A stretch of 64,000 nucleotides of DNA from Aestuariivirga litoralis (GTDB taxonomy: Bacteria > Pseudomonadota > Alphaproteobacteria > Rhizobiales > Aestuariivirgaceae). Each line of letters opens with the position of its first letter. Position 1 is the first letter of the stretch. Made by a program: the position numbers and the translations under genes. The stretch is from NCBI RefSeq assembly GCF_015714715.1, contig NZ_WAHS01000001.1:1-64000 (forward strand). The letters run 5' to 3'. The notes below the pieces were generated by a model. That model worked only from the letters and a program-made list of their open reading frames with translations. It did not search any database and was not told the DNA's origin. This document shows, in pieces, positions 1 to 64,000 of the stretch.

Positions 1-363
1 TGAATATCTGACATAAGCGCGCGCAAAGCCACGCGCCACCATGGCCTGATTCACATCCACGCCGCCGGCGCGGCAATGGCCCAGTGTGCGGGCGTAGAGA
101 TCGGTGCCAGCGGCAGAGCAGGTGATGGGACCGGCCTTCAAGATCTTCAGCAAGGCCCGCCTGGCCAGCGCGCCACAATCAAAGGCGTGGCCATCCTCTG
201 TGCGGCAGGTCTGGCCCATCTCAGGCGCATCGATGCCCTCAAGGCGGATGGGCTTGCGATCGAGATGCAGCGTGTCGCCATCAGGCACCCAGATGTCCTG
301 GGCACGCGCAGGATTGCTTGCGCAGAATGCCAGTGCCAGAAACAGGATGCGGAACACGCCCAT
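1..363 (-). CDS. Secreted thermonuclease (SNase-like) family protein, partial
   Basis: Reading leftward from an ATG at 363 gives an open frame of 121 codons that runs off the window edge, so the 3' part is missing. The N-terminus is a signal peptide (MGVFRILFLALAF, ending near ARA-QD). It is followed by VPDGDTLHL and IRLEGIDAPEMGQTC, which match the staphylococcal-nuclease (TNase) fold: the D-G-D-T turn and the R-x-x-G-I-D-A-P-E strand that carries Ca-binding and catalytic residues. Later come DLYARTLGHC and QAMVARGFARAY, the usual C-terminal TNase motif. Family members are exported Ca-dependent nucleases. An ATG 11 bases upstream is in another frame. It sits on the inferred element side of the tRNA fragment at 454-506, so it may be cargo of an integrated element. 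Confidence 0.85.
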   Translation of the reverse strand, partial: MGVFRILFLALAFCASNPARAQDIWVPDGDTLHLDRKPIRLEGIDAPEMGQTCRTEDGHAFDCGALARRALLKILKAGPITCSAAGTDLYARTLGHCRAGGVDVNQAMVARGFARAYVRYS

Positions 364-453
364 GAAATGCCCATGATACAGGTGAACTGATCGCGAACGA
401 TTAGAGTACAAGGCTCTTGAGTTCAATAATAAAATCAATAGGATAACAAAACC

Positions 454-506
454 CGCTTACCTTGACATGGTAAGGGTCACAGGTTCGATCCCTGTACCGC
501 CCACCA
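454..506 (+). other. tRNA-Val(GAC) 3' half, probable attachment-site remnant
   Basis: The bases fold as the 3' part of a tRNA. Anticodon stem TTACC/GGTAA encloses loop TTGACAT (anticodon GAC). T-stem ACAGG/CCTGT (479-483/491-495) encloses TTCGATC, followed by acceptor strand ACCGCCC (496-502), A and CCA. Upstream there is no matching acceptor strand (GGGCGGT) and no D-arm; the sequence is AT-rich. A 3' half that starts at the anticodon arm is the classic identity block left by tyrosine recombinases integrating into tRNA genes. In that arrangement the element lies to the left and older chromosome begins to the right. The intact tRNA would lie outside the window. Confidence 0.75.
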
Positions 507-986
507 TTTATTCCTACGAATTGCTTGAAATCTTAGTCTACCTATTTTCCTGCCGGAACTTCGGTGCTTTGTGAAGGGCGGCGAGAGCTCTCCGCCCAGT
601 GATGTTGAAAACCTCGCGTTTTGGCGGGCCTTACGCGGGCTTTATCTGTGAACATGCTCCACTGGATTTCATTGGCGACAAGGTTCAAGCGGCTTCGTTG
701 GGTTGACTTAGCAATTCGCATAATGGGTGGTTATGGAAGGTCAGTAGACGCGCTCAGTACGAGGGCCGGCCGGTTACATAATCGGCGCTATGCCAAAACT
801 GGGAGACCTATTTCGGCAGCTCCTTGACAGTAGGGTCGGTGAAGACGTGAGGCGCTGCAATCAGCAAGCTGGGGACCATTGCCTGAAATAAAATATTTCT
901 CCCACCGCAGAACCGTTCTGATCAGTCGTTGACGTTAGATGACCTACGGATTGAACTTTGGCATATTGGAGTAAGTGAAATTTCGC
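507..986. other. Intergenic stretch without a recognised gene
   Basis: About 480 bases separate the tRNA fragment from the end of iolJ. The only small open frame (621-827) has no family resemblance and no clear ribosome site. An imperfect GC-rich inverted repeat, GGGCGG...CCGCCC, lies at 576-597 but lacks a T-tract. The reverse strand around 830-905 reads a short peptide ending in a stop that is vaguely like the tail of a periplasmic binding protein; this is not strong enough to call. Confidence 0.5.
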
Positions 987-1823
987 TCAGATCCTGGGAA
1001 GATAAAGTTCTCTCATGACGACGCAAGCTGCGAGGCGCGAAGCACTGATTGTTGGCTGCAGGAGCTTTATCCTGTCAAACTCGTCGGATTGATCGGCCAA
1101 GGATGCCCTCAGGGATTGGCCAAATGACATCCGGAGTTCAGTTCCGATATTGAATTTCTTGATGCGGCGCGTGGCAGCGAGATTGCGGCGCGTGGCCGCT
1201 GGAATACCGCTTCCCCCATGCAGCACAAGGGGAACCCGCGTCACGGCCTCGATGGCCTGCAGCGCCGAGAGATCGATGTCTGCGACCTTGTCGGTTTGAA
1301 GATGCACATTGCCGATGGATATGGCTAGCGCGTCCACACCCGTCTCGTGCTCAAATCTTGAGGCTTCTGCAGGTAAGGTGTGTTCCGATACAGAGCCGTT
1401 GGAATAGCCCACAACTCCAACTTCTCCTTCAACCGACACTTTGCTGGCTTTGGCGAGTTCGACAACGCTGGAGGTCAGTGCGATGTTTTCATCAAGCAGG
1501 AGCATTGAGCCATCAATCATCACGGAACTGAAACCGCTGTCGATGCCTACACGGCATTCTTCAAGGGTACAGGCATGATCAATGTGGCAGACCACTGGCA
1601 CGCTTGCCTGTTCCGCGAGATGGCGGAACATTTTGCCGAGAATTGGAACCGGGGTGTATTTCCGACAGCCAGGCCCCGCCTGCAGGATGACCGGCAGGCC
1701 CGTTTCCTCTGCGGCCTCGACAAAAGCTCTGGCGTCTTCCCAGCCGAGAACCACCAGCCCCGCAACTGCATAGTGTCCTTCGATGGCTGGGAGCAGCACA
1801 TCATTGAGTGTCGCGACCGTCAT
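987..1823 (-). CDS. iolJ: Class II aldolase, probable 5-dehydro-2-deoxy-phosphogluconate aldolase
   Basis: A 278-residue class II fructose-bisphosphate-aldolase family protein. The zinc and catalytic motifs are visible: HIDHA (H80, D82, H83), FSSVMIDGS (98-106), EGEVG (132-136), IGNVH (H174) and LHGGSGIP (H202). The phosphate-binding NIGTEL follows at 225-230. Class II enzymes cleave ketose phosphates through a zinc-stabilised enediolate. As last gene of iolD-iolC-iolB-iolJ it most likely splits 5-dehydro-2-deoxygluconate 6-phosphate to dihydroxyacetone phosphate and malonate semialdehyde. Its ATG overlaps the iolB stop (ATGA), indicating translational coupling. Other ketose-phosphate substrates cannot be excluded from sequence alone. 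Confidence 0.85.
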   Translation of the reverse strand: MTVATLNDVLLPAIEGHYAVAGLVVLGWEDARAFVEAAEETGLPVILQAGPGCRKYTPVPILGKMFRHLAEQASVPVVCHIDHACTLEECRVGIDSGFSSVMIDGSMLLLDENIALTSSVVELAKASKVSVEGEVGVVGYSNGSVSEHTLPAEASRFEHETGVDALAISIGNVHLQTDKVADIDLSALQAIEAVTRVPLVLHGGSGIPAATRRNLAATRRIKKFNIGTELRMSFGQSLRASLADQSDEFDRIKLLQPTISASRLAACVVMRELYLPRI

Positions 1824-2662
1824 TTGAATTTGGCAATCATGTCTTTGATGCCCGGAATGGTTTCAACCTGATAGGCGTGCGTTGGCTGGAAGAACTGGAT
1901 CAGCGAACGTTGGCTGAGCCCGCCAAGAATCGTGAAATAATACATTTCATAGCCAGGTGCTGCCACGCACGGATGATAGCCCTTTTCAAGGACGACGGTT
2001 GAGCGATCCATGAGGTGATAAGCCTCGCCCACCACCCCGTCCTCGCGTTGCACAAGCTGCAAGCCAAAGCCATGGTTGGGGCGGAAACGGAAATTATATG
2101 TCTCATCATGGCGCGTTTCGAGAAGGCCGCGATCAGTGTCGTGCTTATGCGGTGGAAAGCCAGACCAGCCTCCTTGGCCCACCGTGAACAATTCCGAGAC
2201 CAGCAACCGGCCCACCCTGCCATGATATTTCGTGCCGAGAATATGTTTGATCTTGCGATGGGTTTTCGTGTCATCAGAGCCATATTGGATTTTGTCGATG
2301 TCGGCGCTTCGGACTGCGAAAGGCGTAAGCACGCCATCGAAGCGGGCTCCGGCGATAAAGACTTCGGCTTTTGCTGATGTGCAGACAATTCGAACCTTGG
2401 ATGCCGTTGGTGCATAGGCCCCCTCAGGCTCGCCATCCCACACATCAACACCGCGGTTTCCAATCGCTTCAAAGACTTCACCCCCAATCGTGACGTCTAC
2501 AGCTCCCGTTGCAGGCACCACGGCGGTTTCATATCCCGGTACCTGGTATTCAAATGATTGCCCCTCCATAAGGTTCACAATGTTGAAATAGTTCAGCGGA
2601 ACACGCGCATCGCCAATATCAACAATGGGCCGGTTCTGGTTATCGTGGGGCGGGATATGCAT
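1820..2662 (-). CDS. iolB: 5-deoxy-glucuronate isomerase
   Basis: A 280-residue double-cupin protein matching IolB along its length. It converts 5-deoxy-D-glucuronate to 5-dehydro-2-deoxy-D-gluconate in inositol catabolism. Family landmarks are GGWSGFPPHKHD (164-175) and ETRHDETYNFR (182-192), which supply the metal-binding His and Glu residues, and YHPCVAAPGYEMYYF nearer the C-terminus. The open frame extends 37 codons further upstream into iolC, but that part does not resemble IolB. The ATG at 2662 has a good ribosome site (AAGGGAA) and gives the usual family length. It lies 10 bases after iolC and overlaps iolJ by 4 bases. Confidence 0.93.
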   Translation of the reverse strand: MHIPPHDNQNRPIVDIGDARVPLNYFNIVNLMEGQSFEYQVPGYETAVVPATGAVDVTIGGEVFEAIGNRGVDVWDGEPEGAYAPTASKVRIVCTSAKAEVFIAGARFDGVLTPFAVRSADIDKIQYGSDDTKTHRKIKHILGTKYHGRVGRLLVSELFTVGQGGWSGFPPHKHDTDRGLLETRHDETYNFRFRPNHGFGLQLVQREDGVVGEAYHLMDRSTVVLEKGYHPCVAAPGYEMYYFTILGGLSQRSLIQFFQPTHAYQVETIPGIKDMIAKFK

Positions 2663-2672
2663 GATTGTTCCC

Positions 2673-3632
2673 TTATGCGGATCGTTGGCTAATGAATGAC
2701 AAGACTTCTGCGGTGTCGGGCATGGCGGGCGCGCAGCCCACGCGTGTAACCACAAGGGCTGCCGTTGCGGCACCGCGTTTCACGGCCTGTGGCAGGGGAT
2801 CGCCGGCCACGAGACCCGATATGAAACCACCCATGAAGCCATCTCCAGCGCCGGTGGGTTTGAGCGCGGACACGGAGAACACCGGGGTTGCAAAGTCTGT
2901 GCCGCCTGAAAAGGTGATCGCGCCTTTTTCGCCCATTTTGTAAACGACGATGCGGCTGGTTTTGGTCGCCATTTGCTGAGCAAGGTCGCGCCCGTCATCG
3001 GCACCGTTTAACACCGCGAATTCCTCGTCATTGCCGATGATGATGTCGCAGAGTTCTGCTGCTGCACGGCAGATGTCGCGTGCGTCCTCTTTTGAGCTCC
3101 AGGAATAGGGGCGGTAGTCAATGTCGATGATCAAGACGAGACCGGCCTTGTCTGCCAATGTCATGGCCTCCAGGGTGGCGCTGCGCGAAGGTTCACGGGC
3201 GAGGGCGGTTCCCGTCACGATGAGGGCGGCAAACTCAGAATAATTGATTGCGGCTGCATCGGCTTTGGTCACTTCAAAGTCAGCAGCACCATTGCGATAG
3301 ATCACCGACTGGCAATGGACTGCGCGGGTTTCCACAACTGCCAGAGAGTTTCGCGCTTCACCCCCCACTTGTTTGATGAAGCGCGTGTCGACGCCATAAG
3401 AGGTCAGTGCCTTCAACGTATAGCGGCCCACGGCATCATTTGACACTGCGGTGAGCAGGGCCGTGTTCCCGCCCTGTTTTGAAATGGCGACGGCGATATT
3501 GGCAGCAGACCCGCCGAGGGCTGCGCTAAATTTCAGCGCGTCCTCAATTTCGGTCCCTGGAGGATCGGCATAGAGGTCCATGCCGGCCCGGCCGATGACG
3601 AGAAACTTGTTCTGCGCCAGACATTCCAACAT
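2673..3632 (-). CDS. iolC: 5-dehydro-2-deoxygluconokinase
   Basis: A 319-residue PfkB/ribokinase-family kinase. The N-terminal glycine-rich signature GGSAANIAVA begins at residue 40. The C-terminal PfkB signature PTGAGDGF is at 259-266, with D264 as the expected catalytic base. In the inositol pathway IolC phosphorylates 5-dehydro-2-deoxy-D-gluconate at O6, making the substrate of the IolJ aldolase encoded two genes downstream. The assignment among PfkB kinases rests on its place between iolD (3 bases upstream) and iolB (10 bases downstream). This is the non-fused form, without the extra aldolase-like domain found on some proteobacterial IolC proteins. Confidence 0.9.
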   Translation of the reverse strand: MLECLAQNKFLVIGRAGMDLYADPPGTEIEDALKFSAALGGSAANIAVAISKQGGNTALLTAVSNDAVGRYTLKALTSYGVDTRFIKQVGGEARNSLAVVETRAVHCQSVIYRNGAADFEVTKADAAAINYSEFAALIVTGTALAREPSRSATLEAMTLADKAGLVLIIDIDYRPYSWSSKEDARDICRAAAELCDIIIGNDEEFAVLNGADDGRDLAQQMATKTSRIVVYKMGEKGAITFSGGTDFATPVFSVSALKPTGAGDGFMGGFISGLVAGDPLPQAVKRGAATAALVVTRVGCAPAMPDTAEVLSFISQRSA

Positions 3633-3635
3633 GCT

Positions 3636-5525
3636 TCAAACACCCTGTCGCTGGCGGCTTCGGCCCGCTTCGACATCGGCGCGGGCTTTGAGAACTTCGG
3701 GGCGATTGGATACCGAGGGTGTACCGATCTCCCACCACGTATGTCCTTCATTGCTCCAGCCCTCATGAGCATCAACCTTGAGGCAAATGACATAGGTCTT
3801 CTGCGAGGCCTGAGCCCGCTTGAACGCATGCTTTACCTCATCGATTGAAAAAACATCTTCTGCCGCAGCGCCCATCGCTTTGGCGTGGGAGGAAAAATCG
3901 ACGGCAAAGGGTTCGGTCTCGATGTTGCAGTCTGCGATCAGATTGTTGAAGGACACATTGCCTGTGTTATTTTGCAATTTGTTGATGACGGCAAAGCCAC
4001 CATTGTCGCAGACAATGATAATTAGCTTCCTGCCATTGAGCACGGAAGAATAAATGTCGGAATTCATCATCAGGTAGGACCCATCGCCCGTGAAGATGAT
4101 GGTGTCGCGCTCGGGCTCAGTTTCCATCTGTGCAATGCGCGCACCCCAGCCACCGGCAATTTCATAACCCATGCAGGAATAGCCAAACTCAACATCAACG
4201 GACCCGGTGGACAGGGTTCGCCAGTTCGCGGCAACTTCTGCCGGAAGCCCGCCCGCTGCCGCAACAACCCGGTCACGCGGGTGGCACAGGCTGTTCACAG
4301 CCCCGATCACCTGCGCATAGGACATTGGCCGGTTGCTGCCTGTCGGCAATTTGGGACTGATATTGCCATCAACATATTGGTCCCAAGCCTTGCGTTCCTG
4401 ATCCGCATGGGAAACCCATTCATCAGCGACGCGGTATTCGCCCAACGCCTGGGAAAGCTTGATCAACGAGAGCAACGCATCGCCCACCACCGGCAGGGAC
4501 ATATGCTTGGTCGCATCGAAACGGCCGACATTGATGGAAATGATGCGGGCATCCCGATCAAAGGCCGTCCAAGACCCCGTTGTAAAATCCTGCAGCCTCG
4601 TGCCTACAGCCAGAATGCAATCCGCCTCTGCGGCAATGGCGTTGGCGCTGTTGGACCCGGTGACGCCAATGGGGCCGATGTTCAGGGTTTGCCCGTGAAC
4701 GAGATTGGCGCGTCCGGCAATGGTTTCAACAACAGGAATGTTGTGGGTCTCGGCAAAATGCAGAAGCTCGGCCGTGGCGCCTGAATATTGCACGCCACCC
4801 CCGGCGATGATGACGGGTCGCTTCGCGGCCTTCAGAAGTTTGGCTGCCATGGCAATTTCCGTGTGATCAGGTTGCTGGCGGCGGATGTGATGGACGCATT
4901 CGGCGAAGAATTCTTCGGGATAATCATAGCTCCAGCCTTGCACATCATCCTGTGGCAGGCCCAGAAATACCGGGCCGCAATCTGCAGGATCGAGCATCGT
5001 TGCAATGGCCTTGGGAAGTGACTGGATGATTTGTGCGGAGTGAACGATGCGGTCCCAAAAGCGGGTGACACTTTTGAATGCGTCATTCACGGTTACGGTG
5101 GGATCGTTGAAGTGTTCCACTTGCTGCAGCACAGGATCAGGCAGGCGGCTGACGTAAGTGTCGCCGCACAGGAATAGAATTGGCAATCGGTTGGTATGGG
5201 CAACGGCTGCGGCTGTGACCATGTTGGTGGTTCCGGGGCCAGCAGAGGCCGTAGCAAACATGAAGCGGCGACGCAGCTTCTGCTTGGCATAGGCCACAGC
5301 AGCGAGCGCCATTGATTGTTCGTTCTGGCCCCGCCAAAGAGGCAGCTCGCGCTTGTATTCGTGCAAGGCTTCGCCCAGGCAAATCACATTGCCATGCCCG
5401 AAAATCCCAAAACCACCGCCGCAAAGTCTCTGCTTCACCCCATCAATCTCAATGAACTGATTGGCCAAATGGCGCACGAGGGCTTGAGCAGTCGTCAAGT
5501 GGACAGTGCGGGACGTGTGTTGCAT
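3636..5525 (-). CDS. iolD: 3D-(3,5/4)-trihydroxycyclohexane-1,2-dione hydrolase
   Basis: A 629-residue thiamine-diphosphate enzyme of the acetolactate-synthase superfamily matching IolD. It opens the ring of trihydroxycyclohexane-1,2-dione to 5-deoxy-D-glucuronate. The pyrimidine-binding domain is N-terminal (AYAKQKLRRRFMFATASAGPGT region). The ThDP/Mg motif starts with GDGS near residue 480 and is followed about 25 residues later by DNGGFAVINKLQNN. An in-frame TTG four codons upstream is possible. The ATG at 5525 is preferred because GGAG sits at a proper distance before it. It heads the leftward operon iolD-iolC-iolB-iolJ. Its promoter region is shared with the divergent dehydrogenase gene at 5606 and contains a LacI-type operator. 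Confidence 0.94.
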   Translation of the reverse strand: MQHTSRTVHLTTAQALVRHLANQFIEIDGVKQRLCGGGFGIFGHGNVICLGEALHEYKRELPLWRGQNEQSMALAAVAYAKQKLRRRFMFATASAGPGTTNMVTAAAVAHTNRLPILFLCGDTYVSRLPDPVLQQVEHFNDPTVTVNDAFKSVTRFWDRIVHSAQIIQSLPKAIATMLDPADCGPVFLGLPQDDVQGWSYDYPEEFFAECVHHIRRQQPDHTEIAMAAKLLKAAKRPVIIAGGGVQYSGATAELLHFAETHNIPVVETIAGRANLVHGQTLNIGPIGVTGSNSANAIAAEADCILAVGTRLQDFTTGSWTAFDRDARIISINVGRFDATKHMSLPVVGDALLSLIKLSQALGEYRVADEWVSHADQERKAWDQYVDGNISPKLPTGSNRPMSYAQVIGAVNSLCHPRDRVVAAAGGLPAEVAANWRTLSTGSVDVEFGYSCMGYEIAGGWGARIAQMETEPERDTIIFTGDGSYLMMNSDIYSSVLNGRKLIIIVCDNGGFAVINKLQNNTGNVSFNNLIADCNIETEPFAVDFSSHAKAMGAAAEDVFSIDEVKHAFKRAQASQKTYVICLKVDAHEGWSNEGHTWWEIGTPSVSNRPEVLKARADVEAGRSRQRQGV

Positions 5526-5543
5526 GGCGATCTCCAACTGGGC

Positions 5544-5592
5544 TTGACGTTGAAGACTAGCTCGTGTTTACTCAGCTTGCAAGCGCTTGCAA
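5544..5592 (+). promoter_or_regulatory. Divergent iol promoter region with LacI-type operator
   Basis: On the plus strand TTGACG (5544-5549) and TTTACT (5567-5572) are 17 bases apart and form a good sigma-70-type promoter for the gene at 5606. Directly after the -10 box, over the expected start site, is the perfect palindrome TTGCAAGCGCTTGCAA (5577-5592), with the AAGCGCTT core typical of LacI-family operators. On the minus strand TTGCAA inside this palindrome is followed 17 bases later by TAGTCT, a plausible iolD promoter. One repressor could therefore block both directions. The LacI protein encoded at 8781-9842 is the nearest candidate; the pairing is inferred. Confidence 0.8.
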
Positions 5593-5605
5593 AAAGGAAT
5601 CGTTG

Positions 5606-6709
5606 GTGACGCAGATTGGCATCGGAATCATCGGGGGCGGGTATATGGGCAAGGCCCATGCCGTGGCGATGGGTGCTGTCGCGGCGGTCTTTGATACAGC
5701 ACTTCGACCTTCGCTTGAGGTGGTTTGCACGACAACGGAAAAGGGTGCTGCATACAAGGCTCGGCAGTTTGGCTTTAAGAAATCTACGGCGGATTGGCGC
5801 AATCTGATTGATGATCCTTCAGTTCAAGCGATCGTCATTGCAAGCCCGCAGGACACTCATTGCGAAATCGCGCTGGCGGCCTTCGCCCGCGGCAAACATG
5901 TTTTATGTGAAAAGCCTCTAGGGCTGGGCCTCGAGCAGAGCCGCGCGATGGTTGCTGCAGCGGAGAAAAGCAACTGCATTAACATGGTTGGCTTCAACTA
6001 TATCCGCACCCCGGCCTCGCAACTGGCGCGCCAAATCATTGCGGGCGGTGAGATCGGCGAGATCACATTCCTGCGCGCCGAACACACTGAAGATTTTCTG
6101 AGCGATGCTTCCTTGCCTGGTGACTGGCGCACCGAGGGACGGGCCAATGGCAACATGGGAGACCTTGCGCCGCATATCATCAACGCTGCGTTGGCTCTCG
6201 TCGGCCCCATTACTTCACTTGTGGCTGACATTGCCACCGTCCACAAGACGCGGGGCGGAATTCCCGTGACCAATGATGACCAAAGCGCATTGTTGTGTCG
6301 CTTTGCCAATGGCGCGATGGGCCAACTGTTCATCAGCCGGATCGCGACGGGGCGCAAGATGGGGTATGCCTATGAGATCTACGGCACCAAAGGCTCCATC
6401 CGCTTTGATCAGGAAGACCAGAACGCCCTGTGGCTTTACCGCGCGGATGGTTCGCAAGACCGCAGGGGCTTTGCCAAGATTCTGACTGGTCCCTTGCACC
6501 CAGACTACAAGCCTTTCTGCCTCGGGCCTGGCCATGGCACGGGCTATCAGGATCAGATCATCATCGAGGCGCGCGATTTCGTGCAGTCCATCCATGAAGG
6601 CAAGTCACGCTGGCCGACATTTCGTGATGGCATGCTGGTCAATCAGATCATTGAGGCTGGCTGGCGCTCCCATGAAGGGCGATGCTGGGTTGAAATTTCA
6701 GATGTGTGA
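5606..6709 (+). CDS. Gfo/Idh/MocA-family NAD(P)-dependent dehydrogenase
   Basis: A 367-residue Gfo/Idh/MocA oxidoreductase. The Rossmann motif GIIGGGYMGKAHA is at the N-terminus, CEKPLGL carries the conserved E-K-P, and GDLAPHIINAA supplies the Asp/His dyad used for hydride transfer from a sugar or cyclitol. The start is taken as GTG at 5606 because AAGGA lies 7-8 bases upstream and the Rossmann strand begins at once; a TTG just before it is possible. The longer frame from 5564 would begin inside the promoter. It is first in a rightward operon with the IolE-like gene. Likely roles are oxidation of inositol isomers (scyllo, chiro) or of inosamines, as proposed for rhizobial MocA. The exact substrate is unknown. 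Confidence 0.88.
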   Translation: MTQIGIGIIGGGYMGKAHAVAMGAVAAVFDTALRPSLEVVCTTTEKGAAYKARQFGFKKSTADWRNLIDDPSVQAIVIASPQDTHCEIALAAFARGKHVLCEKPLGLGLEQSRAMVAAAEKSNCINMVGFNYIRTPASQLARQIIAGGEIGEITFLRAEHTEDFLSDASLPGDWRTEGRANGNMGDLAPHIINAALALVGPITSLVADIATVHKTRGGIPVTNDDQSALLCRFANGAMGQLFISRIATGRKMGYAYEIYGTKGSIRFDQEDQNALWLYRADGSQDRRGFAKILTGPLHPDYKPFCLGPGHGTGYQDQIIIEARDFVQSIHEGKSRWPTFRDGMLVNQIIEAGWRSHEGRCWVEISDV

Positions 6710-6718
6710 GTTTTCGAT

Positions 6719-7609
6719 ATGACGATCAAAATTGGAAATGCGCCCTGTTCCTGGGGCGTGGAGTTTGCTGATGACGCACGCAATCCGCCTTGGACGCGCG
6801 TTCTCGATGAATGCAAAGCGGCAGGCTATGATGGCATTGAGCTTGGGCCGATCGGATTCATGCCTGAGGACCCCGCTCTTCTGGGGGACGCACTTGCAGC
6901 CCGGGAGCTGACATTGATCGGCGGCGTGGTTTTTCGACCGTTCCATGATGCGGCGCAATGGGATGATGTGAAGCAGGCTTCGATCCGCACCTGCAAGTCC
7001 CTCGTGGCCCATGGCGCCAGGCACCTTGTGTTGATCGATTCCATTTCGCCGCGACGCGCACCGACGGCTGGCCGCCCTGATGAAGCAGAGCCCATGTCGA
7101 AAGCCGAATGGCAAGGCTTTGCCTCGCGCTTTCGCGATATTGCAAAAATGGGCACTCAAGAATTTGGCCTCACGGTCTCTCTTCATCCCCATGCCGCGGG
7201 CTTCATGGATTTCGAGGCGGAGGTCGAACGCCTGCTCGGTGAGATCGATCCGTCATTCCTTAAGCTTTGTCTCGATAATGGCCATTCGCATTATGCTGGC
7301 TTTGATCCTGTCGCTTTCATGAAGCGGCACCGGGAGAGACTGAGCTATGTTCACTTCAAGGATATTGATCCTGTTGTGAAAGCCGATGTAGTGGCCAAGC
7401 GCACAGATTTCTACAAGGCCTGCGGGCAGGGCATCTTCTGCAATCTCGGCAAGGGCACGACGGATTTCAAAGCCGTGAAGAAGCTGTTGCTTGACACAGG
7501 CTATGATGGATGGTGCACGGTCGAGCAGGATTGTGACCCTGCCGGGCCAACCAGCCCTGTTGATGATGCACGCGCCAATCGCGATTATCTTCGTTCGATT
7601 GGTTTTTGA
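6719..7609 (+). CDS. iolE: Inosose dehydratase-like TIM-barrel protein (IolE/MocC superfamily)
   Basis: A 296-residue TIM-barrel protein of the AP-endonuclease/xylose-isomerase superfamily. It begins IKIGNAPCSWGVEF and contains GYDGIELGPIGFMPED, GGVVFRPFHD, VSLHPHAAGF, LCLDNGHSHYAG, YVHFKDIDP and CTVEQDCDP, which carry the metal-binding Glu, Asp and His residues of the barrel. It is the only gene here that could supply inosose dehydratase (2-keto-myo-inositol to trihydroxycyclohexanedione), the step before IolD. That and its position support the name. It differs from the common IolE opening, so a related inosose isomerase role is possible. It follows the dehydrogenase by 9 bases and is probably co-transcribed. 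Confidence 0.78.
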   Translation: MTIKIGNAPCSWGVEFADDARNPPWTRVLDECKAAGYDGIELGPIGFMPEDPALLGDALAARELTLIGGVVFRPFHDAAQWDDVKQASIRTCKSLVAHGARHLVLIDSISPRRAPTAGRPDEAEPMSKAEWQGFASRFRDIAKMGTQEFGLTVSLHPHAAGFMDFEAEVERLLGEIDPSFLKLCLDNGHSHYAGFDPVAFMKRHRERLSYVHFKDIDPVVKADVVAKRTDFYKACGQGIFCNLGKGTTDFKAVKKLLLDTGYDGWCTVEQDCDPAGPTSPVDDARANRDYLRSIGF

Positions 7610-7623
7610 TTCCAGGAGTGAGC

Positions 7624-8784
7624 ATGGCACGTTTCAGTTGGGGCATGATTGGCGGCGGCGAAGGCAGCCAGATCGGACCGGTGCATCGCATCAGTTCAGC
7701 ACTCGATGCGCGCTTCGAATTGAAAGCAGGCGCACTCGATGTTGATCCCGTGAAGGGCAGGGACTTTGCCATCCGTCTGGGCGTTGCGCCAGACCGCGCT
7801 TATGGTGATTGGAAGGAGATGCTGGCGGGTGAGAAGTCTCGCCAAGACCGCATCGATCTTGTGACCGTTGCCACGCCCAATTCAACGCACTATCAAATCA
7901 CCAAGGCTTTTCTCGAAGCCGGCATTCATGTGCTCTGCGAGAAGCCGATGACTGTGACGGTTGATGAAGCCGAGGATATTGCGGCGACAGCCAAACGGAC
8001 AGGGGCCATCTGCGCCGTGAACTACGGCTACACAGGATATGCTCTGGTGCGCCACATGCGGGCCATGACTGCACGTGGCGATCTTGGCAAGGTGCGCCTC
8101 ATTGTTGTTGAATTCTCGCACGGCTTTCATGCCGATGCGAGCGATGCCGATAACCCGCGCATGCGTTGGCGCTATGATCCGGCCCAAGCTGGAATTTCTG
8201 GGCAATTCGCTGATTGCGGCATTCATGCCTTGCATATGGCCAGCTTTGTGTCCGGCCAGAATGCACGTGAACTTTCAGCCGATTTCGTGTCCACCATTTC
8301 CAGCCGCAAGCTGGAAGATGATGCCATGGTGAATGTGCGTATGGATGGCGGAACAACGGTCAGGCTTTGGACGAGCTCTGTGGCCGTTGGAAGTTTCCAT
8401 GGTTTCAACATCAGGGTCTTTGGGGAGAAGGGTGGCCTGCGCTGGGCGCAGCAATGGCCCGACCAACTCTATTGGACGCCGCTCAATGGCCGTACCGAAA
8501 AGATCGAGCGTGGCATGGGCGGCCTTTCTGCTGATGCAGAGCGTGCAACGCGCATTGCCACTGGCCATTCGGAAGGCATGCTGGTGGCCTTTGCCAATAT
8601 TTATGCTGATCTTGCCGAGGTGATTGAAGCGCGAAAGAACAAGTCAGCGGCCAATCCGCTGGCGCTGCATTTCCCAACGGCTGTTGATGGTTTGCGGTCG
8701 ATTGCCGCGATCAAGGCTTCGGTTGAATCCGCCAAAGCAGGTGGTGCCTGGACGGACGCGCGGCCGCCCAGCTTGCGAAGCTAA
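7624..8784 (+). CDS. Second Gfo/Idh/MocA-family dehydrogenase
   Basis: A 386-residue Gfo/Idh/MocA oxidoreductase, longer than the gene at 5606 and of a different branch. Visible motifs are WGMIGGGEGSQIGPVH (Rossmann loop), LCEKPMTVT, and QFADCGIHALHMASF (Asp/His catalytic region). The ATG at 7624 follows AGGAG at a proper distance; six extra codons upstream would run back into iolE and are rejected. It is the third gene of the rightward operon, 14 bases after iolE. With the dehydrogenases at 5606 and 10801 it makes three paralogous cyclitol-type dehydrogenases in one locus, suggesting several stereoisomers or an amino-inositol are handled. Its 3' end overlaps the convergent LacI gene by 4 bases. 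Confidence 0.87.
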   Translation: MARFSWGMIGGGEGSQIGPVHRISSALDARFELKAGALDVDPVKGRDFAIRLGVAPDRAYGDWKEMLAGEKSRQDRIDLVTVATPNSTHYQITKAFLEAGIHVLCEKPMTVTVDEAEDIAATAKRTGAICAVNYGYTGYALVRHMRAMTARGDLGKVRLIVVEFSHGFHADASDADNPRMRWRYDPAQAGISGQFADCGIHALHMASFVSGQNARELSADFVSTISSRKLEDDAMVNVRMDGGTTVRLWTSSVAVGSFHGFNIRVFGEKGGLRWAQQWPDQLYWTPLNGRTEKIERGMGGLSADAERATRIATGHSEGMLVAFANIYADLAEVIEARKNKSAANPLALHFPTAVDGLRSIAAIKASVESAKAGGAWTDARPPSLRS

Positions 8785-9842
8785 AGCTGCCGCAAGGTGC
8801 CACGCGACACAGCTTCGCAGGCGAAATATTTCGTCTCTGGTTCTAGCGCATGATCGGCGACGAGTTCGATGGATCGCTCAACGGCGGCGACAATGATCTC
8901 AGCAATGGGCTGGCGGATGGTAGACAGGTTGTAAGCAGCCCATGAGGCCAACGCGATATCATTGAAACCGAGAACGCCCACATCCCCCGGCACTGAAAGG
9001 CCGCGCTCCTTGCAGGCATCAAGCGCGCCGATGGCCAAGATGTCATCCCCGCAGAAAACGGCTTCGATCTTCTTGTCGTTCAAAAGCTGCAGCATCGTGT
9101 CTCGTCCGCTCTGGTGCGAGTAGGATTCACCAAAAACCTCGGCGATGGGAACAATGCCCTTGTCTCTTAATCCCGCACGGAAGCCTCGCAAACGATCGGC
9201 CGTTGAACTTGCAGTTTGTGGCCCGCCGAGGAAAGCCAGCTTGCGATAGCCGTGATCCAGCATGATTTCAGCGGCGAGTTTGCCGCCCTGCGCATTGTCA
9301 GCCCCCACCACGTGCTTTGGGTGTTTGGTCGAGGGCCTTCCGAAAGCATGAACCAGCGGGATGCTCGCCGAAAGGCAGCCTTTGATGAAGGCAGGCGATA
9401 CAGTGGAAGAAGCGATGATCACGCAATCCACGCTGTATTGCCGAAGCATTGCAATGGCCTTTTGCGGATCGGAATTGCCGGAGAGATTGGCGAGCAGGGG
9501 CCTCAGACCATGGTCCTGCAGTCGCCTCGTGAACAGATCGAAAATTTCCATGAAGGCAGGATTGTCGAAATTGTTGGAGACAAGGCCGATCAATTCGGTT
9601 CGTCCCGTCATCAGGCTGCGCGCCATGGCGTTGGGCTGGTATCCCAGGGCGCGGGCGGCCTTCATGATTATTTCGCGCGTGGCGGGAGCTACACTTGCCC
9701 CATCGGTGAAGGCGCGCGACACGGCGGAGATCGACACCCCGGCGCGATCAGCCACCTGCCTGGCCGTTATGTTCCGGCTGGGCGGCTTGACGTCAATTGG
9801 CGGCATGGATGTTCGCGGCAATTTTGGCCTGTCAGATTTCAC
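8781..9842 (-). CDS. LacI-family transcriptional regulator, likely of the iol genes
   Basis: A 353-residue LacI/GalR regulator. An N-terminal helix-turn-helix (ITARQVADRAGVSISAVSRAF, then the hinge helix NAMARSLMTGRTELIGLV) precedes a periplasmic-binding-protein-like effector domain with FLGGPQTASSTADRLRGF and GFNDIALASW. The start is a GTG at 9842, which gives a 25-residue tail before the HTH. An ATG at 9806 would give a more typical N-terminus and is equally possible. It is convergent with the dehydrogenase operon. The perfect AAGCGCTT-centred palindrome at 5577-5592 fits the operator type of this family, so it is the first candidate for the iol repressor, presumably released by an inositol-pathway intermediate. 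Confidence 0.9.
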   Translation of the reverse strand: MKSDRPKLPRTSMPPIDVKPPSRNITARQVADRAGVSISAVSRAFTDGASVAPATREIIMKAARALGYQPNAMARSLMTGRTELIGLVSNNFDNPAFMEIFDLFTRRLQDHGLRPLLANLSGNSDPQKAIAMLRQYSVDCVIIASSTVSPAFIKGCLSASIPLVHAFGRPSTKHPKHVVGADNAQGGKLAAEIMLDHGYRKLAFLGGPQTASSTADRLRGFRAGLRDKGIVPIAEVFGESYSHQSGRDTMLQLLNDKKIEAVFCGDDILAIGALDACKERGLSVPGDVGVLGFNDIALASWAAYNLSTIRQPIAEIIVAAVERSIELVADHALEPETKYFACEAVSRGTLRQL

Positions 9843-9926
9843 ACATTCAATGCGATTAGTTCTTTGCGCATTTGAGCGTTAGATAACAAGCTGTCAATCG
9901 TCAGGACAGTTTGATGTAACGACCGT

Positions 9927-10790
9927 TCAGGAGGCGGCAGAAACCTTGTCCAGCGCGGTTTGCATGGCGTCAAAACTCGTCTTTAGTTCACGCTCGAGAT
10001 TCGCATTCGAATGAACCGATGGTGCAAAACATTCATATGAGAACGCACCTTTGTAGCCACGGGCCAAGAGTTTTTTAATCTGTTCAATGTTCCCGAGCCT
10101 GTCGTCTGATGTCACCAGTATCCTGTGTTCGTCGCGCATCTGGTCTATGCCGACACTGGCATCGACAACCCCAGAGATATGCACAATACCCGTCTCCTCC
10201 GGGAAGAACTCTGTCTCGTTTGCAAGGTGATGATGGAACGTGTCATGCACAAGCTTGTAGTGCGCTTCTCCTCCCACAGCCTTAAACGCCTCGATTGCTT
10301 CGCGCTTGCGGCGCAATGAGGACGTGCTGAACCCCAGGGGCTCGACGAGCGCAATCAAGCCTGACGTCTTCAAGAGAGGCAGAATTTGCGTGAGCGCAAA
10401 ATGCAATCCGGAAATCCTCGAATCATCCGATTCCACTTTCCCGTCATTGGAGGGGATCAGCGAAATGGACTGGGCCCCGCTTTGTTGAGCCTCTTTAATT
10501 AGCCGCTCCACTTTCACGCGAATGGTATCTGACCAGCGATTAAAGCCGTAAACTTCCGAGAGGCCCAACAACTTGACATTTTTCGTCAGCGCGTAGGCGC
10601 CAATCTCTGCGGGATCTCTGCCGTCAAAGAAGGCGCGATCTGCAAGTTTCTTGTCGGAGAGATCATTGCGAAGCTCAATTCCGCTACAGCCCAGCCGCGC
10701 CGCGAGATCGATGAACTCTTTAGCATCCAACCGGGGTGCGGTGATGTGATTCAATGCGAAATGGATTTCGTGTTTCATATTCATATTCAT
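9927..10790 (-). CDS. IolI/MocC-like TIM-barrel isomerase
   Basis: A protein of about 287 residues of the sugar phosphate isomerase/epimerase (AP-endonuclease-2 TIM-barrel) family. Metal-site motifs include GCSGIELRND, ALVEPLGF, HDTFHHHL, VHISGVVD and FSYECFAP. This pattern resembles 2-keto-myo-inositol isomerases (IolI) and the rhizobial rhizopine protein MocC; the two cannot be separated by eye. Several in-frame starts lie within 21 bases (GTG 10799, ATG 10790, 10784 and 10778); none has a strong ribosome site and 10790 is a compromise. It is the last gene of the leftward operon mocD-mocE-PanB-like-iolG, 10 bases after iolG. Confidence 0.72.
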   Translation of the reverse strand: MNMNMKHEIHFALNHITAPRLDAKEFIDLAARLGCSGIELRNDLSDKKLADRAFFDGRDPAEIGAYALTKNVKLLGLSEVYGFNRWSDTIRVKVERLIKEAQQSGAQSISLIPSNDGKVESDDSRISGLHFALTQILPLLKTSGLIALVEPLGFSTSSLRRKREAIEAFKAVGGEAHYKLVHDTFHHHLANETEFFPEETGIVHISGVVDASVGIDQMRDEHRILVTSDDRLGNIEQIKKLLARGYKGAFSYECFAPSVHSNANLERELKTSFDAMQTALDKVSAAS

Positions 10791-10800
10791 ACCCACCACT

Positions 10801-11793
10801 TCACGCCACCTTCACAGGCTTGCCCGTCTGCCAGGACACAGTGGCAGCGTCAGCGAGTTTCTGGGCCTGCAAGCCATCAAAGCCTGAAGGTTTGGGATTG
10901 CGGTCGCCGGATTCAACAGCAGCGATGAAGGTATTGAGCTCATGGGCATAGGCCGCGCCATAACGCTCAAGGAAGAAGTTCTGAATGGGATCAGCTTTGG
11001 TGCCTTCAGCATTGTGAACTTCAACCGTGGTATTGTGCACATTGCGGGCGGAAAGCATGCCCTTTGAACCATGAACCTCCATGCGCTGGTCATAGCCATA
11101 GGTGGCGCGCCTGGAATTGGTGATGACCGCAATGCGGCCCGAGGCCGTCTGCATTTGAACAGCCGCCGTATCAACGTCACCGGCCACGCCAATGGCCTTG
11201 TCAACCAGGGCGGAACCCAAGGCATGCACCACCACGAATTCTTCGCCCATCAGAAAGCGCGCCATGTCGAGATCATGGATCATCATGTCCCGGAACAAGC
11301 CGCCTGAGCCTTTGACATAGTCAGCAGGCGGGGGATTGGGATCACGCGAGATCACAGTCACCAGTTCCACATCGCCGATCACACCCTTGCGGATGCGTTG
11401 TTCCAGCTCGCCGAAATTAGGGTCAAAGCGCCGGTTAAAGCCAATCATCAAGGTTGACTTGTTCTTCTCCACCACTTTCAGGGTCTGCTCGATCAGCTCC
11501 ACGGACAGCGACACCGGCTTCTCGCACATGATCGACTTGCCATTGTTGGAAGCCGCCTGGATCTGCTCAGCGTGAAAACCTGTCGGAGAGCCGATCAATA
11601 CCGCATCGACATCCTTTGCCTTCATGATCTCGTCAACGGACGCGACCTTGGCACCATATTGCGCAGCCAGAGCCTCCGCTGCCGCGGGCATGGCATCGGC
11701 GATATAGCTGAGCTTCGCCTTGGAATTCAAAGCGATGGTCTTGGAATGCACCTTGCCAATGCGGCCTGCGCCGATAACGCCAAATCTGATCAT
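10801..11793 (-). CDS. iolG: myo-Inositol 2-dehydrogenase
   Basis: A 330-residue Gfo/Idh/MocA dehydrogenase matching inositol 2-dehydrogenase. Landmarks are RFGVIGAGRIGKVHSKT (Rossmann), MCEKPVSLS (E-K-P), IGFNRRFDPNF, and GGLFRDMMIHDLDMARFL, where D and H of DMMIHD form the catalytic dyad. It oxidises myo-inositol to 2-keto-myo-inositol with NAD, the entry step of the pathway completed by iolE, iolD, iolB, iolC and iolJ in this window. The open frame continues 93 codons upstream but only as a shadow of the PanB-like gene. The ATG at 11793 has a GGGAGAGC ribosome site. It lies 22 bases after the PanB-like gene in the leftward operon. Confidence 0.9.
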   Translation of the reverse strand: MIRFGVIGAGRIGKVHSKTIALNSKAKLSYIADAMPAAAEALAAQYGAKVASVDEIMKAKDVDAVLIGSPTGFHAEQIQAASNNGKSIMCEKPVSLSVELIEQTLKVVEKNKSTLMIGFNRRFDPNFGELEQRIRKGVIGDVELVTVISRDPNPPPADYVKGSGGLFRDMMIHDLDMARFLMGEEFVVVHALGSALVDKAIGVAGDVDTAAVQMQTASGRIAVITNSRRATYGYDQRMEVHGSKGMLSARNVHNTTVEVHNAEGTKADPIQNFFLERYGAAYAHELNTFIAAVESGDRNPKPSGFDGLQAQKLADAATVSWQTGKPVKVA

Positions 11794-11815
11794 ATTAGCT
11801 CTCCCATTCTGTTCG

Positions 11816-12616
11816 CTATTTGCCCGCCAGCATTTTCTTGAAAGCATCCATTTCGGCTTTGGGCGCCGTAACCAAATACTCTGGGGTCGGCCAGCCCCCC
11901 GATTGAACCTCAGCCACGAAAGACTTGAAAGCATCCACGCGCATCGTCTGGATGCGCGCATATTCTGCTGCAAGATTTGCATATTTCTTGGCATGCCGGG
12001 GCACATGGCCCGAATTGGTACCCAGCACGTCACAGCCAAACAGATATTGGCAATCGCCGCCTGAGCCGCCACCCATGGAGACCAGAAACAGATCTGTGTG
12101 CTTCGATATTTCGGCGGTCACTTCCGGCGGCACCACTTCAATCTCAACGCCGAATGCGCCAGCTTCTTCATAACGTTTGACCTGCTCAAATACCTGTTTA
12201 GCGCTTGCAGCGGTCTTACCGACGGCTTTGAAGCCGCCCGTCCAAGTGGCCTTGGACGGAATCAAACCAACATGACCGATGACCGGAACGGCCTCTTCGG
12301 CCAGACGTTTCACGGTTTGCAATGAGGCCGAGCAATAGACGGCATCGGCACCGGCCTTCAGCATTTTGAATGACCAGTCGATGAAGAAGTCGGTGTTGCC
12401 GCCTTCGAAATAATTCATGCCTGGAACTGCAAACAGGCTGGGGCCGACATCGCGAAATCGCGGCTCAATCATCATTTCTGGTGGAACGGATACCATGTCG
12501 ATTCCGGCGGCTTCTGCGGCTGCAAGCTCATCCCAGCTTTCCGTCCGCATCATGGTATATTGAACCTTGCCCTTGTTGGCGCGGATATCGGCGATGGTGG
12601 GGCGTTTGCGGGCCAT
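11816..12616 (-). CDS. Divergent PanB-like (ketopantoate hydroxymethyltransferase family) protein
   Basis: A 266-residue protein with the PanB TIM-barrel order: TIADIRANKGK at the N-terminus, GHVGLIPSK (114-122), GGFKAVGKT (127-135), and AGAFGVEIEVVP (152-163), whose E160 aligns with the catalytic Glu of PanB. Other PanB hallmarks are altered. The metal-binding D-S segment is MVSVPPEM, and the K-x-E-G-G strand reads YCSAS (94-98), so the usual Mg ligands appear to be missing. True PanB adds a hydroxymethyl group from methylene-tetrahydrofolate to ketoisovalerate. The position between mocE and iolG argues against pantothenate synthesis and for a role in cyclitol breakdown, perhaps in one-carbon transfer or retro-aldol chemistry. 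Function unknown. Confidence 0.7.
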   Translation of the reverse strand: MARKRPTIADIRANKGKVQYTMMRTESWDELAAAEAAGIDMVSVPPEMMIEPRFRDVGPSLFAVPGMNYFEGGNTDFFIDWSFKMLKAGADAVYCSASLQTVKRLAEEAVPVIGHVGLIPSKATWTGGFKAVGKTAASAKQVFEQVKRYEEAGAFGVEIEVVPPEVTAEISKHTDLFLVSMGGGSGGDCQYLFGCDVLGTNSGHVPRHAKKYANLAAEYARIQTMRVDAFKSFVAEVQSGGWPTPEYLVTAPKAEMDAFKKMLAGK

Positions 12617-12636
12617 GATTTTCCTTGAGCTTCAGA

Positions 12637-12951
12637 TCAGACAATTGCGATGAAGATCTTCAAGTTTTCGATTTTGACAGGGTATGTTTTCAAGTTCACG
12701 CAAACAGGCGCGCCCTTGGCTGCACCCGTGGTGTAGTCAAACCGGCCATTATGCTTGGGGCATTCGATGATGGTGTCCATCACCAACCCATCGGCGAGAT
12801 GGACGCGCTCATGCGTGCAAAGCCCGTCGGTCGCGTAGAACTTGTCATCGGGTGAACGATAGATCGCGTAGGACTTTCCCTCATGATCAAAGCGGATCAC
12901 ATCTTCCTGATTGATGTCATCCTTGTCGCAAACCTCCACCCAATTGGTCAT
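12637..12951 (-). CDS. mocE: Rieske [2Fe-2S] ferredoxin, MocE-like
   Basis: A 104-residue soluble Rieske-type ferredoxin. The cluster ligands are C45-x-H47 (LCTHERVHLADG) and C64-x2-H67 (CPKHNGRFD). The size and spacing fit small electron carriers for oxygenases. It follows the MocD-like oxygenase gene and its ATG overlaps that stop by 4 bases. An upstream in-frame extension of 40 codons lies inside mocD and is rejected. In rhizopine-catabolising rhizobia mocD, mocE and mocF encode an oxygenase, a ferredoxin and a reductase thought to remove the O-methyl group of 3-O-methyl-scyllo-inosamine. No mocF-like reductase is in the window, so electrons must come from a reductase encoded elsewhere. 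Confidence 0.82.
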   Translation of the reverse strand: MTNWVEVCDKDDINQEDVIRFDHEGKSYAIYRSPDDKFYATDGLCTHERVHLADGLVMDTIIECPKHNGRFDYTTGAAKGAPVCVNLKTYPVKIENLKIFIAIV

Positions 12952-14051
12952 GATGCGCTGTCCAAGATGCTGGCGGGGTCGGATTGTCCATGGAGGCTTG
13001 GGCGATAGGGCTTCGCGGTTGGCGGCAAAGCACGCAACAGGAAATAGTCTTCGCCCTTGAATTGGCGCCACCAGACCGGAATCATCTCACGATAGGCGGC
13101 TCCCATGGAGGGTGAGGGGGCAGGGAGGTCGCCCTTGATGATCTCATGCAGTCTGGGCAGTGCGTGGTAAGGCACCATCGGGAACATGTGATGCTCAATA
13201 TGATAGTTCATGTTCCAATAGATGAAGCGCGAGATCGGGTTGATATAGACGGTACGCGAATTCATGCGGTGGTCGAGTACATTATCGGCGAGCCCGCCAT
13301 GCTGCATCAGACCAGTCAAAATATGATGCCAAGCGCCGTAAAGCCGAGGCAGGCCCACCAGAAGCAGCGGCAGGATGGACTGGAAATAGAAACAAGCCGC
13401 AAGGGTTGCTACATAGATAAGCATCCACACGCGGGCGACGAAAATAACTTTCGGCCATTCAGATTCGGGTATGAAGGTTTTTTCTTCATCAGTCACAATC
13501 CCCGCAACGTTGATGAGCATCATTTTCAATGCGTCATAGGCATCGAGAATTCCGGTGAAGGCGACAAGGACCTTGAACAGAACCGGTGGCCGCATCACCG
13601 CAATTTCGGGATCGAGCCCGACGATAATGGTATCGGTGTGGTGACGCGTATGGCTCCAGCGCCAACGTGTGGGATTGCGCATGATCATGAAACAGGCGAT
13701 TTGATAGACGACGTTATTCATCCAGCGCGTCTTGAAGGCGGTGCCGTGGCCACACTCATGCCAGCGAGAATCCGTCGCTGATCCATAGAGTACGCCATAG
13801 CAGAGGAGTGGAATGACGGCCCACCAGCTTGGCCAGATATAAATTGCCCAGGCGGCAAAGATCACCATGGCACCGAGCCATACAATCGTGTCGCGCGTGG
13901 CGGGACCATCCGTCCGTTTCATCAGGTCTTTCATGACCTGGCGGCTCACTTCAGAATGATACCATTCGGCTGACTTCAGGCCGGCCTCTTCGGCAAGCTT
14001 GGCATCTTGCCCCAGCATTCCATAGTCGCGTTGCTTGTGAACTTTGGTCAT
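12948..14051 (-). CDS. mocD: MocD-like membrane di-iron oxygenase (fatty-acid-desaturase superfamily)
   Basis: A 367-residue integral membrane protein of the fatty-acid desaturase/hydroxylase superfamily. The three histidine boxes that bind the di-iron centre are present: HECGH (98-102), HTRHH (134-138) and HIEHH (284-288). Paired hydrophobic segments lie around 57-92 and 205-235. Coupling to a Rieske ferredoxin and an inositol pathway points to MocD of rhizopine catabolism rather than to lipid desaturation. The likely reaction is oxidative O-demethylation of a methylated cyclitol, releasing formaldehyde. It is first in the leftward operon that ends with iolG and a TIM-barrel isomerase. Its promoter region is shared with the divergent LacI gene at 14182. 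Lipid desaturation remains possible. Confidence 0.82.
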   Translation of the reverse strand: MTKVHKQRDYGMLGQDAKLAEEAGLKSAEWYHSEVSRQVMKDLMKRTDGPATRDTIVWLGAMVIFAAWAIYIWPSWWAVIPLLCYGVLYGSATDSRWHECGHGTAFKTRWMNNVVYQIACFMIMRNPTRWRWSHTRHHTDTIIVGLDPEIAVMRPPVLFKVLVAFTGILDAYDALKMMLINVAGIVTDEEKTFIPESEWPKVIFVARVWMLIYVATLAACFYFQSILPLLLVGLPRLYGAWHHILTGLMQHGGLADNVLDHRMNSRTVYINPISRFIYWNMNYHIEHHMFPMVPYHALPRLHEIIKGDLPAPSPSMGAAYREMIPVWWRQFKGEDYFLLRALPPTAKPYRPSLHGQSDPASILDSAS

Positions 14052-14111
14052 GGAACAGATCTCTTATTCATGGATGGTGCTAGAATAAAAATTCCAGATG
14101 GGCAAAGGGTT

Positions 14112-14150
14112 CCTGACGTAATCTATCAGATTGCATCATTATATGTCAGG
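14112..14150. promoter_or_regulatory. Nested inverted repeats between mocD and a LacI gene
   Basis: In the 130-base divergent promoter region, AATCT-ATC-AGATT (14120-14132) is a perfect 5-3-5 inverted repeat whose symmetry extends to G and C at 14118 and 14134. It is bracketed by CCTGAC (14112-14117) and GTCAGG (14145-14150), also complementary. Such symmetry in front of an autoregulated LacI gene suggests an operator for the protein encoded at 14182-15207. The half-sites differ from the AAGCGCTT operator at 5577-5592, so the two LacI proteins would read different sites. Confidence 0.45.
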
Positions 14151-14181
14151 TGTTATGGGGCGTTCGAGGGACTAACATCTG

Positions 14182-15207
14182 ATGGTTGCACGACCCACGA
14201 TAGCGGATTTGGCGAAGAAAGCTGGGGTCAGCGTGGCGACCGTCGACCGTGTGCTGAATCGGCGATTGCCGGTGCGCGCTGATACCGCGCAACGGGTTGT
14301 GCAAGCGGCGGAAGCCATTGGGTATCATGCGACGGGACTCTTGAAGCGCAGGTTGACTGAAGCTCCCGTGCGCAAGTTTGGCTTCCTGCTGCAAAAGCGC
14401 GATGCCTTCTATCAGGTACTCGGTCGTGAGCTGGCGGATGTTACAAAATTGGCCAGCTACATCGAGGGCAAGCCTATTGTGGAATTCATGGAAGAATTGG
14501 CGCCCGGCTACATAGCATCCAAAATTCGGGAGGTGGCGCCGAAGGTTGATGCCATGGCGGTGGTCGCTGTTGATCATCCACTTATAAATGAAGCTGTCGA
14601 CACCGTGGTCCAGTCTGGAAAGCCTGTATTCTCCCTGTTAAGTGACCTGACTACAGAAATGAAATCCGGCCATATAGGCATGGACGGGAGGAAAGTTGGC
14701 CGCATTGCCGCCTGGACAATCAGTCGTATGGCAAAAAGACAGGGCCAAGTTGGCATCCTGCTGGGCAGTCATCGCTATCTTAATCAGGATTTGGCCGAGA
14801 TCAGCTTCAGGAGCTACATGCGCGAGCATGCTCCCCATTTTACCGTTCTGGAAGCCATCATCAATCTGGACGATGAGCATATCGCCTATGACGCCATTTC
14901 CCACATGGTTGAAAAAAGTGCGGACCTCGTTGCCATCTATGCATGCGGTGGTGGGCAGGACGGTTTGATCAAAGCCCTCCGGGATAAACGTGGTGACCGG
15001 AACATTGTCGCCATCTGCAACGAATTGACGCAAATGACCCGGACTGCATTGATTGATGGCACAATTGATCTTTGCCTCGGACACCCGGTTGTACCCATGG
15101 CTTCGCTCCTGGTGGAAATGATGGCGAAGGCTTGCTCTGCACCTGAGATTCCGCATTTCCCACCACGTCTGTTTTCAGCCGAAATCTTCATCAGCGAAAA
15201 CATCTGA
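14182..15207 (+). CDS. LacI-family transcriptional regulator, divergent from mocD
   Basis: A 341-residue LacI/GalR regulator. The HTH (TIADLAKKAGVSVATVDRVLN) is at the very N-terminus, followed by the linker AAEAIGYHATGLLKRRL and a sugar-binding effector domain (HIGMDGRKVGRIAAW, IYACGGGQDGLIKAL). The VDRVLN recognition helix and the ligand domain resemble LacI proteins found next to RbsABC-type inositol or ribose importers. It is divergent from the mocD operon and lies directly before the importer genes, so it probably controls one or both. The ATG at 14182 has a rather distant GAGGGA. Repressor or activator action cannot be decided from sequence. Confidence 0.88.
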   Translation: MVARPTIADLAKKAGVSVATVDRVLNRRLPVRADTAQRVVQAAEAIGYHATGLLKRRLTEAPVRKFGFLLQKRDAFYQVLGRELADVTKLASYIEGKPIVEFMEELAPGYIASKIREVAPKVDAMAVVAVDHPLINEAVDTVVQSGKPVFSLLSDLTTEMKSGHIGMDGRKVGRIAAWTISRMAKRQGQVGILLGSHRYLNQDLAEISFRSYMREHAPHFTVLEAIINLDDEHIAYDAISHMVEKSADLVAIYACGGGQDGLIKALRDKRGDRNIVAICNELTQMTRTALIDGTIDLCLGHPVVPMASLLVEMMAKACSAPEIPHFPPRLFSAEIFISENI

Positions 15208-15546
15208 ACTACAGGCGCCTTGGTCCGCAATGATAGTTTTTGATAGTTATTGGCTCGGCCAGCAGCACTTTGTTGACTCCGATCCAGAATAGAATAATCC
15301 TTCCAATACTATCCCGAGATGCACCAAATCTTCCATTTTGGGATACCGCAAAGCGCCAAAAGAAGCACGAGCGGAAGGGAGGGTTAAATGGTTTTACATT
15401 CCTGTCTTCATGACTTGGCCACACGCGCCGCAACCTGTTTGCCGGAAGGCATTTGGATTTGAGGCCAACTTTTATTCCCCCTTGGGGAACTCCGGCCAAG
15501 TGAACGGGTGCTGCCGGACACCCGATAAAAGGGAGTTACACTCAAA
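15208..15546 (+). promoter_or_regulatory. Leader region of the cyclitol importer operon
   Basis: This stretch of 339 bases precedes the binding-protein gene. TTGACT (15273-15278) and TAATCC (15295-15300), 16 bases apart, form a moderate promoter candidate with a leader of roughly 240 bases. Inside the leader is a 24-codon reading frame (15388-15462) with a strong AAGGGAGGG in front; it resembles nothing known and may be chance or a leader peptide. A good ribosome site (AAGGGAG, about 15530) serves the binding-protein gene. Confidence 0.4.
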
Positions 15547-16470
15547 ATGAAAAAATTTCTTCTCGCCACCGCCGCCATCGCCATGATGTCCGGCACAGCT
15601 TTTGCCGGCAACATCGGCGTTACAATGGCCAACACCGACACGTTCCTGACCGTCCTCCAGAAGGGCATTGAAAAGGCCGCCAAGGATGCCGGCCAGCCGG
15701 TGCAGGTTGAAATTGCAGAAAACGATGTGTCGAAACAACTCTCGCAGGTGCAAAACTTCATTGCTGCCAAGGTGGATGCAATTATCGTGAATGCAGTGGA
15801 CACATCTGCCACGGTGCCAATGACCAAGTTGGCTAACGACGCCGGCATCCCGATTGTCTATGTCAATCGTCAGCCCATCGACGTTGACAAGCTTGGCCCC
15901 AAGGGCGCGTTCGTTGCTTCGAATGAAGCTGACTCCGGTACACTGGAAACCAAGGAAGTGTGCAAGCTTCTGGGCGGCAAGGGCGACATTCTCGTCATGG
16001 TCGGCGATCTTGGCAACCAGGCCGCAGTTCAACGCACCAAGGACATTCATGAAGTCATTGCCACCGATGAGTGCAAAGGCATGAAAATTCTGGATGAGCA
16101 AACCGCTGTTTGGGATCCTGTGAAGGCCCAGGACTTGATGACCAACTGGATTGCCGCCGGCAAGAAGCCTGCCGCCGTGATTGCCAATAATGACAACATG
16201 GCGATCGGTGCCATCAATGCCATGAAGGCTGCTGGTTGGAATATGAAGGATGTGATTGTAGCCGGGATTGACGCTACTCAGGAAGCTCTTGCCACCATGA
16301 AGGCTGGCGATCTCGATGTCACAGTGTTCCAGGATGCCGCTGGTCAGGGAAAAGGCGCTGTTGACACTGCCATCAAGCTTGTGAAAGGCGAAAAGGTCGA
16401 CGCCAAGGTCTACATTCCGTTCCAGCTCGTCACCCCCGCCAACATGGCTGACTACATGTCCAAGAACTGA
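15547..16470 (+). CDS. Periplasmic sugar/cyclitol-binding protein of an ABC importer
   Basis: A 307-residue RbsB-type (periplasmic-binding-protein type I) solute receptor. A signal peptide (MKKFLLATAAIAMM, cleavage near AFA-GN) is followed by IGVTMANTDTFLTVLQKG, the first ligand-binding strand. Further landmarks are VDAIIVNAVDTSATVPM, AGIPIVYVNRQP and AAVIANNDNMAIGAINAM. Inositol (IbpA) and rhizopine (MocB) receptors belong to this cluster, and the iol/moc context makes a cyclitol the likely ligand. It is followed by a strong hairpin terminator before the ATPase gene, the usual way to make receptor in excess over the membrane components. Confidence 0.88.
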   Translation: MKKFLLATAAIAMMSGTAFAGNIGVTMANTDTFLTVLQKGIEKAAKDAGQPVQVEIAENDVSKQLSQVQNFIAAKVDAIIVNAVDTSATVPMTKLANDAGIPIVYVNRQPIDVDKLGPKGAFVASNEADSGTLETKEVCKLLGGKGDILVMVGDLGNQAAVQRTKDIHEVIATDECKGMKILDEQTAVWDPVKAQDLMTNWIAAGKKPAAVIANNDNMAIGAINAMKAAGWNMKDVIVAGIDATQEALATMKAGDLDVTVFQDAAGQGKGAVDTAIKLVKGEKVDAKVYIPFQLVTPANMADYMSKN

Positions 16471-16486
16471 TCGACAAAACTTGCGA

Positions 16487-16516
16487 AGTGCGCCACATTC
16501 AAGTGGCGCACTTTTT
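16487..16516 (+). terminator. Rho-independent hairpin between binding-protein and ATPase genes
   Basis: A 10-bp stem AGTGCGCCAC (16487-16496) pairs perfectly with GTGGCGCACT (16503-16512) around a 6-base loop, and is followed by a run of T (512-516). It begins 17 bases after the binding-protein stop. The importer genes resume 14 bases later, so it probably acts as a partial terminator and mRNA 3' stabiliser. Confidence 0.88.
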
Positions 16517-16529
16517 CATGGTGAATTGA

Positions 16530-18068
16530 ATGGTCAGCCCTTCCACAATGAAAGCCGTCCGCGACAGCGGCGCAGTTCCGGGCTCGGAACATCTCCTTGA
16601 AGTGGACGATGTTCGCAAAGAGTTCCCAGGCGTCGTGGCGCTAGACAATGTGAAGTTCAAGTTGCGCCGCGGTTCGGTCCACGCGTTGATGGGCGAAAAC
16701 GGCGCTGGCAAATCGACACTGATGAAAATCGTTGCCGGCATCTACACGCCAGATTCCGGCTCGTTCAAATTGCGCGGCATCGATATCCGCTTGCAGAACC
16801 CCCTTGATGCCTTGGAGAATGGCATTGCCATGATTCATCAGGAATTGAACCTGATGGGGCCGATGACGGTGGCAGAGAATATCTGGATCAGGCGCGAGCC
16901 TGTGAACATGTTTGGTTTTGTGAACCACGGCGAGATGCGCCGCCGTACGGAAGAACTTTTCAACCGCCTAAATATCGACATTGACCCGATGGTCGAAGTG
17001 GGAACGCTCAGCGTGGCCAACCGCCAGATGGTTGAGATTGCCAAGGCCGTGTCGTTCAATTCCGACGTCCTGATCATGGATGAGCCAACTTCCGCACTTA
17101 CTGAAAAGGAAGTGAAGCATCTCTTCAAAATCATCAGGGCACTTAAGGCTGATGGCAAGGGCATCATCTACATCACTCACAAGATGAACGAGCTGTTCGA
17201 GATCGCCGATGAGGTTTCGGTGTTTCGCGACGGAAAATATATCGCAACAAGACTGTCAAAAGATGTGACGCGCGATGAAATCATCCGCATGATGGTGGGC
17301 CGCGACATTACGCAAATGTTTCCCAAGGAGACAGTTCCGATTGGCGACGTTGTGCTCTCCGTCAAGAATCTGACGCTCGATGGGATTTTCAAGGACGTGT
17401 CGTTCGATGTGCGGGCGGGCGAAATTCTAGGGATTGCTGGATTGGTTGGGTCGGGTCGCTCCAATATCGCCGAAACCGTTTTCGGTGTTTCGCCTGCATC
17501 TTCGGGTACGATTTCCATCAAGGGAAAAGAATTGGCCGTTACATCACCCTCCATTGCCATGGCCAACGGCATGGCTTTTCTCACCGAAGATCGCAAAGAA
17601 ACTGGCTGCTTCCTGCTGCTTGATATTCAGGAAAACACCCAGATGGCGGTGTTGCAGACTAAATATGTGAATTTTGGTTTCGTGAAGCAGCGTGCTTTGG
17701 CCGCTGACTCCAAGATCATGTCAGATCGCCTGCGCGTGCGTACGCCTGACATGCAGGAGCCGATCATCAATCTTTCTGGTGGCAACCAGCAGAAAGTTTT
17801 GATCAGCCGCTGGCTTTTGACCAAGCCGCGGATTCTCATTCTGGATGAACCGACACGCGGCATTGATGTTGGGGCCAAGGCTGAAATTCATCGTTTAGTT
17901 TCAGAGTTGGTGAAAGCTGGTGTTGCGGTCATCATGATTTCTTCGGAAATGCCGGAGGTTTTAGGGATGAGCGATCGTATCATGGTTGTACATGAAGGCC
18001 GGGTCACGGGGTTCTTGGATCGCAAGGATGCCGACCAGGTCAAGATTATGGAGTTGGCCTCGCATTGA
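16530..18068 (+). CDS. Sugar ABC transporter ATPase, two-domain RbsA/MglA type
   Basis: A 512-residue ATPase with two fused nucleotide-binding domains, as in RbsA and MglA. Domain 1 has a canonical Walker [10 protein letters not shown] (55-63), a degenerate signature (LSVANRQ), Walker [12 protein letters not shown] and a switch His in THKMNELF. Domain 2 has the degenerate Walker [10 protein letters not shown], a good signature LSGGNQQKV and Walker [13 protein letters not shown]. This asymmetry is normal for the family. It energises import by the permease encoded 23 bases downstream. The ATG at 16530 follows the terminator closely. An ATG at 16548 is a possible alternative start and would remove six residues. 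Confidence 0.92.
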
Positions 18069-18091
18069 GGCTTTGAATTCGAGGGGACGGC

Positions 18092-19174
18092 ATGTCAGAC
18101 CAACCAGCATCAACCGGCGCATCCACTACAGGCCTTAGCAAGGTGAGGCGATTTCCGCCTGAGGTTTCGATCCTTGGCGTTTTGCTCGGCATCATTCTGG
18201 TCTTTGAAATTCTCGGTTGGATTTTCATCGGTGAGAGTTTCATTCTGAACAAGCAGCGCATTTCAATCATCATCCTGCAGGTGGCGGTGATCGGCATTAT
18301 CGCGGTTGGTGTCACCCAAGTAATCATTACGGCGGGTGTTGATCTGTCGTCCGGTTCGGTTGTTGGATTTACCGCGATGGTTGCCGCAAGTTTTGCCCAA
18401 TCCGCCAGCAATTCCCGGGCGGCTTTTCTTGATCCGTTTTATGCGAAATTCGGGTTGAGTTGGTTCATCGATTCAAGTCCGTTTTGGTCAATCCTATTTG
18501 GCATTCTCTGTGGGTTGCTGCTCGGCCTGATCAATGGCTACATCATCGCGAAGACGAAGATACCGCCTTTTATCGCTACACTGGGAATGATGGTTTCAGT
18601 ACGTGGCCTGGCAAAATGGTACACGCTGGGCCAGCCCGTGGCACTTCTGAACGACAGCTTCACCTGGTTTGGCCAGAGCTTCAATGTGGGCGGTTTTCCG
18701 ATTCCCCGCCCAGTCATTATATTCATCATTGTCGCAGTCATTTGCCATGTGGCTCTGACTTACACGCGCTACGGGAAATTCACTTATGCCATTGGTGCAA
18801 ACCCACAGGCGGCGCGTGTTTCCGGCATCGATATCGGCAGGCATCTGATCAAAGTCTATGCGGTGGCGGGTCTGCTCTCAGGCCTTGCCGGTGTGATGAC
18901 AGCGGCACGCGCTCAATCAGGCCAGCCGGGCATGGGTGTGGCCTATGAGCTTGATGCCATTGCCGCCACTGTCATTGGAGGTACTTCTCTTGCAGGGGGC
19001 GTAGGGCGTATCACGGGAACATTTATTGGCACGATCATTCTCGGTGTGGTGACCTCCGGCTTTACCTTCCTGCAAGTCGGCGCCTATTATCAGGAGATCG
19101 TGAAAGGCATCATCATCGTGACGGCAGTTGTCATAGATCAACAGCGCCAAAATAGGCGTCGCAAATCGAGTTGA
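18092..19174 (+). CDS. Sugar ABC transporter permease, RbsC type
   Basis: A 360-residue membrane permease of the RbsC/AraH family with about ten hydrophobic segments. Family landmarks include ITAGVDLSSGSVVGFTAM near residue 95, IAKTKIPPFIATLGMM, GANPQAARVSGIDI and the conserved loop DAIAATVIGGTSLAGGVG towards the C-terminus. A ribosome site GAGGGGA precedes the ATG. It completes the receptor-ATPase-permease set for a cyclitol or related sugar. The N-terminal 25 residues are polar and cytoplasmic. No terminator is evident after it; a 0.9-kb gene-poor stretch follows. Confidence 0.92.
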   Translation: MSDQPASTGASTTGLSKVRRFPPEVSILGVLLGIILVFEILGWIFIGESFILNKQRISIIILQVAVIGIIAVGVTQVIITAGVDLSSGSVVGFTAMVAASFAQSASNSRAAFLDPFYAKFGLSWFIDSSPFWSILFGILCGLLLGLINGYIIAKTKIPPFIATLGMMVSVRGLAKWYTLGQPVALLNDSFTWFGQSFNVGGFPIPRPVIIFIIVAVICHVALTYTRYGKFTYAIGANPQAARVSGIDIGRHLIKVYAVAGLLSGLAGVMTAARAQSGQPGMGVAYELDAIAATVIGGTSLAGGVGRITGTFIGTIILGVVTSGFTFLQVGAYYQEIVKGIIIVTAVVIDQQRQNRRRKSS

Positions 19175-20086
19175 CGCCGCGACAACGCGACTATCGTCTA
19201 TCCCTTGAGACAATACTGGCACCCTCGCGCACCAGATCGATTTGGTCGTGTTACCGATGTTAGGGAATGACGACTGTGAGCATTTGGTGATTTTTTTCGG
19301 GATCTAAGCAATGTCCGCATGTGATCCCAAAGCAGACTATTTGAAGCGCTTGGATCGTCGGAACGGTATCACGAGCGGACACCCCATTGATTATGGATGC
19401 TTTGGAACCTCTGCACCGACGCATACCCATAGCAGCCGTTACTTCGCCCAATCTGGTATGTTACGAATGATAATATACTCAATGTTGCGCTCGAACCCGA
19501 TCTCCATTTCAATAATCTCACGCATCTTTGGGTCCTGTTCTTCGCGCAGATCGTGACGATCGAGCACATTCGTGGACGGTAGCGATCGATGTGGTCTTCG
19601 TGGGCCAATCGCTGTCCGCGCCGCGAAATTCCCTGCATTACCCTGTTCTCCGATAGCTAGAAAATTGCGGAATGCTTGTCCTAGAAACGTTATGACATCA
19701 GAGGGATGTGGGCTGCCGTGGTATGTGGATTGGGCAGGAATGTTCGGTTTTCCCAAATAATTACGCTGAAAGCAGGGAATTGTCGGCAGAGACTAGTTCG
19801 GCCAGGACTGCGTCTACCACCATTCCTCCCGCACCAAACCATTAAATTCCATCTTTTCGGATATAACGACGCAATTACAGTAGCTTGCTTTCTGATGGAA
19901 ATCTCTGTTGCGCGAAACCGCGAGTTTCTGGCACATTATATAAGATTGCGCGCATGAAATTTCTGGCAGCCCCTTTTTTTGGTCCACGCTTTGTTGCTTT
20001 TTCTGATTAATTGCCATTTGAAACAGCGCCAAAATGGCGTCTGTGGAAATTGGTGATGGGGCGCTATTTTGGGTTGAAAGCTCATC
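19175..20086. other. Gene-poor 0.9-kb spacer
   Basis: No convincing gene is seen between the importer permease and fnrL. The open frames here are short and antisense to each other, without ribosome sites or family motifs. Base composition is lower in GC than the neighbours. The right part (19812-19997) is a copy of the dispersed repeat described separately. No FNR box is seen in front of fnrL, so no autoregulation is apparent. Confidence 0.55.
19812..19997 (+). repeat. Dispersed intergenic repeat, copy A
   Basis: This roughly 186-base segment upstream of fnrL aligns with copy B (30627-30838). Both begin with CCACCATTCCTCCC-CACCAAACCA (one base differs) and share ATCTCTGTTG, then AATTTCTGG-AGCC, and end with TTTTGGTCCACGCT. 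The middle is strongly diverged. There is no shared open frame, so it is more likely a decayed mobile or structured element than a gene. Confidence 0.65.
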
Positions 20087-20821
20087 GTGCCAGATAACCC
20101 GCGTTCCGATATTCACAATTCCGATGTCCCCATTGTCTGTCGGGCATGCGAGGCGCGGCACAAAGGCGTTTGCGGCGCGCTCAATCCGCAGCAACTGACG
20201 GAACTGGCCCGCCACACGACCAAGCATAAGTATGACGCGTCTGCGGGCCTCGTGTCGGATGGTGCTAAGGTTGATCGCTATGCCAATATCATGAGCGGAG
20301 TTATCAAGTTGGCCAAGCTCACCGCAGATGGGCGGCAGCAGATCGTGGGTTTGCAATTTGCTCCGGACTTCTTGGGGCGGCCTTTCAGCCAAATCAGTGA
20401 TTTTGACGTCGAGGCTGCGACAGATGTGCGGGTTTGTTCGTTCCCGCGAGATGTGCTCAACAAGCTCACGCGGGAAAGTCCGGAGTTGGAACACCGCCTG
20501 CATGCACAGACTCTGAAAGAACTCGACGAGGCGCGTGACTGGATGCTCGCTCTGGGCCGCAAATCGGCGAGTGAACGCGTGGCTGGTTTCCTGTGTTTTA
20601 TTGCAGAACATATCAATCCGGAGATAGAATTTGAAACAGGACCCGTCCGCTTCGATATTCCGTTGAAGCGCGCCGACATGGCGGATTTTCTGGGCTTGAC
20701 CATCGAGACTGTGAGCCGCCAACTCACCAAGTTGCGCCAAGCCCGTGTGATCGAGATCGAGAACAACCGCACCGTCATAATTCCCGATCTTGCCAAGCTG
20801 CGCGCGGCGACAGGTGCCTAG
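20087..20821 (+). CDS. fnrL: FNR-type oxygen-sensing transcriptional regulator
   Basis: A 244-residue CRP/FNR-family regulator. The N-terminal cluster C18-x2-C21-x7-C29 (CRACEARHKGVC), with a fourth cysteine at C117, is the [4Fe-4S] set of FnrL/FnrN/AadR-type proteins rather than the Cys-free FixK type. The C-terminal helix-turn-helix reads MADFLGLTIETVSRQLTKL and has the E-x-x-S-R recognition residues expected to read TTGAT-N4-ATCAA. Exactly such a box occurs at 22653-22666, before the cbb3 oxidase genes. The start is a GTG at 20087 with only a weak ribosome site. Its 3' end overlaps the convergent hemN gene by 4 bases. Confidence 0.92.
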   Translation: MPDNPRSDIHNSDVPIVCRACEARHKGVCGALNPQQLTELARHTTKHKYDASAGLVSDGAKVDRYANIMSGVIKLAKLTADGRQQIVGLQFAPDFLGRPFSQISDFDVEAATDVRVCSFPRDVLNKLTRESPELEHRLHAQTLKELDEARDWMLALGRKSASERVAGFLCFIAEHINPEIEFETGPVRFDIPLKRADMADFLGLTIETVSRQLTKLRQARVIEIENNRTVIIPDLAKLRAATGA

Positions 20822-22176
20822 ACGACTTTCGAGTAACGCTGCTCGGCGGGCTTCAGCCAGGTATCGAATTGTGCAGCAATGATGCGCACCACGGGCCTGG
20901 CCTCATCTGTCATATGAAGCCCGGCATCGTCTACCCAGCACAGTTCCGCATACTCACCGGCAGCAATGCCACAAGCCTGGCTGATCAGCGGCAAGGCACT
21001 CACCCCGAAACATTTTACCAGTTCATCAAAACTGAATGCAAAATCACACAACAGCCGCTCGATGATGAAGCTGCGCATCCGGTCATCGTCACTCAACGCG
21101 AGCCCGCGGGCGAGCGCCAGGCGGCCCGTCTGAACCAACGTCGCGTAACGCCCTGTAGCGACTTCGTTCTGCACATAACCGCCCGGGAAACAGCCAATGG
21201 AGGAGGGGCCGAAGCCCAGCCGCACGGACGCATCGTCATCACTGTAGCCCTGGAAATTGCGGTGTAGTCTGCCACGCTTGGCGGCAAGTGCCAGCGTGTC
21301 GCCTGGCTTGGCAAAATGATCAATGCCGATCGCACGGTAGTCAAAGTCAGTAATGACGTTGGCGGCGAACTCTGCCTGCTGGAGGCGCATCGCGCTATCT
21401 GGCAAAGTCTTTTCATCAATGAGCCTCTGGTGCGGCTTCATCCACGGCACATGAGCATAGCCAAATAGTGCAATGCGGTCCGGCTCCAGATTGAGAACCT
21501 TCTTCAGCGTGAGCGCGAGTTTCCCGGTGTCCTGTAGGGGCAGGCCGTAAAGCGCATCAATGTTGATCGACTGAATGCCGGCAGCGCGTAGAGCCCTGAC
21601 CACGTCCCGCGTCAGCTCAAAACTCTGCGGCCTGTTGATCGCAGCCTGAACCGCCGGGTCAAAGTCCTGCACCCCGATGCTGGCCCGCGTCATGCCAAAA
21701 GACATCAGATCCGCAATCGTCCCGTCCTTCACATCTGAAGGATCAATCTCGATTGAGATTTCCGGCGTCTGCGAGAAATCAAAAGCCGCATGCAGCGCCT
21801 CCTTGATCATCTGAAGCTCTTCACGCCTCAGGAGGCTCGGGCTGCCGCCGCCCAGGTGGAGTGCGGAAACCGGGACCTTGCGTTTCAGTTCTGCGCCCCA
21901 GAGCGCAATCTCCTGAACCAGCACTTTCACATAGTCTGCCACGGGCTCATAGCGCATCGTCTGCTTGGTATGGCAACCGCAGAACCAGCATATGCGGTCA
22001 CAGTAGGGAATGTGGATGTAAAGAGAGAGCTTGTCTGCTGCGCTTGCCGCTGCAACCAGCGCGCCCAGCAGGGCCGGGCCGCCATCGGGCTCGAAGTGGT
22101 TGGCTGGTGGATAGCTTGTGTAGCGCGGCAGTCCGGAAGGCTGACGGGCCAGAAGCTCCGCAATGTTCAGGGTCAC
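20818..22176 (-). CDS. hemN: Oxygen-independent coproporphyrinogen III dehydrogenase
   Basis: A 452-residue radical-SAM enzyme matching HemN, which decarboxylates coproporphyrinogen III to protoporphyrinogen IX without oxygen. The cluster motif is C59-x3-C63-x2-C66 (YCDRICWFCGC), preceded by YIHIPYC. Further family motifs are HLGGGSPSLL, SIGVQDFDPAVQAAINR, NIDALYGLP and IGIDHFAKPGDTL. It supplies haem precursors under the low-oxygen conditions in which the adjacent cbb3 oxidase is made. Its ATG overlaps the hemerythrin stop (ATGA), so the two are co-transcribed leftward. Confidence 0.95.
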   Translation of the reverse strand: MTLNIAELLARQPSGLPRYTSYPPANHFEPDGGPALLGALVAAASAADKLSLYIHIPYCDRICWFCGCHTKQTMRYEPVADYVKVLVQEIALWGAELKRKVPVSALHLGGGSPSLLRREELQMIKEALHAAFDFSQTPEISIEIDPSDVKDGTIADLMSFGMTRASIGVQDFDPAVQAAINRPQSFELTRDVVRALRAAGIQSINIDALYGLPLQDTGKLALTLKKVLNLEPDRIALFGYAHVPWMKPHQRLIDEKTLPDSAMRLQQAEFAANVITDFDYRAIGIDHFAKPGDTLALAAKRGRLHRNFQGYSDDDASVRLGFGPSSIGCFPGGYVQNEVATGRYATLVQTGRLALARGLALSDDDRMRSFIIERLLCDFAFSFDELVKCFGVSALPLISQACGIAAGEYAELCWVDDAGLHMTDEARPVVRIIAAQFDTWLKPAEQRYSKVV

Positions 22177-22616
22177 GGCAACTTCTCTTTTTCCAGCAAA
22201 GGCAGAATGTGTTCACGTTCAAAGGCAATATGCCGGCGCAGGGCTTCAAAGAAGCCGCGCATCATCCAGGCGAGCGCTTCGGCGTTGCTGCTGCGGCGTT
22301 CCATGACATAGGCGCGCAGGGCGTGAATGATATCGCCTGCATATTCCTCATCACCCATATGTTCATAGCCCAGCCGTTCCAGTGTCGCGGAATGAGTAGT
22401 GCCGTGTAACAGCGGAAAGACCTTTTCCTCTTCAAACCTGTGCGCGAGCGTTACGGTGGGCAGCAGGCTCTGGGCCACGTAGAGCCCTTCCTGCACATTG
22501 AGAGCATCCGGCAGACTGTCGGCCAGCCGCTCGAGCCGGTCGCACAGCTGTTCCTGTCTTGCGAGATGGCCGCGAAATTCGCAGGCAAGCAGATGGGGGG
22601 TGCTGGCAGCATTCAT
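22173..22616 (-). CDS. Hemerythrin HHE-domain protein
   Basis: A 147-residue all-helical hemerythrin-like protein. Spaced ligand residues are visible in HLARQEQLCDRLE, HRFEEEKVFPLL (His plus Glu), HMGDEEYAGDI and HIAFEREHILPLL, consistent with a di-iron site. Such proteins bind O2 or NO, or act in iron-sulfur repair. The frame can be read from 22649, but that start lies 3 bases from the FNR box, so ATG 22616 is chosen. If FNR activates it from the usual -41.5 position, transcription would begin almost at this ATG and give a leaderless message. It is coupled to hemN downstream. Confidence 0.8.
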   Translation of the reverse strand: MNAASTPHLLACEFRGHLARQEQLCDRLERLADSLPDALNVQEGLYVAQSLLPTVTLAHRFEEEKVFPLLHGTTHSATLERLGYEHMGDEEYAGDIIHALRAYVMERRSSNAEALAWMMRGFFEALRRHIAFEREHILPLLEKEKLP

Positions 22617-22652
22617 GCGGCCTGACCCTAATTGCCGAAACAAACGCATTCA

Positions 22653-22666
22653 TTGATCCAGATCAA
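22653..22666. promoter_or_regulatory. FNR/FixK box in the ccoN-hemerythrin divergent region
   Basis: TTGATCCAGATCAA is a perfect match to the FNR/FixK consensus TTGAT-N4-ATCAA. It is centred 61 bases before the ccoN ATG. A class II FNR promoter (-41.5) would place the ccoN start site near 22701 with a 20-base leader. The box also faces the hemerythrin-hemN operon, whose ATG is about 43 bases away. Confidence 0.92.
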
Positions 22667-22720
22667 GGCCACGCCGCGCCACCCGTGAGAGACGGGCAGG
22701 GTCAATAGAAGGCTGGGCAT

Positions 22721-24331
22721 ATGAAGAATGGCTATTGGGCGATCGTCGCTGGTGCAGGGTGTTTTGCGGCCCTGATGGGTGCTGCACTGGGGCAGGATGC
22801 GCTGTTCCGCGCGCATTTCTGGATTCTGTGTGTGGTGCTGGGGCTTTCCGCAATTGTCTTTCTTCTCACCATGGACGGAACAGGTGTCGGCCGTGACAAG
22901 CCGGATGGGTATATGGATGAAGTGATCCGCTATGGCGTGATCGCCACGATCTTCTGGGGCATTGTGGGCATGCTGGTCGGCGTGGTCATCGCTTCAGAGC
23001 TGGCCTGGCCCGTGCTCAATATCGGGCCCTGGTTCAATTTCGGCCGACTGCGCCCGCTGCACACATCCGGCGTTGTCTTCGCCTTTGCAGGTAATGCGCT
23101 GATCACCACGTCATTCTATATTGTCCAGCGTACTTGCCGCACGCGGCTGTTTGGCGGGCAACTGCCCTGGTTCGTGTTCTGGGGGTATCAGCTTTTCATT
23201 GTCATGGCGGCCACCGGCTATCTACTCGGAATCACCCGCAGTCAGGAATATGCGGAACCGGAATGGTATGTGATCCTCTGGCTTGTCGTCGTCTGGGTTG
23301 CCTATCTGCTGGTTTTCCTCGGCACCCTCATCAAGCGCAAGGAACCACATATCTATGTGGCCAACTGGTTCTATCTTTCAATGATCGTGACCATCGCCAT
23401 GCTGGTGATTGTCAACAATCTCGAAATCCCGGTCAGCTTCCTTGGTGTGAAGAGCTATTCTGTGTTTGCCGGCGTGCAGAGCGCGCTGGTGCAGTGGTGG
23501 TATGGCCACAACGCAGTGGGCTTCTTCCTCACGGCCGGTTTCCTCGGCATGATGTACTACTTCGTACCAAAGCAGGCCAATCGCCCGGTCTATTCATACC
23601 GCCTGTCGATCATCCATTTCTGGGCGCTGATCTTTCTTTATATCTGGGCCGGCCCGCATCACCTTCATTACACAGCACTGCCCGACTGGGCGCAGACGCT
23701 GGGCATGGTGTTCTCCGTCATGCTGTGGATGCCCTCCTGGGGCGGCATGATCAATGGTCTGATGACGCTCTCGGGCGCCTGGGACAAATTGCGCACTGAT
23801 CCCATCCTCCGCATGTTTGTGATGTCTCTTGCTTTTTACGGCATGTCCACCTTCGAAGGCCCGATGATGTCGATCAAGTCGGTCAACGCGTTAAGCCATT
23901 ACACCGATTGGACCATCGGCCATGTGCATTCCGGCGCCCTTGGCTGGGTCGGTATGGTCACCTTCGGCGCGCTTTATTTCATGACGCCTAAACTGTGGAA
24001 CCGCGCACAGCTCTATTCGCTTCGCCTGGTCAACTGGCACTTCTGGCTCGCCACCCTTGGCATCGTTGTCTACGCTTCGGCCATGTGGGTCTCAGGCATC
24101 ATGCAGGGGCTGATGTGGCGCGAATACGACAGCAACGGATTCCTCGTTTACTCCTTTGCCGAAACGGTGGCCGCCATGCATCCCTATTACATCATGCGCA
24201 TGCTGGGTGGCCTACTGTTCCTGATCGGTGCGCTGGTCATGACATATAATCTCTGGCGCACCATCCGTGGCGATGTGCGCGCCGAAATCCCCATGGGTGC
24301 GGACGCGCTCACTCTTCAACCAGCACAGTGA
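22721..24331 (+). CDS. ccoN: Cytochrome cbb3 oxidase subunit I
   Basis: A 536-residue haem-copper oxidase subunit with about 12 membrane segments. The haem and CuB ligand regions are visible: [17 protein letters not shown], the His pair in [15 protein letters not shown], and [15 protein letters not shown] near the C-terminus. CcoN is the O2-reducing subunit of the high-affinity C-type oxidase used at low oxygen. It is first of a rightward operon ccoN-O-Q-P-G-H-I-S whose genes nearly all touch or overlap. The FNR box at 22653-22666 and a GAAGG ribosome site precede the ATG. Confidence 0.97.
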
Positions 24332-25086
24332 TGGTAAAAGTCATGTCAAACACGAACCAAGTTCTTGGCTTTCACTCGAAGATCGAACGCAATGTCACTC
24401 TACTGCTGGTCTTCTCGCTGCTGGTGGTGACGATCGGCGGTCTCGTCGAAATCGTGCCGCTTTTCTGGCTGCAGAACACCATCGAGAAGGTGAGCGGCGA
24501 GCGGCCTTACTCACCCTTGGAACTGGCCGGGCGCAACATCTATATTCGTGAGGGCTGCTATCTGTGTCATTCACAGATGATCCGGCCATTCCGCGACGAG
24601 GTGGAGCGCTACGGTCATTATTCGCTGGCAGCCGAGTCCATGTATGACCATCCCTTCCAATGGGGCTCGAAGCGCACCGGGCCAGATCTCGCCCGCGTCG
24701 GCGCGCGCTATTCCAATGACTGGCATGTCGAGCATCTGAAGAATCCGCAATCGGTCGTACCTGAATCGGTTATGCCGTCCTATGCCTTTCTGGCGGACAC
24801 GGATCTCGATACCGGCCTGGTTGCGGAAGGTCTCAAGACCAACCGAATTGTGGGTGTTCCGTATACCGATGATGACATCAAGAATGCGCTCGTTGATTTT
24901 AAGGCGCAGGCCGATCCCAATGCGGATACCGCTGATCTGCTGAAACGCTATCCCAAGGCCGTTGTTGGCGACATGGACGGTAATCCTAATCGCTTGACCG
25001 AGATGGATGCACTGGTGGCCTATCTGCAGATGCTCGGCACCTTGGTGGATTTCCAGTCCTATCAACCCGCCGATGGCGAACGCTGA
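24331..25086 (+). CDS. ccoO: Cytochrome cbb3 oxidase subunit II
   Basis: A 251-residue mono-haem c subunit with one N-terminal membrane anchor ([21 protein letters not shown]) and the haem-binding C-x-x-C-H in [40 protein letters not shown] is a strongly conserved CcoO segment, and the axial Met is expected in [10 protein letters not shown]. The ATG at 24331 shares one base with the ccoN stop. An ATG at 24343 (MSNTNQ) is an equally likely start. The subunit passes electrons from CcoP to CcoN on the periplasmic side. Confidence 0.96.
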
Positions 25087-25097
25087 GGGAGATGCAG

Positions 25098-25253
25098 ATG
25101 ACCTTTGAGTATCAGGCGTTGCGCACTCTGGTCGATAGCTGGGGCCTATTGGTGATGGTGCTGTTTTTCATTGGCGCTGCCGGCATGGCACTGCTTCCGG
25201 GCTCGCGCCAGCAGCAGGCGGATGCTGCTCAAATCCCCTTCAAGGAAGACTGA
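25098..25253 (+). CDS. ccoQ: Cytochrome cbb3 oxidase subunit IV (CcoQ)
   Basis: A 51-residue membrane peptide between ccoO and ccoP, beginning MTFEYQALRTLVDSWG and with one hydrophobic segment (LLVMVLFFIGAAGMALL) followed by a polar tail ending FKED. The size, topology and position are those of CcoQ, which stabilises the oxidase. GAGGGAG lies 7 bases before the chosen ATG; an in-frame ATG two codons earlier is too close to it. The stop is 2 bases before the ccoP ATG. Confidence 0.9.
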   Translation: MTFEYQALRTLVDSWGLLVMVLFFIGAAGMALLPGSRQQQADAAQIPFKED

Positions 25254-25255
25254 TC

Positions 25256-26125
25256 ATGGCCAACAAAGACATCGACGACGTATCTGGCGTTGAAACAACC
25301 GGCCATGAATGGGACGGCATCAAGGAACTGAACAACCCGCTGCCACGCTGGTGGATCAACACCTTCTACATCACAATCGTGTTCGCCATTGGCTACTGCG
25401 TTCTCTATCCAGCATGGCCAGGCCTGACCACCAACACCAAAGGCTGGTGGAACTGGTCCGCGCGCCAAGACGTGGCGGCTGAGATGAGCGCTGTCGATGC
25501 AGGCCGCGCCGGCATCGAGCAGAAAATTGCCGCTTCCGATATCAAGACCATCCTGGGCGATCCCCAAATGAAAGTGTTTGCCGTGGCCGCGGGTGCCTCG
25601 GCCTTCAAGGCGCATTGCAGTCAGTGCCACGGTTCAGGCGCGCAAGGCAATGTGGGCTATCCCAATCTGAATGACGACGACTGGCTGTGGGGCGGCACGC
25701 CTGAACAGATTGTGGCGACGATTTCACATGGTGTGCGCTCGCCGCTGGATGCCGATACGCATGTCTCGCAAATGCCTGCCTTCGGCAAGGATGGCGTCTT
25801 GACGGCTGAGCAAATCAGCGAAGTGACAAATTACGTGCTGCAACTCGCACAGCTTGATCACAATGCCGACAAGGCAAAGCCTGGCGAACAGGTGTTCAAG
25901 GACAATTGCGCTTCCTGCCACGGGGATGCCGGGCAAGGAAACCCGGATATGGGCGCGCCAAAACTCGCCGACAAGATCTGGCTTTACAAGGGTGCAACAG
26001 ACGCGATTATCGCGCAGGTGACCAATCCGCGCCACGGCGTGATGCCGGCTTGGTTGCCGCAGCTTGGCGAGGCGAAAGTCAAGGAGCTGGCAGCCTATGT
26101 CATCTCTCTTGGAGGTGCGAAGTAG
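25256..26125 (+). CDS. ccoP: Cytochrome cbb3 oxidase subunit III, di-haem
   Basis: A 289-residue di-haem cytochrome c. The N-terminal conserved EWDGIKELNNPLPRWW precedes one membrane segment (FYITIVFAIGYCVLYPAWP). Two haem motifs follow, CSQCHGSG near residue 120 and CASCHGDAGQG near 220, with axial-Met regions SQMPAFGKDG and GVMPAW. CcoP accepts electrons from soluble cytochromes for CcoO/CcoN. It is followed directly by ccoG; a GGAGGT just before its stop serves that gene. Confidence 0.97.
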   Translation: MANKDIDDVSGVETTGHEWDGIKELNNPLPRWWINTFYITIVFAIGYCVLYPAWPGLTTNTKGWWNWSARQDVAAEMSAVDAGRAGIEQKIAASDIKTILGDPQMKVFAVAAGASAFKAHCSQCHGSGAQGNVGYPNLNDDDWLWGGTPEQIVATISHGVRSPLDADTHVSQMPAFGKDGVLTAEQISEVTNYVLQLAQLDHNADKAKPGEQVFKDNCASCHGDAGQGNPDMGAPKLADKIWLYKGATDAIIAQVTNPRHGVMPAWLPQLGEAKVKELAAYVISLGGAK

Positions 26126-27688
26126 GTGTCACTGACGCCCGATATCGAGCAGGCGGATGTGCAGGCCGTCAATGCCGGGGCAAAGGCGAAAGTTGCCTCG
26201 CAGCTCTATGCCGCGCGCGTCAAAGTTTTCCCCAAGGATGTGCAGGGCGCGTTCCGCCGCCTGAAGTGGATCATAATGGCGGTGACGCTGGGAATCTACT
26301 ACATCACGCCCTGGCTGCGGTGGCACCGGGGTGCGGGCGCGCCTGATCAGGCGGTGCTTCTCGATATGGTGCACCGCCGCTTCTATTTCTTCTTCATCGA
26401 AATCTGGCCGCAGGAATTCTACTTTGTCGCAGGCCTTCTTGTTATGGCGGGCGTGGGCCTCTTTCTGGTGACCTCCGTTGTCGGCCGCGCCTGGTGTGGT
26501 TATGCTTGCCCGCAGACCGTCTGGACGGATCTGTTCATAGCGGTTGAGCGTCTTATTGAGGGTGACCGCAATGCCCGCATCAAGCTCGACAAGGCGCCCT
26601 ATGGCCTGCGCAAAATTTTCTTGCGCGTGGGCAAACATCTCATTTGGCTGCTGATCGCGATGGTGACGGGTGGTGCCTGGATTTTCTATTTTGCCGATGC
26701 GCCGAGCCTCGCCAAGCAGCTCTTCACGGGTCAGGCCGCTTATGTAGCCTATGCCACTGTCGCCACGCTCACCGCCACAACCTATATCCTCGGCGGTCTG
26801 ATGCGCGAGCAGGTCTGCATCTACATGTGCCCTTGGCCGCGCATCCAAGCGGCTATGCTTGATGAAGATTCATTGGTTGTCACCTATAATGACTGGCGCG
26901 GCGAACCACGCAGCCGGGGTGTGAAAAAGGCCAGAGCGGAAGGTATTTCCGCGGGTGATTGTGTTGATTGCAATGCCTGCGTTGCAGTGTGTCCTGTGGG
27001 GATCGACATCCGCCATGGCCAGCAGATGGAGTGCATCACCTGCGCACTCTGCATTGATGCCTGCGACGACATCATGGGTAAACTGATGCGGCCCCACGGG
27101 CTTATCTCCTATTCCACCTTGCGTGACTACAATCACAACATGGCACTGGCAGCCCCCTCGGGCAGGGCCGTGTCGCCGGACCTCGTCCGCAAGCCGGGAG
27201 GCGGCTTCGTGGAGGGGGTCCGGCATTTCAATTGGCGCGTCGTCTTCCGCTTGCGCACGCTAATCTATGTCGGCCTGTGGTCGCTGGTGGGACTTGGACT
27301 GGTGGCCGCGCTCCTAACGCGCGATCGTTTGCGCATCAATGTGCTGCATGACCGCAATCCGATTGCGGTAAACCTCACCAGTGGCGCAGTGCGGAATGGC
27401 TATACCGTGAAGCTCCTCAACATGCAGCCTGAAGCGCGCACCGTTACTGTGGCGATTGACGGATTGCCCGGCGCACAGCTTACGCTGGAGGGCACAGAAG
27501 GCGCAATTGGTCGCAGCGCGGAGGTCAAGCTGGAGCCTGACACGCTGGAGACCCTGCATCTCTTCGTTACAGTTTCGCCGCAGATGCTTCAAAGCGGAAA
27601 GACACCGTTTGAGATCAGGGCATCTGACTTCCGAATGGGTTCATCTGCCATCTATCAGGCCAGCTTTGAAACGGAGACGGCAAAATGA
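26126..27688 (+). CDS. ccoG: Cytochrome c oxidase accessory ferredoxin CcoG (FixG)
   Basis: A 520-residue membrane ferredoxin. About five membrane segments include the WCGYACPQTVWTDL motif, and a second Cys motif lies in MCPWPRIQAAM. Two [4Fe-4S] clusters are carried by CVDCNACVAVCPVGID and CITCALCIDACDDIM, then a C-terminal beta domain. CcoG reduces copper during maturation of cbb3 oxidase. The start is GTG 26126, immediately after the ccoP stop and 9 bases from GGAGGT. It overlaps ccoH by 4 bases. Confidence 0.95.
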   Translation: MSLTPDIEQADVQAVNAGAKAKVASQLYAARVKVFPKDVQGAFRRLKWIIMAVTLGIYYITPWLRWHRGAGAPDQAVLLDMVHRRFYFFFIEIWPQEFYFVAGLLVMAGVGLFLVTSVVGRAWCGYACPQTVWTDLFIAVERLIEGDRNARIKLDKAPYGLRKIFLRVGKHLIWLLIAMVTGGAWIFYFADAPSLAKQLFTGQAAYVAYATVATLTATTYILGGLMREQVCIYMCPWPRIQAAMLDEDSLVVTYNDWRGEPRSRGVKKARAEGISAGDCVDCNACVAVCPVGIDIRHGQQMECITCALCIDACDDIMGKLMRPHGLISYSTLRDYNHNMALAAPSGRAVSPDLVRKPGGGFVEGVRHFNWRVVFRLRTLIYVGLWSLVGLGLVAALLTRDRLRINVLHDRNPIAVNLTSGAVRNGYTVKLLNMQPEARTVTVAIDGLPGAQLTLEGTEGAIGRSAEVKLEPDTLETLHLFVTVSPQMLQSGKTPFEIRASDFRMGSSAIYQASFETETAK

Positions 27689-28173
27689 GCGACACTCTGC
27701 AGGTCAAGCGTAGTACATTCACCGGCTGGCACATGTTGGCCATCATGATCGCCTTCTTCGGCACGGTGATTGCCGTCAATGTTACGCTCGCGGTGATGGC
27801 GGCGCGTAGCAATACGGGGCTGGTGGTTGAAGACTCCTACAAGGCAGGCCTGACTTATGACCGCGACATGGCCAAAGCCAAGGCCGATGCTGCGATGGAT
27901 ATTCATCCCAAGCTGTTTTTTGCCGGCGGGATTTTGCGTGTGGTGCTGGTCAATTCCAATGGGGCGCCTGTTGATGTGAAAACATTGAATCTCACACTCG
28001 GTCATCCAGTGAGTGCTTCGACCGATGAAATCATGAGTTTTGCTGTCGAGAGCAAGGGCGTGTTCACGTCGCAAGCCAGGCTCACTGAAGGCGTGTGGGA
28101 AGGCGATCTCATCGCAATATTGCCCACAGGCGGAACGTGGAAACGCTCGATCAAGCTGGTGGTGAAGCCATGA
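27685..28173 (+). CDS. ccoH: FixH/CcoH cbb3 oxidase assembly protein
   Basis: A 162-residue FixH protein. A short cytoplasmic N-terminus is followed by one membrane segment (MLAIMIAFFGTVIAVNVTLAV), the family motif LVVEDSYKAGLTYDRDMAKA, and a periplasmic beta domain. It assists cbb3 maturation together with CcoG, CcoI and CcoS. ATGA overlaps join it to ccoG and ccoI, so the assembly genes form one translational chain. Confidence 0.92.
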   Translation: MSDTLQVKRSTFTGWHMLAIMIAFFGTVIAVNVTLAVMAARSNTGLVVEDSYKAGLTYDRDMAKAKADAAMDIHPKLFFAGGILRVVLVNSNGAPVDVKTLNLTLGHPVSASTDEIMSFAVESKGVFTSQARLTEGVWEGDLIAILPTGGTWKRSIKLVVKP

Positions 28174-30383
28174 GCTGTTGTGCTGGACCGCTGGCCAGTG
28201 CCACGACAATACGCGCGGAATCCTCTGCACGCATTGGGCTTCTGGAAGAACTGAATGCCGATGCACGTCACCTTGCCGGGGGTGGCACAAATTACCAGAT
28301 CGCCTTGCCTGCCATGCACTGCGGCAATTGCATCATCACCATTGAGCGTGGTCTGTCACCGATGTTTGGCATCGAGAAGGTACGCGCCAATCTTTCGCTG
28401 AAACAGGTTTCGGTCACACTCAAGCCCGGCAATGACAATCTGCAGCCGGTGCTAAGCAAACTGGAGACTTTGGGCTTTACACCGCAATCTCCCGGGGCTG
28501 CCGCGCGAGCGGGCAATGACGAAGTATTGAGCGGCCTGTTGCGGGCGGTCGCGGTGTCAGGTTTTGCAGCCGCAAATATCATGCTCCTCTCAGTTCCGGT
28601 CTGGTCGGGTGCGGCGGGGACCACCGAAGCGCTCTTTCATTACCTCTCGGCATTGATTGCCGTACCAACCGTGGCGTATGCCGGACGGCCTTTCTTCATT
28701 TCTGCATTGCAGGCCTTGCGTCATGGGCGCGTGAATATGGATGTGCCAATCTCACTTGGCGTCATTCTGGCCACGATGATGTCTTTTTATGAAAGTGTCA
28801 TTGGCGGGGGGCATGCCTATTTCGATGCGGCCGTCTCGCTTCTGTTCTTCTTGCTGATCGGGCGTGCCCTTGATCAGATGATGCGTTCGAAAGCCCGCGC
28901 CGCAGCCTCACGGCTGGCGGCACTCTCGGCCAAGGGCGGCATGGTTGTGGATGCGCAGGGTGATCTCACCTATCTGCCACTTGATGGGATCAAGCCCGGC
29001 ATGGTCTTGCGCGTGGCGGCCGGGGAGCGTTTCCCCGTTGATGGCACAGTGATCGAGGGAGCAACTGATATTGATCGCGCGCTGGTCACGGGAGAAAGCG
29101 CTCCGATTGCTGTCACAACAGGTGCGGCGGTGGAGGCGGGAACGCTCAACCTCACCGGCGCGGTCGATGTGGAAACCACCCGCTCTGCCGACCAATCCTT
29201 TCTGGCCGAGGTCACCCAGATGATGGCGGCTGCCGAACATGGCCGCAGCGCTTATATACAGCTCTCTGACCGCATGGCCCGCGCATATGCACCGGTGGTT
29301 CACATTCTTGCCGCCACGACCTTTGTCGGCTGGATGATCTGGACGCATGGTGGTTTCCACGAATCGCTGACCGCCGCTGTCTCTGTTTTGATCATCACGT
29401 GCCCCTGTGCGCTCGGCCTTGCCGTGCCTGTGGCACATGTGGTGAGTGCAGGGCGTCTCTTCGCGGCAGGCATATTCATGAAAGATGGCTCGGCGCTGGA
29501 GCGCATGGCCACCATTGATGAGATTGCCTATGACAAGACCGGCACCTTGACTACAGGCGAGCCTGTTATCAAGACGATGCACATTCCGCTGGGCGAACCT
29601 GTTGAAGTTGCCAGGGCGCTTGCGTCGCGCAGCGTTCACCCCGCCGCCAAGGCTTTGGCCAAGGCTTTAGCATCGTTCAACATGGCTCTGGTGAGTGATT
29701 TGCATGAAGTGCCGGGACATGGTGTCGAGGCCATCGCCAATGGCCGCAAGGCGCGGCTCGGCCGCATCAACTGGGTGGCAGAGATAGCGTCACGTACAAC
29801 AGGCGGTCATGAAACTGGTGTGGCTTTCGCACTGGAAGGCGGACCACTTTATTACTCGACACTTTCTGAATCGTTGCGTTCGGGCGCTACCCGTCTTCCC
29901 AAGCTGGACAGCTTCGTGATCTCGGGCGATGGCGCAGAGCAGGTTGAGGCCATTGCGCATGCGGTAGGCATTGCCGAAACCCATGCGGGCCTGAAGCCAG
30001 GCGACAAGCTGGCACTACTACAGCAGAAGGCAGCGGAAGGTCACCATGTCTTGATGGTAGGTGATGGCTTGAATGACGCGCCGGCCCTCGCAGCCGCCTA
30101 TGCTTCGATGGCGCCGTCGAGCGCCTCGGATGTTGGCCGCATGGCCGCAGATTTTGTATTCACTCGCGATGACCTGTCAGCGATAGGCTTTACTTATAAA
30201 GTGGCGTTGAAGACTGCCAGAATCGTGAAGCAGAATTTCGGCCTGGCGATCGTTTACAACATATTTGCGGTTCCACTGGCCATGTCCGGCCAGCTTAATC
30301 CGCTTATTGCAGCTGTGGCCATGTCCACGTCTTCGATTATTGTGGTCGCCAACAGCTTGCGGCTCCAACTGGTGAGATCATGA
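28170..30383 (+). CDS. ccoI: Cu-transporting P1B-type ATPase for cbb3 assembly
   Basis: A 737-residue heavy-metal P-type ATPase of the CcoI/FixI branch. An N-terminal Cys pair (MSCCAGP) and a heavy-metal-associated domain with MHCGNC precede the membrane region. The ion-binding CPCALGLAVPV lies in membrane helix 6, DKTGTLTTGEP holds the phosphorylated Asp, HP of VHPAAKAL is the P1B hallmark, and GDGLNDAPALAAA closes the hinge. It exports Cu(I) for insertion into CcoN. The open frame extends 25 codons upstream inside ccoH; ATG 28170, overlapping the ccoH stop, is the real start. Confidence 0.95.
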   Translation: MSCCAGPLASATTIRAESSARIGLLEELNADARHLAGGGTNYQIALPAMHCGNCIITIERGLSPMFGIEKVRANLSLKQVSVTLKPGNDNLQPVLSKLETLGFTPQSPGAAARAGNDEVLSGLLRAVAVSGFAAANIMLLSVPVWSGAAGTTEALFHYLSALIAVPTVAYAGRPFFISALQALRHGRVNMDVPISLGVILATMMSFYESVIGGGHAYFDAAVSLLFFLLIGRALDQMMRSKARAAASRLAALSAKGGMVVDAQGDLTYLPLDGIKPGMVLRVAAGERFPVDGTVIEGATDIDRALVTGESAPIAVTTGAAVEAGTLNLTGAVDVETTRSADQSFLAEVTQMMAAAEHGRSAYIQLSDRMARAYAPVVHILAATTFVGWMIWTHGGFHESLTAAVSVLIITCPCALGLAVPVAHVVSAGRLFAAGIFMKDGSALERMATIDEIAYDKTGTLTTGEPVIKTMHIPLGEPVEVARALASRSVHPAAKALAKALASFNMALVSDLHEVPGHGVEAIANGRKARLGRINWVAEIASRTTGGHETGVAFALEGGPLYYSTLSESLRSGATRLPKLDSFVISGDGAEQVEAIAHAVGIAETHAGLKPGDKLALLQQKAAEGHHVLMVGDGLNDAPALAAAYASMAPSSASDVGRMAADFVFTRDDLSAIGFTYKVALKTARIVKQNFGLAIVYNIFAVPLAMSGQLNPLIAAVAMSTSSIIVVANSLRLQLVRS

Positions 30384-30532
30384 ACGGACTGCTCTTTCTG
30401 ATCCCTGTTGCGTTGGGGCTTGGGCTGCTCGGTTTGGTGGCATTCCTGTGGAGTCTCACCAGTGGTCAATATGAAGATGTCGAAGGCGCTGCGCTGAGAA
30501 TCCTGGAAGACGAACCTCCGCTCAATGAATAG
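30380..30532 (+). CDS. ccoS: Cbb3 oxidase assembly protein CcoS (FixS)
   Basis: A 50-residue protein with one membrane segment (LLFLIPVALGLGLLGLVAFLW) followed by SLTSGQYEDVEGAALRIL, the conserved FixS C-terminal motif. Its ATG overlaps the ccoI stop by 4 bases. CcoS is needed for insertion of haem and copper into the oxidase. It is the last gene of the cco operon; no clear terminator is seen after it. Confidence 0.92.
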   Translation: MNGLLFLIPVALGLGLLGLVAFLWSLTSGQYEDVEGAALRILEDEPPLNE

Positions 30533-30987
30533 GTCCGTAAGGGATTTCTAGTTGGCTTACGAAACTCCCAAAGGCCAAAATCATTCCTCATCCCAATTAT
30601 CGAACCACTACAGCACACTGCTTTGCGATGGATCAGATTTTCGATCATTGGAAAGTCCACCATTCCTCCCACACCAAACCACCGGTTTCATAGGCCTCCC
30701 AAATACACGGGCGATTTTGGTCGCTTTCGGTAGAGCTGCGATCTCTGTTGAGGCAAAGAAACAGATCTGGGCCGAAAATCGCGTTTGTGGCGCGCGGAAT
30801 TTCTGGGAGCCTGAATTTTGGTCCACGCTGTGATGCAGCTGCAAGGCAACAATATCGTGCCAATGCGCAGAGGGCAGTTGGCTGAAGCATAGATTTTACG
30901 GTCACATTACGCACGTGCCGTGCTTTCAACATAGAGCCGTTACGCGCCCCGCTCCTAGTTAAAGGCCATCAGTCCAAGGAGGCGCTC
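30533..30987. other. Spacer between cco and kdp operons
   Basis: This stretch of 455 bases holds copy B of the dispersed repeat and then the presumed kdp promoter region (30840-30987). No FNR box is present, so the kdp operon is not obviously part of the low-oxygen regulon. No convincing KdpE site could be picked by eye. AGGAGG stands just before the first small gene at 30988. Confidence 0.5.
30627..30838 (+). repeat. Dispersed intergenic repeat, copy B
   Basis: The longest of three copies, about 212 bases. The first 117 bases align without gaps with copy C (38908-39024) at roughly three identical bases in four, starting with GATGGATCAGA and ending with GCTGCGATC/GTTGCGATC. The right half aligns with copy A, ending TTTTGGTCCACGCT. 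It contains no conserved open frame. Confidence 0.7.
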
Positions 30988-31071
30988 ATGTTGTTTCTTC
31001 TATTCTTAGTTGGTGGGTTGGCCGCTCTGGCGGTGTTTGCGTTTGCCGTGCAGGCGGCTGAACATTTGTGA
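30988..31071 (+). CDS. 27-residue membrane peptide preceding kdpF
   Basis: ATG at 30988 with an excellent ribosome site (AGGAGG) opens a 27-codon frame, MLFLLFLVGGLAALAVFAF then VQAAEHL. It is a single hydrophobic helix with a short charged end. It lies 9 bases before kdpF and looks like a separate small subunit or a duplicated KdpF-like peptide. Similar tiny frames occur before kdpF in some other bacteria; the function is unknown. Confidence 0.65.
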   Translation: MLFLLFLVGGLAALAVFAFAVQAAEHL

Positions 31072-31080
31072 GGTGCGGTC

Positions 31081-31170
31081 ATGACCTTTGAAGTCACAAC
31101 CGGCCTCATCCTGGCCGCTGCTCTGCTTATCTATCTTAGCGTGGCGCTGCTGCGCCCCGAGAAATTCTAA
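31081..31170 (+). CDS. kdpF: K+-transporting ATPase subunit KdpF
   Basis: A 29-residue membrane peptide, MTFEVTTGLILAAALL then IYLSVALLRPEKF. The closing L-x-x-P-E-x-F is the family signature. It stabilises the KdpABC complex. It lies 9 bases before kdpA. The gene is shorter than common gene-finder limits and easily missed. Confidence 0.9.
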   Translation: MTFEVTTGLILAAALLIYLSVALLRPEKF

Positions 31171-31179
31171 AGGCGCACC

Positions 31180-32868
31180 ATGGTTCAAGATTTCACTCAA
31201 GTTTTGATATTTGCGCTGCTGCTGGCGGTGATCTCCGTGCCGCTTGGCATCTACATGGCCAAGGTGGCCAATGGCGATTATCGCTTTCTCGATTTTCTCG
31301 AGCGCCCGACGCTCGCATTATCTGGCGTGCGCAATGAGCCACAGCGCTGGACGACTTATGCTTATGCGCTCATAGCGTTCAACGGCGTGGGCTTCCTGCT
31401 GCTCTATCTCATTCTATGTTTCCAGAACTACCTGCCGTTCAATCCACTGGACCTGCCTGGCCTGTCGCCAGATCTGGCGTTCAATACGGCGATTTCCTTC
31501 ATCACCAATACCAACTGGCAGTCTTATGGCGGCGAAAGCACCATGTCTTTCTCTAGTCAGATGGCCGGTCTGACCACGCAGAACTTTGTTTCGGCCTCAA
31601 GCGGCATGGCTGTAGCGCTTGCCGTGGCGCGCGGCTTTGCTGGGCGCCAGACAAACGATATCGGCAATTTCTGGGTCGATATGACCCGCATGATCATCTA
31701 CGTGCTGTTGCCGATCTGCATCGTTCTGACGCTTTTCTTCGTCTGGTCCGGTATCCCACAGACATTCACTGGTTCAGTCGATGCCACCACGCTCGAAGGT
31801 GCCAAGCAAACGATTGATCTTGGTCCGGTGGCTTCGCAGATCGCTATCAAGCAACTCGGCACCAATGGCGGCGGTTTCTTCAACGTTAATTCAGCTCATC
31901 CTTTCGAAAATCCAACGGCGCTGACCAACCTCATTTCAATGCTGGCCATTCTTGCCATCCCATCAGCCTTCTGCTTCACCTATGGCCGGATGATCGGTGA
32001 CAAGCGCCAGGGCCGCGCCATCGCTTTTGCCATGGCCATATTGATGGTGGTTTCTTTCTCTGCACTGTTCCTGTCCGAACATGCAGGCAATCCGGCATTG
32101 CACGGTTTGGTGAACCAGGTTCAGGGCAACATGGAAGGCAAGGAAGTGCGTTTCGGCGTGGTCAATTCCGCACTCTGGGCGTCGATCACCACCGCTGCCT
32201 CCAATGGCTCGGTCAATGCCATGCATGATAGCTTGACTCCTATCGCCGGCATGATCGCCATGATCAACATCCAGCTGGGCGAAGTGATCTATGGCGGTGC
32301 CGGCGTGGGCCTGACAGGCATGCTGCTGAATGTCATCCTTACCGTTTTCATCGCTGGACTGATGGTGGGCCGCACGCCGGAATATCTCGGCAAGAAGATC
32401 GAGGCGCGCGAAGTAAAGTTGGCGGCTCTGACGCTGCTGGTCATGCCGGTTGGCGTGCTGGTGCTCTCCGCGCTAGCCATCGCCACTGGCCAAGGCCAGT
32501 CTGCCATCGCCAACCAGGGCCCCCATGGCCTGTCCGAGCTGCTCTATGCCTATACATCGGCCACCGGCAATAATGGCTCGGCTTTTGCTGGATTGAGCGC
32601 CAACGTACCCTTTCACAATACGTTCCTGGGCTTGGCTATGGTGCTTGGCCGCTATGGCTATATCATTCCGATCCTCGCCATTGCCGGTTCGCTCGCAGCC
32701 AAGAAGACCACGCCTGCTTCAGCGGGCACCTTCCCAACCCATGGTCCTATCTTTGTCGTCTTGCTCATCGCCACCATCCTGATCGTCGGTGCGCTCACCT
32801 TCTTGCCCGTTCTCGCCCTTGGTCCCATCGCCGAGCATGTGTCGCTCAGCCAAGGGCAGCTATTCTGA
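31180..32868 (+). CDS. kdpA: K+-transporting ATPase subunit A
   Basis: A 562-residue K+-translocating subunit with about ten membrane helices and four selectivity-filter-like loops: FNTAISFITNTNWQSYGGE, LGTNGGGFFNVNSAHPFENP, TAASNGSVNAM and TGNNGSAF. KdpA is related to Trk/Ktr channels and receives K+ for the P-type pump KdpB. The N-terminus FALLLAVISVPLGIYMAKV is typical. It is in operon with kdpB 9 bases downstream. Confidence 0.97.
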   Translation: MVQDFTQVLIFALLLAVISVPLGIYMAKVANGDYRFLDFLERPTLALSGVRNEPQRWTTYAYALIAFNGVGFLLLYLILCFQNYLPFNPLDLPGLSPDLAFNTAISFITNTNWQSYGGESTMSFSSQMAGLTTQNFVSASSGMAVALAVARGFAGRQTNDIGNFWVDMTRMIIYVLLPICIVLTLFFVWSGIPQTFTGSVDATTLEGAKQTIDLGPVASQIAIKQLGTNGGGFFNVNSAHPFENPTALTNLISMLAILAIPSAFCFTYGRMIGDKRQGRAIAFAMAILMVVSFSALFLSEHAGNPALHGLVNQVQGNMEGKEVRFGVVNSALWASITTAASNGSVNAMHDSLTPIAGMIAMINIQLGEVIYGGAGVGLTGMLLNVILTVFIAGLMVGRTPEYLGKKIEAREVKLAALTLLVMPVGVLVLSALAIATGQGQSAIANQGPHGLSELLYAYTSATGNNGSAFAGLSANVPFHNTFLGLAMVLGRYGYIIPILAIAGSLAAKKTTPASAGTFPTHGPIFVVLLIATILIVGALTFLPVLALGPIAEHVSLSQGQLF

Positions 32869-32877
32869 GGTTTCATC

Positions 32878-34923
32878 ATGACCAAAACTGCCCCAAATGA
32901 AATTGGCCTCTTTGCCCCGGACATCATCCGGCCAGCAATTGGTCAGTCCTTCCTGAAGCTAAATCCAAGAACGCTGGCGCGAAATCCCGTGATCTTCGTC
33001 ACCGGTGTCATCTCGCTCTACGCCACCATTATGGTGGCGCGCGAAGCTTTCACCGGCGGCGCGCATGTGATGATCGGTGCTCAAATTGCGATATGGCTGT
33101 GGTTCACGGTGCTCTTCGCCAATTTCGCCGAGGCGATTGCCGAAGGCCGGGGCAAGGCCCGCGCCGATGCGTTCCGTTCAACCAAGTCGGACGTGATGGC
33201 AAAGGTCCTGCCCACCGAAGATAACCCGGACGTCTTTTCCCTGCGCTCCGCCGATGAATTGGAGCCCGGCGAGATCATCTATGTTGCGGTTGGCGAAATC
33301 ATTCCCACAGATGGTGAAGTGATCAGGGGTGTTGCTTCGGTGGATGAAAGCGCCATCACCGGTGAAAGCGCTCCCGTGATCCGCGAGTCCGGTGGGGACC
33401 GTTCCTCCGTAACGGGAGGCACACGCATTGCTTCTGACTGGCTGATCATCCGCGTCACCGCCAAGCCGGGTGAGACCTTCCTCGACCGCATGATCGCTTT
33501 GGTCGAAGGTGCCAAGCGCCAGAAGACCCCGAACGAAATCGCCCTCAACATCCTGCTGGCAGGCCTTTCGCTGGTGTTCCTGTTCGTGGTGGTCACGCTG
33601 CCCTTCTTTGCGTCATGGTCGGGCACCGATGTGCCGGTGATCTATCTGGCTGCGCTGTTCATCACGCTGATCCCTACAACTATCGGCGGGCTTCTCTCCG
33701 CCATCGGCATTGCTGGCATGGACCGTCTGGTGAAGGCCAATGTCATCGCCAAATCCGGCCGCGCGGTTGAAGCTGCCGGTGACATCGATGTGCTGCTGCT
33801 GGACAAGACCGGCACCATCACTTTCGGTAACCGCATGGCCGATGAATTTGCGCCTTTGCCGGGGGTGGATGAACGCAAGCTCGCCGAATCTGCCTTCCTC
33901 GCTTCGTTGGCCGATGAAACACCGGAGGGAAAATCCATCGTCGATCTGGCGCAGAAGAAGTTCGGCTTCAAGCAAAGCCAGTTGGCCAAGGGAGCGACTT
34001 TCATTCCCTTCACCGCACAAACCCGCATGTCTGGCGTCGATATTGGCAAGGGCCATATCATCCGCAAGGGCGCGTCCGATGCAATCCAGGCGCATTGTGG
34101 TGGCCTGCAGATCGCGGCCCTCGACGCCATCGTGAAGCGCATCGCGTCTTCCGGCGGCACGCCGCTGGTGGTGGCCGAGAATGGCAAGCCGCTGGGCGTC
34201 ATTCACCTGAAGGACATTGTGAAGCCCGCCATCCGTGAACGCTTTGCCGAACTGCGCAAGATGGGCATCCGCACGGTGATGATCACTGGAGACAATCCGC
34301 TCACCGCTGCCGCTATCTCGGCCGAAGCTGGTGTCGATGACTTCCTTGCCGAAGCCACACCGGAAAAGAAGCTGGAACTGATCCGCAAGGAACAGGCCGA
34401 AGGCAAATTGGTTGCGATGTGCGGTGACGGTTCCAATGACGCACCAGCACTCGCCCAAGCCGATGTGGGTGTGGCGATGAATTCAGGCACGCCAGCTGCC
34501 AAGGAGGCAGGCAATCTGATCGATCTAGACAGCGACCCGACCAAGCTCATCGAAATCGTGATGGTAGGAAAACAGATGCTGATGTCGCGTGGTGCGCTCA
34601 CTACCTTCTCGATCGCCAATGACGTCGCCAAGTATTTTGCCATACTGCCAGCGTTGTTTGTGACCGCCTATCCGGGCCTTGCCGTGCTCGATATCATGCG
34701 CCTCGGTACGCCGCAAAGTGCCATCCTGTCGGCTATCATCTTCAACGCACTGATCATCGTGGCGCTGATCCCGATTGCGCTGAAGGGCGTGAAATATGTG
34801 CCGGCGCCGGCGGTGGTTCTGTTGAAGCGCAACTTGCTGATCTACGGACTAGGCGGCCTGATTGCGCCCTTCATCGGCATCAAGCTCATAGATCTTGTTG
34901 TTGATTTTCTGCATCTTGCGTAA
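32878..34923 (+). CDS. kdpB: K+-transporting P-type ATPase subunit B
   Basis: A 681-residue P-type ATPase. Motifs in order: the actuator loop ITGESAPV, membrane helix 4 with [20 protein letters not shown], the phosphorylation site [13 protein letters not shown], the nucleotide-binding region with KGASDAI, and the hinge [21 protein letters not shown]. It drives ATP-dependent high-affinity K+ uptake through KdpA. The length is normal and no residues appear missing. It lies 10 bases before kdpC. Confidence 0.97.
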
Positions 34924-34933
34924 GGATTAAATC

Positions 34934-35497
34934 ATGACAAACATTCTTCGCCCGGCATTGTCGCTCACCGTAATCTTTTCGGTACTGACGGGAGTTGCCT
35001 ATCCCTTGGCCATGACGGGCCTCTCACAATCCCTGTTTCCTAACTCCGCCAATGGCAGCATGGTGCAGGTGAGCGGCAAGGTGATCGGCTCGTTTCTGAT
35101 TGGCCAGAACTTCGCCGCCGACACATATTTCCATGGCCGTCCCTCTGCCGCTGGTAAGGATGGCTATGACGCGACCGCGTCATCTGGCTCCAATCTGGGC
35201 CCCAGTTCCAAGGCCCTGATCGACGCCGTGAAGCAGCGTGTGGCCGATCTCGGCGGTGGTCCAGTGCCGGATGATCTGGTTTTGGCCTCAGCCTCCGGTC
35301 TCGATCCAGATATCTCGCCGGAAGGCGCCTTGTTCCAGGTCGCACGGGTGGCAAAAGCCCGCAACATCGATGAGGCCAAAGTGAAAGCATTGGTCATGAG
35401 AGTAGTTCGTCAACCACAATTCGGCGTGCTCGGTGAACCTCGCGTCAATGTGCTAGGCTTGAATCTTGCCCTCGACAGGATGACAATCAGCCCCTGA
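34934..35497 (+). CDS. kdpC: K+-transporting ATPase subunit C
   Basis: A 187-residue KdpC. One N-terminal membrane helix (LSLTVIFSVLTGVAYPLAMTG) is followed by the conserved SFLIGQNFAADTYFHGRPSA, SSGSNLGPSS, ASGLDPDISPEGA and the C-terminal GEPRVNVLGLNLALD. It raises the nucleotide affinity of KdpB. The stop overlaps the kdpD ATG by one base, so the sensor genes are in the same transcript. Confidence 0.96.
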   Translation: MTNILRPALSLTVIFSVLTGVAYPLAMTGLSQSLFPNSANGSMVQVSGKVIGSFLIGQNFAADTYFHGRPSAAGKDGYDATASSGSNLGPSSKALIDAVKQRVADLGGGPVPDDLVLASASGLDPDISPEGALFQVARVAKARNIDEAKVKALVMRVVRQPQFGVLGEPRVNVLGLNLALDRMTISP

Positions 35498-38181
35498 TGG
35501 CCGACAAGAGCATGACCCGCCCCGATCCTGATGCACTTCTCCGCGAAGCGCAGGGGAAGGGCCGTGGCAAGCTCAAGATTTTCCTCGGTGCCTCTCCCGG
35601 AGTGGGCAAGACCTATTCAATGCTGGAAGAGGCCCGCGCCCGCAAGAGCGATGGGTGCGATGTGGTGATTGCGTTGGTGGAAACCCATGGCCGCAAAGAC
35701 ACTGAAGCCCGCCTGCAAGGCATCGAGTTGTTGCCGCGCAAGGCCATCACGTACAAGGGCCAGAAGCTCACCGAGATGGATATTGACGGCCTGCTGGACC
35801 GCAAGCCTGAACTCGCCATTATCGACGAGTTGGCGCACACAAATGCGCCAGGCTCCCGGCATCCGAAGCGCTGGCAGGACGTGCTGGAAGTTCTTGCGGC
35901 AGGCATCAACGTCACCACAACGCTCAACATCCAGCATATTGAAAGCCTGAATGATGTCGTGGCGCGGATCAGTGGCGTCAAGGTCCGCGAGACCGTGCCA
36001 GATGACTTGATTACCCGCGCCGATGAAATTGAGCTTATTGATCTGCCGCCCGATGAACTGATTGCCCGCCTGAGCGCCGGCAAGGTTTATGTGCCGGAAC
36101 AGATCGGCCGCGCACTCGACAGTTTCTTTAACAAAGGGAATCTCACGGCGCTGCGTGAACTTGCTCTGCGCACCGCTGCCAGCCGTGTCGACGCCGAGAT
36201 GCTGAACTGGATGCAATCGCATGCTGTGTCCGGTCCATGGCCAGCCAATGAACGTCTGCTCGTCTGCATCAATGAAGCGCCCGTAGCGGTCGATCTGGTG
36301 CGCGCGGCAAAGCGCATGGCGGAGCGTGCAAAAATTCCCTGGGTGGCAGTGACAGTGCTCACCGCACGGCATGAAACCTTGGCTGGTGCCCAGAAGCAGA
36401 AGACTGCTGTGGCCATGCGGCTCGCAGAATCGCTCGGCGCCGAGATTGCGACATTGCGCACTGCCGCCGATGCCGTGGGCGAGCTTCTTGATTTCGCTCG
36501 CCGCCGCAACGTCTCGCGCATCGTGGTCGGCCGGCCCCGCCGTCACGGTTTCTATCGTTTCATGCGCGAGCCGGTCTTTGAGCGCCTGCTTGATGCCGCG
36601 AAGGATTTCGAAGTCACAGTTATCGCTACCCAGACACTGCAACCGACCACGCCATTTCGCCTTCCACGCTTTGGTCCGTGGACATGGAAACCCTATGCCG
36701 TAGGCATTGGCACGGCCGCGCTAGCCACCGCTGTGGCCTGGCCGCTGTCCTATGAAGTGCCTATTGGCTCACTCGTTGGCGTATTTCTGCTGAGTGTTCT
36801 GGTCACCGGCGCACGCTACGGTCTAGCGCCTGCGCTGTTTGCCACTATCACCTCATTTCTTGCCTACGATTTTCTCTTCATTCAGCCTTACTACTCATTC
36901 ACCATTTCGAGCGGTCACGAGTTGGAAGCCCTGTTGGTCTTCCTCTCCAGCGCGATCTTCACCGGCACATTATCGGCGCGACTGAAGGCACAAGTTGAGA
37001 GCCTGCGGGCCAGTCAGCGCCGCACCCAGCAGCTTTACGATTTTGCCCGCAAGATCGCCTCGGTCAGCGGCAAAGACGATGTGCTGTGGTCAGCGGTCGC
37101 CCACATCGCTCATACGCTACAATGTCGCGCCATCATCCTGATGCCGGACGGCAAGGGAGAACTCTCTCAAGTGCAGGGCTTTCCGTCCATTGAGCCTGAC
37201 ATGGACGCACGCAGTCTGACCGCCGCGCGTTGGGCATTTGAAAAAAACGAAAATGCGGGCCACGGAACGGCAACACTACCAACTGGTGAATGGTTGTTCC
37301 TGCCAATGGTAACGCTGAAGGCGCCCTTCGGCGTGATCGGTGTCGCCTTCGATGATCCCTCGCGCTTTGACGACCCAGAAATCCGCCAGCTGTTACCTGC
37401 TGTAGAAGATCAGGTAGCCGTAGCCATCGAGCGTCTCAATCTCGCCAACGAGGTCGAAGCCGGCAAGATCCGTGATGTCGGCGAGAAACTGAAAGACGCG
37501 CTGCTCAATTCCGTCAGCCACGACCTGCGCACGCCGCTTGTTTCGATCATCGGAGCCCTAACCTCACTGCAGACGGGCGCCAGCAAACTGAAGGCAGCTG
37601 CTCGCAACTTTCTGGTTGAAGATGCGCTGCACGAAGCGCGTCGTCTCGACCGTTATGTGCAGAACCTGCTCAATATGACGCGGCTTAACCACAAAGCCGT
37701 CACGCCGAGAATCGTGGTGACTGATCTGCGTGAAGTGGTGGGCCAGGTGAAGGCCGATCTGCGCCACCAATTGCAAAATAACCCACTGCAAGTGAGCATC
37801 GCCAAGGAAGCCGCTTTGGTCATGGCCGATCCCGTGCTGATTAGTCAGGTGCTTGCCAATATACTTGAGAACGCCGCGAAGTATTCACCGCCAACCGAGC
37901 CCATCAACCTCTCCACCACCGCAACCAGTGATCAAGTGACGATCAGCGTCGCCGACCATGGCCCCGGCGTGCCCGATGCAGAGCGTGAAAAAATCTTTGA
38001 TCTGTTCTATCAGGTGGCTGGCGGTGACAAGAAGCCCAGCGGAACCGGCTTGGGCCTTGCCATCGTAAAAGGCATGGTGGATGTGATGAACGGGCGAGTA
38101 ACTGCTGCAGCCCACAGTAAGGGCAGCGGAGCCGTTATCTCTTTGACGCTGCCCAGGCCACCCGCAGGGAAGCTGCATTGA
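35497..38181 (+). CDS. kdpD: Sensor histidine kinase KdpD
   Basis: An 894-residue sensor kinase with full domain order. The N-terminal KdpD domain has a Walker-A-like GASPGVGKT. A universal-stress-like domain follows, then a four-helix membrane DUF4118 region (about 395-480), a GAF-like linker, the phosphoacceptor in NSVSHDLRTPL, and ATPase motifs NILENAAKYSP, DHGPGVPD and GTGLGLAIVKG. It senses K+ limitation and phosphorylates KdpE. It overlaps kdpE by 4 bases. Confidence 0.97.
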   Translation: MADKSMTRPDPDALLREAQGKGRGKLKIFLGASPGVGKTYSMLEEARARKSDGCDVVIALVETHGRKDTEARLQGIELLPRKAITYKGQKLTEMDIDGLLDRKPELAIIDELAHTNAPGSRHPKRWQDVLEVLAAGINVTTTLNIQHIESLNDVVARISGVKVRETVPDDLITRADEIELIDLPPDELIARLSAGKVYVPEQIGRALDSFFNKGNLTALRELALRTAASRVDAEMLNWMQSHAVSGPWPANERLLVCINEAPVAVDLVRAAKRMAERAKIPWVAVTVLTARHETLAGAQKQKTAVAMRLAESLGAEIATLRTAADAVGELLDFARRRNVSRIVVGRPRRHGFYRFMREPVFERLLDAAKDFEVTVIATQTLQPTTPFRLPRFGPWTWKPYAVGIGTAALATAVAWPLSYEVPIGSLVGVFLLSVLVTGARYGLAPALFATITSFLAYDFLFIQPYYSFTISSGHELEALLVFLSSAIFTGTLSARLKAQVESLRASQRRTQQLYDFARKIASVSGKDDVLWSAVAHIAHTLQCRAIILMPDGKGELSQVQGFPSIEPDMDARSLTAARWAFEKNENAGHGTATLPTGEWLFLPMVTLKAPFGVIGVAFDDPSRFDDPEIRQLLPAVEDQVAVAIERLNLANEVEAGKIRDVGEKLKDALLNSVSHDLRTPLVSIIGALTSLQTGASKLKAAARNFLVEDALHEARRLDRYVQNLLNMTRLNHKAVTPRIVVTDLREVVGQVKADLRHQLQNNPLQVSIAKEAALVMADPVLISQVLANILENAAKYSPPTEPINLSTTATSDQVTISVADHGPGVPDAEREKIFDLFYQVAGGDKKPSGTGLGLAIVKGMVDVMNGRVTAAAHSKGSGAVISLTLPRPPAGKLH

Positions 38182-38864
38182 TGCCGCGCATACTTGTCAT
38201 AGACGACGAAGCTCCCATCCGCCGATTTCTGCGCATCGCTTTGGAAGGCAGCGACTATGAGGTCGAGGAGGCAGAGCGCGGTCGCCTCGGTGTTGAAATG
38301 GCCGCCACGTCCGCGCCTGATGCAGTGATCGTCGATCTCGGCCTGCCCGATATTGACGGCAAGGATGTGGTCAAGAAAATCCGCGAATGGTCGGAAGTGC
38401 CGGTCCTCGTTTTGTCAGTGCGTGATGGCGAAACCGAAAAGATCGCAGCCCTCGATGCCGGCGCCAATGACTATGTCACTAAACCCTTCGCGACCGGCGA
38501 GCTCCTCGCCCGCCTGCGCGCCTTGTTGCGTACCCGCAAACCTGGCAACGCCGAATCTGCACAACTGAAATTCGGCACAATGGTGATCGATCTGGCCAAA
38601 CACACGATCACGGTGGATGGAAGCACGGTGAAGCTAACCAAAAAAGAATTCGAAGTGCTAGCTTTCCTCGGCAAGCATGCCGGCCGTCTCGTCACCCACG
38701 GCCAGTTGCTCTCAACGATCTGGGGGCCAGCCCATCTCGAAGACACGCATTACTTGCGGATCGCCATCGGCCATATTCGCGAAAAGATCGGGGACGACGC
38801 TTTGAACCCCAAATACATAGTCACGGAGCCTGGCATAGGATACCGGCTATTCACCGGCGATTGA
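38178..38864 (+). CDS. kdpE: Response regulator KdpE
   Basis: A 228-residue OmpR-family regulator. The receiver domain shows the acidic pair in VIDDEAP, the phosphorylated Asp in VIVDLGLPDIDGKD, and Lys in DYVTKPF. The winged helix follows with VKLTKKEFEVLAFLGKHAG and DTHYLRIAIGHIREKIG. With KdpD it switches on kdpFABC under low K+ or osmotic stress. It is last in the kdp transcript; no clear terminator follows. Confidence 0.97.
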   Translation: MMPRILVIDDEAPIRRFLRIALEGSDYEVEEAERGRLGVEMAATSAPDAVIVDLGLPDIDGKDVVKKIREWSEVPVLVLSVRDGETEKIAALDAGANDYVTKPFATGELLARLRALLRTRKPGNAESAQLKFGTMVIDLAKHTITVDGSTVKLTKKEFEVLAFLGKHAGRLVTHGQLLSTIWGPAHLEDTHYLRIAIGHIREKIGDDALNPKYIVTEPGIGYRLFTGD

Positions 38865-38907
38865 CCATGATTGTGTTCGCATTCCACAACTTCAATCATT
38901 GAACTAT

Positions 38908-39035
38908 GATGGATCAGAGTTCCCATCCTCGGAAGGTCCCCACTTCCTCCCGCACCATACCACTGGTCTCATATACCTCTCAAATCAGCGGACTATTTCC
39001 GTCGCTTGCGGGAGAGTTGCGATCACATTTGTGGG
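38908..39035 (+). repeat. Dispersed intergenic repeat, copy C
   Basis: This partial copy after kdpE is colinear with the left 117 bases of copy B, from GATGGATCAGA to TTGCGATC. It lacks the right half that ends in TTTTGGTCCACGCT. A small perfect palindrome TTCAATCATTGAA (38891-38903) lies just before it and is not shared by the other copies. The spacer 38865-39143 holds no gene that I can recognise. Confidence 0.65.
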
Positions 39036-39143
39036 ATAGCTCCTGCATCGGTTGCGCCCTTCATTATCTCTCAGTTGGTAGGCGCTGCAGTGGGTAATGC
39101 GGTGTCAGCGTTCTTATTTAAAGCGCAGAAAGAGGCGTAAGAA

Positions 39144-39562
39144 TTGAGCGTACTAATCCATCACAATCCCGAATGTGGCACTTCTCATAACGCCGTCGCA
39201 TCATCCGGGCGACAGGAATTGTACCAACCATCATTGAGTATCTGAAAACCGGATGGATTGAGGATCAGCTTCTTGGATTGTTTGCTGCCGCCGATCTCAA
39301 TCCTCGTTCGGCGCTTCGTGAGGCCAAATCGCCCGCGAAAGAGCTTGGGCTTCTGGATCAAGGTGTATTTCACGAAAGAATTATTGTGGAGATGCTATTG
39401 CATCCCGTGCTCGTCAATCGTCCTAACGTCTGTACGCAGAAAGGCGTGAGACTGTGTAGACCGAGCGAAGCTGTCCTCGAACTCCTCGACCGCTCACCCT
39501 TCCGGCCGCTTTGCAACGAGGATGGGACCTCACTTATCGACGCGGATGGTCGATGGCTCTAA
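39144..39562 (+). pseudogene. arsC: Frameshifted arsC-type arsenate reductase
   Basis: From a TTG at 39144 the frame reads SVLIHHNPECGTSHN, the N-terminus of glutaredoxin-fold ArsC with its catalytic Cys and C-G-T-S motif. After 39191 the match continues one frame over (from 39194): RRIIRATG, PTIIEYLKT, LGLLDQGVF, MLLHPVLVNRPNVCTQKGVRLCRPSEAVLELL. This covers the whole family length, with the conserved H-P-V-L-x-N-R-P and the usual C-terminus. A single lost base at 39192-39194 explains the break. No ars operon genes are nearby, so it is a relic or needs a sequencing check. Confidence 0.82.
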
Positions 39563-39744
39563 GTGCTCTGCACGCCTAAGCTACACCATCGTAATCCCCC
39601 GCTCTAAACTTTAGTCCTAAGTGGACGAGAGTGCATTCAGTTGAGTCTCCTAAACCTAAGTTCAATTGTGTTTACGGTACGCTTCCGCAATTTGATCCTC
39701 ATTCGCCATCTTCGGCGACACTCCCAACCGAAAGAGGATCGACC
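39563..39744. other. Promoter region of the PepSY-b561-LuxR operon
   Basis: About 180 bases between the arsC relic and the PepSY gene. No clear sigma-70 hexamers or symmetric sites were found. GAAAGAGGA at about 39730 is the ribosome site of the next gene. The in-frame upstream extension of that gene here lacks family similarity. Confidence 0.4.
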
Positions 39745-40035
39745 ATGAACTACAAACTCATCACCATCGCCGCCATCTCTGCACTTGCTTTCACTGCCTC
39801 TGCCAGCGCTTTCGCTGCGACCGCAACCTGCAGCAAAATGACGGCTGATAAGTTCAAGCCTCAGGCTGACTTGATCGCTATGTTGAAAAGCCAAGGCGTC
39901 ACCGTCTCCAAAGTGAAGACCGAGGGTGGTTGCTATGAGGTTTATGCCAAAGATGCGTCGGGTAAGAAACTGAACACGGCATTCAATGCCGAAACTCTTG
40001 AGCCGGTCGCCAGTCCTGAAGCTGGCGAAAACTAA
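39745..40035 (+). CDS. Secreted PepSY-like small protein
   Basis: A 96-residue exported protein. The signal peptide (MNYKLITIAAISALAF then TASASAFA) is followed by a PepSY-like fold with KMTADKFKPQADLIAMLKSQG, VKTEGGCYEVYAKDASGKKL and FNAETLEPV. Two cysteines (in ATCSK and GGCYE) could form a disulfide. Such proteins often accompany cytochrome b561 genes and two-component systems and are thought to bind or modulate partners in the periplasm. The upstream frame is longer, but the ATG at 39745 has a clear GAGGA ribosome site and starts the signal peptide. Confidence 0.8.
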   Translation: MNYKLITIAAISALAFTASASAFAATATCSKMTADKFKPQADLIAMLKSQGVTVSKVKTEGGCYEVYAKDASGKKLNTAFNAETLEPVASPEAGEN

Positions 40036-40073
40036 GGTCCATGCGGCAACGGGTTCCGCAAGTGAGCATTTAC

Positions 40074-40592
40074 ATGAAAAAAGTTCGCGTTTGGGATCCG
40101 TTCGTCCGGTTGTTCCATTGGTCCGTGGTGATCTCGCTTACCGCGAACGCCTTCTTCACCAAGGGAAACAGCGAATTTCACCATTGGATTGGATATTTCG
40201 TGGCCACGCTGATAGTGGCGCGTGTGATATGGGGTTTCGTAGGCGTGGGGTATGCGCGGTTCACGTCATTTCCTCCAAGTATCGCGGGATCAATTGAGCA
40301 GCTTTCCGATATTTCGGTAGGACGCAGGAAGCCGCACACGGGACATACTCCCCTTGGAGCGTTGATGATCTATAACCTCCTGATCACCTTGCTCATCATT
40401 TGTGTTTCTGGTTACCTGATGACAACTGACGCATTCTGGGGCGACGATCTGATGGAGGAAACCCACCGCATGGCCGTTACATGGGCGGAATTTTCTGCGA
40501 TCATTCACATCGTCGCGGTTATCTTTGAAAGCTTTCGCACCAGAGTGAACCTTCCTCGTTCCATGGTTACGGGCTACAAGAATCTCCCGTGA
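40074..40592 (+). CDS. Cytochrome b561-family membrane protein
   Basis: A 172-residue four-helix membrane cytochrome b. The N-terminus VRVWDPFVRLFHWSVV is the signature of Ni-Fe-hydrogenase/b561-type cytochromes. Candidate haem-ligand histidines lie in FHWSV, FHHWIGYF, ETHRMAV and IIHIVAVIF. It moves electrons across or within the membrane and is typically encoded with a PepSY protein, as here. The start is uncertain: ATG 40041 would add 11 residues and has AAGG too close, so 40074 is preferred by family alignment. Confidence 0.85.
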   Translation: MKKVRVWDPFVRLFHWSVVISLTANAFFTKGNSEFHHWIGYFVATLIVARVIWGFVGVGYARFTSFPPSIAGSIEQLSDISVGRRKPHTGHTPLGALMIYNLLITLLIICVSGYLMTTDAFWGDDLMEETHRMAVTWAEFSAIIHIVAVIFESFRTRVNLPRSMVTGYKNLP

Positions 40593-40607
40593 GGAACCGA
40601 GACTAGA

Positions 40608-41102
40608 ATGAAGATCAGACTTCCACTATTGGTAATGGGACTCATTGCTGGGCAGGTAATCTGTACCGCAGTGTTCTTGAACAGCGTTTTTTCAGATGCA
40701 TGGGAAGACGTAGGCTTCGATTGGCACCAAGTGTCGGCAGGGCTGGCTGTTATTGCCCTTGTCGCAGCGATTGGTTTTGAAACCTCCTACTTGATTGGGT
40801 TGCTGCGAAGAAAAGCCAACCTTGAACGTAGCGTCGGCATGGCATCTATCGCTTTGCAGGAAGTTATTGAGAGTCATTTTATTGAATGGCAACTGACCGC
40901 GAGTGAACACGATGTAGCGACGCTGATGGTAAAGGGACTTAGCATCGCAGAAATTGCACAATTGCGCGGGTCTGCGGAAGGCACAGTGAAGGCGCATCTC
41001 AACAATATCTACCGCAAGTCGAATACTCGGAACCGCGCCGAAGTCTTATCCACTATCATGGACGCCATGCTCGACAAGCCATTACTGCCGAAGTCGCTCT
41101 AG
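40608..41102 (+). CDS. Membrane-anchored LuxR-type regulator
   Basis: A 164-residue protein with two predicted membrane helices (about 5-25 and 43-66) joined to a C-terminal LuxR/GerE helix-turn-helix: LTASEHDVATLMVKGLSIAEIA then GTVKAHLNNIYRKSNTRNR. Tethering of a LuxR DNA-binding domain directly to membrane helices, without a receiver domain, is uncommon. It follows the cytochrome gene by 15 bases, so it may report electron-transfer or envelope state sensed by the PepSY and b561 proteins. The 3' end overlaps the frame of a transposase relic on the other strand. Confidence 0.82.
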   Translation: MKIRLPLLVMGLIAGQVICTAVFLNSVFSDAWEDVGFDWHQVSAGLAVIALVAAIGFETSYLIGLLRRKANLERSVGMASIALQEVIESHFIEWQLTASEHDVATLMVKGLSIAEIAQLRGSAEGTVKAHLNNIYRKSNTRNRAEVLSTIMDAMLDKPLLPKSL

Positions 41103-41550
41103 TTCTTTCATGGCAACTTGTCCGTCGTCAGATAAATATGGACTTATGGCGGCCTGATTTGACGGAGGCTCTGGCGCATCTAGGTTGATAACTTCGGCGG
41201 CATTCTTGCTGTGAAGCAAGCGCCTGGTGTTGAATGCCTGTCGTTTGATCCTTTCTCGCTCTAACAAGATGGTCTGGCTGCGGCTGAAGTAATCATCAGC
41301 CGACGTTAGATTGGCGATGCTTTCATGGTATCGTATGTGGTTGTAGTGGTCGATGAAGGCGGCGATCTTCTGCTCAAGGTTACCGGGCAGGTAATAGTTT
41401 TCCAGCCGGATGCGGTACTTGAGGATCTAGTGCCAGCGCTCGATCTTGCTCTGCGTCTTGGGATGCATGGGAGCGCCACGGTTATGGCCCTTGCCTGATA
41501 GCCTCTCTGCGATGAACCAATATCCTCGGTTGTTCAACTCACCCCAACTG
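41082..41550 (-). pseudogene. Degraded IS3-like transposase (integrase-core C-terminus)
   Basis: Read leftward from about 41550 the sequence gives WFIAERLSGKGHNRGAPMHP, KTQSKIERWH, a stop codon (TAG at 41428-41430), then ILKYRIRLENYYLPGNLEQ, AAFIDHYNHIRYHES and QTILLERERIKRQ. This is the C-terminal half of a DDE integrase-core transposase of the IS3-like group, including the H-P-x-T-Q-x-K-I-E-R-W-H block. The N-terminal half and the element ends are absent, and the in-frame stop confirms decay. The last part of the frame (beyond about 41200) no longer resembles the family. Boundaries are approximate. Confidence 0.8.
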
Positions 41551-41772
41551 TCCCCTAAGATCTGAACTGGGGCATTTTGGGGTGGGTGACCCCAAGCAGG
41601 GCACTAACGGGAAAAGTCAAACTCCCTGCCTAACTTGTTAGTACATAATACGTTATGAATTATTAATTCACCGATAGTCGGCGAGAAACAAGAAAATATT
41701 GCAATAAAACAAAGGTTTTTGTTTTTACTCTTGTCGACATAGCGCATTTATTCATACCAAATGAGTTATTTA

Positions 41773-41801
41773 TTGACGGTTTGAGGCCTCCCAGATTATA
41801 C
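41773..41801 (+). promoter_or_regulatory. Promoter of the ROK regulator operon
   Basis: TTGACG (41773-41778) and TTATAC (41796-41801) are exactly 17 bases apart in an AT-rich stretch (41640-41800). The predicted start site falls at or within a few bases of the ATG at 41809, so translation is either leaderless or starts further downstream. No ROK-type operator was identified with confidence. Confidence 0.7.
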
Positions 41802-41808
41802 GAGCTGA

Positions 41809-43074
41809 ATGGAAACGCATGACCAACGAGCGAATTTGGAGTTTGCCAAGTCGACCGCTCGCGAGGCGGGTACGAGTCCAAAAGTAACGTCTTCCGACAC
41901 TGCACGCGGCACAACGCAGACTGGTGTCAAGCTCTACAATGAACGTCTGGTCCTCTCCCTGGTGCGCACGCATGGTTCACTTTCCAAGGGCGAGATTTCG
42001 CGGCTCACCGGACTTTCCGCGCAGGCTGCTTCGGTGATCATGAACCAGCTTGAGGCGGATGGTCTGTTGTCGAAAGGCGTGCCGCAGCGGGGCAAGGTGG
42101 GGCAACCTTCCACGCCAATGTCGCTCAATCCCGAAGGTGCATTCTCTCTTGGCTTCAAGGTGGGCAGAAGGTCGGCTGAACTGGTGCTGATGGATATGGC
42201 TGGCACCGCACGCCAGCTCATCCGGATCAAATATGCCTATCCGACGCCAGAGGGCTTGAAGACTTTCTTCCGGGATAGAGCCAACACCATTTTCGACAAT
42301 ATGACCCGTCTGCAATATCAGCGCATCACAGGGATCGGTATTGCCGTGCCTTCCGAAATGTGGAGCTGGGAAGAGGAAGTGGGCGCGCCGCACGATGTGT
42401 TGGAAGCCTGGCGGCACTTCGACTTGAAGTCGGAAATCGAGAAGATGTTCTCCTGGCCGGTGCAATCCTGCAATGACGCAACAGCCGCCTGCGCCGCGGA
42501 ACTGGCATTCGGTGAGGGCAGGAAATATCCAGACTTTCTTTATATCTTTTTTGCGACCTTGATTGGCGGCGGCGTTGTTCTGGATGGCAGCCTTTATGCC
42601 GGCCGCCAGGGCTATGCAGGGTCAATCGGTTCAACGCCCATTCCTTCCAGCGTGCCGGGCATGCCCGCAAAGCGGTTGATCCAATGCGCCTCGATTTTTC
42701 TTTTGGAACGGATGATCAGCGAAGCTGGCGGTGATCCGAGTGTGATCTGGAACAACAACACGGATTGGCGCAATCTGGGGCCTGTTCTGGATCAATGGAT
42801 CGACAAAACGACCGATAGTTTGGCGCTTGCGATCGTTGCGGCCATCTCGGTGATCGACTTCCACAATGTGGTGATCGATGGCGGCTTTCCGGCGCATGTG
42901 CGAACCGAGGTTGTGCGGCTCACCAAAGAGAAGGTGGCAGCGCTCGACACGCAAGGCGTGGCCCCTGTGGACATTGTTGAAGGAAAAATCGGCAGCGATG
43001 CGCGCGTGCTGGGTGCTGCGAGCTTGCCGTTGCTCGCGGAATATGCGCGCGATCGCAACGTTCTGTTCAGCTGA
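41809..43074 (+). CDS. ROK-family transcriptional regulator
   Basis: A 421-residue NagC/XylR-type ROK regulator. A winged helix-turn-helix (GVKLYNERLVLSLVRTHGSL, then GEISRLTGLSAQAASVIMNQL) precedes a ROK sugar-kinase-like domain that has lost kinase motifs (SLGFKVGRRSAELVLMDMAG in place of the ATP-binding loop). The first 45 residues are low in similarity, and the predicted promoter lies very close to the ATG, so the true start may be internal. It is in operon with a ROK kinase 20 bases downstream. The likely effector is a sugar or sugar phosphate handled by that kinase. Confidence 0.88.
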   Translation: METHDQRANLEFAKSTAREAGTSPKVTSSDTARGTTQTGVKLYNERLVLSLVRTHGSLSKGEISRLTGLSAQAASVIMNQLEADGLLSKGVPQRGKVGQPSTPMSLNPEGAFSLGFKVGRRSAELVLMDMAGTARQLIRIKYAYPTPEGLKTFFRDRANTIFDNMTRLQYQRITGIGIAVPSEMWSWEEEVGAPHDVLEAWRHFDLKSEIEKMFSWPVQSCNDATAACAAELAFGEGRKYPDFLYIFFATLIGGGVVLDGSLYAGRQGYAGSIGSTPIPSSVPGMPAKRLIQCASIFLLERMISEAGGDPSVIWNNNTDWRNLGPVLDQWIDKTTDSLALAIVAAISVIDFHNVVIDGGFPAHVRTEVVRLTKEKVAALDTQGVAPVDIVEGKIGSDARVLGAASLPLLAEYARDRNVLFS

Positions 43075-43094
43075 AGTTTGAGAGGTGATCTGAG

Positions 43095-43988
43095 ATGTTG
43101 ATCGGAATCGATTGGGGCGGAACGAAAATTGAAAGCGTTGCCTTGGACGCAACGGGCAAAGAACTCTTGCGCCTGCGGCAGGATACGCCACGCCATGACT
43201 ATGATGGCTGTATCCGCATCATCAAGGAGATGATCGACAAGCTGGAAGCTGAAACCGACCAGACAGGTTCCATCGGCATCGGCATTCCTGGTTCGCTTGA
43301 GCCCGTGAGCAGGCTTGGCAAAGGTGCAAGCTCAACCTGGCTCCTGGGCCGCCCCGTTGAGGCAGACCTGGTAAAAGTCATTCAACGCGAGATCCGCGTT
43401 GAGAATGATGCAGACTGTTTTGCGGCTTCTGAAGCTGTTGACGGTGCAGGTGCGGGACATAACGTTGTCTTCGCGGTCATCTTGGGTTCCGGCGCTGGTG
43501 CCGGGATTGCGGTGGGCGGAAAGGCCCATCATGGGCCCAACAATTCAGGTGGCGAATGGGGGCACAATCCGTTGCCGTTCCCCAATGTCACCGAGATCCC
43601 CGGCAAGGCCTGTTATTGCGGGCGGCACGGTTGCATGGAAACATGGGTGGCAGGGCGTGCCTTCGAGGCAGAATATATGAACCACACAGGCAAGGAATTG
43701 AAGGCGCGTGACATCATCGAAAAGAAACGCGCTGGCGATCACCTCTCGAATTTGCTGTGGGACCGGTATGTGGACCGGGTGGCGCGTGGCCTTGCCACTG
43801 TGGTGAACACGCTCGATCCGGATATTCTGGTGATGGGTGGGGGCATGTCGAATGTTGACGAACTCTATGACGATCTGCCGCCCGCCTTGGCCAAGCGCAC
43901 TTTCTCGACCGTGTTTCACACGCCTATCGTGAGGGCCAAGCATGGTGACTCCAGCGGCGTGCGCGGCGCTGCCTGGTTGTGGAAATAA
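43095..43988 (+). CDS. ROK-family sugar kinase
   Basis: A 297-residue ROK kinase. The ATP-binding loop is GIDWGGTKIE (4-13), the catalytic Asp is in VENDADCFA (D105), and the zinc site is formed by H157 with C173, C175 and C180 (KACYCGRHGC). The conserved G-E-W-G-H and the zinc cluster place it with fructokinase, glucokinase or N-acetylhexosamine kinases; the sugar cannot be fixed by eye. It lies between its presumed regulator and a phosphatase-like gene in one rightward operon. Confidence 0.88.
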   Translation: MLIGIDWGGTKIESVALDATGKELLRLRQDTPRHDYDGCIRIIKEMIDKLEAETDQTGSIGIGIPGSLEPVSRLGKGASSTWLLGRPVEADLVKVIQREIRVENDADCFAASEAVDGAGAGHNVVFAVILGSGAGAGIAVGGKAHHGPNNSGGEWGHNPLPFPNVTEIPGKACYCGRHGCMETWVAGRAFEAEYMNHTGKELKARDIIEKKRAGDHLSNLLWDRYVDRVARGLATVVNTLDPDILVMGGGMSNVDELYDDLPPALAKRTFSTVFHTPIVRAKHGDSSGVRGAAWLWK

Positions 43989-44020
43989 AGCGTCCAAGAA
44001 ACATAAGTGAGATTGTTGAG

Positions 44021-44818
44021 ATGACCAATCAGTCTGAATTTTCAGAACGCTTTGAATTTGCCAAGATGCTCATTCGTGAAGCAGGCGAAATTGCCCATAC
44101 CTATTTCAAGAACCGGGATTCATTGACGGTCAAGAGCAAGGGCCTGCAGGACATGGCCAGCGAAGCGGACCTCAACACCGAGATTCACATCAAGAAGCAG
44201 ATCGCCGATGCCTTTCCCGCCGATGCCTTTCTGGGCGAAGAAACGGGCATCACGAATTTCTCGGAAGATCAGGGCATCTGGGTTGTTGATCCGATTGATG
44301 GCACGCAACCTTTCATCTCCGGCATGTCAAGCTGGTGTGTGTCGATTGCCTTTGTGAAAGGCAATGATCTTAAATTTGGCATGGTGTTTGCGCCGGTACG
44401 GAACGAGCTGTTTGCGGGTGGCCCCGACTTTCCATCCACCTTGAATGGCGCGCCGATGCAAAAGCACCCCGCCAAGACATTGCAACAGGGCATCGTTGGC
44501 GTGGGTTATTCGCCGCGCGTGGTGCCCGCTGAGTTCCTGCCGATGTTCGGGCGGCTGCTCGATGCCGGCGGCATGTTTTATCGTGAAGGATCGGGCGCGC
44601 TCACTTTGAGCTATGTGGCCGCCGGGCGGCTGATCGGATATATCGAACCGCATATCAATTCCTGGGATTGTTTGGGTGCGATCGCGGTGATCCGCGGCGC
44701 TGGCCTGCGCACCAGTGATTTCCTTGCCAATGAAGGGTTGAACAAGGGCAACCGGGTCATCGCCGGAAACGACGATACATATCCCGCACTTGTTTCGATC
44801 TATGAAGGCAACAGCTGA
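44021..44818 (+). CDS. Inositol-monophosphatase-family phosphatase
   Basis: A 265-residue Mg-dependent phosphatase of the IMPase/histidinol-phosphatase superfamily. Metal-ligand motifs are FLGEETG (E-E), VVDPIDGTQPF (D-P-I-D-G-T) and the C-terminal NSWDCLGAIAVIRGAG. Activities in this family include inositol-1-phosphatase, histidinol-phosphatase and sugar 1-phosphatase. Grouping with a ROK kinase and regulator hints at a sugar phosphate. The open frame begins at 43979 inside the kinase gene; ATG 44021 gives the normal family start. Confidence 0.82.
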   Translation: MTNQSEFSERFEFAKMLIREAGEIAHTYFKNRDSLTVKSKGLQDMASEADLNTEIHIKKQIADAFPADAFLGEETGITNFSEDQGIWVVDPIDGTQPFISGMSSWCVSIAFVKGNDLKFGMVFAPVRNELFAGGPDFPSTLNGAPMQKHPAKTLQQGIVGVGYSPRVVPAEFLPMFGRLLDAGGMFYREGSGALTLSYVAAGRLIGYIEPHINSWDCLGAIAVIRGAGLRTSDFLANEGLNKGNRVIAGNDDTYPALVSIYEGNS

Positions 44819-44843
44819 AAATGCGGAATGCCGAGGGCCGCAG

Positions 44844-45285
44844 TTAGGCCGGCTGACTGTCGCCCGTGATGCTGTGATACATTTTGATCAGCTCGGCCGC
44901 GTTGTTGACATGGGCTTGGCGCTGACCGCTTTCGATCTCGAAACCCATCTTGACGACGAGTTCATTCATCGGGGCCTCGCGGCCATGGCGCTTGAGCATA
45001 TCGACCACCCAGCCATTCACTTCCTGGACCTCGGCGCGGCGGCCCTTTTTCCAGTCCTGAAGTGAAGTGACCAGCGTATCTGGCCTTGAAAATGTTTTCA
45101 GCACTTCGTCGAAAATCTGATCGACGTAACGCTCGGGATTGTTGGTAGTGATGGGCGGCAAGCCGATGATCGGGATGATCTCCGCGCCGTCGGCCAAGGC
45201 GGCCTGCATCGCTTCGTAACCGGCGAGGCGCATCACTTCCAGCATGCCGGGATAACGCGCCGCATCATTGAGGGGCAGATGCGGC
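44844..45285 (-). pseudogene. Ketopantoate-reductase-family gene, 5' truncated
   Basis: Only the C-terminal domain of a 2-dehydropantoate 2-reductase (ApbA/PanE C-terminal, all-helical) remains: YPGMLEVMRLAGYEAMQ, then SLQDWKKGRRAEVQEVNGWV, whose Q-D-x-x-x-G-R-x-x-E is the substrate-site motif, and GREAPMNELVVKMG. The N-terminal NAD(P)-binding half is absent. Beyond about 45285 the sequence belongs to a VOC gene on the other strand. The open frame runs on to 45431 but only as antisense. The 3' end is intact. Confidence 0.78.
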
Positions 45286-45287
45286 CG

Positions 45288-45594
45288 CGGCGTCAATGTG
45301 GAGCTGTTCGAATATTCGGGCGAAGACAGCAAGGCGCGGCCCAGGCGGAATTCCGAGGTGGGCGGCACGCATCTGTGCTTCGAGGTTGATGACGTGGTGG
45401 CCTCGGCCGCGCGCCTGAAGGCGCAAGGCATCGAAATGCTGGACGGGCCAAATCTCGTTTCTGATGGGCCGTTGGCCGGTTTCCACTGGGTTTATTTCTA
45501 TGCACCCTGGGGGCAGTCATTGGAAATCGCCAGCTTTGACAAGCTTGGCTATGAAAACAACACCAGCGAAAGACTATGGCGCGCCAAGCCCTGA
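45288..45594 (+). pseudogene. VOC (glyoxalase/dioxygenase) family gene, 5' truncated
   Basis: The frame from about 45288 reads GVNVELFEYSG, then GGTHLCFEVDDVVASAARLKA and a C-terminal metal-site strand AGFHWVYFYAPWGQSLEIASF. This is the second beta-alpha-beta-beta-beta module of a single-domain VOC protein, and the first module is missing. Metal ligands of the missing half are lost, so the product cannot be active alone. It abuts the truncated reductase gene head to head, which fits one deletion that removed both 5' ends and the shared promoter region. Confidence 0.75.
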
Positions 45595-46518
45595 TCAGCG
45601 CATATCCGCAAACAGTGGCGTGGGCGCCAGCGCACCGCGATGGGAGATGACTTTGCCTGCCACCTGATGCGCGTATCTGCAGGCTTCTGCCGGTGGCAGG
45701 TTACGCGTACGCGCCACCAGATAGCCTGCATTGAAACTGTCACCCGCACCTGTTGTGTCGACAAGCCGCTCGACTAATGCCGGCGTAACTTCAAAGGCTT
45801 TTCCATTCACCAGACCTAACACGGCATCAGCGCCGTTCTTTACCATCACCTCTGCCACGCCATAGCTCGCGATTCTCGCGGCGCAGTCTGTGATGCTGGC
45901 GTCATCGAACAGGGCCTGTTCATCGCTGAATGTCGGCAAGGCGATGGTGGCAGCTTGATAGCCCAGCATTGTCGCCGCTTGCATTTCCGTTTTGGATGCC
46001 CACAGTTTTGGCCGGGTATTGGAATCGAAGGCAATGGTGACGCCGTCTGACCTCAATTTCTTGAGTTGAGTGAACAGGATGCCGCGGTCGGCCTCAGATA
46101 GAATGGCAAGCGTAATCCCTGAGAAATAAACTATGTCAGCGCCGCTGAGGGCTTTGGCCAAATGTTCGGGATCGTGTGCCAGCAATCTTGCAGCAGAATT
46201 ATTCCGCCAATAAGTAAAGCTGCGCTCGGCCCCATCCAGCGTGATGAGATAAAGGCCAATATTCCGATCTGGCACAGCTCTCACAAAACCAGTGCCTATT
46301 CCGTTGCCGCCCAGAAATGTCTGCAAATCCCGGGAGAGCCGATCGCTGCCCAGCGCTGTCACATATTCCACTTCGAAGGTCTCTGAAGATGTAAGGGCGC
46401 GCACATACCAGCAGGTGTTGAGCGTGTCGCCGCCAAAGGCCAGGCTGTAAAGCCCTTCCTTGGCCTGTTGCAACTCGGCCATGCATTCACCCACACTGCG
46501 GAACTTGATCTTGCTCAT
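45595..46518 (-). CDS. kdgK: PfkB-family kinase, probable 2-keto-3-deoxygluconate kinase
   Basis: A 307-residue PfkB/ribokinase-family enzyme. The N-terminal signature is AFGGDTLNTCWYVR. FTYWRNNSAARLL resembles the substrate loop of KDG kinases, and DTTGAGDSFNAGYL carries the catalytic Asp. KDG kinase makes KDPG for the Entner-Doudoroff aldolase and is the exit step of hexuronate and aldonate breakdown, which fits the mannonate/altronate-type dehydrogenase at 51398. It is translationally coupled (ATGA) to the GntR gene upstream. The exact substrate is inferred. Confidence 0.78.
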   Translation of the reverse strand: MSKIKFRSVGECMAELQQAKEGLYSLAFGGDTLNTCWYVRALTSSETFEVEYVTALGSDRLSRDLQTFLGGNGIGTGFVRAVPDRNIGLYLITLDGAERSFTYWRNNSAARLLAHDPEHLAKALSGADIVYFSGITLAILSEADRGILFTQLKKLRSDGVTIAFDSNTRPKLWASKTEMQAATMLGYQAATIALPTFSDEQALFDDASITDCAARIASYGVAEVMVKNGADAVLGLVNGKAFEVTPALVERLVDTTGAGDSFNAGYLVARTRNLPPAEACRYAHQVAGKVISHRGALAPTPLFADMR

Positions 46519-47426
46519 GGTTTGCCCGCATCGCTAGCGGTGTGGCGGATGGAGGCGAGCAGGGTTTTCCGCGCCGAGTTGAGATGTGACTTGCAGGCCA
46601 GCTCTATGCGTTTGGGGTCACGACTCAAAAGCGCCTCGATATATTCCAGATGTTCCAGGATGGCGGCGCGGTTGCGCTGTTTTTCATCCACCTTGTTCCA
46701 CTGGTAGTGATAGTGGAAGATCAGCGAAATGATGTCGTAGAAATCCACGATGAAACGGTTGTTGGACGCGTTGTTGATCAGCCGGTGGAAGCGCTCATCC
46801 AGCCCGGAAAAATCGTGATAACGACTGGAAATATTCCGCAGTAGAACGCGGTGTTCGCTTTCAAGCTTGCGCAGGGTTTTCCAGACGGGTGAATTTTCTG
46901 ACTGGGTGGCGAAAGCCATTGCCGAGCGGGTTTCAAATAACTCGCGCACTTCGAAAAGTTCCAGCGCGAACTCCTTGGTAAAACCGCGGATGATCCAGCT
47001 GGAATTGGGCCGCCGTTCGATCAGGCCAAAGCGACTGAACCGGTTCAGATATTCGCGGATGGCATTGGTGGAAACGCCGAACTGCCGCGCCAATTCAAGC
47101 CCATTCACCACATCGCCGCCCTTGCGATCTCCGCGCAAGATCCAATCCATGAATTTGCTTTCGACCTGAGCCGAGGTGGCAACCGTCTCGATATCGGGAA
47201 AATAGTCGGATTTTTTCGGCTTGCGCACCACGAAGCGGTCGCCGGAGACGCCGGCCACGATCTTGCGCTTCTGCATTTCATCCAGAACCTTGCGCACGGT
47301 GGTGCGGCTGGCCTTCAGGCTTTGCTTCAGGATGTTTTCGGATGCGACCGCACTTTTCAGCTCGGCAGAGCTGAGTGAATCCAGTGCGCGGTTGAATGTC
47401 TGTTTGAAAACCGTCTCACTGCGCAT
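46515..47426 (-). CDS. GntR/FCD regulator with two winged helices
   Basis: A 303-residue regulator. An N-terminal winged-helix-like segment (SENILKQSLKASRTTVRKVLDE, with wing VSGDRFVVRKP) is followed by a second one (GLELARQFGVSTNAIREYLNRF, wing RRPNSSWII) and then a FadR-C-terminal FCD ligand domain (FEVRELFETRSAMAF, YHDFSGLDERFHRLINNASNN, HLEYIEALLSRD). Normal FadR-type proteins carry one DNA-binding domain, so the tandem arrangement is unusual. Its promoter region is shared with the divergent ABC transporter operon, which it probably controls along with kdgK. Confidence 0.85.
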   Translation of the reverse strand: MRSETVFKQTFNRALDSLSSAELKSAVASENILKQSLKASRTTVRKVLDEMQKRKIVAGVSGDRFVVRKPKKSDYFPDIETVATSAQVESKFMDWILRGDRKGGDVVNGLELARQFGVSTNAIREYLNRFSRFGLIERRPNSSWIIRGFTKEFALELFEVRELFETRSAMAFATQSENSPVWKTLRKLESEHRVLLRNISSRYHDFSGLDERFHRLINNASNNRFIVDFYDIISLIFHYHYQWNKVDEKQRNRAAILEHLEYIEALLSRDPKRIELACKSHLNSARKTLLASIRHTASDAGKP

Positions 47427-47490
47427 GGCCGAAACCTCCCAAAATACATCCCATGTTTTTCATCACATATTTTTGTTCTTAAAAAACATT

Positions 47491-47519
47491 TTGACAATGT
47501 GAGCTTGTATCCGTCTTTT
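47491..47519 (+). promoter_or_regulatory. Promoter of the second sugar ABC operon
   Basis: TTGACA (47491-47496) and TCTTTT (47514-47519) are separated by 17 bases. Immediately upstream is an AT-rich block (about 47445-47490) with related words CATGTTTTTCATC and AAAAAACATTTTG in opposite orientation, a possible operator for the GntR protein. The predicted start site near 47526 lies before the chosen ATPase start at 47550. Confidence 0.62.
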
Positions 47520-47549
47520 ATGCACAAGAGACAACCAAAAAAGAAGACT

Positions 47550-48332
47550 ATGGGAAACGTTCTGGAAGTCACCGGCATACGCAAGAGCTTTGGGCCCGTT
47601 GAGGTGCTGCGCGGCGTTGACCTGACGGTGCGCGCCGGCGAAGTGCTGGCGCTGGTCGGCGACAATGGCGCGGGCAAGTCGACCTTGATCAAACACATTG
47701 CCGGTGTGTACCACGCAGACTCTGGCGAAATCCGCCTGGAGGGAAAGGCTCAGGACCTGCCTTCCCCCGCCGCTGCGCGCGAGCTTGGCATTGAAACGGT
47801 CTATCAGGATCTGGCTCTGGCTGACGATCTTTCGGTTGGGGCAAATATTTTTCTGGGCCGTGAGCCCACGCGCCGGTGGCTTGGTGTTTTGCCCTATGTC
47901 GATAACCGCCGCATTCGTGATGAGACGGCAGCGCTTCTCACGCGGCTGAACAGCCATATTCCCGGCAAGGCAAAGTCGGTCGCACGGCTTTCCGGCGGGC
48001 AGCGGCAGGCGGTGGCCATTGCGCGCGCCATCTACTGGAAAGCCAAGGTCGTCATCATGGATGAACCGACGGCAGCACTTGCCGTGATGGAGCGGCAGAA
48101 TGTCATCCGTTATGCGCGCGAGCTCGCCGCGTCAGGCGCTGGCGTCATTTATATCGGCCACAACCTCGTTGAAATCCTGGAAGTGGCAGACCGGATCGCG
48201 GTGATGTTCCGCGGAGAAATCGTTCACACAACAACAGCAGGAGAGACGTCGCAGGAAACCCTGATCAAATACATGACTGGATACAACGACACACAAATGG
48301 CTGCAAAGCAGCCGCACAAAAGGGAGAGTTAA
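47550..48332 (+). CDS. Sugar ABC transporter ATPase, single-domain
   Basis: A 260-residue ATPase with one nucleotide-binding domain: Walker A GDNGAGKST, Q-loop YQDLALADDLSVG, signature LSGGQRQAVAIARA, Walker B VVIMDEPTAAL and switch His in YIGHNL. The single-domain form, with a separate receptor and permease, matches the fructose (FrcA) type of sugar importer rather than the two-domain RbsA. In-frame starts exist upstream (47499, 47520); ATG 47550 begins the family similarity and has a purine-rich AAAGAAGA before it. The receptor gene follows after one base. Confidence 0.88.
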   Translation: MGNVLEVTGIRKSFGPVEVLRGVDLTVRAGEVLALVGDNGAGKSTLIKHIAGVYHADSGEIRLEGKAQDLPSPAAARELGIETVYQDLALADDLSVGANIFLGREPTRRWLGVLPYVDNRRIRDETAALLTRLNSHIPGKAKSVARLSGGQRQAVAIARAIYWKAKVVIMDEPTAALAVMERQNVIRYARELAASGAGVIYIGHNLVEILEVADRIAVMFRGEIVHTTTAGETSQETLIKYMTGYNDTQMAAKQPHKRES

Positions 48333-48333
48333 A

Positions 48334-49317
48334 ATGTTCAAGAAATTCATTCTCGCAGCTTCGGTTGCAACGTTGCCATTGCTGATCGGCAACGCCGTTC
48401 ACGCGCAAGACACGGTGGCGGTGATCGTCAAAGCCACCACGTCGGAATATTGGCAGTGGGTATTCAAGGGCGCTGAAGCGGCCGGCAAGGACCTCAACGT
48501 CAAGATCGAACAGCTGGGTTCGCCGAAGGATGACGCTGTTGCACAGATCTCCATCCTGGAAAGCGCTGCCGGCAAGAAGCCTTCGGCCATCGTAATTGCA
48601 CCGACGATTTTTGAAGCTCTCGGCGACCCCATTGCCGCCGTCAGCAAGGCCGGCACCCCTGTCATCGTGATCGACTCCGGCGCCAAGACTGACGCTTATG
48701 CCTCCTTCCTCACCACTAACAATGAAGCCGGTGGCAAGGCTGCTGCTGACGCCATGGCTCAGTGCATCAAGGAACGCACGGGCAAGGCCGCTGGCAAGGT
48801 TGCCTTCCTCACCGCCATGGCTGGGCACGAGTCTCTCGACTCGCGCGACAAGGGTTTCAAGGACGGCATCGCGGCCTATCCGGATATCAAGATTGTAGGC
48901 AACCGCGTTGCCAACAATGAAGAAGCCGAAGGCATGAGCCTGACCGCCGACATGCTGACCAAGGACGCTGACCTGGCCGGCGTGTTCGCCGACAATGCAC
49001 AGATGGGCACGGGTGCCGGCACCTCGATCAGCGAAAAGAAGCTGGGCGACAAGTTCTGCCTCGTGGCTTTCGACGCTGACAAGGGCGAAGTCGAACATCT
49101 CAATGATGGCTCGATCTATGCCCTCATCATCCAGGATCCTTACATGATGGGTTATGCTGGTGTGTGGAATGGCTATGCCGCCGCACATGGCGTGCGCCTG
49201 CCGAAGTTCGTGGATACTGGCGTGGGTGCCGTGACCAAGGCCAATATGGGCGATGCTGCCTATGCCGGCCTGCTGGACGTGACCAAGCGTAAACTTTCGC
49301 CTTTCACGGGCAACTAA
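48334..49317 (+). CDS. Periplasmic sugar-binding protein of the second ABC importer
   Basis: A 327-residue type-I periplasmic receptor. A signal peptide (MFKKFILAASVATLPL, cleavage near VHA-QD) is followed by VAVIVKATTSEYWQWVFKGA, the typical first strand and helix. Later come KPSAIVIAPTIFEALGDPI, AGTPVIVIDSGA, ATGA-like helix GHESLDSRDKGF and IQDPYMMGYAGV. The ligand is probably a pentose, hexose or polyol; it is in operon with two sugar-acid-type dehydrogenases. AAGGGAGAG precedes the ATG. Confidence 0.88.
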   Translation: MFKKFILAASVATLPLLIGNAVHAQDTVAVIVKATTSEYWQWVFKGAEAAGKDLNVKIEQLGSPKDDAVAQISILESAAGKKPSAIVIAPTIFEALGDPIAAVSKAGTPVIVIDSGAKTDAYASFLTTNNEAGGKAAADAMAQCIKERTGKAAGKVAFLTAMAGHESLDSRDKGFKDGIAAYPDIKIVGNRVANNEEAEGMSLTADMLTKDADLAGVFADNAQMGTGAGTSISEKKLGDKFCLVAFDADKGEVEHLNDGSIYALIIQDPYMMGYAGVWNGYAAAHGVRLPKFVDTGVGAVTKANMGDAAYAGLLDVTKRKLSPFTGN

Positions 49318-49348
49318 TCGCAGTTCGCATATCCGTCAAAGGTGATCC

Positions 49349-49374
49349 AGCCGGGACGTTCTCCCGTCCCGGCT
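49349..49374 (+). terminator. Hairpin after the second receptor gene, no T-tract
   Basis: A perfect 10-bp stem AGCCGGGACG/CGTCCCGGCT with a 6-base loop lies 31 bases after the receptor stop and 31 bases before the permease ATG. There is no run of T, so it more likely protects the 3' end of the receptor message or dampens read-through than fully terminates. It parallels the hairpin in the first importer operon. Confidence 0.65.
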
Positions 49375-49405
49375 GAGACTTCGTGGCGGCACGGTCGGAG
49401 CCAGA

Positions 49406-50368
49406 ATGAAAAACTTTTTCTCGAACAAGCTGTTTCACCGGCTCCCGGTTGAAACCTATGTCGTCACCTTCACGGTGCTGCTGTGGATCATCCTCTCGCT
49501 GATCGCGCCGAATTTCCTGACCGGCGACAATATCAGCAACATGATGCGCCAAGTTTCGATCTCCGGCATCATTGCTATCGGTGTGTTATGCACCATCATC
49601 ATTGCGGGCATCGATCTTTCGGTAGGCTCGGTCGCTGCCTTCTGCGGCGTGCTGGTTGCGCAGCTTCTTTCCCATAATTTTGGCATTCCGCTTTCAGTGG
49701 TGATCACGCTGATCGCAGGCATGCTGATCGGCGCGTTGAATGCTGTATCTGTCGGCAAGCTCGGCATCCCGGCCTTCATCGTCACGCTCGCTGGCCTGCA
49801 GGTTTACCGCGGCCTTGCTTTGCTCACATCGGGCGGCATGACGGTGGGTGGCCTGCCGCCCAACATCAAAGAATTTGCGCGCGGCACGGTGTTCTACATT
49901 CCCAACCTTTTTCTCACGCTGGTGGTCGTGGCCATCGTGGTTCACTATCTGCTGAGCTTCACCAAGACGGGCCGTTATCTCTACGCTCTCGGTTCCAACA
50001 GCGAGGCCACGCGCCGGCTGGGCATTCCCGTCTTCAAGATTACCATGCTGGCCTATGTGATCAGTTCGGGCCTGGCCACGCTGGCGGGTGTGCTGCTCGT
50101 CTCGCGATTGAGCGTTGCTTCGCCCTCGATGGCCAATGCTTACGAATTGCAGGCGATTGCCGCCGCTGTGGTAGGTGGTGCCAGTCTCTTTGGCGGGCGC
50201 GGCACGGTGCTTGGCGCTGTCGCTGGTGCCATCCTGTTTACCACGATGAGCAATGGCGCGGTGCTGCTGGATATTGATCCGTTCTGGGAAATGGTTTTGG
50301 AAGGCCTGCTGATAGCGCTAGTTGTCTATCTCGACAATCTGCAAAAGAAGCGCATGAGTGGCCTCTGA
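49406..50368 (+). CDS. Sugar ABC transporter permease, RbsC/FrcC type
   Basis: A 320-residue membrane permease with about nine to ten hydrophobic segments. Family landmarks are IIIAGIDLSVGSVAAFCGVL near residue 75, KLGIPAFIVTLAGLQVYRG, GSNSEATRRLGIPV and the conserved loop ELQAIAAAVVGGASLFGGRG. The polar N-terminus is short. It completes the ATPase-receptor-permease set. The dehydrogenase genes follow after 2 and 1 bases, so import and first oxidation are one transcriptional unit. Confidence 0.92.
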   Translation: MKNFFSNKLFHRLPVETYVVTFTVLLWIILSLIAPNFLTGDNISNMMRQVSISGIIAIGVLCTIIIAGIDLSVGSVAAFCGVLVAQLLSHNFGIPLSVVITLIAGMLIGALNAVSVGKLGIPAFIVTLAGLQVYRGLALLTSGGMTVGGLPPNIKEFARGTVFYIPNLFLTLVVVAIVVHYLLSFTKTGRYLYALGSNSEATRRLGIPVFKITMLAYVISSGLATLAGVLLVSRLSVASPSMANAYELQAIAAAVVGGASLFGGRGTVLGAVAGAILFTTMSNGAVLLDIDPFWEMVLEGLLIALVVYLDNLQKKRMSGL

Positions 50369-50370
50369 CA

Positions 50371-51396
50371 ATGCCAACATCTATGAGAGCACTCGTTTGC
50401 CGGCAACCGCATGATCTGGGCGTGGAGACGCGCGCCTTGCCCGTGCGCAAGCCTGGCGAAGCCATCGTCAAGCTGCAGCGCATCGGCATCTGTGGCACTG
50501 ACTATCACATCTATGAGGGCCTGCATCCCTTCCTGCAATATCCGCGGGTGATGGGCCATGAACTTGCGGCGACGGTGATTGAAGCCGATGCCGGATCTAA
50601 ATTTAGCGCTGGGCAGCTGGTGGCGATCAACCCTTACATTGCTTGTGGTGAATGCCATGCCTGCAAGCAGGGCAAGCCCAATTGCTGCATGAAGATCGCC
50701 GTTCTGGGCGTGCACCGTGATGGCGGCATGGCGGAATATCTGGCGTTGCCGGAAGGTAATCTGCTGCTGGCGGATGGCATGTCGGCCGATGCTGCGGCCT
50801 GCGTTGAGTTTTTGGCCATCGGTGCACACGCGGTGCGGCGCAGTGAATTGCGCAGCAGACAGAACGCGTTGATCGTCGGGGCAGGGCCCATTGGGCTGGG
50901 TACCGGATTGTTCGGTGCAGTGGCGGGCGGCAACGTGACCATCATGGACCGCGATCCGGCCCGGCTGGCCTTGGCGAGCTGGGTGACGGGTATCACCAGC
51001 ACGATACTTTCAACGGGATCCGTGGAGCAGGATGTCCTGAACGCCACGCAAGGCAATGGCTTTGATGTGGTCTTCGATGCGACCGGCAACGCTGCTTCGA
51101 TGGAAAAATCATTCGGCTTTGTCGCCCATGGCGGCAGCTATGTGATGGTGGGCCTGGTGAAGGACCGCATCTCGTTCTTCGATCCCGATTTCCACAAGCG
51201 CGAGATGCGGCTTCTGGCTAGCCGAAATGCTACTGCGGAAGATTTTGCATTGGTCATGTCTTCCATCCAATCGGGAAAAATTCCGGTTGATGCATTGGTT
51301 ACCCATCGCACGTCGTTTGACAGTGCGGCTGCGAACCTGGCCTCTTGGGCACGTGACAAGAATGGCCTGATCAAGGCCATGATCGAAATGGACTGA
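50371..51396 (+). CDS. Zinc-dependent polyol/aldonate dehydrogenase (MDR superfamily)
   Basis: A 341-residue medium-chain zinc alcohol dehydrogenase. Catalytic-zinc motifs are GICGTDYH and VMGHELAATV, and the structural zinc cysteines are in CGECHACKQGKPNCC. The Rossmann loop is ALIVGAGPIGLGTGLF, with an acidic MDRDPARL after the second strand that favours NAD. Close relatives oxidise sorbitol, galactitol, L-gulonate or L-galactonate, often at C5. Next to a mannonate/tagaturonate-type reductase it may act on a sugar acid or polyol brought in by the ABC importer. Confidence 0.86.
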   Translation: MPTSMRALVCRQPHDLGVETRALPVRKPGEAIVKLQRIGICGTDYHIYEGLHPFLQYPRVMGHELAATVIEADAGSKFSAGQLVAINPYIACGECHACKQGKPNCCMKIAVLGVHRDGGMAEYLALPEGNLLLADGMSADAAACVEFLAIGAHAVRRSELRSRQNALIVGAGPIGLGTGLFGAVAGGNVTIMDRDPARLALASWVTGITSTILSTGSVEQDVLNATQGNGFDVVFDATGNAASMEKSFGFVAHGGSYVMVGLVKDRISFFDPDFHKREMRLLASRNATAEDFALVMSSIQSGKIPVDALVTHRTSFDSAAANLASWARDKNGLIKAMIEMD

Positions 51397-51397
51397 G

Positions 51398-52534
51398 ATG
51401 CCACAGCGCATCATGCAGTTTGGAACCAGCCGCTTCCTGCAGGCGCACGCTGATCTTTTTGTGCATCAGGCCCGGCAAGACGGGCAGGACATCGGCCCCA
51501 TCACCATCGTCAAAACCACAGGTGCGGGCCAGCGCGACGGCCGGGTCGCTGCTTTCCATGCGATGCGCGAATTTCCGGTGCGCCTGCGCGGCTATGAGGA
51601 TGGAACGCTTATTGACGAGGTCATCACTGTCAAGGGCATCGCTGCGGCCTATGACGCGCATGCAAACTGGCAGCAGGTGAAGGATGTCTTCGCACACCAA
51701 ACTGAAATCGTGTTTTCAAATGTCGGTGACAGCGGTTTTGCGGTTTCGGTTGAAGATAGCCGGGCGCAGCCGACTGAAGGCAGCGTGCCCAAAAGCTTTG
51801 CTGCGAAACTCCTGCTTCTGTTGAAATACCGCTTTGAACAGGGCGCGCGGCCTTTGCTGATCCTGCCTTGCGAACTCATCAACGACAACGGCTTGGTGCT
51901 CCGGCACTGTTTGCAGGCTCTGGCCGCAGCCTGGGCCTTGCCTGCCTCATTCAACGATTGGCTGGCAAGCGAAGTCACTATCTGCAACACGCTGGTGGAC
52001 AGGATTGTCTCGGAAGCGATTGAGCCCATCGGTGCCATCGCCGAACCTTACGGTCTATGGGCCATTCAATGGGGCGAAGCTGGCGAATTTCCTTTTCAAG
52101 ATTTCCATGTGGTTTTGACCGGTGACCTTGAGCCCTTCGCGCGTTTAAAACTTCACATCTTGAATCTCGGGCACACTTACTTGACGGAAATCTGGAAGTC
52201 GCAGCTGCGCGCGGAAGATGAAACGGTCCGGGACATTCTGCAGGACGCGAGGGTCAAATCCCGCCTGATCAATCTCTATGAGCGCGAAATCATTCCAGGC
52301 TTTGGCCTGCGCAATATGGCGGAGCCTGCTGCACGTTATATGGAAACCACTATGCAGCGTTTTGAAAATCCGTTCCTTAAGCACCGGATCAGCGACATCT
52401 ACCAGAACCACAAAGTAAAAATGGAGCGCCGCTTTGCGGCCTTCATTGATTGGACGAACAGCCCGGATCCCGCACAAGCCTTTCCGGAACTCTGCGAAAT
52501 GTGCGACAATTACCTAATCAAGTTTGGCCGTTAA
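51398..52534 (+). CDS. Mannitol-dehydrogenase-family oxidoreductase (UxaB/UxuB-like)
   Basis: A 378-residue long-chain polyol dehydrogenase. The N-terminal NAD region reads MQFGTSRFLQAHADLF. VFSNVGDSGF and LPCELINDNG are near the cofactor site, and the catalytic Lys region is KLHILNLGHTYL, as in mannonate (UxuB), altronate (UxaB) and mannitol dehydrogenases. Such enzymes interconvert hexuronates or ketohexuronates with aldonates. No dehydratase for the next step is in the window, but the KDG-kinase-like gene at 45595 would fit as exit step. It is the last gene of the importer operon. Confidence 0.85.
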   Translation: MPQRIMQFGTSRFLQAHADLFVHQARQDGQDIGPITIVKTTGAGQRDGRVAAFHAMREFPVRLRGYEDGTLIDEVITVKGIAAAYDAHANWQQVKDVFAHQTEIVFSNVGDSGFAVSVEDSRAQPTEGSVPKSFAAKLLLLLKYRFEQGARPLLILPCELINDNGLVLRHCLQALAAAWALPASFNDWLASEVTICNTLVDRIVSEAIEPIGAIAEPYGLWAIQWGEAGEFPFQDFHVVLTGDLEPFARLKLHILNLGHTYLTEIWKSQLRAEDETVRDILQDARVKSRLINLYEREIIPGFGLRNMAEPAARYMETTMQRFENPFLKHRISDIYQNHKVKMERRFAAFIDWTNSPDPAQAFPELCEMCDNYLIKFGR

Positions 52535-52583
52535 GCCCGTCAAACCGATAAAACCATGCCTTTCGAAAACTATCGCCCTTTTG

Positions 52584-54383
52584 TTAAATCCGTTTGGGCG
52601 CGCTTTTCTTCCGTACCGAATGAATTTCCCCCCGGCCAGCCTTCTTGGCGGCTTCTTGCAATGTATGGCGGAACTGATCGCGCTTTTCGTGGATAGAGGC
52701 GATGACGGGCCCTGTCTGGATGCCAAGGCCTATGAGTGCAGCTTCGGAAAGTTGCAAACTCGCCTCCACCGTTTCGGGTACTGCGTCAGTCACGCCCAGC
52801 GCATAAAGATGGCTGGCGTGTTTTTCGTCGGCAGCGCGTGAGATGATGGAAATATCGGGCCGGATTTCGCGCACATGTTCCACGATGGAGTCAATCGCGG
52901 CGCGCGTGCCGGTGGTGATGATCACGGCGGTGGCCAGCGGCAGGCCCGCTGTTTCGAGGAACCGGTTATCAGACGCATCGCCATAATAAACCGGGTGGCC
53001 GCGCTTGCGGTCGCGCGCCACGCCGGCTGCATCATTGTCGATCGCGATGAATTTGATCTTGTGTTCCTCAAGCAGCGCGCAAACCACTTTGCCCACGCGG
53101 CCGAAGCCCACGACGATGGCGCGGCGTTCAGTCGAGGGTGACTGGATTGTCAAGGCCGGATCAACCGCTGCATGAGGAGCGGGCGCCGGTGCGAACCGCC
53201 TTGCCAGGCTGGAGAGTAGGGGCGTGGCCGCCATGGTGACGGCAGTCGCGGCCAGAATAAAGCTGGCCGCAGGTTCCGGCACCAGATGCAGCGCCGCCGC
53301 CATGCCGATGCCCACGAATGCAAATTCGCCGCCTGGGCCAAGCAGTAATCCGGTTTCAATGGCGGCAGGCCAGGACAGTTTGAACAGCCGGCCAAGTACA
53401 GTGAGGATCACCGCCTTCAGCACGATCAAACCGACAATGGCAACGGGGAGCCAGAACGGCTCACGCAAAAATTCACGGAAGTCGATCTTCATGCCCACGG
53501 TGAAGAAGAATAGCCCGAGCAACAGACCCTTGAGCGGATCAATTGCCGACTCGATGGCCTTGCCATAGGCCGTCTCCGCCAGCATCAGGGCCACGATAAA
53601 AGCGCCCAGTGCCATGGAAAGCCCGGCGGCATGGGCAATGAGCCCGGCACCGATGATCACGAACAAAGCCGCGGCAACAAACAATTCGGTGGAACGTGCC
53701 GTGGTGACCAGCTGAAACAGAGGCCGCAACAGGAAGCGCCCGATCATCACCACAACGCCGATGGCGATGGCCGCCTTCGCCAAGGCGTAACCCAGATCGG
53801 CCCAGACCGAGCCTTCGTTTCCAGTTGAGAAAATCGAAATGAAAACCAGGATGGGCACCACCGCCAAATCCTGCATCAGCAGAATCGAAAAGCTGGCCCT
53901 GCCGGTGGAGGTGGCAAGCCGCCCTTGATGACCGAGCAGATCAAGCACGATGGCCGTGGATGAAAGTGCCAAACACATGCCGATCACCGCAGCAGGGATC
54001 AGAGGTTGGCCGGCCACAATGACAATGCCGGTCAACACCGCCGCAGAAATTGCGAATTGCAGTCCGCCCAGTCCGAAGACGAGACGGCGCATGGTGATCA
54101 ACCGCTGGAAAGAAAGCTCAAGGCCGATTAGGAACAGCAGGAACACCACGCCCAGTTCTGCCAGGCCGGACACGCTGTCAGCATCGACAATGGTGGCCCA
54201 ATAGAGGAACGGAAATTCCTTGATCAGCGAGCCAAGGCCCAGCGGCCCCAGCAATGCGCCAGCACCCAGATAGCCGAGAATGGGATTGATGCCCCAGCGG
54301 CGTACCAAAGGCACGATGATGCCCGCCGTGCCGAGCACAACGAGCGCATCACTATAAAGCTGAACAGAATTCGATTCGGACAC
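52584..54383 (-). CDS. CPA2-family K+/H+ antiporter with TrkA-N domain
   Basis: A 599-residue KefB/KefC/YbaL-type protein. About 12 membrane helices (to about residue 385) contain LGYLGAGALLGPLGLG, GVVFLLFLIGLELSF, GMCLALSSTAIVLDLL and LLLGPGGEFAFVGIGMA. A cytosolic NAD-binding TrkA-N domain follows (IVVGFGRVGKVVCALL, then IDNDAAGVARDRKRGHPVYYGDA). It exchanges K+ or Na+ for protons. The start is a GTG at 54383 with AAGGTAA before it. It is convergent with the dehydrogenase operon. It may balance the Kdp uptake system, though it is not linked to it. Confidence 0.9.
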   Translation of the reverse strand: MSESNSVQLYSDALVVLGTAGIIVPLVRRWGINPILGYLGAGALLGPLGLGSLIKEFPFLYWATIVDADSVSGLAELGVVFLLFLIGLELSFQRLITMRRLVFGLGGLQFAISAAVLTGIVIVAGQPLIPAAVIGMCLALSSTAIVLDLLGHQGRLATSTGRASFSILLMQDLAVVPILVFISIFSTGNEGSVWADLGYALAKAAIAIGVVVMIGRFLLRPLFQLVTTARSTELFVAAALFVIIGAGLIAHAAGLSMALGAFIVALMLAETAYGKAIESAIDPLKGLLLGLFFFTVGMKIDFREFLREPFWLPVAIVGLIVLKAVILTVLGRLFKLSWPAAIETGLLLGPGGEFAFVGIGMAAALHLVPEPAASFILAATAVTMAATPLLSSLARRFAPAPAPHAAVDPALTIQSPSTERRAIVVGFGRVGKVVCALLEEHKIKFIAIDNDAAGVARDRKRGHPVYYGDASDNRFLETAGLPLATAVIITTGTRAAIDSIVEHVREIRPDISIISRAADEKHASHLYALGVTDAVPETVEASLQLSEAALIGLGIQTGPVIASIHEKRDQFRHTLQEAAKKAGRGEIHSVRKKSAPKRI

Positions 54384-54498
54384 GGTGTTACCTTACCGGG
54401 GCGATCTGGGCTGGGAATGGATTTGTGGAGTATGACGGGACGTAGCAGATGAAGCGTACGCCGTCAATCTTTATTTTCCTATTAAAAGAATAAATAAC

Positions 54499-55899
54499 TT
54501 ACGTTGGTTTTTGCCCCAGCAACGTTTCAGTCGCAAAGGCTTCGTCCAGCTGCGCATCTGTCATCAATTTGTGCGCCAGAACCACGCTGCGCAATGACTG
54601 CCCGGTGGCCAATGCTTCCTTGGCCACCGCGCTCGCCTTGGCATAGCCGACGTATGGATTAATGGCGGTCACAGCCACCAGCGAATGTTCCAGCAGCCAT
54701 TGGCAGCGCGCGGCATCGGCCTCGATTCCGTCCACGCATTTTTCGCGCAGCACTTTCATGCCGCGCGTGAGCATGCGCATGGATTGCAGGATGTTGAACA
54801 CGATGACAGGTTCCATTGCATTGAGCTGCAGCTGTCCGGCCTCTGCACCCAGGGTGACGGTGAGGTCATTGCCGATCACTTGATAGGCAATCTGGTTGAT
54901 CACTTCCGGAATGACGGGATTGACCTTGCCCGGCATGATTGAAGAGCCCGCCTGCATGGCAGGTAATTTAATTTCGCCAAACCCCGCGCGCGGGCCGCTG
55001 TTCAGCAAACGCAGATCATTGCAGATTTTTGAAAGCTTCACGGCAATGCGTTTCAGCACGCCCGAGAAAGTCACGAACGCCCCCATATCGGATGTGGCTT
55101 CGATCAGATTGCCAGCCGCGATCATCCGCTCGGAGGATACCGCTGACAGATGCCTTACCGCCGCTTCCACATAACCCGGTGGTGTGTTGATGCCGGTGCC
55201 GATCGCTGTGCCGCCCAGATTGATCTCACGCAGAAGATTGCCCACTTCAAGCAGGCGGTCGATGTCTTCACCCACGGTCACACCGAAAGCGCGGAACTCA
55301 TCGCCCAGCCGCATGGGCACAGCATCCATCAATTGTGTGCGGCCCACTTTGATGATGTCGTGAAATTGATCACCCTTGGCAAGGAACGCGGCTTTCAGCA
55401 GGCGCAACTGCTCAGCCAGAGGCGGGCAGGCGCGCACCATCGCCAATCGCGCAGCGGTGGGATAAGCGTCATTGGTGGATTGCGAAAGGTTCACATGGTC
55501 ATTCGGATGGATGAGTGCGTAATGTCCCGGTTGCCGTTGCAGTTCGCGCAAGGCCAGATTGGCGATCACTTCATTGGCATTCATGTTGGTGGAGGTGCCG
55601 GCACCACCCTGCAGCATGTCCACGATGAAGGCGCTATCGGCTTCGCCGGCGATCACGCGATCAGAAGCGCGAGTGATGGCGCCGCCGATGCGGGAGTCGA
55701 GAACACCCAATTCCATATTGGCCAACGCTGCAGCCTTTTTCACCATGGCCAGCGATTGGATCAATTCCGGATAATCACTCAAACGCGTGCCGGTGATCGG
55801 AAAGTTCTCTGCCCCTCGCAGAGAATGTACGCCGTACAGCGCATCGGCGGGCAATTTCACTTCGCCCAATGAGTCGGCTTCCTTGCGCATACTGGTCAT
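54499..55899 (-). CDS. aspA: Aspartate ammonia-lyase
   Basis: A 466-residue class II fumarase/aspartase protein, converting L-aspartate to fumarate and ammonia. The N-terminus ADALYGVHSLRGAENFPIT is typical of AspA rather than FumC. The substrate regions GGAGTSTNMNANEVIAN and NLSQSTNDAYPTA are present, and the superfamily signature GSSIMPGKVNPV is near residue 320. It lies 15 bases after the racemase-family gene on the same strand, so the two may share a transcript for amino-acid catabolism. Confidence 0.92.
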   Translation of the reverse strand: MTSMRKEADSLGEVKLPADALYGVHSLRGAENFPITGTRLSDYPELIQSLAMVKKAAALANMELGVLDSRIGGAITRASDRVIAGEADSAFIVDMLQGGAGTSTNMNANEVIANLALRELQRQPGHYALIHPNDHVNLSQSTNDAYPTAARLAMVRACPPLAEQLRLLKAAFLAKGDQFHDIIKVGRTQLMDAVPMRLGDEFRAFGVTVGEDIDRLLEVGNLLREINLGGTAIGTGINTPPGYVEAAVRHLSAVSSERMIAAGNLIEATSDMGAFVTFSGVLKRIAVKLSKICNDLRLLNSGPRAGFGEIKLPAMQAGSSIMPGKVNPVIPEVINQIAYQVIGNDLTVTLGAEAGQLQLNAMEPVIVFNILQSMRMLTRGMKVLREKCVDGIEADAARCQWLLEHSLVAVTAINPYVGYAKASAVAKEALATGQSLRSVVLAHKLMTDAQLDEAFATETLLGQKPT

Positions 55900-55914
55900 T
55901 TCAGTTTCCCCCGT

Positions 55915-56943
55915 TTAGAAAATTTTAGGCCATGTATCCGACAGGCGATAACCTTGCGGGAAGGGATCCGATGGATCCAGCATCACTTGTGCGGTGCCGA
56001 TGATCCAGCCGCGGCCGGAAATCACTGGCACGATGGCCTTGGTACCGCCCACATCCGTCTCGCTTTCAATGCTGCAATGAAATTCGGTGTCGAGCGGCGA
56101 GATGCCGATGAATTTCTCGCCTATTTTCATTTGGCCTTTCGCATGAAGCACCGCCATGCGGGCAGAACAGCCAGTGCCGGTGGGCGAGCGGTCCAGCTTG
56201 CCGGGCCTGATGGTCACGGCGTTCTTGCCGGTCAGCACGCCATTTACCCGTTGCACAGGCTCGGTCATTTGGCAGAAGGAAATGTGGTTCCAGTCTTTCG
56301 CTGGATGCTTGAAACCCAGCTGTTCTTCCGCCGCAGCTGTAACCTTGATTCCAAGTTCGGCGATTTCGCGCGCCGCATCGCCGACAATGCGCAGGCCGAC
56401 GGATTGCGCATCAACGATGACGAAACTATCGCCACCAAAAGCAATATCGGCATTGATCGTGCCCATACCTTTGATCTCCAGCGGCACATCGAGCTTCTGC
56501 GCGAAGGACGGCACATTGCGCACATGGATGCGTTCAGCCTTGCCATTGCTGCATTCAGCCTTCACCTCGACCACGCCGCCGGGCGCTTCGAGCACGAGAT
56601 GTGTGATCGGTTCCTGCATCGGCACGATGCCAGTGTCGAGCAATACGGTGGCCACACAGATGGAATTGGAGCCAGACATGGGCGGCGTGTCGGCGGGCTC
56701 CATGATGATCCAACCCGTATGGGCGCGCGGATCTTTGGGCGGCACCAGAAGATTGACGTGGCGGAAAACACCGCCGCGCGGTTCGTTCAACACGAAATTA
56801 CGCAGCGTTTCATCCTTGGCGATGAAACGTGACTGTTCCCAGATGGTGGCACCGGGAGGAGGCGCCACGCCGCCAACGATAACATCGCCCACTTCGCCTT
56901 CGGCGTGACAGGTGACGATATGGAGAAGCTTTGTTGTGCGCAT
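55915..56943 (-). CDS. Proline-racemase-family enzyme (hydroxyproline epimerase or dehydratase)
   Basis: A 342-residue proline racemase superfamily protein. The first active-site position is Ser (S90 in PPMSGSNS) instead of Cys, while the second is Cys (C259 in [10 protein letters not shown]); D251 follows the usual pattern. A Ser/Cys pair occurs in members acting on hydroxyprolines (4-hydroxyproline 2-epimerase or trans-3-hydroxyproline dehydratase) rather than in true proline racemases. Other motifs are [30 protein letters not shown] and the C-terminal [15 protein letters not shown]. It is encoded 15 bases before aspA. The exact reaction cannot be told by eye. Confidence 0.85.
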
Positions 56944-57025
56944 GAGGCATTGAAGCGCGGATGCGGGCTTAAGTCCAGATGGCCCGCGCCTTGCTTTTTC
57001 AAATGGCTCAGTTGAAAGTCTTGTG

Positions 57026-57805
57026 ATGAGCGAAGAACTCTATCATCCCAAATTGATTTCGATCCTTGAACGCATTTGGGGCGCAGGCTGGTTGTCGCCC
57101 GGCGGGCCGGCGGAAGTGAAGTTGTTGCTGGAAGGCTTGAGCCTCGCCGACAAAAGCGTGCTGGATATCGGCTGCGGGGCAGGCGGCATCGAAGTCGAAC
57201 TGATCAGGGCGCATGGTGCAGCCTATGTGACGGGCATCGATGTGGAAGACGGTGTGCTGGCGGTGGCGCGGCGCACCGCTAAAAATGCAAATATCGCTGA
57301 TCGCGCCGGTTTTGTGAAAGTGGCGCCGGGGCCGCTGCCGTTTCCACCGCAGACATTCGATGTGGTGTTCAGCAAGGATTCCATCGTCCACATTCCGGAC
57401 AAGCACGCCTTGATGCGAGAGGTCTCTCGCGTGTTGAAGCCAGGTGGATGGTTGGTGGCTTCGGACTGGCTAATCGGCCATGATGGTGAGCCTTCCGCGC
57501 AGATGAAAGCCTATATTGCGGCTGAAGGTCTGGATTTCGGCATGGCCGCGCCGGCACACTATTCCGATGCTTTATCCATGGCGGGTTTTGAATCTGTTTT
57601 GCTGAAGAGCCGTAATGACTGGTACCGCGTGCGGGCGCGCGAAGAATTGGCGCGCCTTGAAGGGCCTCTCTTTGCAGATTTAGTTGCTGAACTCGGACGT
57701 GACTTTGTGGACGGTAATATCAAAGTCTGGCGCAACATGATCCCCGTTCTGGATTCGGGCGAACACACGCCCACCCATATCAGGGGCCGAAAGCCTAGAG
57801 GCTGA
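57026..57805 (+). CDS. Class I SAM-dependent methyltransferase
   Basis: A 259-residue Rossmann-fold methyltransferase. Motif I is [15 protein letters not shown], the acidic end of strand 2 is [16 protein letters not shown], and post-motif regions are [16 protein letters not shown] and [17 protein letters not shown]. The D-S-I-V-H-I-x-D-K block resembles phosphoethanolamine or sarcosine/dimethylglycine N-methyltransferases and UbiE-like enzymes. A GTG codon immediately precedes the ATG used. It is divergent from the racemase-family gene and convergent with the TetR gene (11-base overlap). The substrate is unknown. Confidence 0.83.
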
Positions 57806-58451
57806 TCAGGCCATCCGGCGTGAAGTGTTTGGGGAAATGCACGGCAGCACAGGTGTACAGCGTGCGCAAAGCCTCATTGCGGTTATAGGCATTCTTCATC
57901 GAGAGAATATCAAGCCACAGGCCATCGCTGACCAGGCGAATGATGCGCGCGGTGCGGGTGGCATCGTGGCTGTATCCGCCCTGCTTGATCAATGCGGCGC
58001 AAATGGATTCCAGATTGCGAATATACTTCCTGTCATTCGGGGCGCATTCCTGCTGGTAGATCGGGCGGCTTTGCGCTTCGCCCCAGAAAGCGCACCAGCA
58101 GGCCAGATGTTCTGGCGTGCAAATGGCCTTGTCAAAATCCGCGCGGATCAAGGCATCAAGCTGTTCGGCCGGATGCGGGCCTGATTTGGCCAGGGCATTT
58201 GTCCAGTTGGCGCGGTACTCTTCCGCCATGTGGAGCAGGGTGGCGGTGAGCAGCTTTTCCTTGGTTTCAAAATGGAAGATCACCAAGCCATGCGAAACGC
58301 CGGCTTCCGCCGCCACATCGGAAATCATCGTCGAGGCAAAACCCTTGCGGGCCAGCACGCGCATCGTCGCGCGGATGAGCTGCATCTGCCGTGCATCACG
58401 GCTGATCTTGCGGGCAATCGGCACGCGTGTCGGTGATTGTTGAGCCAACAT
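57795..58451 (-). CDS. TetR-family regulator, BetI-like
   Basis: A 218-residue TetR regulator. The DNA-binding domain (about 20-66) reads LIRATMRVLARKGFASTMIS, then VAAEAGVSHGLVIFHF and TKEKLLTATLLHMAEEYR. The V-S-H-G-L-V-x-x-H-F recognition helix and the C-terminal domain with CTPEHLACWCAFWGEAQ and PIYQQECAPNDRKYIRNL resemble BetI, the choline-responsive repressor. It is divergent from the aminotransferase operon. A perfect palindrome 7 bases upstream of its ATG is likely its own operator. Confidence 0.88.
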   Translation of the reverse strand: MLAQQSPTRVPIARKISRDARQMQLIRATMRVLARKGFASTMISDVAAEAGVSHGLVIFHFETKEKLLTATLLHMAEEYRANWTNALAKSGPHPAEQLDALIRADFDKAICTPEHLACWCAFWGEAQSRPIYQQECAPNDRKYIRNLESICAALIKQGGYSHDATRTARIIRLVSDGLWLDILSMKNAYNRNEALRTLYTCAAVHFPKHFTPDGLISL

Positions 58452-58457
58452 ATCCGA

Positions 58458-58474
58458 ATCTATAAATTATAGAT
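58458..58474. promoter_or_regulatory. Perfect palindrome before the TetR gene
   Basis: ATCTATAAATTATAGAT is a perfect 8-1-8 inverted repeat, 7 bases upstream of the TetR ATG. TetR proteins bind such compact palindromes and often repress their own gene, so this is the likely autoregulatory operator. It is distinct from the second inverted repeat 24 bases further. Confidence 0.65.
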
Positions 58475-58497
58475 ACATGAAATACAACATTTATTTG

Positions 58498-58534
58498 TGA
58501 CTGATTGACATTTCAGTCAGAATTCCGCTAGCCT
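58498..58534 (+). promoter_or_regulatory. Promoter and inverted repeat of the aminotransferase operon
   Basis: TGACTGA (58498-58504) and TCAGTCA (58513-58519) form a 7-8-7 inverted repeat. The spacer contains TTGACA (58505-58510), which makes a promoter with TAGCCT (58529-58534) at an 18-base spacing. A protein bound here would cover the -35 box. The aminotransferase ATG is 51 bases beyond the -10 box. Confidence 0.65.
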
Positions 58535-58584
58535 TTGGTCAAGTGATTGAAGGGCCTCAAGAGAAGGCCAATGGTGAGGACCCA

Positions 58585-59928
58585 ATGAGCATTCGCAACA
58601 GCAGAGACCTTTCCAAATCCAATGCGCATTTCCAGAAAGCATTGAAGCGCCTGCCGCTCGGCGTGGCTTCAACCTTCCGTTATTGGGGCGATGACCGCAC
58701 GATCTATGTGAAGCGCGGCAAGGGTGGGCGCACCTGGGACATCGACGACAATTGCTATGTCGATTACCGGCTGGGCTATGGCCCCGCGATCCTTGGCTAT
58801 GCCGATGACCGCGTGGACGAAGCGGCAAAGAAGGGCATGGAAGTGGGCGGCGTGTTTGCGCTTTCCACCGAACGTGAGCTGATCGTTGCTGACCGCATCG
58901 CCAAGATGGTGCCTTCGGTTGATCTGGTTCGTTATTCGAACAGCGGCACCGAAGCCACGATGGCGGCGCTTCGCGTGTCGCGTGCCTTCACCGGCCGCGA
59001 CCAATATGTACTGATCGAAGGCGGCTATCACGGGCTTTACGATGCGGCCATGTGGATGGCCAATATGGATGCGTGGGATCCGAAGAGCGGCGAGGATCCA
59101 TCAGTGGTGCCTTATTCGAAAGGCATTCCGGTTACGCTGAAGGACCTGGTGCATCTCACGCCGATGAATGATGCGCAACGGCTGGAAGATGTGTTCAAGC
59201 AATATGGCCACAAGCTGGCGGCCATGCTGATGGAGCCGATCCTGGGCAATTGCTGTGGCATTTCGGCGACGACCGAATTTGTGAAGCTGGCGCGCGCGCT
59301 GTGCGACAAATATGGTGTGCTGCTGATCATCGACGAAGTGAAAACCGGCTTCCGCGTGGCGCGCGGCGGGGTGCAATCGCTGCACGGGGTGCGGCCAGAT
59401 ATTTCCACTTTCGCCAAGGCAATGGCCAATGGCTATCCGATTGCGGCGATCGGCGGGCGCGAAGATGTGATGCGTACATTCCGCTATGGTGGCGCTGCAC
59501 ATGGCGGGACTTATACCGCGCATTCGGTTTCGCTCGCGGCGGCCGAGCGCTGCCTGCAAATCCTCGATGAAACACCTGCGCTGGAAACGCTAGCGGCCTA
59601 TGGCGAAAAGCTGAAAGCGGGCATCAAGGAAATCCTCGACCGGCGCGGCATCGTGCATTCCTTCACAGGGCATTCATCGATGTTCGGGCTGTTCTTTGCA
59701 GCCAAGCCACCGGTGGACTACCGCGCCTGGAAGAAATCCGATTACACATTCTATGACAAGATGGCGCGGCACCTGCAGGACATGAACATCATTGTCGAGC
59801 CGGATTCACGTGAGCCATGGTTCATGTGCGAAGCGCATGATCAATCTTGCCTGGCGGATACGCTGAAGGCGGTGGAGAGTGCGGTGGACCTGACGCTTGA
59901 GCAGCTGGAAACCGAGAAGCGCGCATGA
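58585..59928 (+). CDS. Class III PLP-dependent aminotransferase
   Basis: A 447-residue class III (omega/GSA-like) aminotransferase. PLP-site motifs are YSNSGTEATMAAL (117-129), EGGYHGLYDAAMW, LLIIDEVKTGFR with D250, and the Schiff-base Lys K278 in DISTFAKAMANGYP. The overall pattern is closest to glutamate-1-semialdehyde-type enzymes but is catabolic by context. The open frame starts 14 codons earlier; ATG 58585 has GAGGA at a proper distance. It is the first gene of a four-gene operon with two flavoproteins and a GcvT-like protein, so it may deaminate an intermediate of that pathway. Confidence 0.88.
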   Translation: MSIRNSRDLSKSNAHFQKALKRLPLGVASTFRYWGDDRTIYVKRGKGGRTWDIDDNCYVDYRLGYGPAILGYADDRVDEAAKKGMEVGGVFALSTERELIVADRIAKMVPSVDLVRYSNSGTEATMAALRVSRAFTGRDQYVLIEGGYHGLYDAAMWMANMDAWDPKSGEDPSVVPYSKGIPVTLKDLVHLTPMNDAQRLEDVFKQYGHKLAAMLMEPILGNCCGISATTEFVKLARALCDKYGVLLIIDEVKTGFRVARGGVQSLHGVRPDISTFAKAMANGYPIAAIGGREDVMRTFRYGGAAHGGTYTAHSVSLAAAERCLQILDETPALETLAAYGEKLKAGIKEILDRRGIVHSFTGHSSMFGLFFAAKPPVDYRAWKKSDYTFYDKMARHLQDMNIIVEPDSREPWFMCEAHDQSCLADTLKAVESAVDLTLEQLETEKRA

Positions 59929-61541
59929 GCCAGTATGACGCCATCATTGCAGGCGGGGGCCACAACGGCCTTGTGGCCGCCTGCTATCTGGCGCGCGCCG
60001 GTCTCAAAACGCTGGTGATCGAGAAGAATGACTGGGTGGGCGGGGCCGCTGTTTCGCGTTCGCTGCATCCGGGTTTCACCTATTCCAATTGCTCCTATGT
60101 CTCTTCGCTGTTCCGCCCGGAGATCATGCGGGATCTGGAGCTGTCGAAACATGGCTTGCAGATTCTGCCCTATGAAGGCGGCGCGGTTCTGAAACGCGAT
60201 GGCGGCTATCTCGGCATGTTCCGCGACCATGATGCCAACCGCCGCGAATTTGCGCGTCACTCCCCTCGCGATGCGGAAGCTTATGACCGGTATTCGCGGG
60301 ATATCTTGCGGCATTGCCGCTTTATCCGGCCGCTGCTTATGCGCACGCCGCCGGACCCGGCGTCGCTGAAGCCGCGTGATCTGCAGGAGCTGTTGTTCAT
60401 CGGCAAGAAGTTCATGGGGCTCACCGAGCATGAGCGCAATGAGATGGTGCGCTTCTGGACGATGAGCATTTCGGATTTTCTCGATGAATATTTCGAGAGC
60501 CCGGTGATCAAGGCCTATCTCGCAGTATCCGCCATCATTGGCACGGCTCTGGGGCCAATGTCGCCAGGCTCGGCTTACGTTCTGCTGCATCATTATATGG
60601 GCGATGTGGACGGCAATGTGGGTGCCTGGGGTTTTGCGCGTGGCGGGATGGGCGCGATCACCAAGGCGCTGGCGGCGAGCTTTCAGGCGGCGGGCGGTGA
60701 AATTTGTGCGGGCAAGGCGATTGACCGCGTGCTGGTGAAGAATGGCCGCGCGGTGGGCGTAGCGCTCAGCGGCGGCGAAGAGGTTTTCGCCAAGCGCGTG
60801 GTGTCCAACATGGATGTGAAGCGCACGTTCCTGAAATGCGTGGATGCGAAGGAGCTGCCGGCTTCGTTCGTGAAGCAGGTGAAGAATTTCAAAATCCGCG
60901 GTTCATCCGGCAAGCTTAACATTGCGCTCGATGGGTTGCCGCGGTTCACGGCTTTGCCAAAGGAAGCGCCGAACATTCGGGGTGACTTGCATTTTACTGA
61001 CTCCATCGAGCGGATGGAGCGCGCCTATGATGACTGGAAGGATGGGCATTTCTCGCGCGACCCGTTCCAGGATGTGATGATCCCCACCACGATTGATCCG
61101 ACTATGGCGCCGCCCGGCAAGCATTTCATGAGCTGCTTCGTGCAATATGCGCCACCGAAAATCGAAGGCCGCGAATGGACGGATGCCGACCGTGATGCGT
61201 TTGGCAAAACGTGTCTTGATCAAATTGAATCCTACGCACCCGGATTCAAGAAATTGGTGCTGCATGTGGAAGTGCGCACGCCGCGTGAGCTGGAAGCCGA
61301 AGTGGGCTTGACAGAGGGCAACATCTTCCAGGGCGAATTGACCTTCGATCAATTGCTGTTCAACCGGCCCGTGCCGGGGGCCGCGCAATATCGTTCGCCG
61401 ATCAAGGATTTGTGGATGTGTGGCTCCTCCACCCATCCGGGCGGTGGCGTGATGGGTGCACCGGGGCGCAATGCGGCTGCTGAAATTTTACGTGATCTGA
61501 AAACACCTTTGCCAATGAGTGAACCCTATGCCGTCCTTTGA
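59925..61541 (+). CDS. Phytoene-dehydrogenase-like FAD oxidoreductase (first copy)
   Basis: A 538-residue flavoprotein of the CrtI/PYROXD2-like group. The FAD dinucleotide fold is DAIIAGGGHNGLVAACYLARAG, then LVIEKNDWVGGAAVSR. The C-terminal FAD region is LWMCGSSTHPGGGVMGAPGRNAA-like (WMCGSSTHPGGGVMG). GFARGGMGAITKALA is also typical. No carotenoid genes are present, so a carotenoid role is unlikely. The close neighbour at 61528 is a paralogue. The ATG overlaps the aminotransferase stop by 4 bases. The substrate is unknown; oxidation of an amine or alcohol is possible. Confidence 0.88.
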   Translation: MSQYDAIIAGGGHNGLVAACYLARAGLKTLVIEKNDWVGGAAVSRSLHPGFTYSNCSYVSSLFRPEIMRDLELSKHGLQILPYEGGAVLKRDGGYLGMFRDHDANRREFARHSPRDAEAYDRYSRDILRHCRFIRPLLMRTPPDPASLKPRDLQELLFIGKKFMGLTEHERNEMVRFWTMSISDFLDEYFESPVIKAYLAVSAIIGTALGPMSPGSAYVLLHHYMGDVDGNVGAWGFARGGMGAITKALAASFQAAGGEICAGKAIDRVLVKNGRAVGVALSGGEEVFAKRVVSNMDVKRTFLKCVDAKELPASFVKQVKNFKIRGSSGKLNIALDGLPRFTALPKEAPNIRGDLHFTDSIERMERAYDDWKDGHFSRDPFQDVMIPTTIDPTMAPPGKHFMSCFVQYAPPKIEGREWTDADRDAFGKTCLDQIESYAPGFKKLVLHVEVRTPRELEAEVGLTEGNIFQGELTFDQLLFNRPVPGAAQYRSPIKDLWMCGSSTHPGGGVMGAPGRNAAAEILRDLKTPLPMSEPYAVL

Positions 61542-63087
61542 TGCGATTATCATTGGTGGTGGAATCAATGGGTTGGCTGCTGCGGGGAAACTTGCGAAAG
61601 GCGGGCAGAGCGTTCTGCTGCTGGAGCAACGTTTGGTGCTGGGCGGCGGGGCCGATATGCGCAGCTTCGCCAAGGGATACCAGGTGAGTGGACTTGCCCA
61701 TCTTATCAATGTTTTAGATAGCCGTGTTGAGAAAGAGCTTGAGCTTGCGAAGCATGGTTTGAGCTACGTCGAAAGCAATGTTGCGACGACGGCGCTTTCG
61801 GCGAGCGGCGACCATTTATTGTTCGGTGGCGCGTTTGGCGAGCAGCTGGAAGGCGACGTGTCCGTAGCTGAAAGCAGAGCTTGGTTGGAGCTGCGCGCGC
61901 GGCTTCTGGCGCATGCCGCTACGCTGAAACCGTTCAAGCAGATGGTGCCGCCGCGCCTGCAGGCGAAGGCTGGCAATGACATGCTGGCGTTGGGCAAACT
62001 GGCGCTGGGTTTGCGCTTGCGGGGCAGGGAAGCGCTGCAGGATTTTCTGCGGCTGTTGCTGATCAATGTTTTTGATGTGCTGGAAGATGAGTTGAGCGAT
62101 GACCGGTTGAAGGGCCTCATCGCGCATGATGCGGTGATGGGGGCCTTCATGGGGCCTCGTTCGCCGAATTCGCTTTTGCTTTTGCTCAACCGCCTGTCTG
62201 GCGATGTGCGCGGCAAGGCGGGTGCTCTGGCGCTGCCGCAGGGAGGCATGGCCAGTGTGGCGCAGAGCATGGCCAAGGCTATCGTGGCCCTGGGCGTGAA
62301 GACGCGCGTGGATGCTACCGTCAGTTCGATCATTGTCGAGGGCGACAAGGCCATAGGCGTAATCCTGAAATCCGGGGAGCGCATTGAGGCGCGGCGGGTG
62401 ATCTCAGCCATCAATCCGCAGACAACATTCATGCACTTGGTGGGGCCGCGGCAATTGGATGTGGGATTTGTGCGGCAGGCGCAATCCATCCGCATGCGCG
62501 GCACGGTGGCGAAGCTACATCTCGCGCTTTCCGGTGCACCTAATTTCCGCGAAGCCAATTTGCGCACGCGTCTGGTCATTGCCCCGTCGGCCCGCGCGGT
62601 GGAGAACCAGTTCAATCCGGTGAAGTACAATCAATTCTCGCCAGAGCCGGTGATGGAGATGGTGTTGCCTTCAGCCTTTGAGGACGGATATGCGCCCGCT
62701 GGGCATCATGTGCTTTCGGCCAATGTGCAGTTTGCGCCGACTTCGCCCGAAGGCGGCTGGGCCAAGGCCAAGCCGGCCTTCCTGAAAGCCATCATGAAAC
62801 AGCTGGAACATTATGCGCCGGGCATTTCCAAGCAAGTTGTCGCCACCGAGCTTTTGACGCCGGAAGATATTGAGCGCGAATATGGCCTGGTAGGTGGCAA
62901 TTGGCATCACGGCGAATTGGCGGTGGAGCGGATGATGTTCCTGCGGCCGTTTGCGGGTGTGGCGCAGTATGAAACCCCGATCAGCGGGCTTTATCTCGCG
63001 GGCGCAGGCTCGCATCCGGGCGGCGGCATTTCGGGTGCTGCTGGATGGAGCGCGGCGACCAAGATTTTGAAGGGAGGCCGCGCATGA
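61528..63087 (+). CDS. Phytoene-dehydrogenase-like FAD oxidoreductase (second copy)
   Basis: A 519-residue flavoprotein of the same group as its upstream neighbour, with the N-terminal FAD motif DAIIIGGGINGLAAAGKLAKGG, then LLLEQRLVLGGGADMRSF, and C-terminal GLYLAGAGSHPGGGISGAAG. ALPQGGMASVAQSMA is the counterpart of a segment in the first copy. The two differ widely, so the duplication is old and they may form a heterodimer. The chosen ATG (MPSFDAII) overlaps the previous gene by 14 bases; three further codons upstream are possible. Its stop overlaps the next ATG. Confidence 0.87.
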   Translation: MPSFDAIIIGGGINGLAAAGKLAKGGQSVLLLEQRLVLGGGADMRSFAKGYQVSGLAHLINVLDSRVEKELELAKHGLSYVESNVATTALSASGDHLLFGGAFGEQLEGDVSVAESRAWLELRARLLAHAATLKPFKQMVPPRLQAKAGNDMLALGKLALGLRLRGREALQDFLRLLLINVFDVLEDELSDDRLKGLIAHDAVMGAFMGPRSPNSLLLLLNRLSGDVRGKAGALALPQGGMASVAQSMAKAIVALGVKTRVDATVSSIIVEGDKAIGVILKSGERIEARRVISAINPQTTFMHLVGPRQLDVGFVRQAQSIRMRGTVAKLHLALSGAPNFREANLRTRLVIAPSARAVENQFNPVKYNQFSPEPVMEMVLPSAFEDGYAPAGHHVLSANVQFAPTSPEGGWAKAKPAFLKAIMKQLEHYAPGISKQVVATELLTPEDIEREYGLVGGNWHHGELAVERMMFLRPFAGVAQYETPISGLYLAGAGSHPGGGISGAAGWSAATKILKGGRA

Positions 63088-64000
63088 AGGCTGATCTTCT
63101 GCACTTCCAGCGGCCGCTTCTGCATTCGCCGTTTCATCCGCGCGTTGCAGCGCTGAACCGCATCAATTCATGGGCGCCTTGGGGTGGCTACACGACCGCA
63201 CTCTCGCTTGACGATGAGAGCATGGAATATACCGCGATCCGCAATCAGGTGAGCGTTTACGATCTTTCGCCGATGGTGAAATACCGCGTCATGGGCAAGG
63301 ATGCCGAGGCGTATCTGAACCGCGTGATGATCCGCAATGTTTCGAAGCTGAAAGTGGGGCAGGTGCATTACACCGCCTGGTGCGACGATGCAGGCAAGCT
63401 GCTGGATGATGGCACGCTGTTCCATTTCGCCGAGACTGAATACTGGATTTGCTGCCAGGAGCGGCATCTGCCGTGGTTCCGCGATGCGGCCATTGGCTAC
63501 GATGTGACGGTCGAAGATGTGACGACCTATATCGCGGCGCTTTCCTTGCAGGGCCCGTGCGCATTTGCGGTTCTGGAAAAGGCGGGTTTTGCCAAGGCGG
63601 CAGAGTTGAAGCCGTTCCAGATGATGAGCGTGAAATTCGGCGGCAAGGGCATGCTGACGATTTCGCGCACCGGCTTCACCGGTGATCTGGGCTATGAACT
63701 CTGGACCACGCCCGACAGAGCGCTCGAATTATGGGACCTGCTGTTCGACGCGGGCGCGCTGTTCGGCATCCGCGCCATCGGCACCACAGCGCTGAACATG
63801 GCGCGGCTGGAAGCGGGCTTCATCATCACCAATTATGAATTCACCCCGGCGGACCAAGCCGTGCGGGCCGATCGTACGCGCTCGCCCTTCGAAGTTGGTC
63901 TTGAATGGATGATTGATTTCGACAAGGGGCACTTCAATGGCCGGCGCGCGCTGCTGCGCGAACGCGAAAGCAAATCAACGAAATGGGCTCTGGTGGGGCT
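63084..64000 (+). CDS. GcvT-like aminomethyltransferase / demethylase, partial
   Basis: 305 codons are present and the frame is open at the window end. The protein matches the folate-binding GcvT/DmdA family: YTAIRNQVSVYDLSPMVKY (the usual E-x-x-A-x-R-x-x-x-x-x-D-x-S), DAEAYLNRVMIRNVSKLKVGQ, YTAWCDDAGKLLDDGTLF and SRTGFTGDLGYELWT, with RLEAGFII and PFEVGLEWMIDF further on. Members transfer methyl or methylene groups to tetrahydrofolate from glycine, sarcosine, dimethylglycine or DMSP. In this operon it could take a one-carbon unit released by the two flavoproteins. The C-terminus is outside the window. Confidence 0.87.
   Translation, partial: MKADLLHFQRPLLHSPFHPRVAALNRINSWAPWGGYTTALSLDDESMEYTAIRNQVSVYDLSPMVKYRVMGKDAEAYLNRVMIRNVSKLKVGQVHYTAWCDDAGKLLDDGTLFHFAETEYWICCQERHLPWFRDAAIGYDVTVEDVTTYIAALSLQGPCAFAVLEKAGFAKAAELKPFQMMSVKFGGKGMLTISRTGFTGDLGYELWTTPDRALELWDLLFDAGALFGIRAIGTTALNMARLEAGFIITNYEFTPADQAVRADRTRSPFEVGLEWMIDFDKGHFNGRRALLRERESKSTKWALVG

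Follow-up and report, generated by a model that had tools for sequence, protein, structure and literature searches.

A gene lodged between mocE and iolG in Aestuariivirga litoralis encodes a relative of the ketopantoate hydroxymethyltransferase PanB that, in its predicted structure, retains the fold of PanB, whereas the metal and keto-acid residues of the active site are gone. We have coined the name PanBL for the PanB-like clade to which it belongs, which is a PanB-family variant with a probable new function in oxidative demethylation. Our reading is that PanBL is a metal-free formaldehyde-activating relative of PanB that depends on tetrahydrofolate (THF) and resides in alphaproteobacterial demethylation clusters, and that it would have discarded the keto-acid half of the parent active site and gained a second glutamate; we give this reading a probability of roughly 0.45. 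Its broader core, a one-carbon role downstream of oxidative demethylases, appears likely from sequence and gene context, and for the specific step of condensing formaldehyde with THF as the acceptor we see about even odds. If the reading is true, formaldehyde has a dedicated route into folate metabolism in bacteria that demethylate plant cyclitols and related compounds, and a missing enzyme becomes available to synthetic methylotrophy, namely one for the condensation of formaldehyde with THF. In the excerpts of the literature used here, this condensation is treated as spontaneous and is estimated to be far too slow for growth (PMC7073904, PMC8879981). PanBL would probably catch toxic formaldehyde from oxygenases that are thought to demethylate sugars.

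The gene run in the window

The features of the window, by which we mean the whole stretch of 64,000 nucleotides that was analysed, are as follows.

987-1823, minus: class-II aldolase (inositol catabolism), profile match
1820-2773, minus: KduI/IolB family gene, profile match
2673-3632, minus: PfkB kinase, iolC-like, profile match
3636-5537, minus: iolD, profile match
6719..7609, plus: IolE-like AP_endonuc_2 protein; TIGR04379 167.5 bits, under the cut-off of 290
9927..10799, minus: AP_endonuc_2 (sugar isomerase/epimerase-type) protein, after iolG; PF01261 64.9 bits
10801..11793, minus: iolG, inositol 2-dehydrogenase, next in the run; TIGR04380 424.9 bits (cut-off 355)
11816..12616, minus: PanBL, 266 aa; PanB fold lacking the metal/keto-acid site; enzyme proposed to capture formaldehyde (with THF)
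12637..12951, minus: mocE, 104 aa, MocE-family Rieske [2Fe-2S] ferredoxin; TIGR02377 178.1 bits (cut-off 136.15), PF00355
12948..14051, minus: mocD, 367 aa, FA_desaturase-family membrane oxygenase, presumed O-demethylase; PF00487 127.4 bits
14182..15207, plus: LacI-family regulator, divergent from mocD; PF00356, PF13407
15547-16470, plus: sugar ABC transporter binding protein; PF13407
16530-18068, plus: sugar ABC transporter ATPase, named by eye from the translation
18092-19174, plus: sugar ABC transporter permease, named by eye from the translation

The genes mocD, mocE, PanBL, iolG and AP_endonuc_2 form a minus-strand run in this order (14051..9927). The PanBL reading frame is open and is separated from mocE by 20 bp and from iolG by 22 bp, just where the initial annotation had placed it; the interval given there reached 12951 because mocE was included. 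The mocD stop and the mocE ATG overlap, with 4 bp common to both genes. The mechanical iolG frame (10801-12072) starts 279 bases further upstream, inside the PanBL gene, and iolG probably begins with the ATG at 11793. Both MocE and IolG score above the cut-offs of their own families (TIGR02377 and TIGR04380, respectively). As the window combines iol genes, an ABC importer and MocDE, the setting is one of import and breakdown of inositol compounds with an oxygenase in front.

Excerpts of four accounts (PMC10107442, PMC3538637, PMC11387232, PMC5789663) assign mocDEF to rhizopine catabolism, place these genes beside a LacI-type regulator in several rhizobia and describe the mocD promoter as rhizopine-inducible; a PanB-like gene is not named in these excerpts. 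The window resembles this system in having mocD and mocE, here directly upstream of PanBL, and a divergent LacI-type regulator (PMC3538637, PMC11387232). Nevertheless, there are distinct differences. MocDEF includes the reductase mocF, and the window run has a PanB-like gene where the excerpts name none. The window run (9927-14051) has no ferredoxin reductase (mocF) gene, which 67/88 related loci do have; its MocD and MocE may draw on a reductase encoded elsewhere in the genome (L227). Elsewhere in the window, a kdp potassium transport region occupies 31180-38864 (KdpA, 31180-32868; KdpD, 35497-38181).

Fold, active site and phylogeny of PanBL

The window protein matches PF02548 with 122 bits (cut-off 28.7) over residues 83-244 only, and PF02548 is the sole Pfam family that matches PanBL at an E value of 0.001. 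Its score against TIGR00222 (panB), 92.5 bits, is far under the equivalog cut-off of 207.55. An AlphaFold model was obtained with a mean pLDDT of 88.0 and a pTM of 0.80 (residues 120-129 below 50). Its best structural matches are solved PanBs, six entries with VIA-align Z scores of 22.5-24.7, and the next among the matches listed belong to the ICL/PEP-mutase superfamily with Z of at most 15.2. In this model, PanBL has the PanB TIM-barrel fold over its whole chain; the initial annotation had recognized PanB fold motifs and proposed a structural overlay, and the overlay agrees with it.

We take the metal ligands of PanB to be D45, D84 and E114, its keto-acid residues to be S46 and K112 and its catalytic glutamate to be Glu181 (all in E. 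coli numbering). An earlier residue count left out eight sequences (L146, L155, L161, L095, L106, L116 and L117, plus L112, which is too short). The later alignment contains 77 PanBL rows and leaves out L128 (<200 aa); L112/L128 is one locus with a partial PanBL match only. Removal of 22 rows that were repeat copies or near relatives gave 55 PanBL rows for the tree, and 54 without L190 for the counts. When aligned with 29 true PanBs, that of E. coli among them, the window protein has P46, E47, G66, Y94 and S96 at the positions of D45, S46, D84, K112 and E114, respectively. The loss of the D-S and K-x-E-G-G metal-ligand segments, reported in the initial annotation, is thereby upheld; the third ligand, D84, had been omitted there. 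Alignment of the clade does not bring the ligands back: D84, K112 and E114 are kept in none of the 54 rows, D45 is aligned in one (L170) and S46 in six. H136 and E181 are kept in the window protein as H115 and E160, the latter being the aligned catalytic glutamate recognized from the outset, and H136, E181 and G203 are kept in 54/54 rows. D209 (50/54), Q211 (48/54) and P227 (53/54) are kept in most.

The clade also has residues of its own. A new glutamate at the V179 position, found in 54/54 PanBL rows versus 0/29 true PanBs, creates an E-x-E motif (E158/E160 in the window protein), and a new histidine occupies the F229 position in 54/54 rows. Tyrosine stands at the K112 position in 50/54 rows and tryptophan at the I146 position in 51/54. 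More than 50 columns of the PanBL alignment are invariant; an invariant lysine was looked for across this alignment, and none is fully invariant. In the AlphaFold model, the polar conserved residues (Y94 in most sequences, H115, E158, E160 and H208) lie mostly at the ends of barrel strands or in the following loops, and the active site, as modelled, looks rebuilt and not decayed. The possibility of a decayed gene was rejected on the invariant columns and on the reading frames, an internal stop being present in none of 28 matches from a 398-genome sample and none of 27 from a 150-genome sample.

The window genome contains one intact true PanB (L009) and four PanBLs; the window PanBL and L009 share 25% identity across 244 aligned columns. 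A tree of 84 rows places the 55 PanBL rows and the 29 PanBs on opposite sides of one branch (support 100/99); L190 is the PanBL row nearest to PanB, and the remaining 54 form one group (100/100). By this phylogeny, PanBL is a separate clade outside canonical PanB. The two are alike in the whole-chain TIM barrel and in H136, E181 and G203, but PanB differs in its metal and keto-acid residues, in usually having panC nearby and in its side of the 100/99 branch. A canonical PanB or pantothenate role was rejected on the residues, the tree, the panC linkage and the TIGR00222 cut-off. The initial annotation had likewise looked away from pantothenate, and PanBL neither groups inside canonical PanB nor has panC as a partner (0/120 loci).

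Three genes carry a partial version of these changes: L216:7944-8855 (Methylobacterium nodulans, annotated panB), L219:7478-8347 and L190:7307-8140. They keep D45, S46 and K112, with D84 changed to S/C, E114 to Q and V179 to E; they score as full-length PanB (PF02548 296-324 bits) and adjoin FA_hydroxylase or VanA-type genes. They could possibly be an intermediate line nearer to PanB. Across 80 Pseudomonadota genomes, the PF02548 scores split into a stronger group (E <=4.2e-73), made up of the true PanBs and the partial gene L219 (G016:C1:961001), and a weaker group (E >=5.8e-39), made up of the PanBLs. PanBL is present in 19/398 Pseudomonadota genomes, all within the window organism's own class, and in 15/150 genomes of its order.

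Gene neighbourhoods of PanBL

Neighbourhoods were compared in an 88-locus set, comprising four loci of the window genome, 80 from a genome-contig scan and four plasmids, and in a 120-locus set that adds divergent loci. A similarity scan that started from the window protein supplied 80 of the 120, and many of the loci are closely related. Here, 'oxygenase' denotes a tblastn match (E 1e-8, 35% of the query), with Pfam applied to representatives only; locus genes were called by a custom ORF script, and gene-order drawings are approximate.

An oxygenase-like gene was found within 10 kb of PanBL in 114/120 loci (tblastn), with the types overlapping (MocD 103, FA_hydroxylase 20, Rieske 7), and within 10 kb of true PanB in 0/20 control loci. 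The controls are stretches of 10-17.5 kb, 15 from PanBL-carrying genomes and five from other genomes of the order. Among the 31 loci from outside the similarity scan and plasmid search (the genome's own four, L122-L136 and L179-L190), 26 have an oxygenase. On the same strand and within 4 kb of PanBL lie MocD in 86, MocE in 85 and ferredoxin reductase in 67 of the 88 loci, and 84/88 loci contain a LacI-type match. IolG of at least 40% identity occurs within 10 kb in 19/120 loci. The panC gene was found at 0/120 PanBL loci versus 27/30 true PanB loci of ~3.75 kb; it was present at 14/20 control loci, the organism's own true PanB being among the six without it.

The association is close and not obligate. 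Of 398 Pseudomonadota genomes, 19 have PanBL, 36 have the MocE family and 18 have both (Fisher p 2.5e-20, uncorrected for kinship), and a MocE match is no more than 10 kb away from 22/28 PanBL matches in this sample. Nevertheless, 34/56 MocE matches are not accompanied by a PanBL within 10 kb, on which ground an obligate PanBL-MocE partnership was rejected, and no PanBL match was found in 18 of the 36 genomes that have the MocE family. Six MocE loci without PanBL (L173-L178) carry MocD- or FA_hydroxylase-type genes. Since many MocE loci do without it, PanBL is not needed for such oxygenase systems. Conversely, tblastn detected no oxygenase within 10 kb at six of the 120 PanBL loci (L012, L122, L127, L128, L181 and L186); at L012, the PanBL shares 76% identity with that of the window. 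The suggestion that the clade always travels with mocDE thus stands as a close association and fails as a rule, both for these six loci and for the MocE genomes without PanBL.

The partners vary. A run on Bradyrhizobium plasmid p155_1 has PanBL followed by a sterol desaturase family gene, a Rieske protein, an isomerase and an FAD oxidoreductase. The neighbour of PanBL at L188 is a Rieske ring-hydroxylating oxygenase, and the PanB relative at L190 is directly followed by a vanillate O-demethylase C-terminal domain protein (PF19112). The run at L125 continues to a glycine-betaine-type binding protein (OpuAC), and DctP-type binding proteins occur at L127 and L181. A role confined to cyclitols was found to be unsupported because of these binding proteins at L125, L127 and L181 and the VanA-type protein at L190. 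At L180, a creatinase/M24-family gene (6336-7691) lies between mocE and PanBL, which could point to an N-methyl substrate. Downstream of PanBL at L057, L067, L071 and L172 lies a nadA - L-aspartate oxidase - nadC block, annotated as such in L172 and recognized in the other three from the same gene clusters; no functional link of the nadA/nadC block to PanBL is evident.

Some loci lead on to folate genes. The annotated order on pMHb of Mesorhizobium huakuii is desaturase (mocD) - Rieske (mocE) - reductase - PanBL - purU - folD, which is the arrangement of a PurU-FolD formaldehyde/formate route directly after PanBL. Most PanBL loci differ from this: purU adjoins PanBL in 15/88 loci (14 on the same strand within 4 kb) and folD in 1/88, and no PurU match was found at the other 73, some of which stop at contig ends. 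L077 ends in an apparent PurU start, judged by eye. In a 42-row PurU tree, from which partial L040 and the partial PurUs of L054 and L077 were left out, the label 'near PanBL' (14 rows) needs three changes, at least two of them forced by well-supported branches. PurU is not enriched in PanBL genomes of the order-level sample (9/15 versus 60/135 others) and was rejected as a genome-level marker of PanBL on these counts. It may be the demethylase, and not PanBL, to which purU is linked.

The sole PurU of the window genome that scores over the cut-off (C2:537295-538125) is part of a run of reductase - TIM - MocE - IolG - PurU, beside FA_hydroxylase-type genes and ~7 kb from the PanBL paralogue L008; the IolG of this run is 82% identical to the window IolG. 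This region (G000:C2 ~526.4-546 kb; L008, L227) is presumably another demethylation cluster of the genome, bigger than that of the window; it contains PanBL, MocD, MocE, three FA_hydroxylase-type genes, two sugar ABC transporters, IolG, a reductase and PurU.

Proposed role and competing readings

In the proposed pathway, an O-methylated inositol, perhaps pinitol-, ononitol- or rhizopine-like, would enter through the ABC importer. MocD, with MocE as its ferredoxin, would hydroxylate the methyl ether, which would collapse to inositol and formaldehyde, and the inositol would be degraded by IolG and the iol gene products. The one-carbon unit would be taken by PanBL and most likely condensed with THF to give 5,10-methylene-THF, for use by FolD and PurU or by biosynthesis. 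Demethylation by the MocD-type and FA_hydroxylase-type proteins, and formaldehyde as the substrate of PanBL, are what we infer from this arrangement; formaldehyde is the plausible common product because the differing oxygenase types plausibly share demethylation. The one-carbon link to an O-demethylase, raised in the initial annotation, gains backing from the oxygenase counts at PanBL and control loci, from purU at 15/88 loci and from the single purU-folD locus.

On PanBL, N5 would attack first, water would then leave with acid assistance (E158/E160 and H115), and N10 would complete the closure; E158/E160, H115, Y94 and H208 are candidates for the acid-base work. PanBL would thus have kept the one-carbon chemistry of PanB and dropped its carbon acceptor. 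According to an excerpt of PMC7770189, the PanB reaction transfers a one-carbon unit from THF onto a keto acid, whose enol is made with the metal. Because the one-carbon unit in PanB is on THF and the metal serves enolization, loss of the metal half with retention of H136 and E181 fits a change of acceptor.

A catalyst for formaldehyde and THF would be useful because the spontaneous condensation is so slow: the doubling time that it would allow is estimated at more than three weeks if it is the sole source of biomass (He et al., PMC7073904, in excerpt). A review, likewise in excerpt, assigns Fae to H4MPT and Gfa to glutathione and treats the THF step as spontaneous (PMC8879981). By analogy, PanBL would be the THF counterpart of these formaldehyde-activating enzymes. 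Its proposed job, speeding the condensation of formaldehyde with a carrier, is theirs (PMC8879981), but it is of a different sequence family, matching PF02548 only, and its proposed carrier is THF. PanB itself has been considered as a promiscuous formaldehyde-THF catalyst in E. coli, and the deletion of panB and ltaE left growth of the tester unchanged, so that true PanB lends little support to the folate-formaldehyde reaction as far as the excerpt goes (PMC7073904). Genetic arguments have also been made for a side activity of PanB that cleaves folate (PMC4814558, in excerpt). In the open-licence PMC literature, we recognized no description of a PanBL protein among the matches listed.

Several other readings have to be weighed against condensation with THF. 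The oxygenase might pass an unstable hemiacetal (R-O-CH2OH) to PanBL, which would move the hydroxymethyl group to THF without free formaldehyde. The tight run of PanBL with oxygenase genes and the nature of PanB as a hydroxymethyltransferase working with THF (PMC7770189, in excerpt) would suit such a transfer, but one family serves differing oxygenases with probably differing substrates, which argues for a small common product; we regard it as unlikely, yet worth keeping in view. PanBL might also not be an enzyme but a formaldehyde-binding buffer, a sensor or an assembly partner of the oxygenase, as loss of the PanB metal site and co-localization with the oxygenase could suggest. This is rather unlikely, since in the model the polar conserved residues are on the PanB active-site side of the barrel and give the look of a working, changed active site. 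Scarcely different in our estimate, and a little less probable, is the addition of formaldehyde to another acceptor (a ketose, an inosose, another carbon or a thiol) in a metal-free, aldolase-like reaction. The excerpts consulted describe PanB as a class II aldolase (PMC4814558) and some PanB variants as accepting free formaldehyde (PMC7073904), and IolG is near PanBL at the 19 loci noted above. However, the clade lacks the metal site and has no invariant lysine for a Schiff base, and the OpuAC locus L125 and the Rieske-oxygenase loci suggest no single sugar acceptor.

Two further readings carry very little weight. A retro-aldol reaction or isomerization on the cyclitol ring was an option in the initial annotation, and the position of PanBL beside iolG and near an AP_endonuc_2 protein in the window would agree with it. 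Ring opening and aldol cleavage are nevertheless already provided for in the window by IolD and a class-II aldolase, relatives of PanBL lie beside other oxygenase types, such as the VanA-type protein, and a betaine-type binding protein gene of a transporter, and both the enolizing metal site and an invariant lysine are missing; the option is unsupported and we consider it very improbable. That PanBL is a spare ketopantoate hydroxymethyltransferase, the name under which databases annotate it (e.g. H1, H64), has next to no probability given the lost metal and keto-acid residues, the intact PanB of the window genome, the lack of panC at all 120 loci and the low TIGR00222 score.

Even if THF is the wrong acceptor, database entries are misnamed as 3-methyl-2-oxobutanoate hydroxymethyltransferase. 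This name stands on 22 of the 40 plasmid rows listed out of 274 matching records, and four of the annotated records examined under it tie it to pantothenate biosynthesis.
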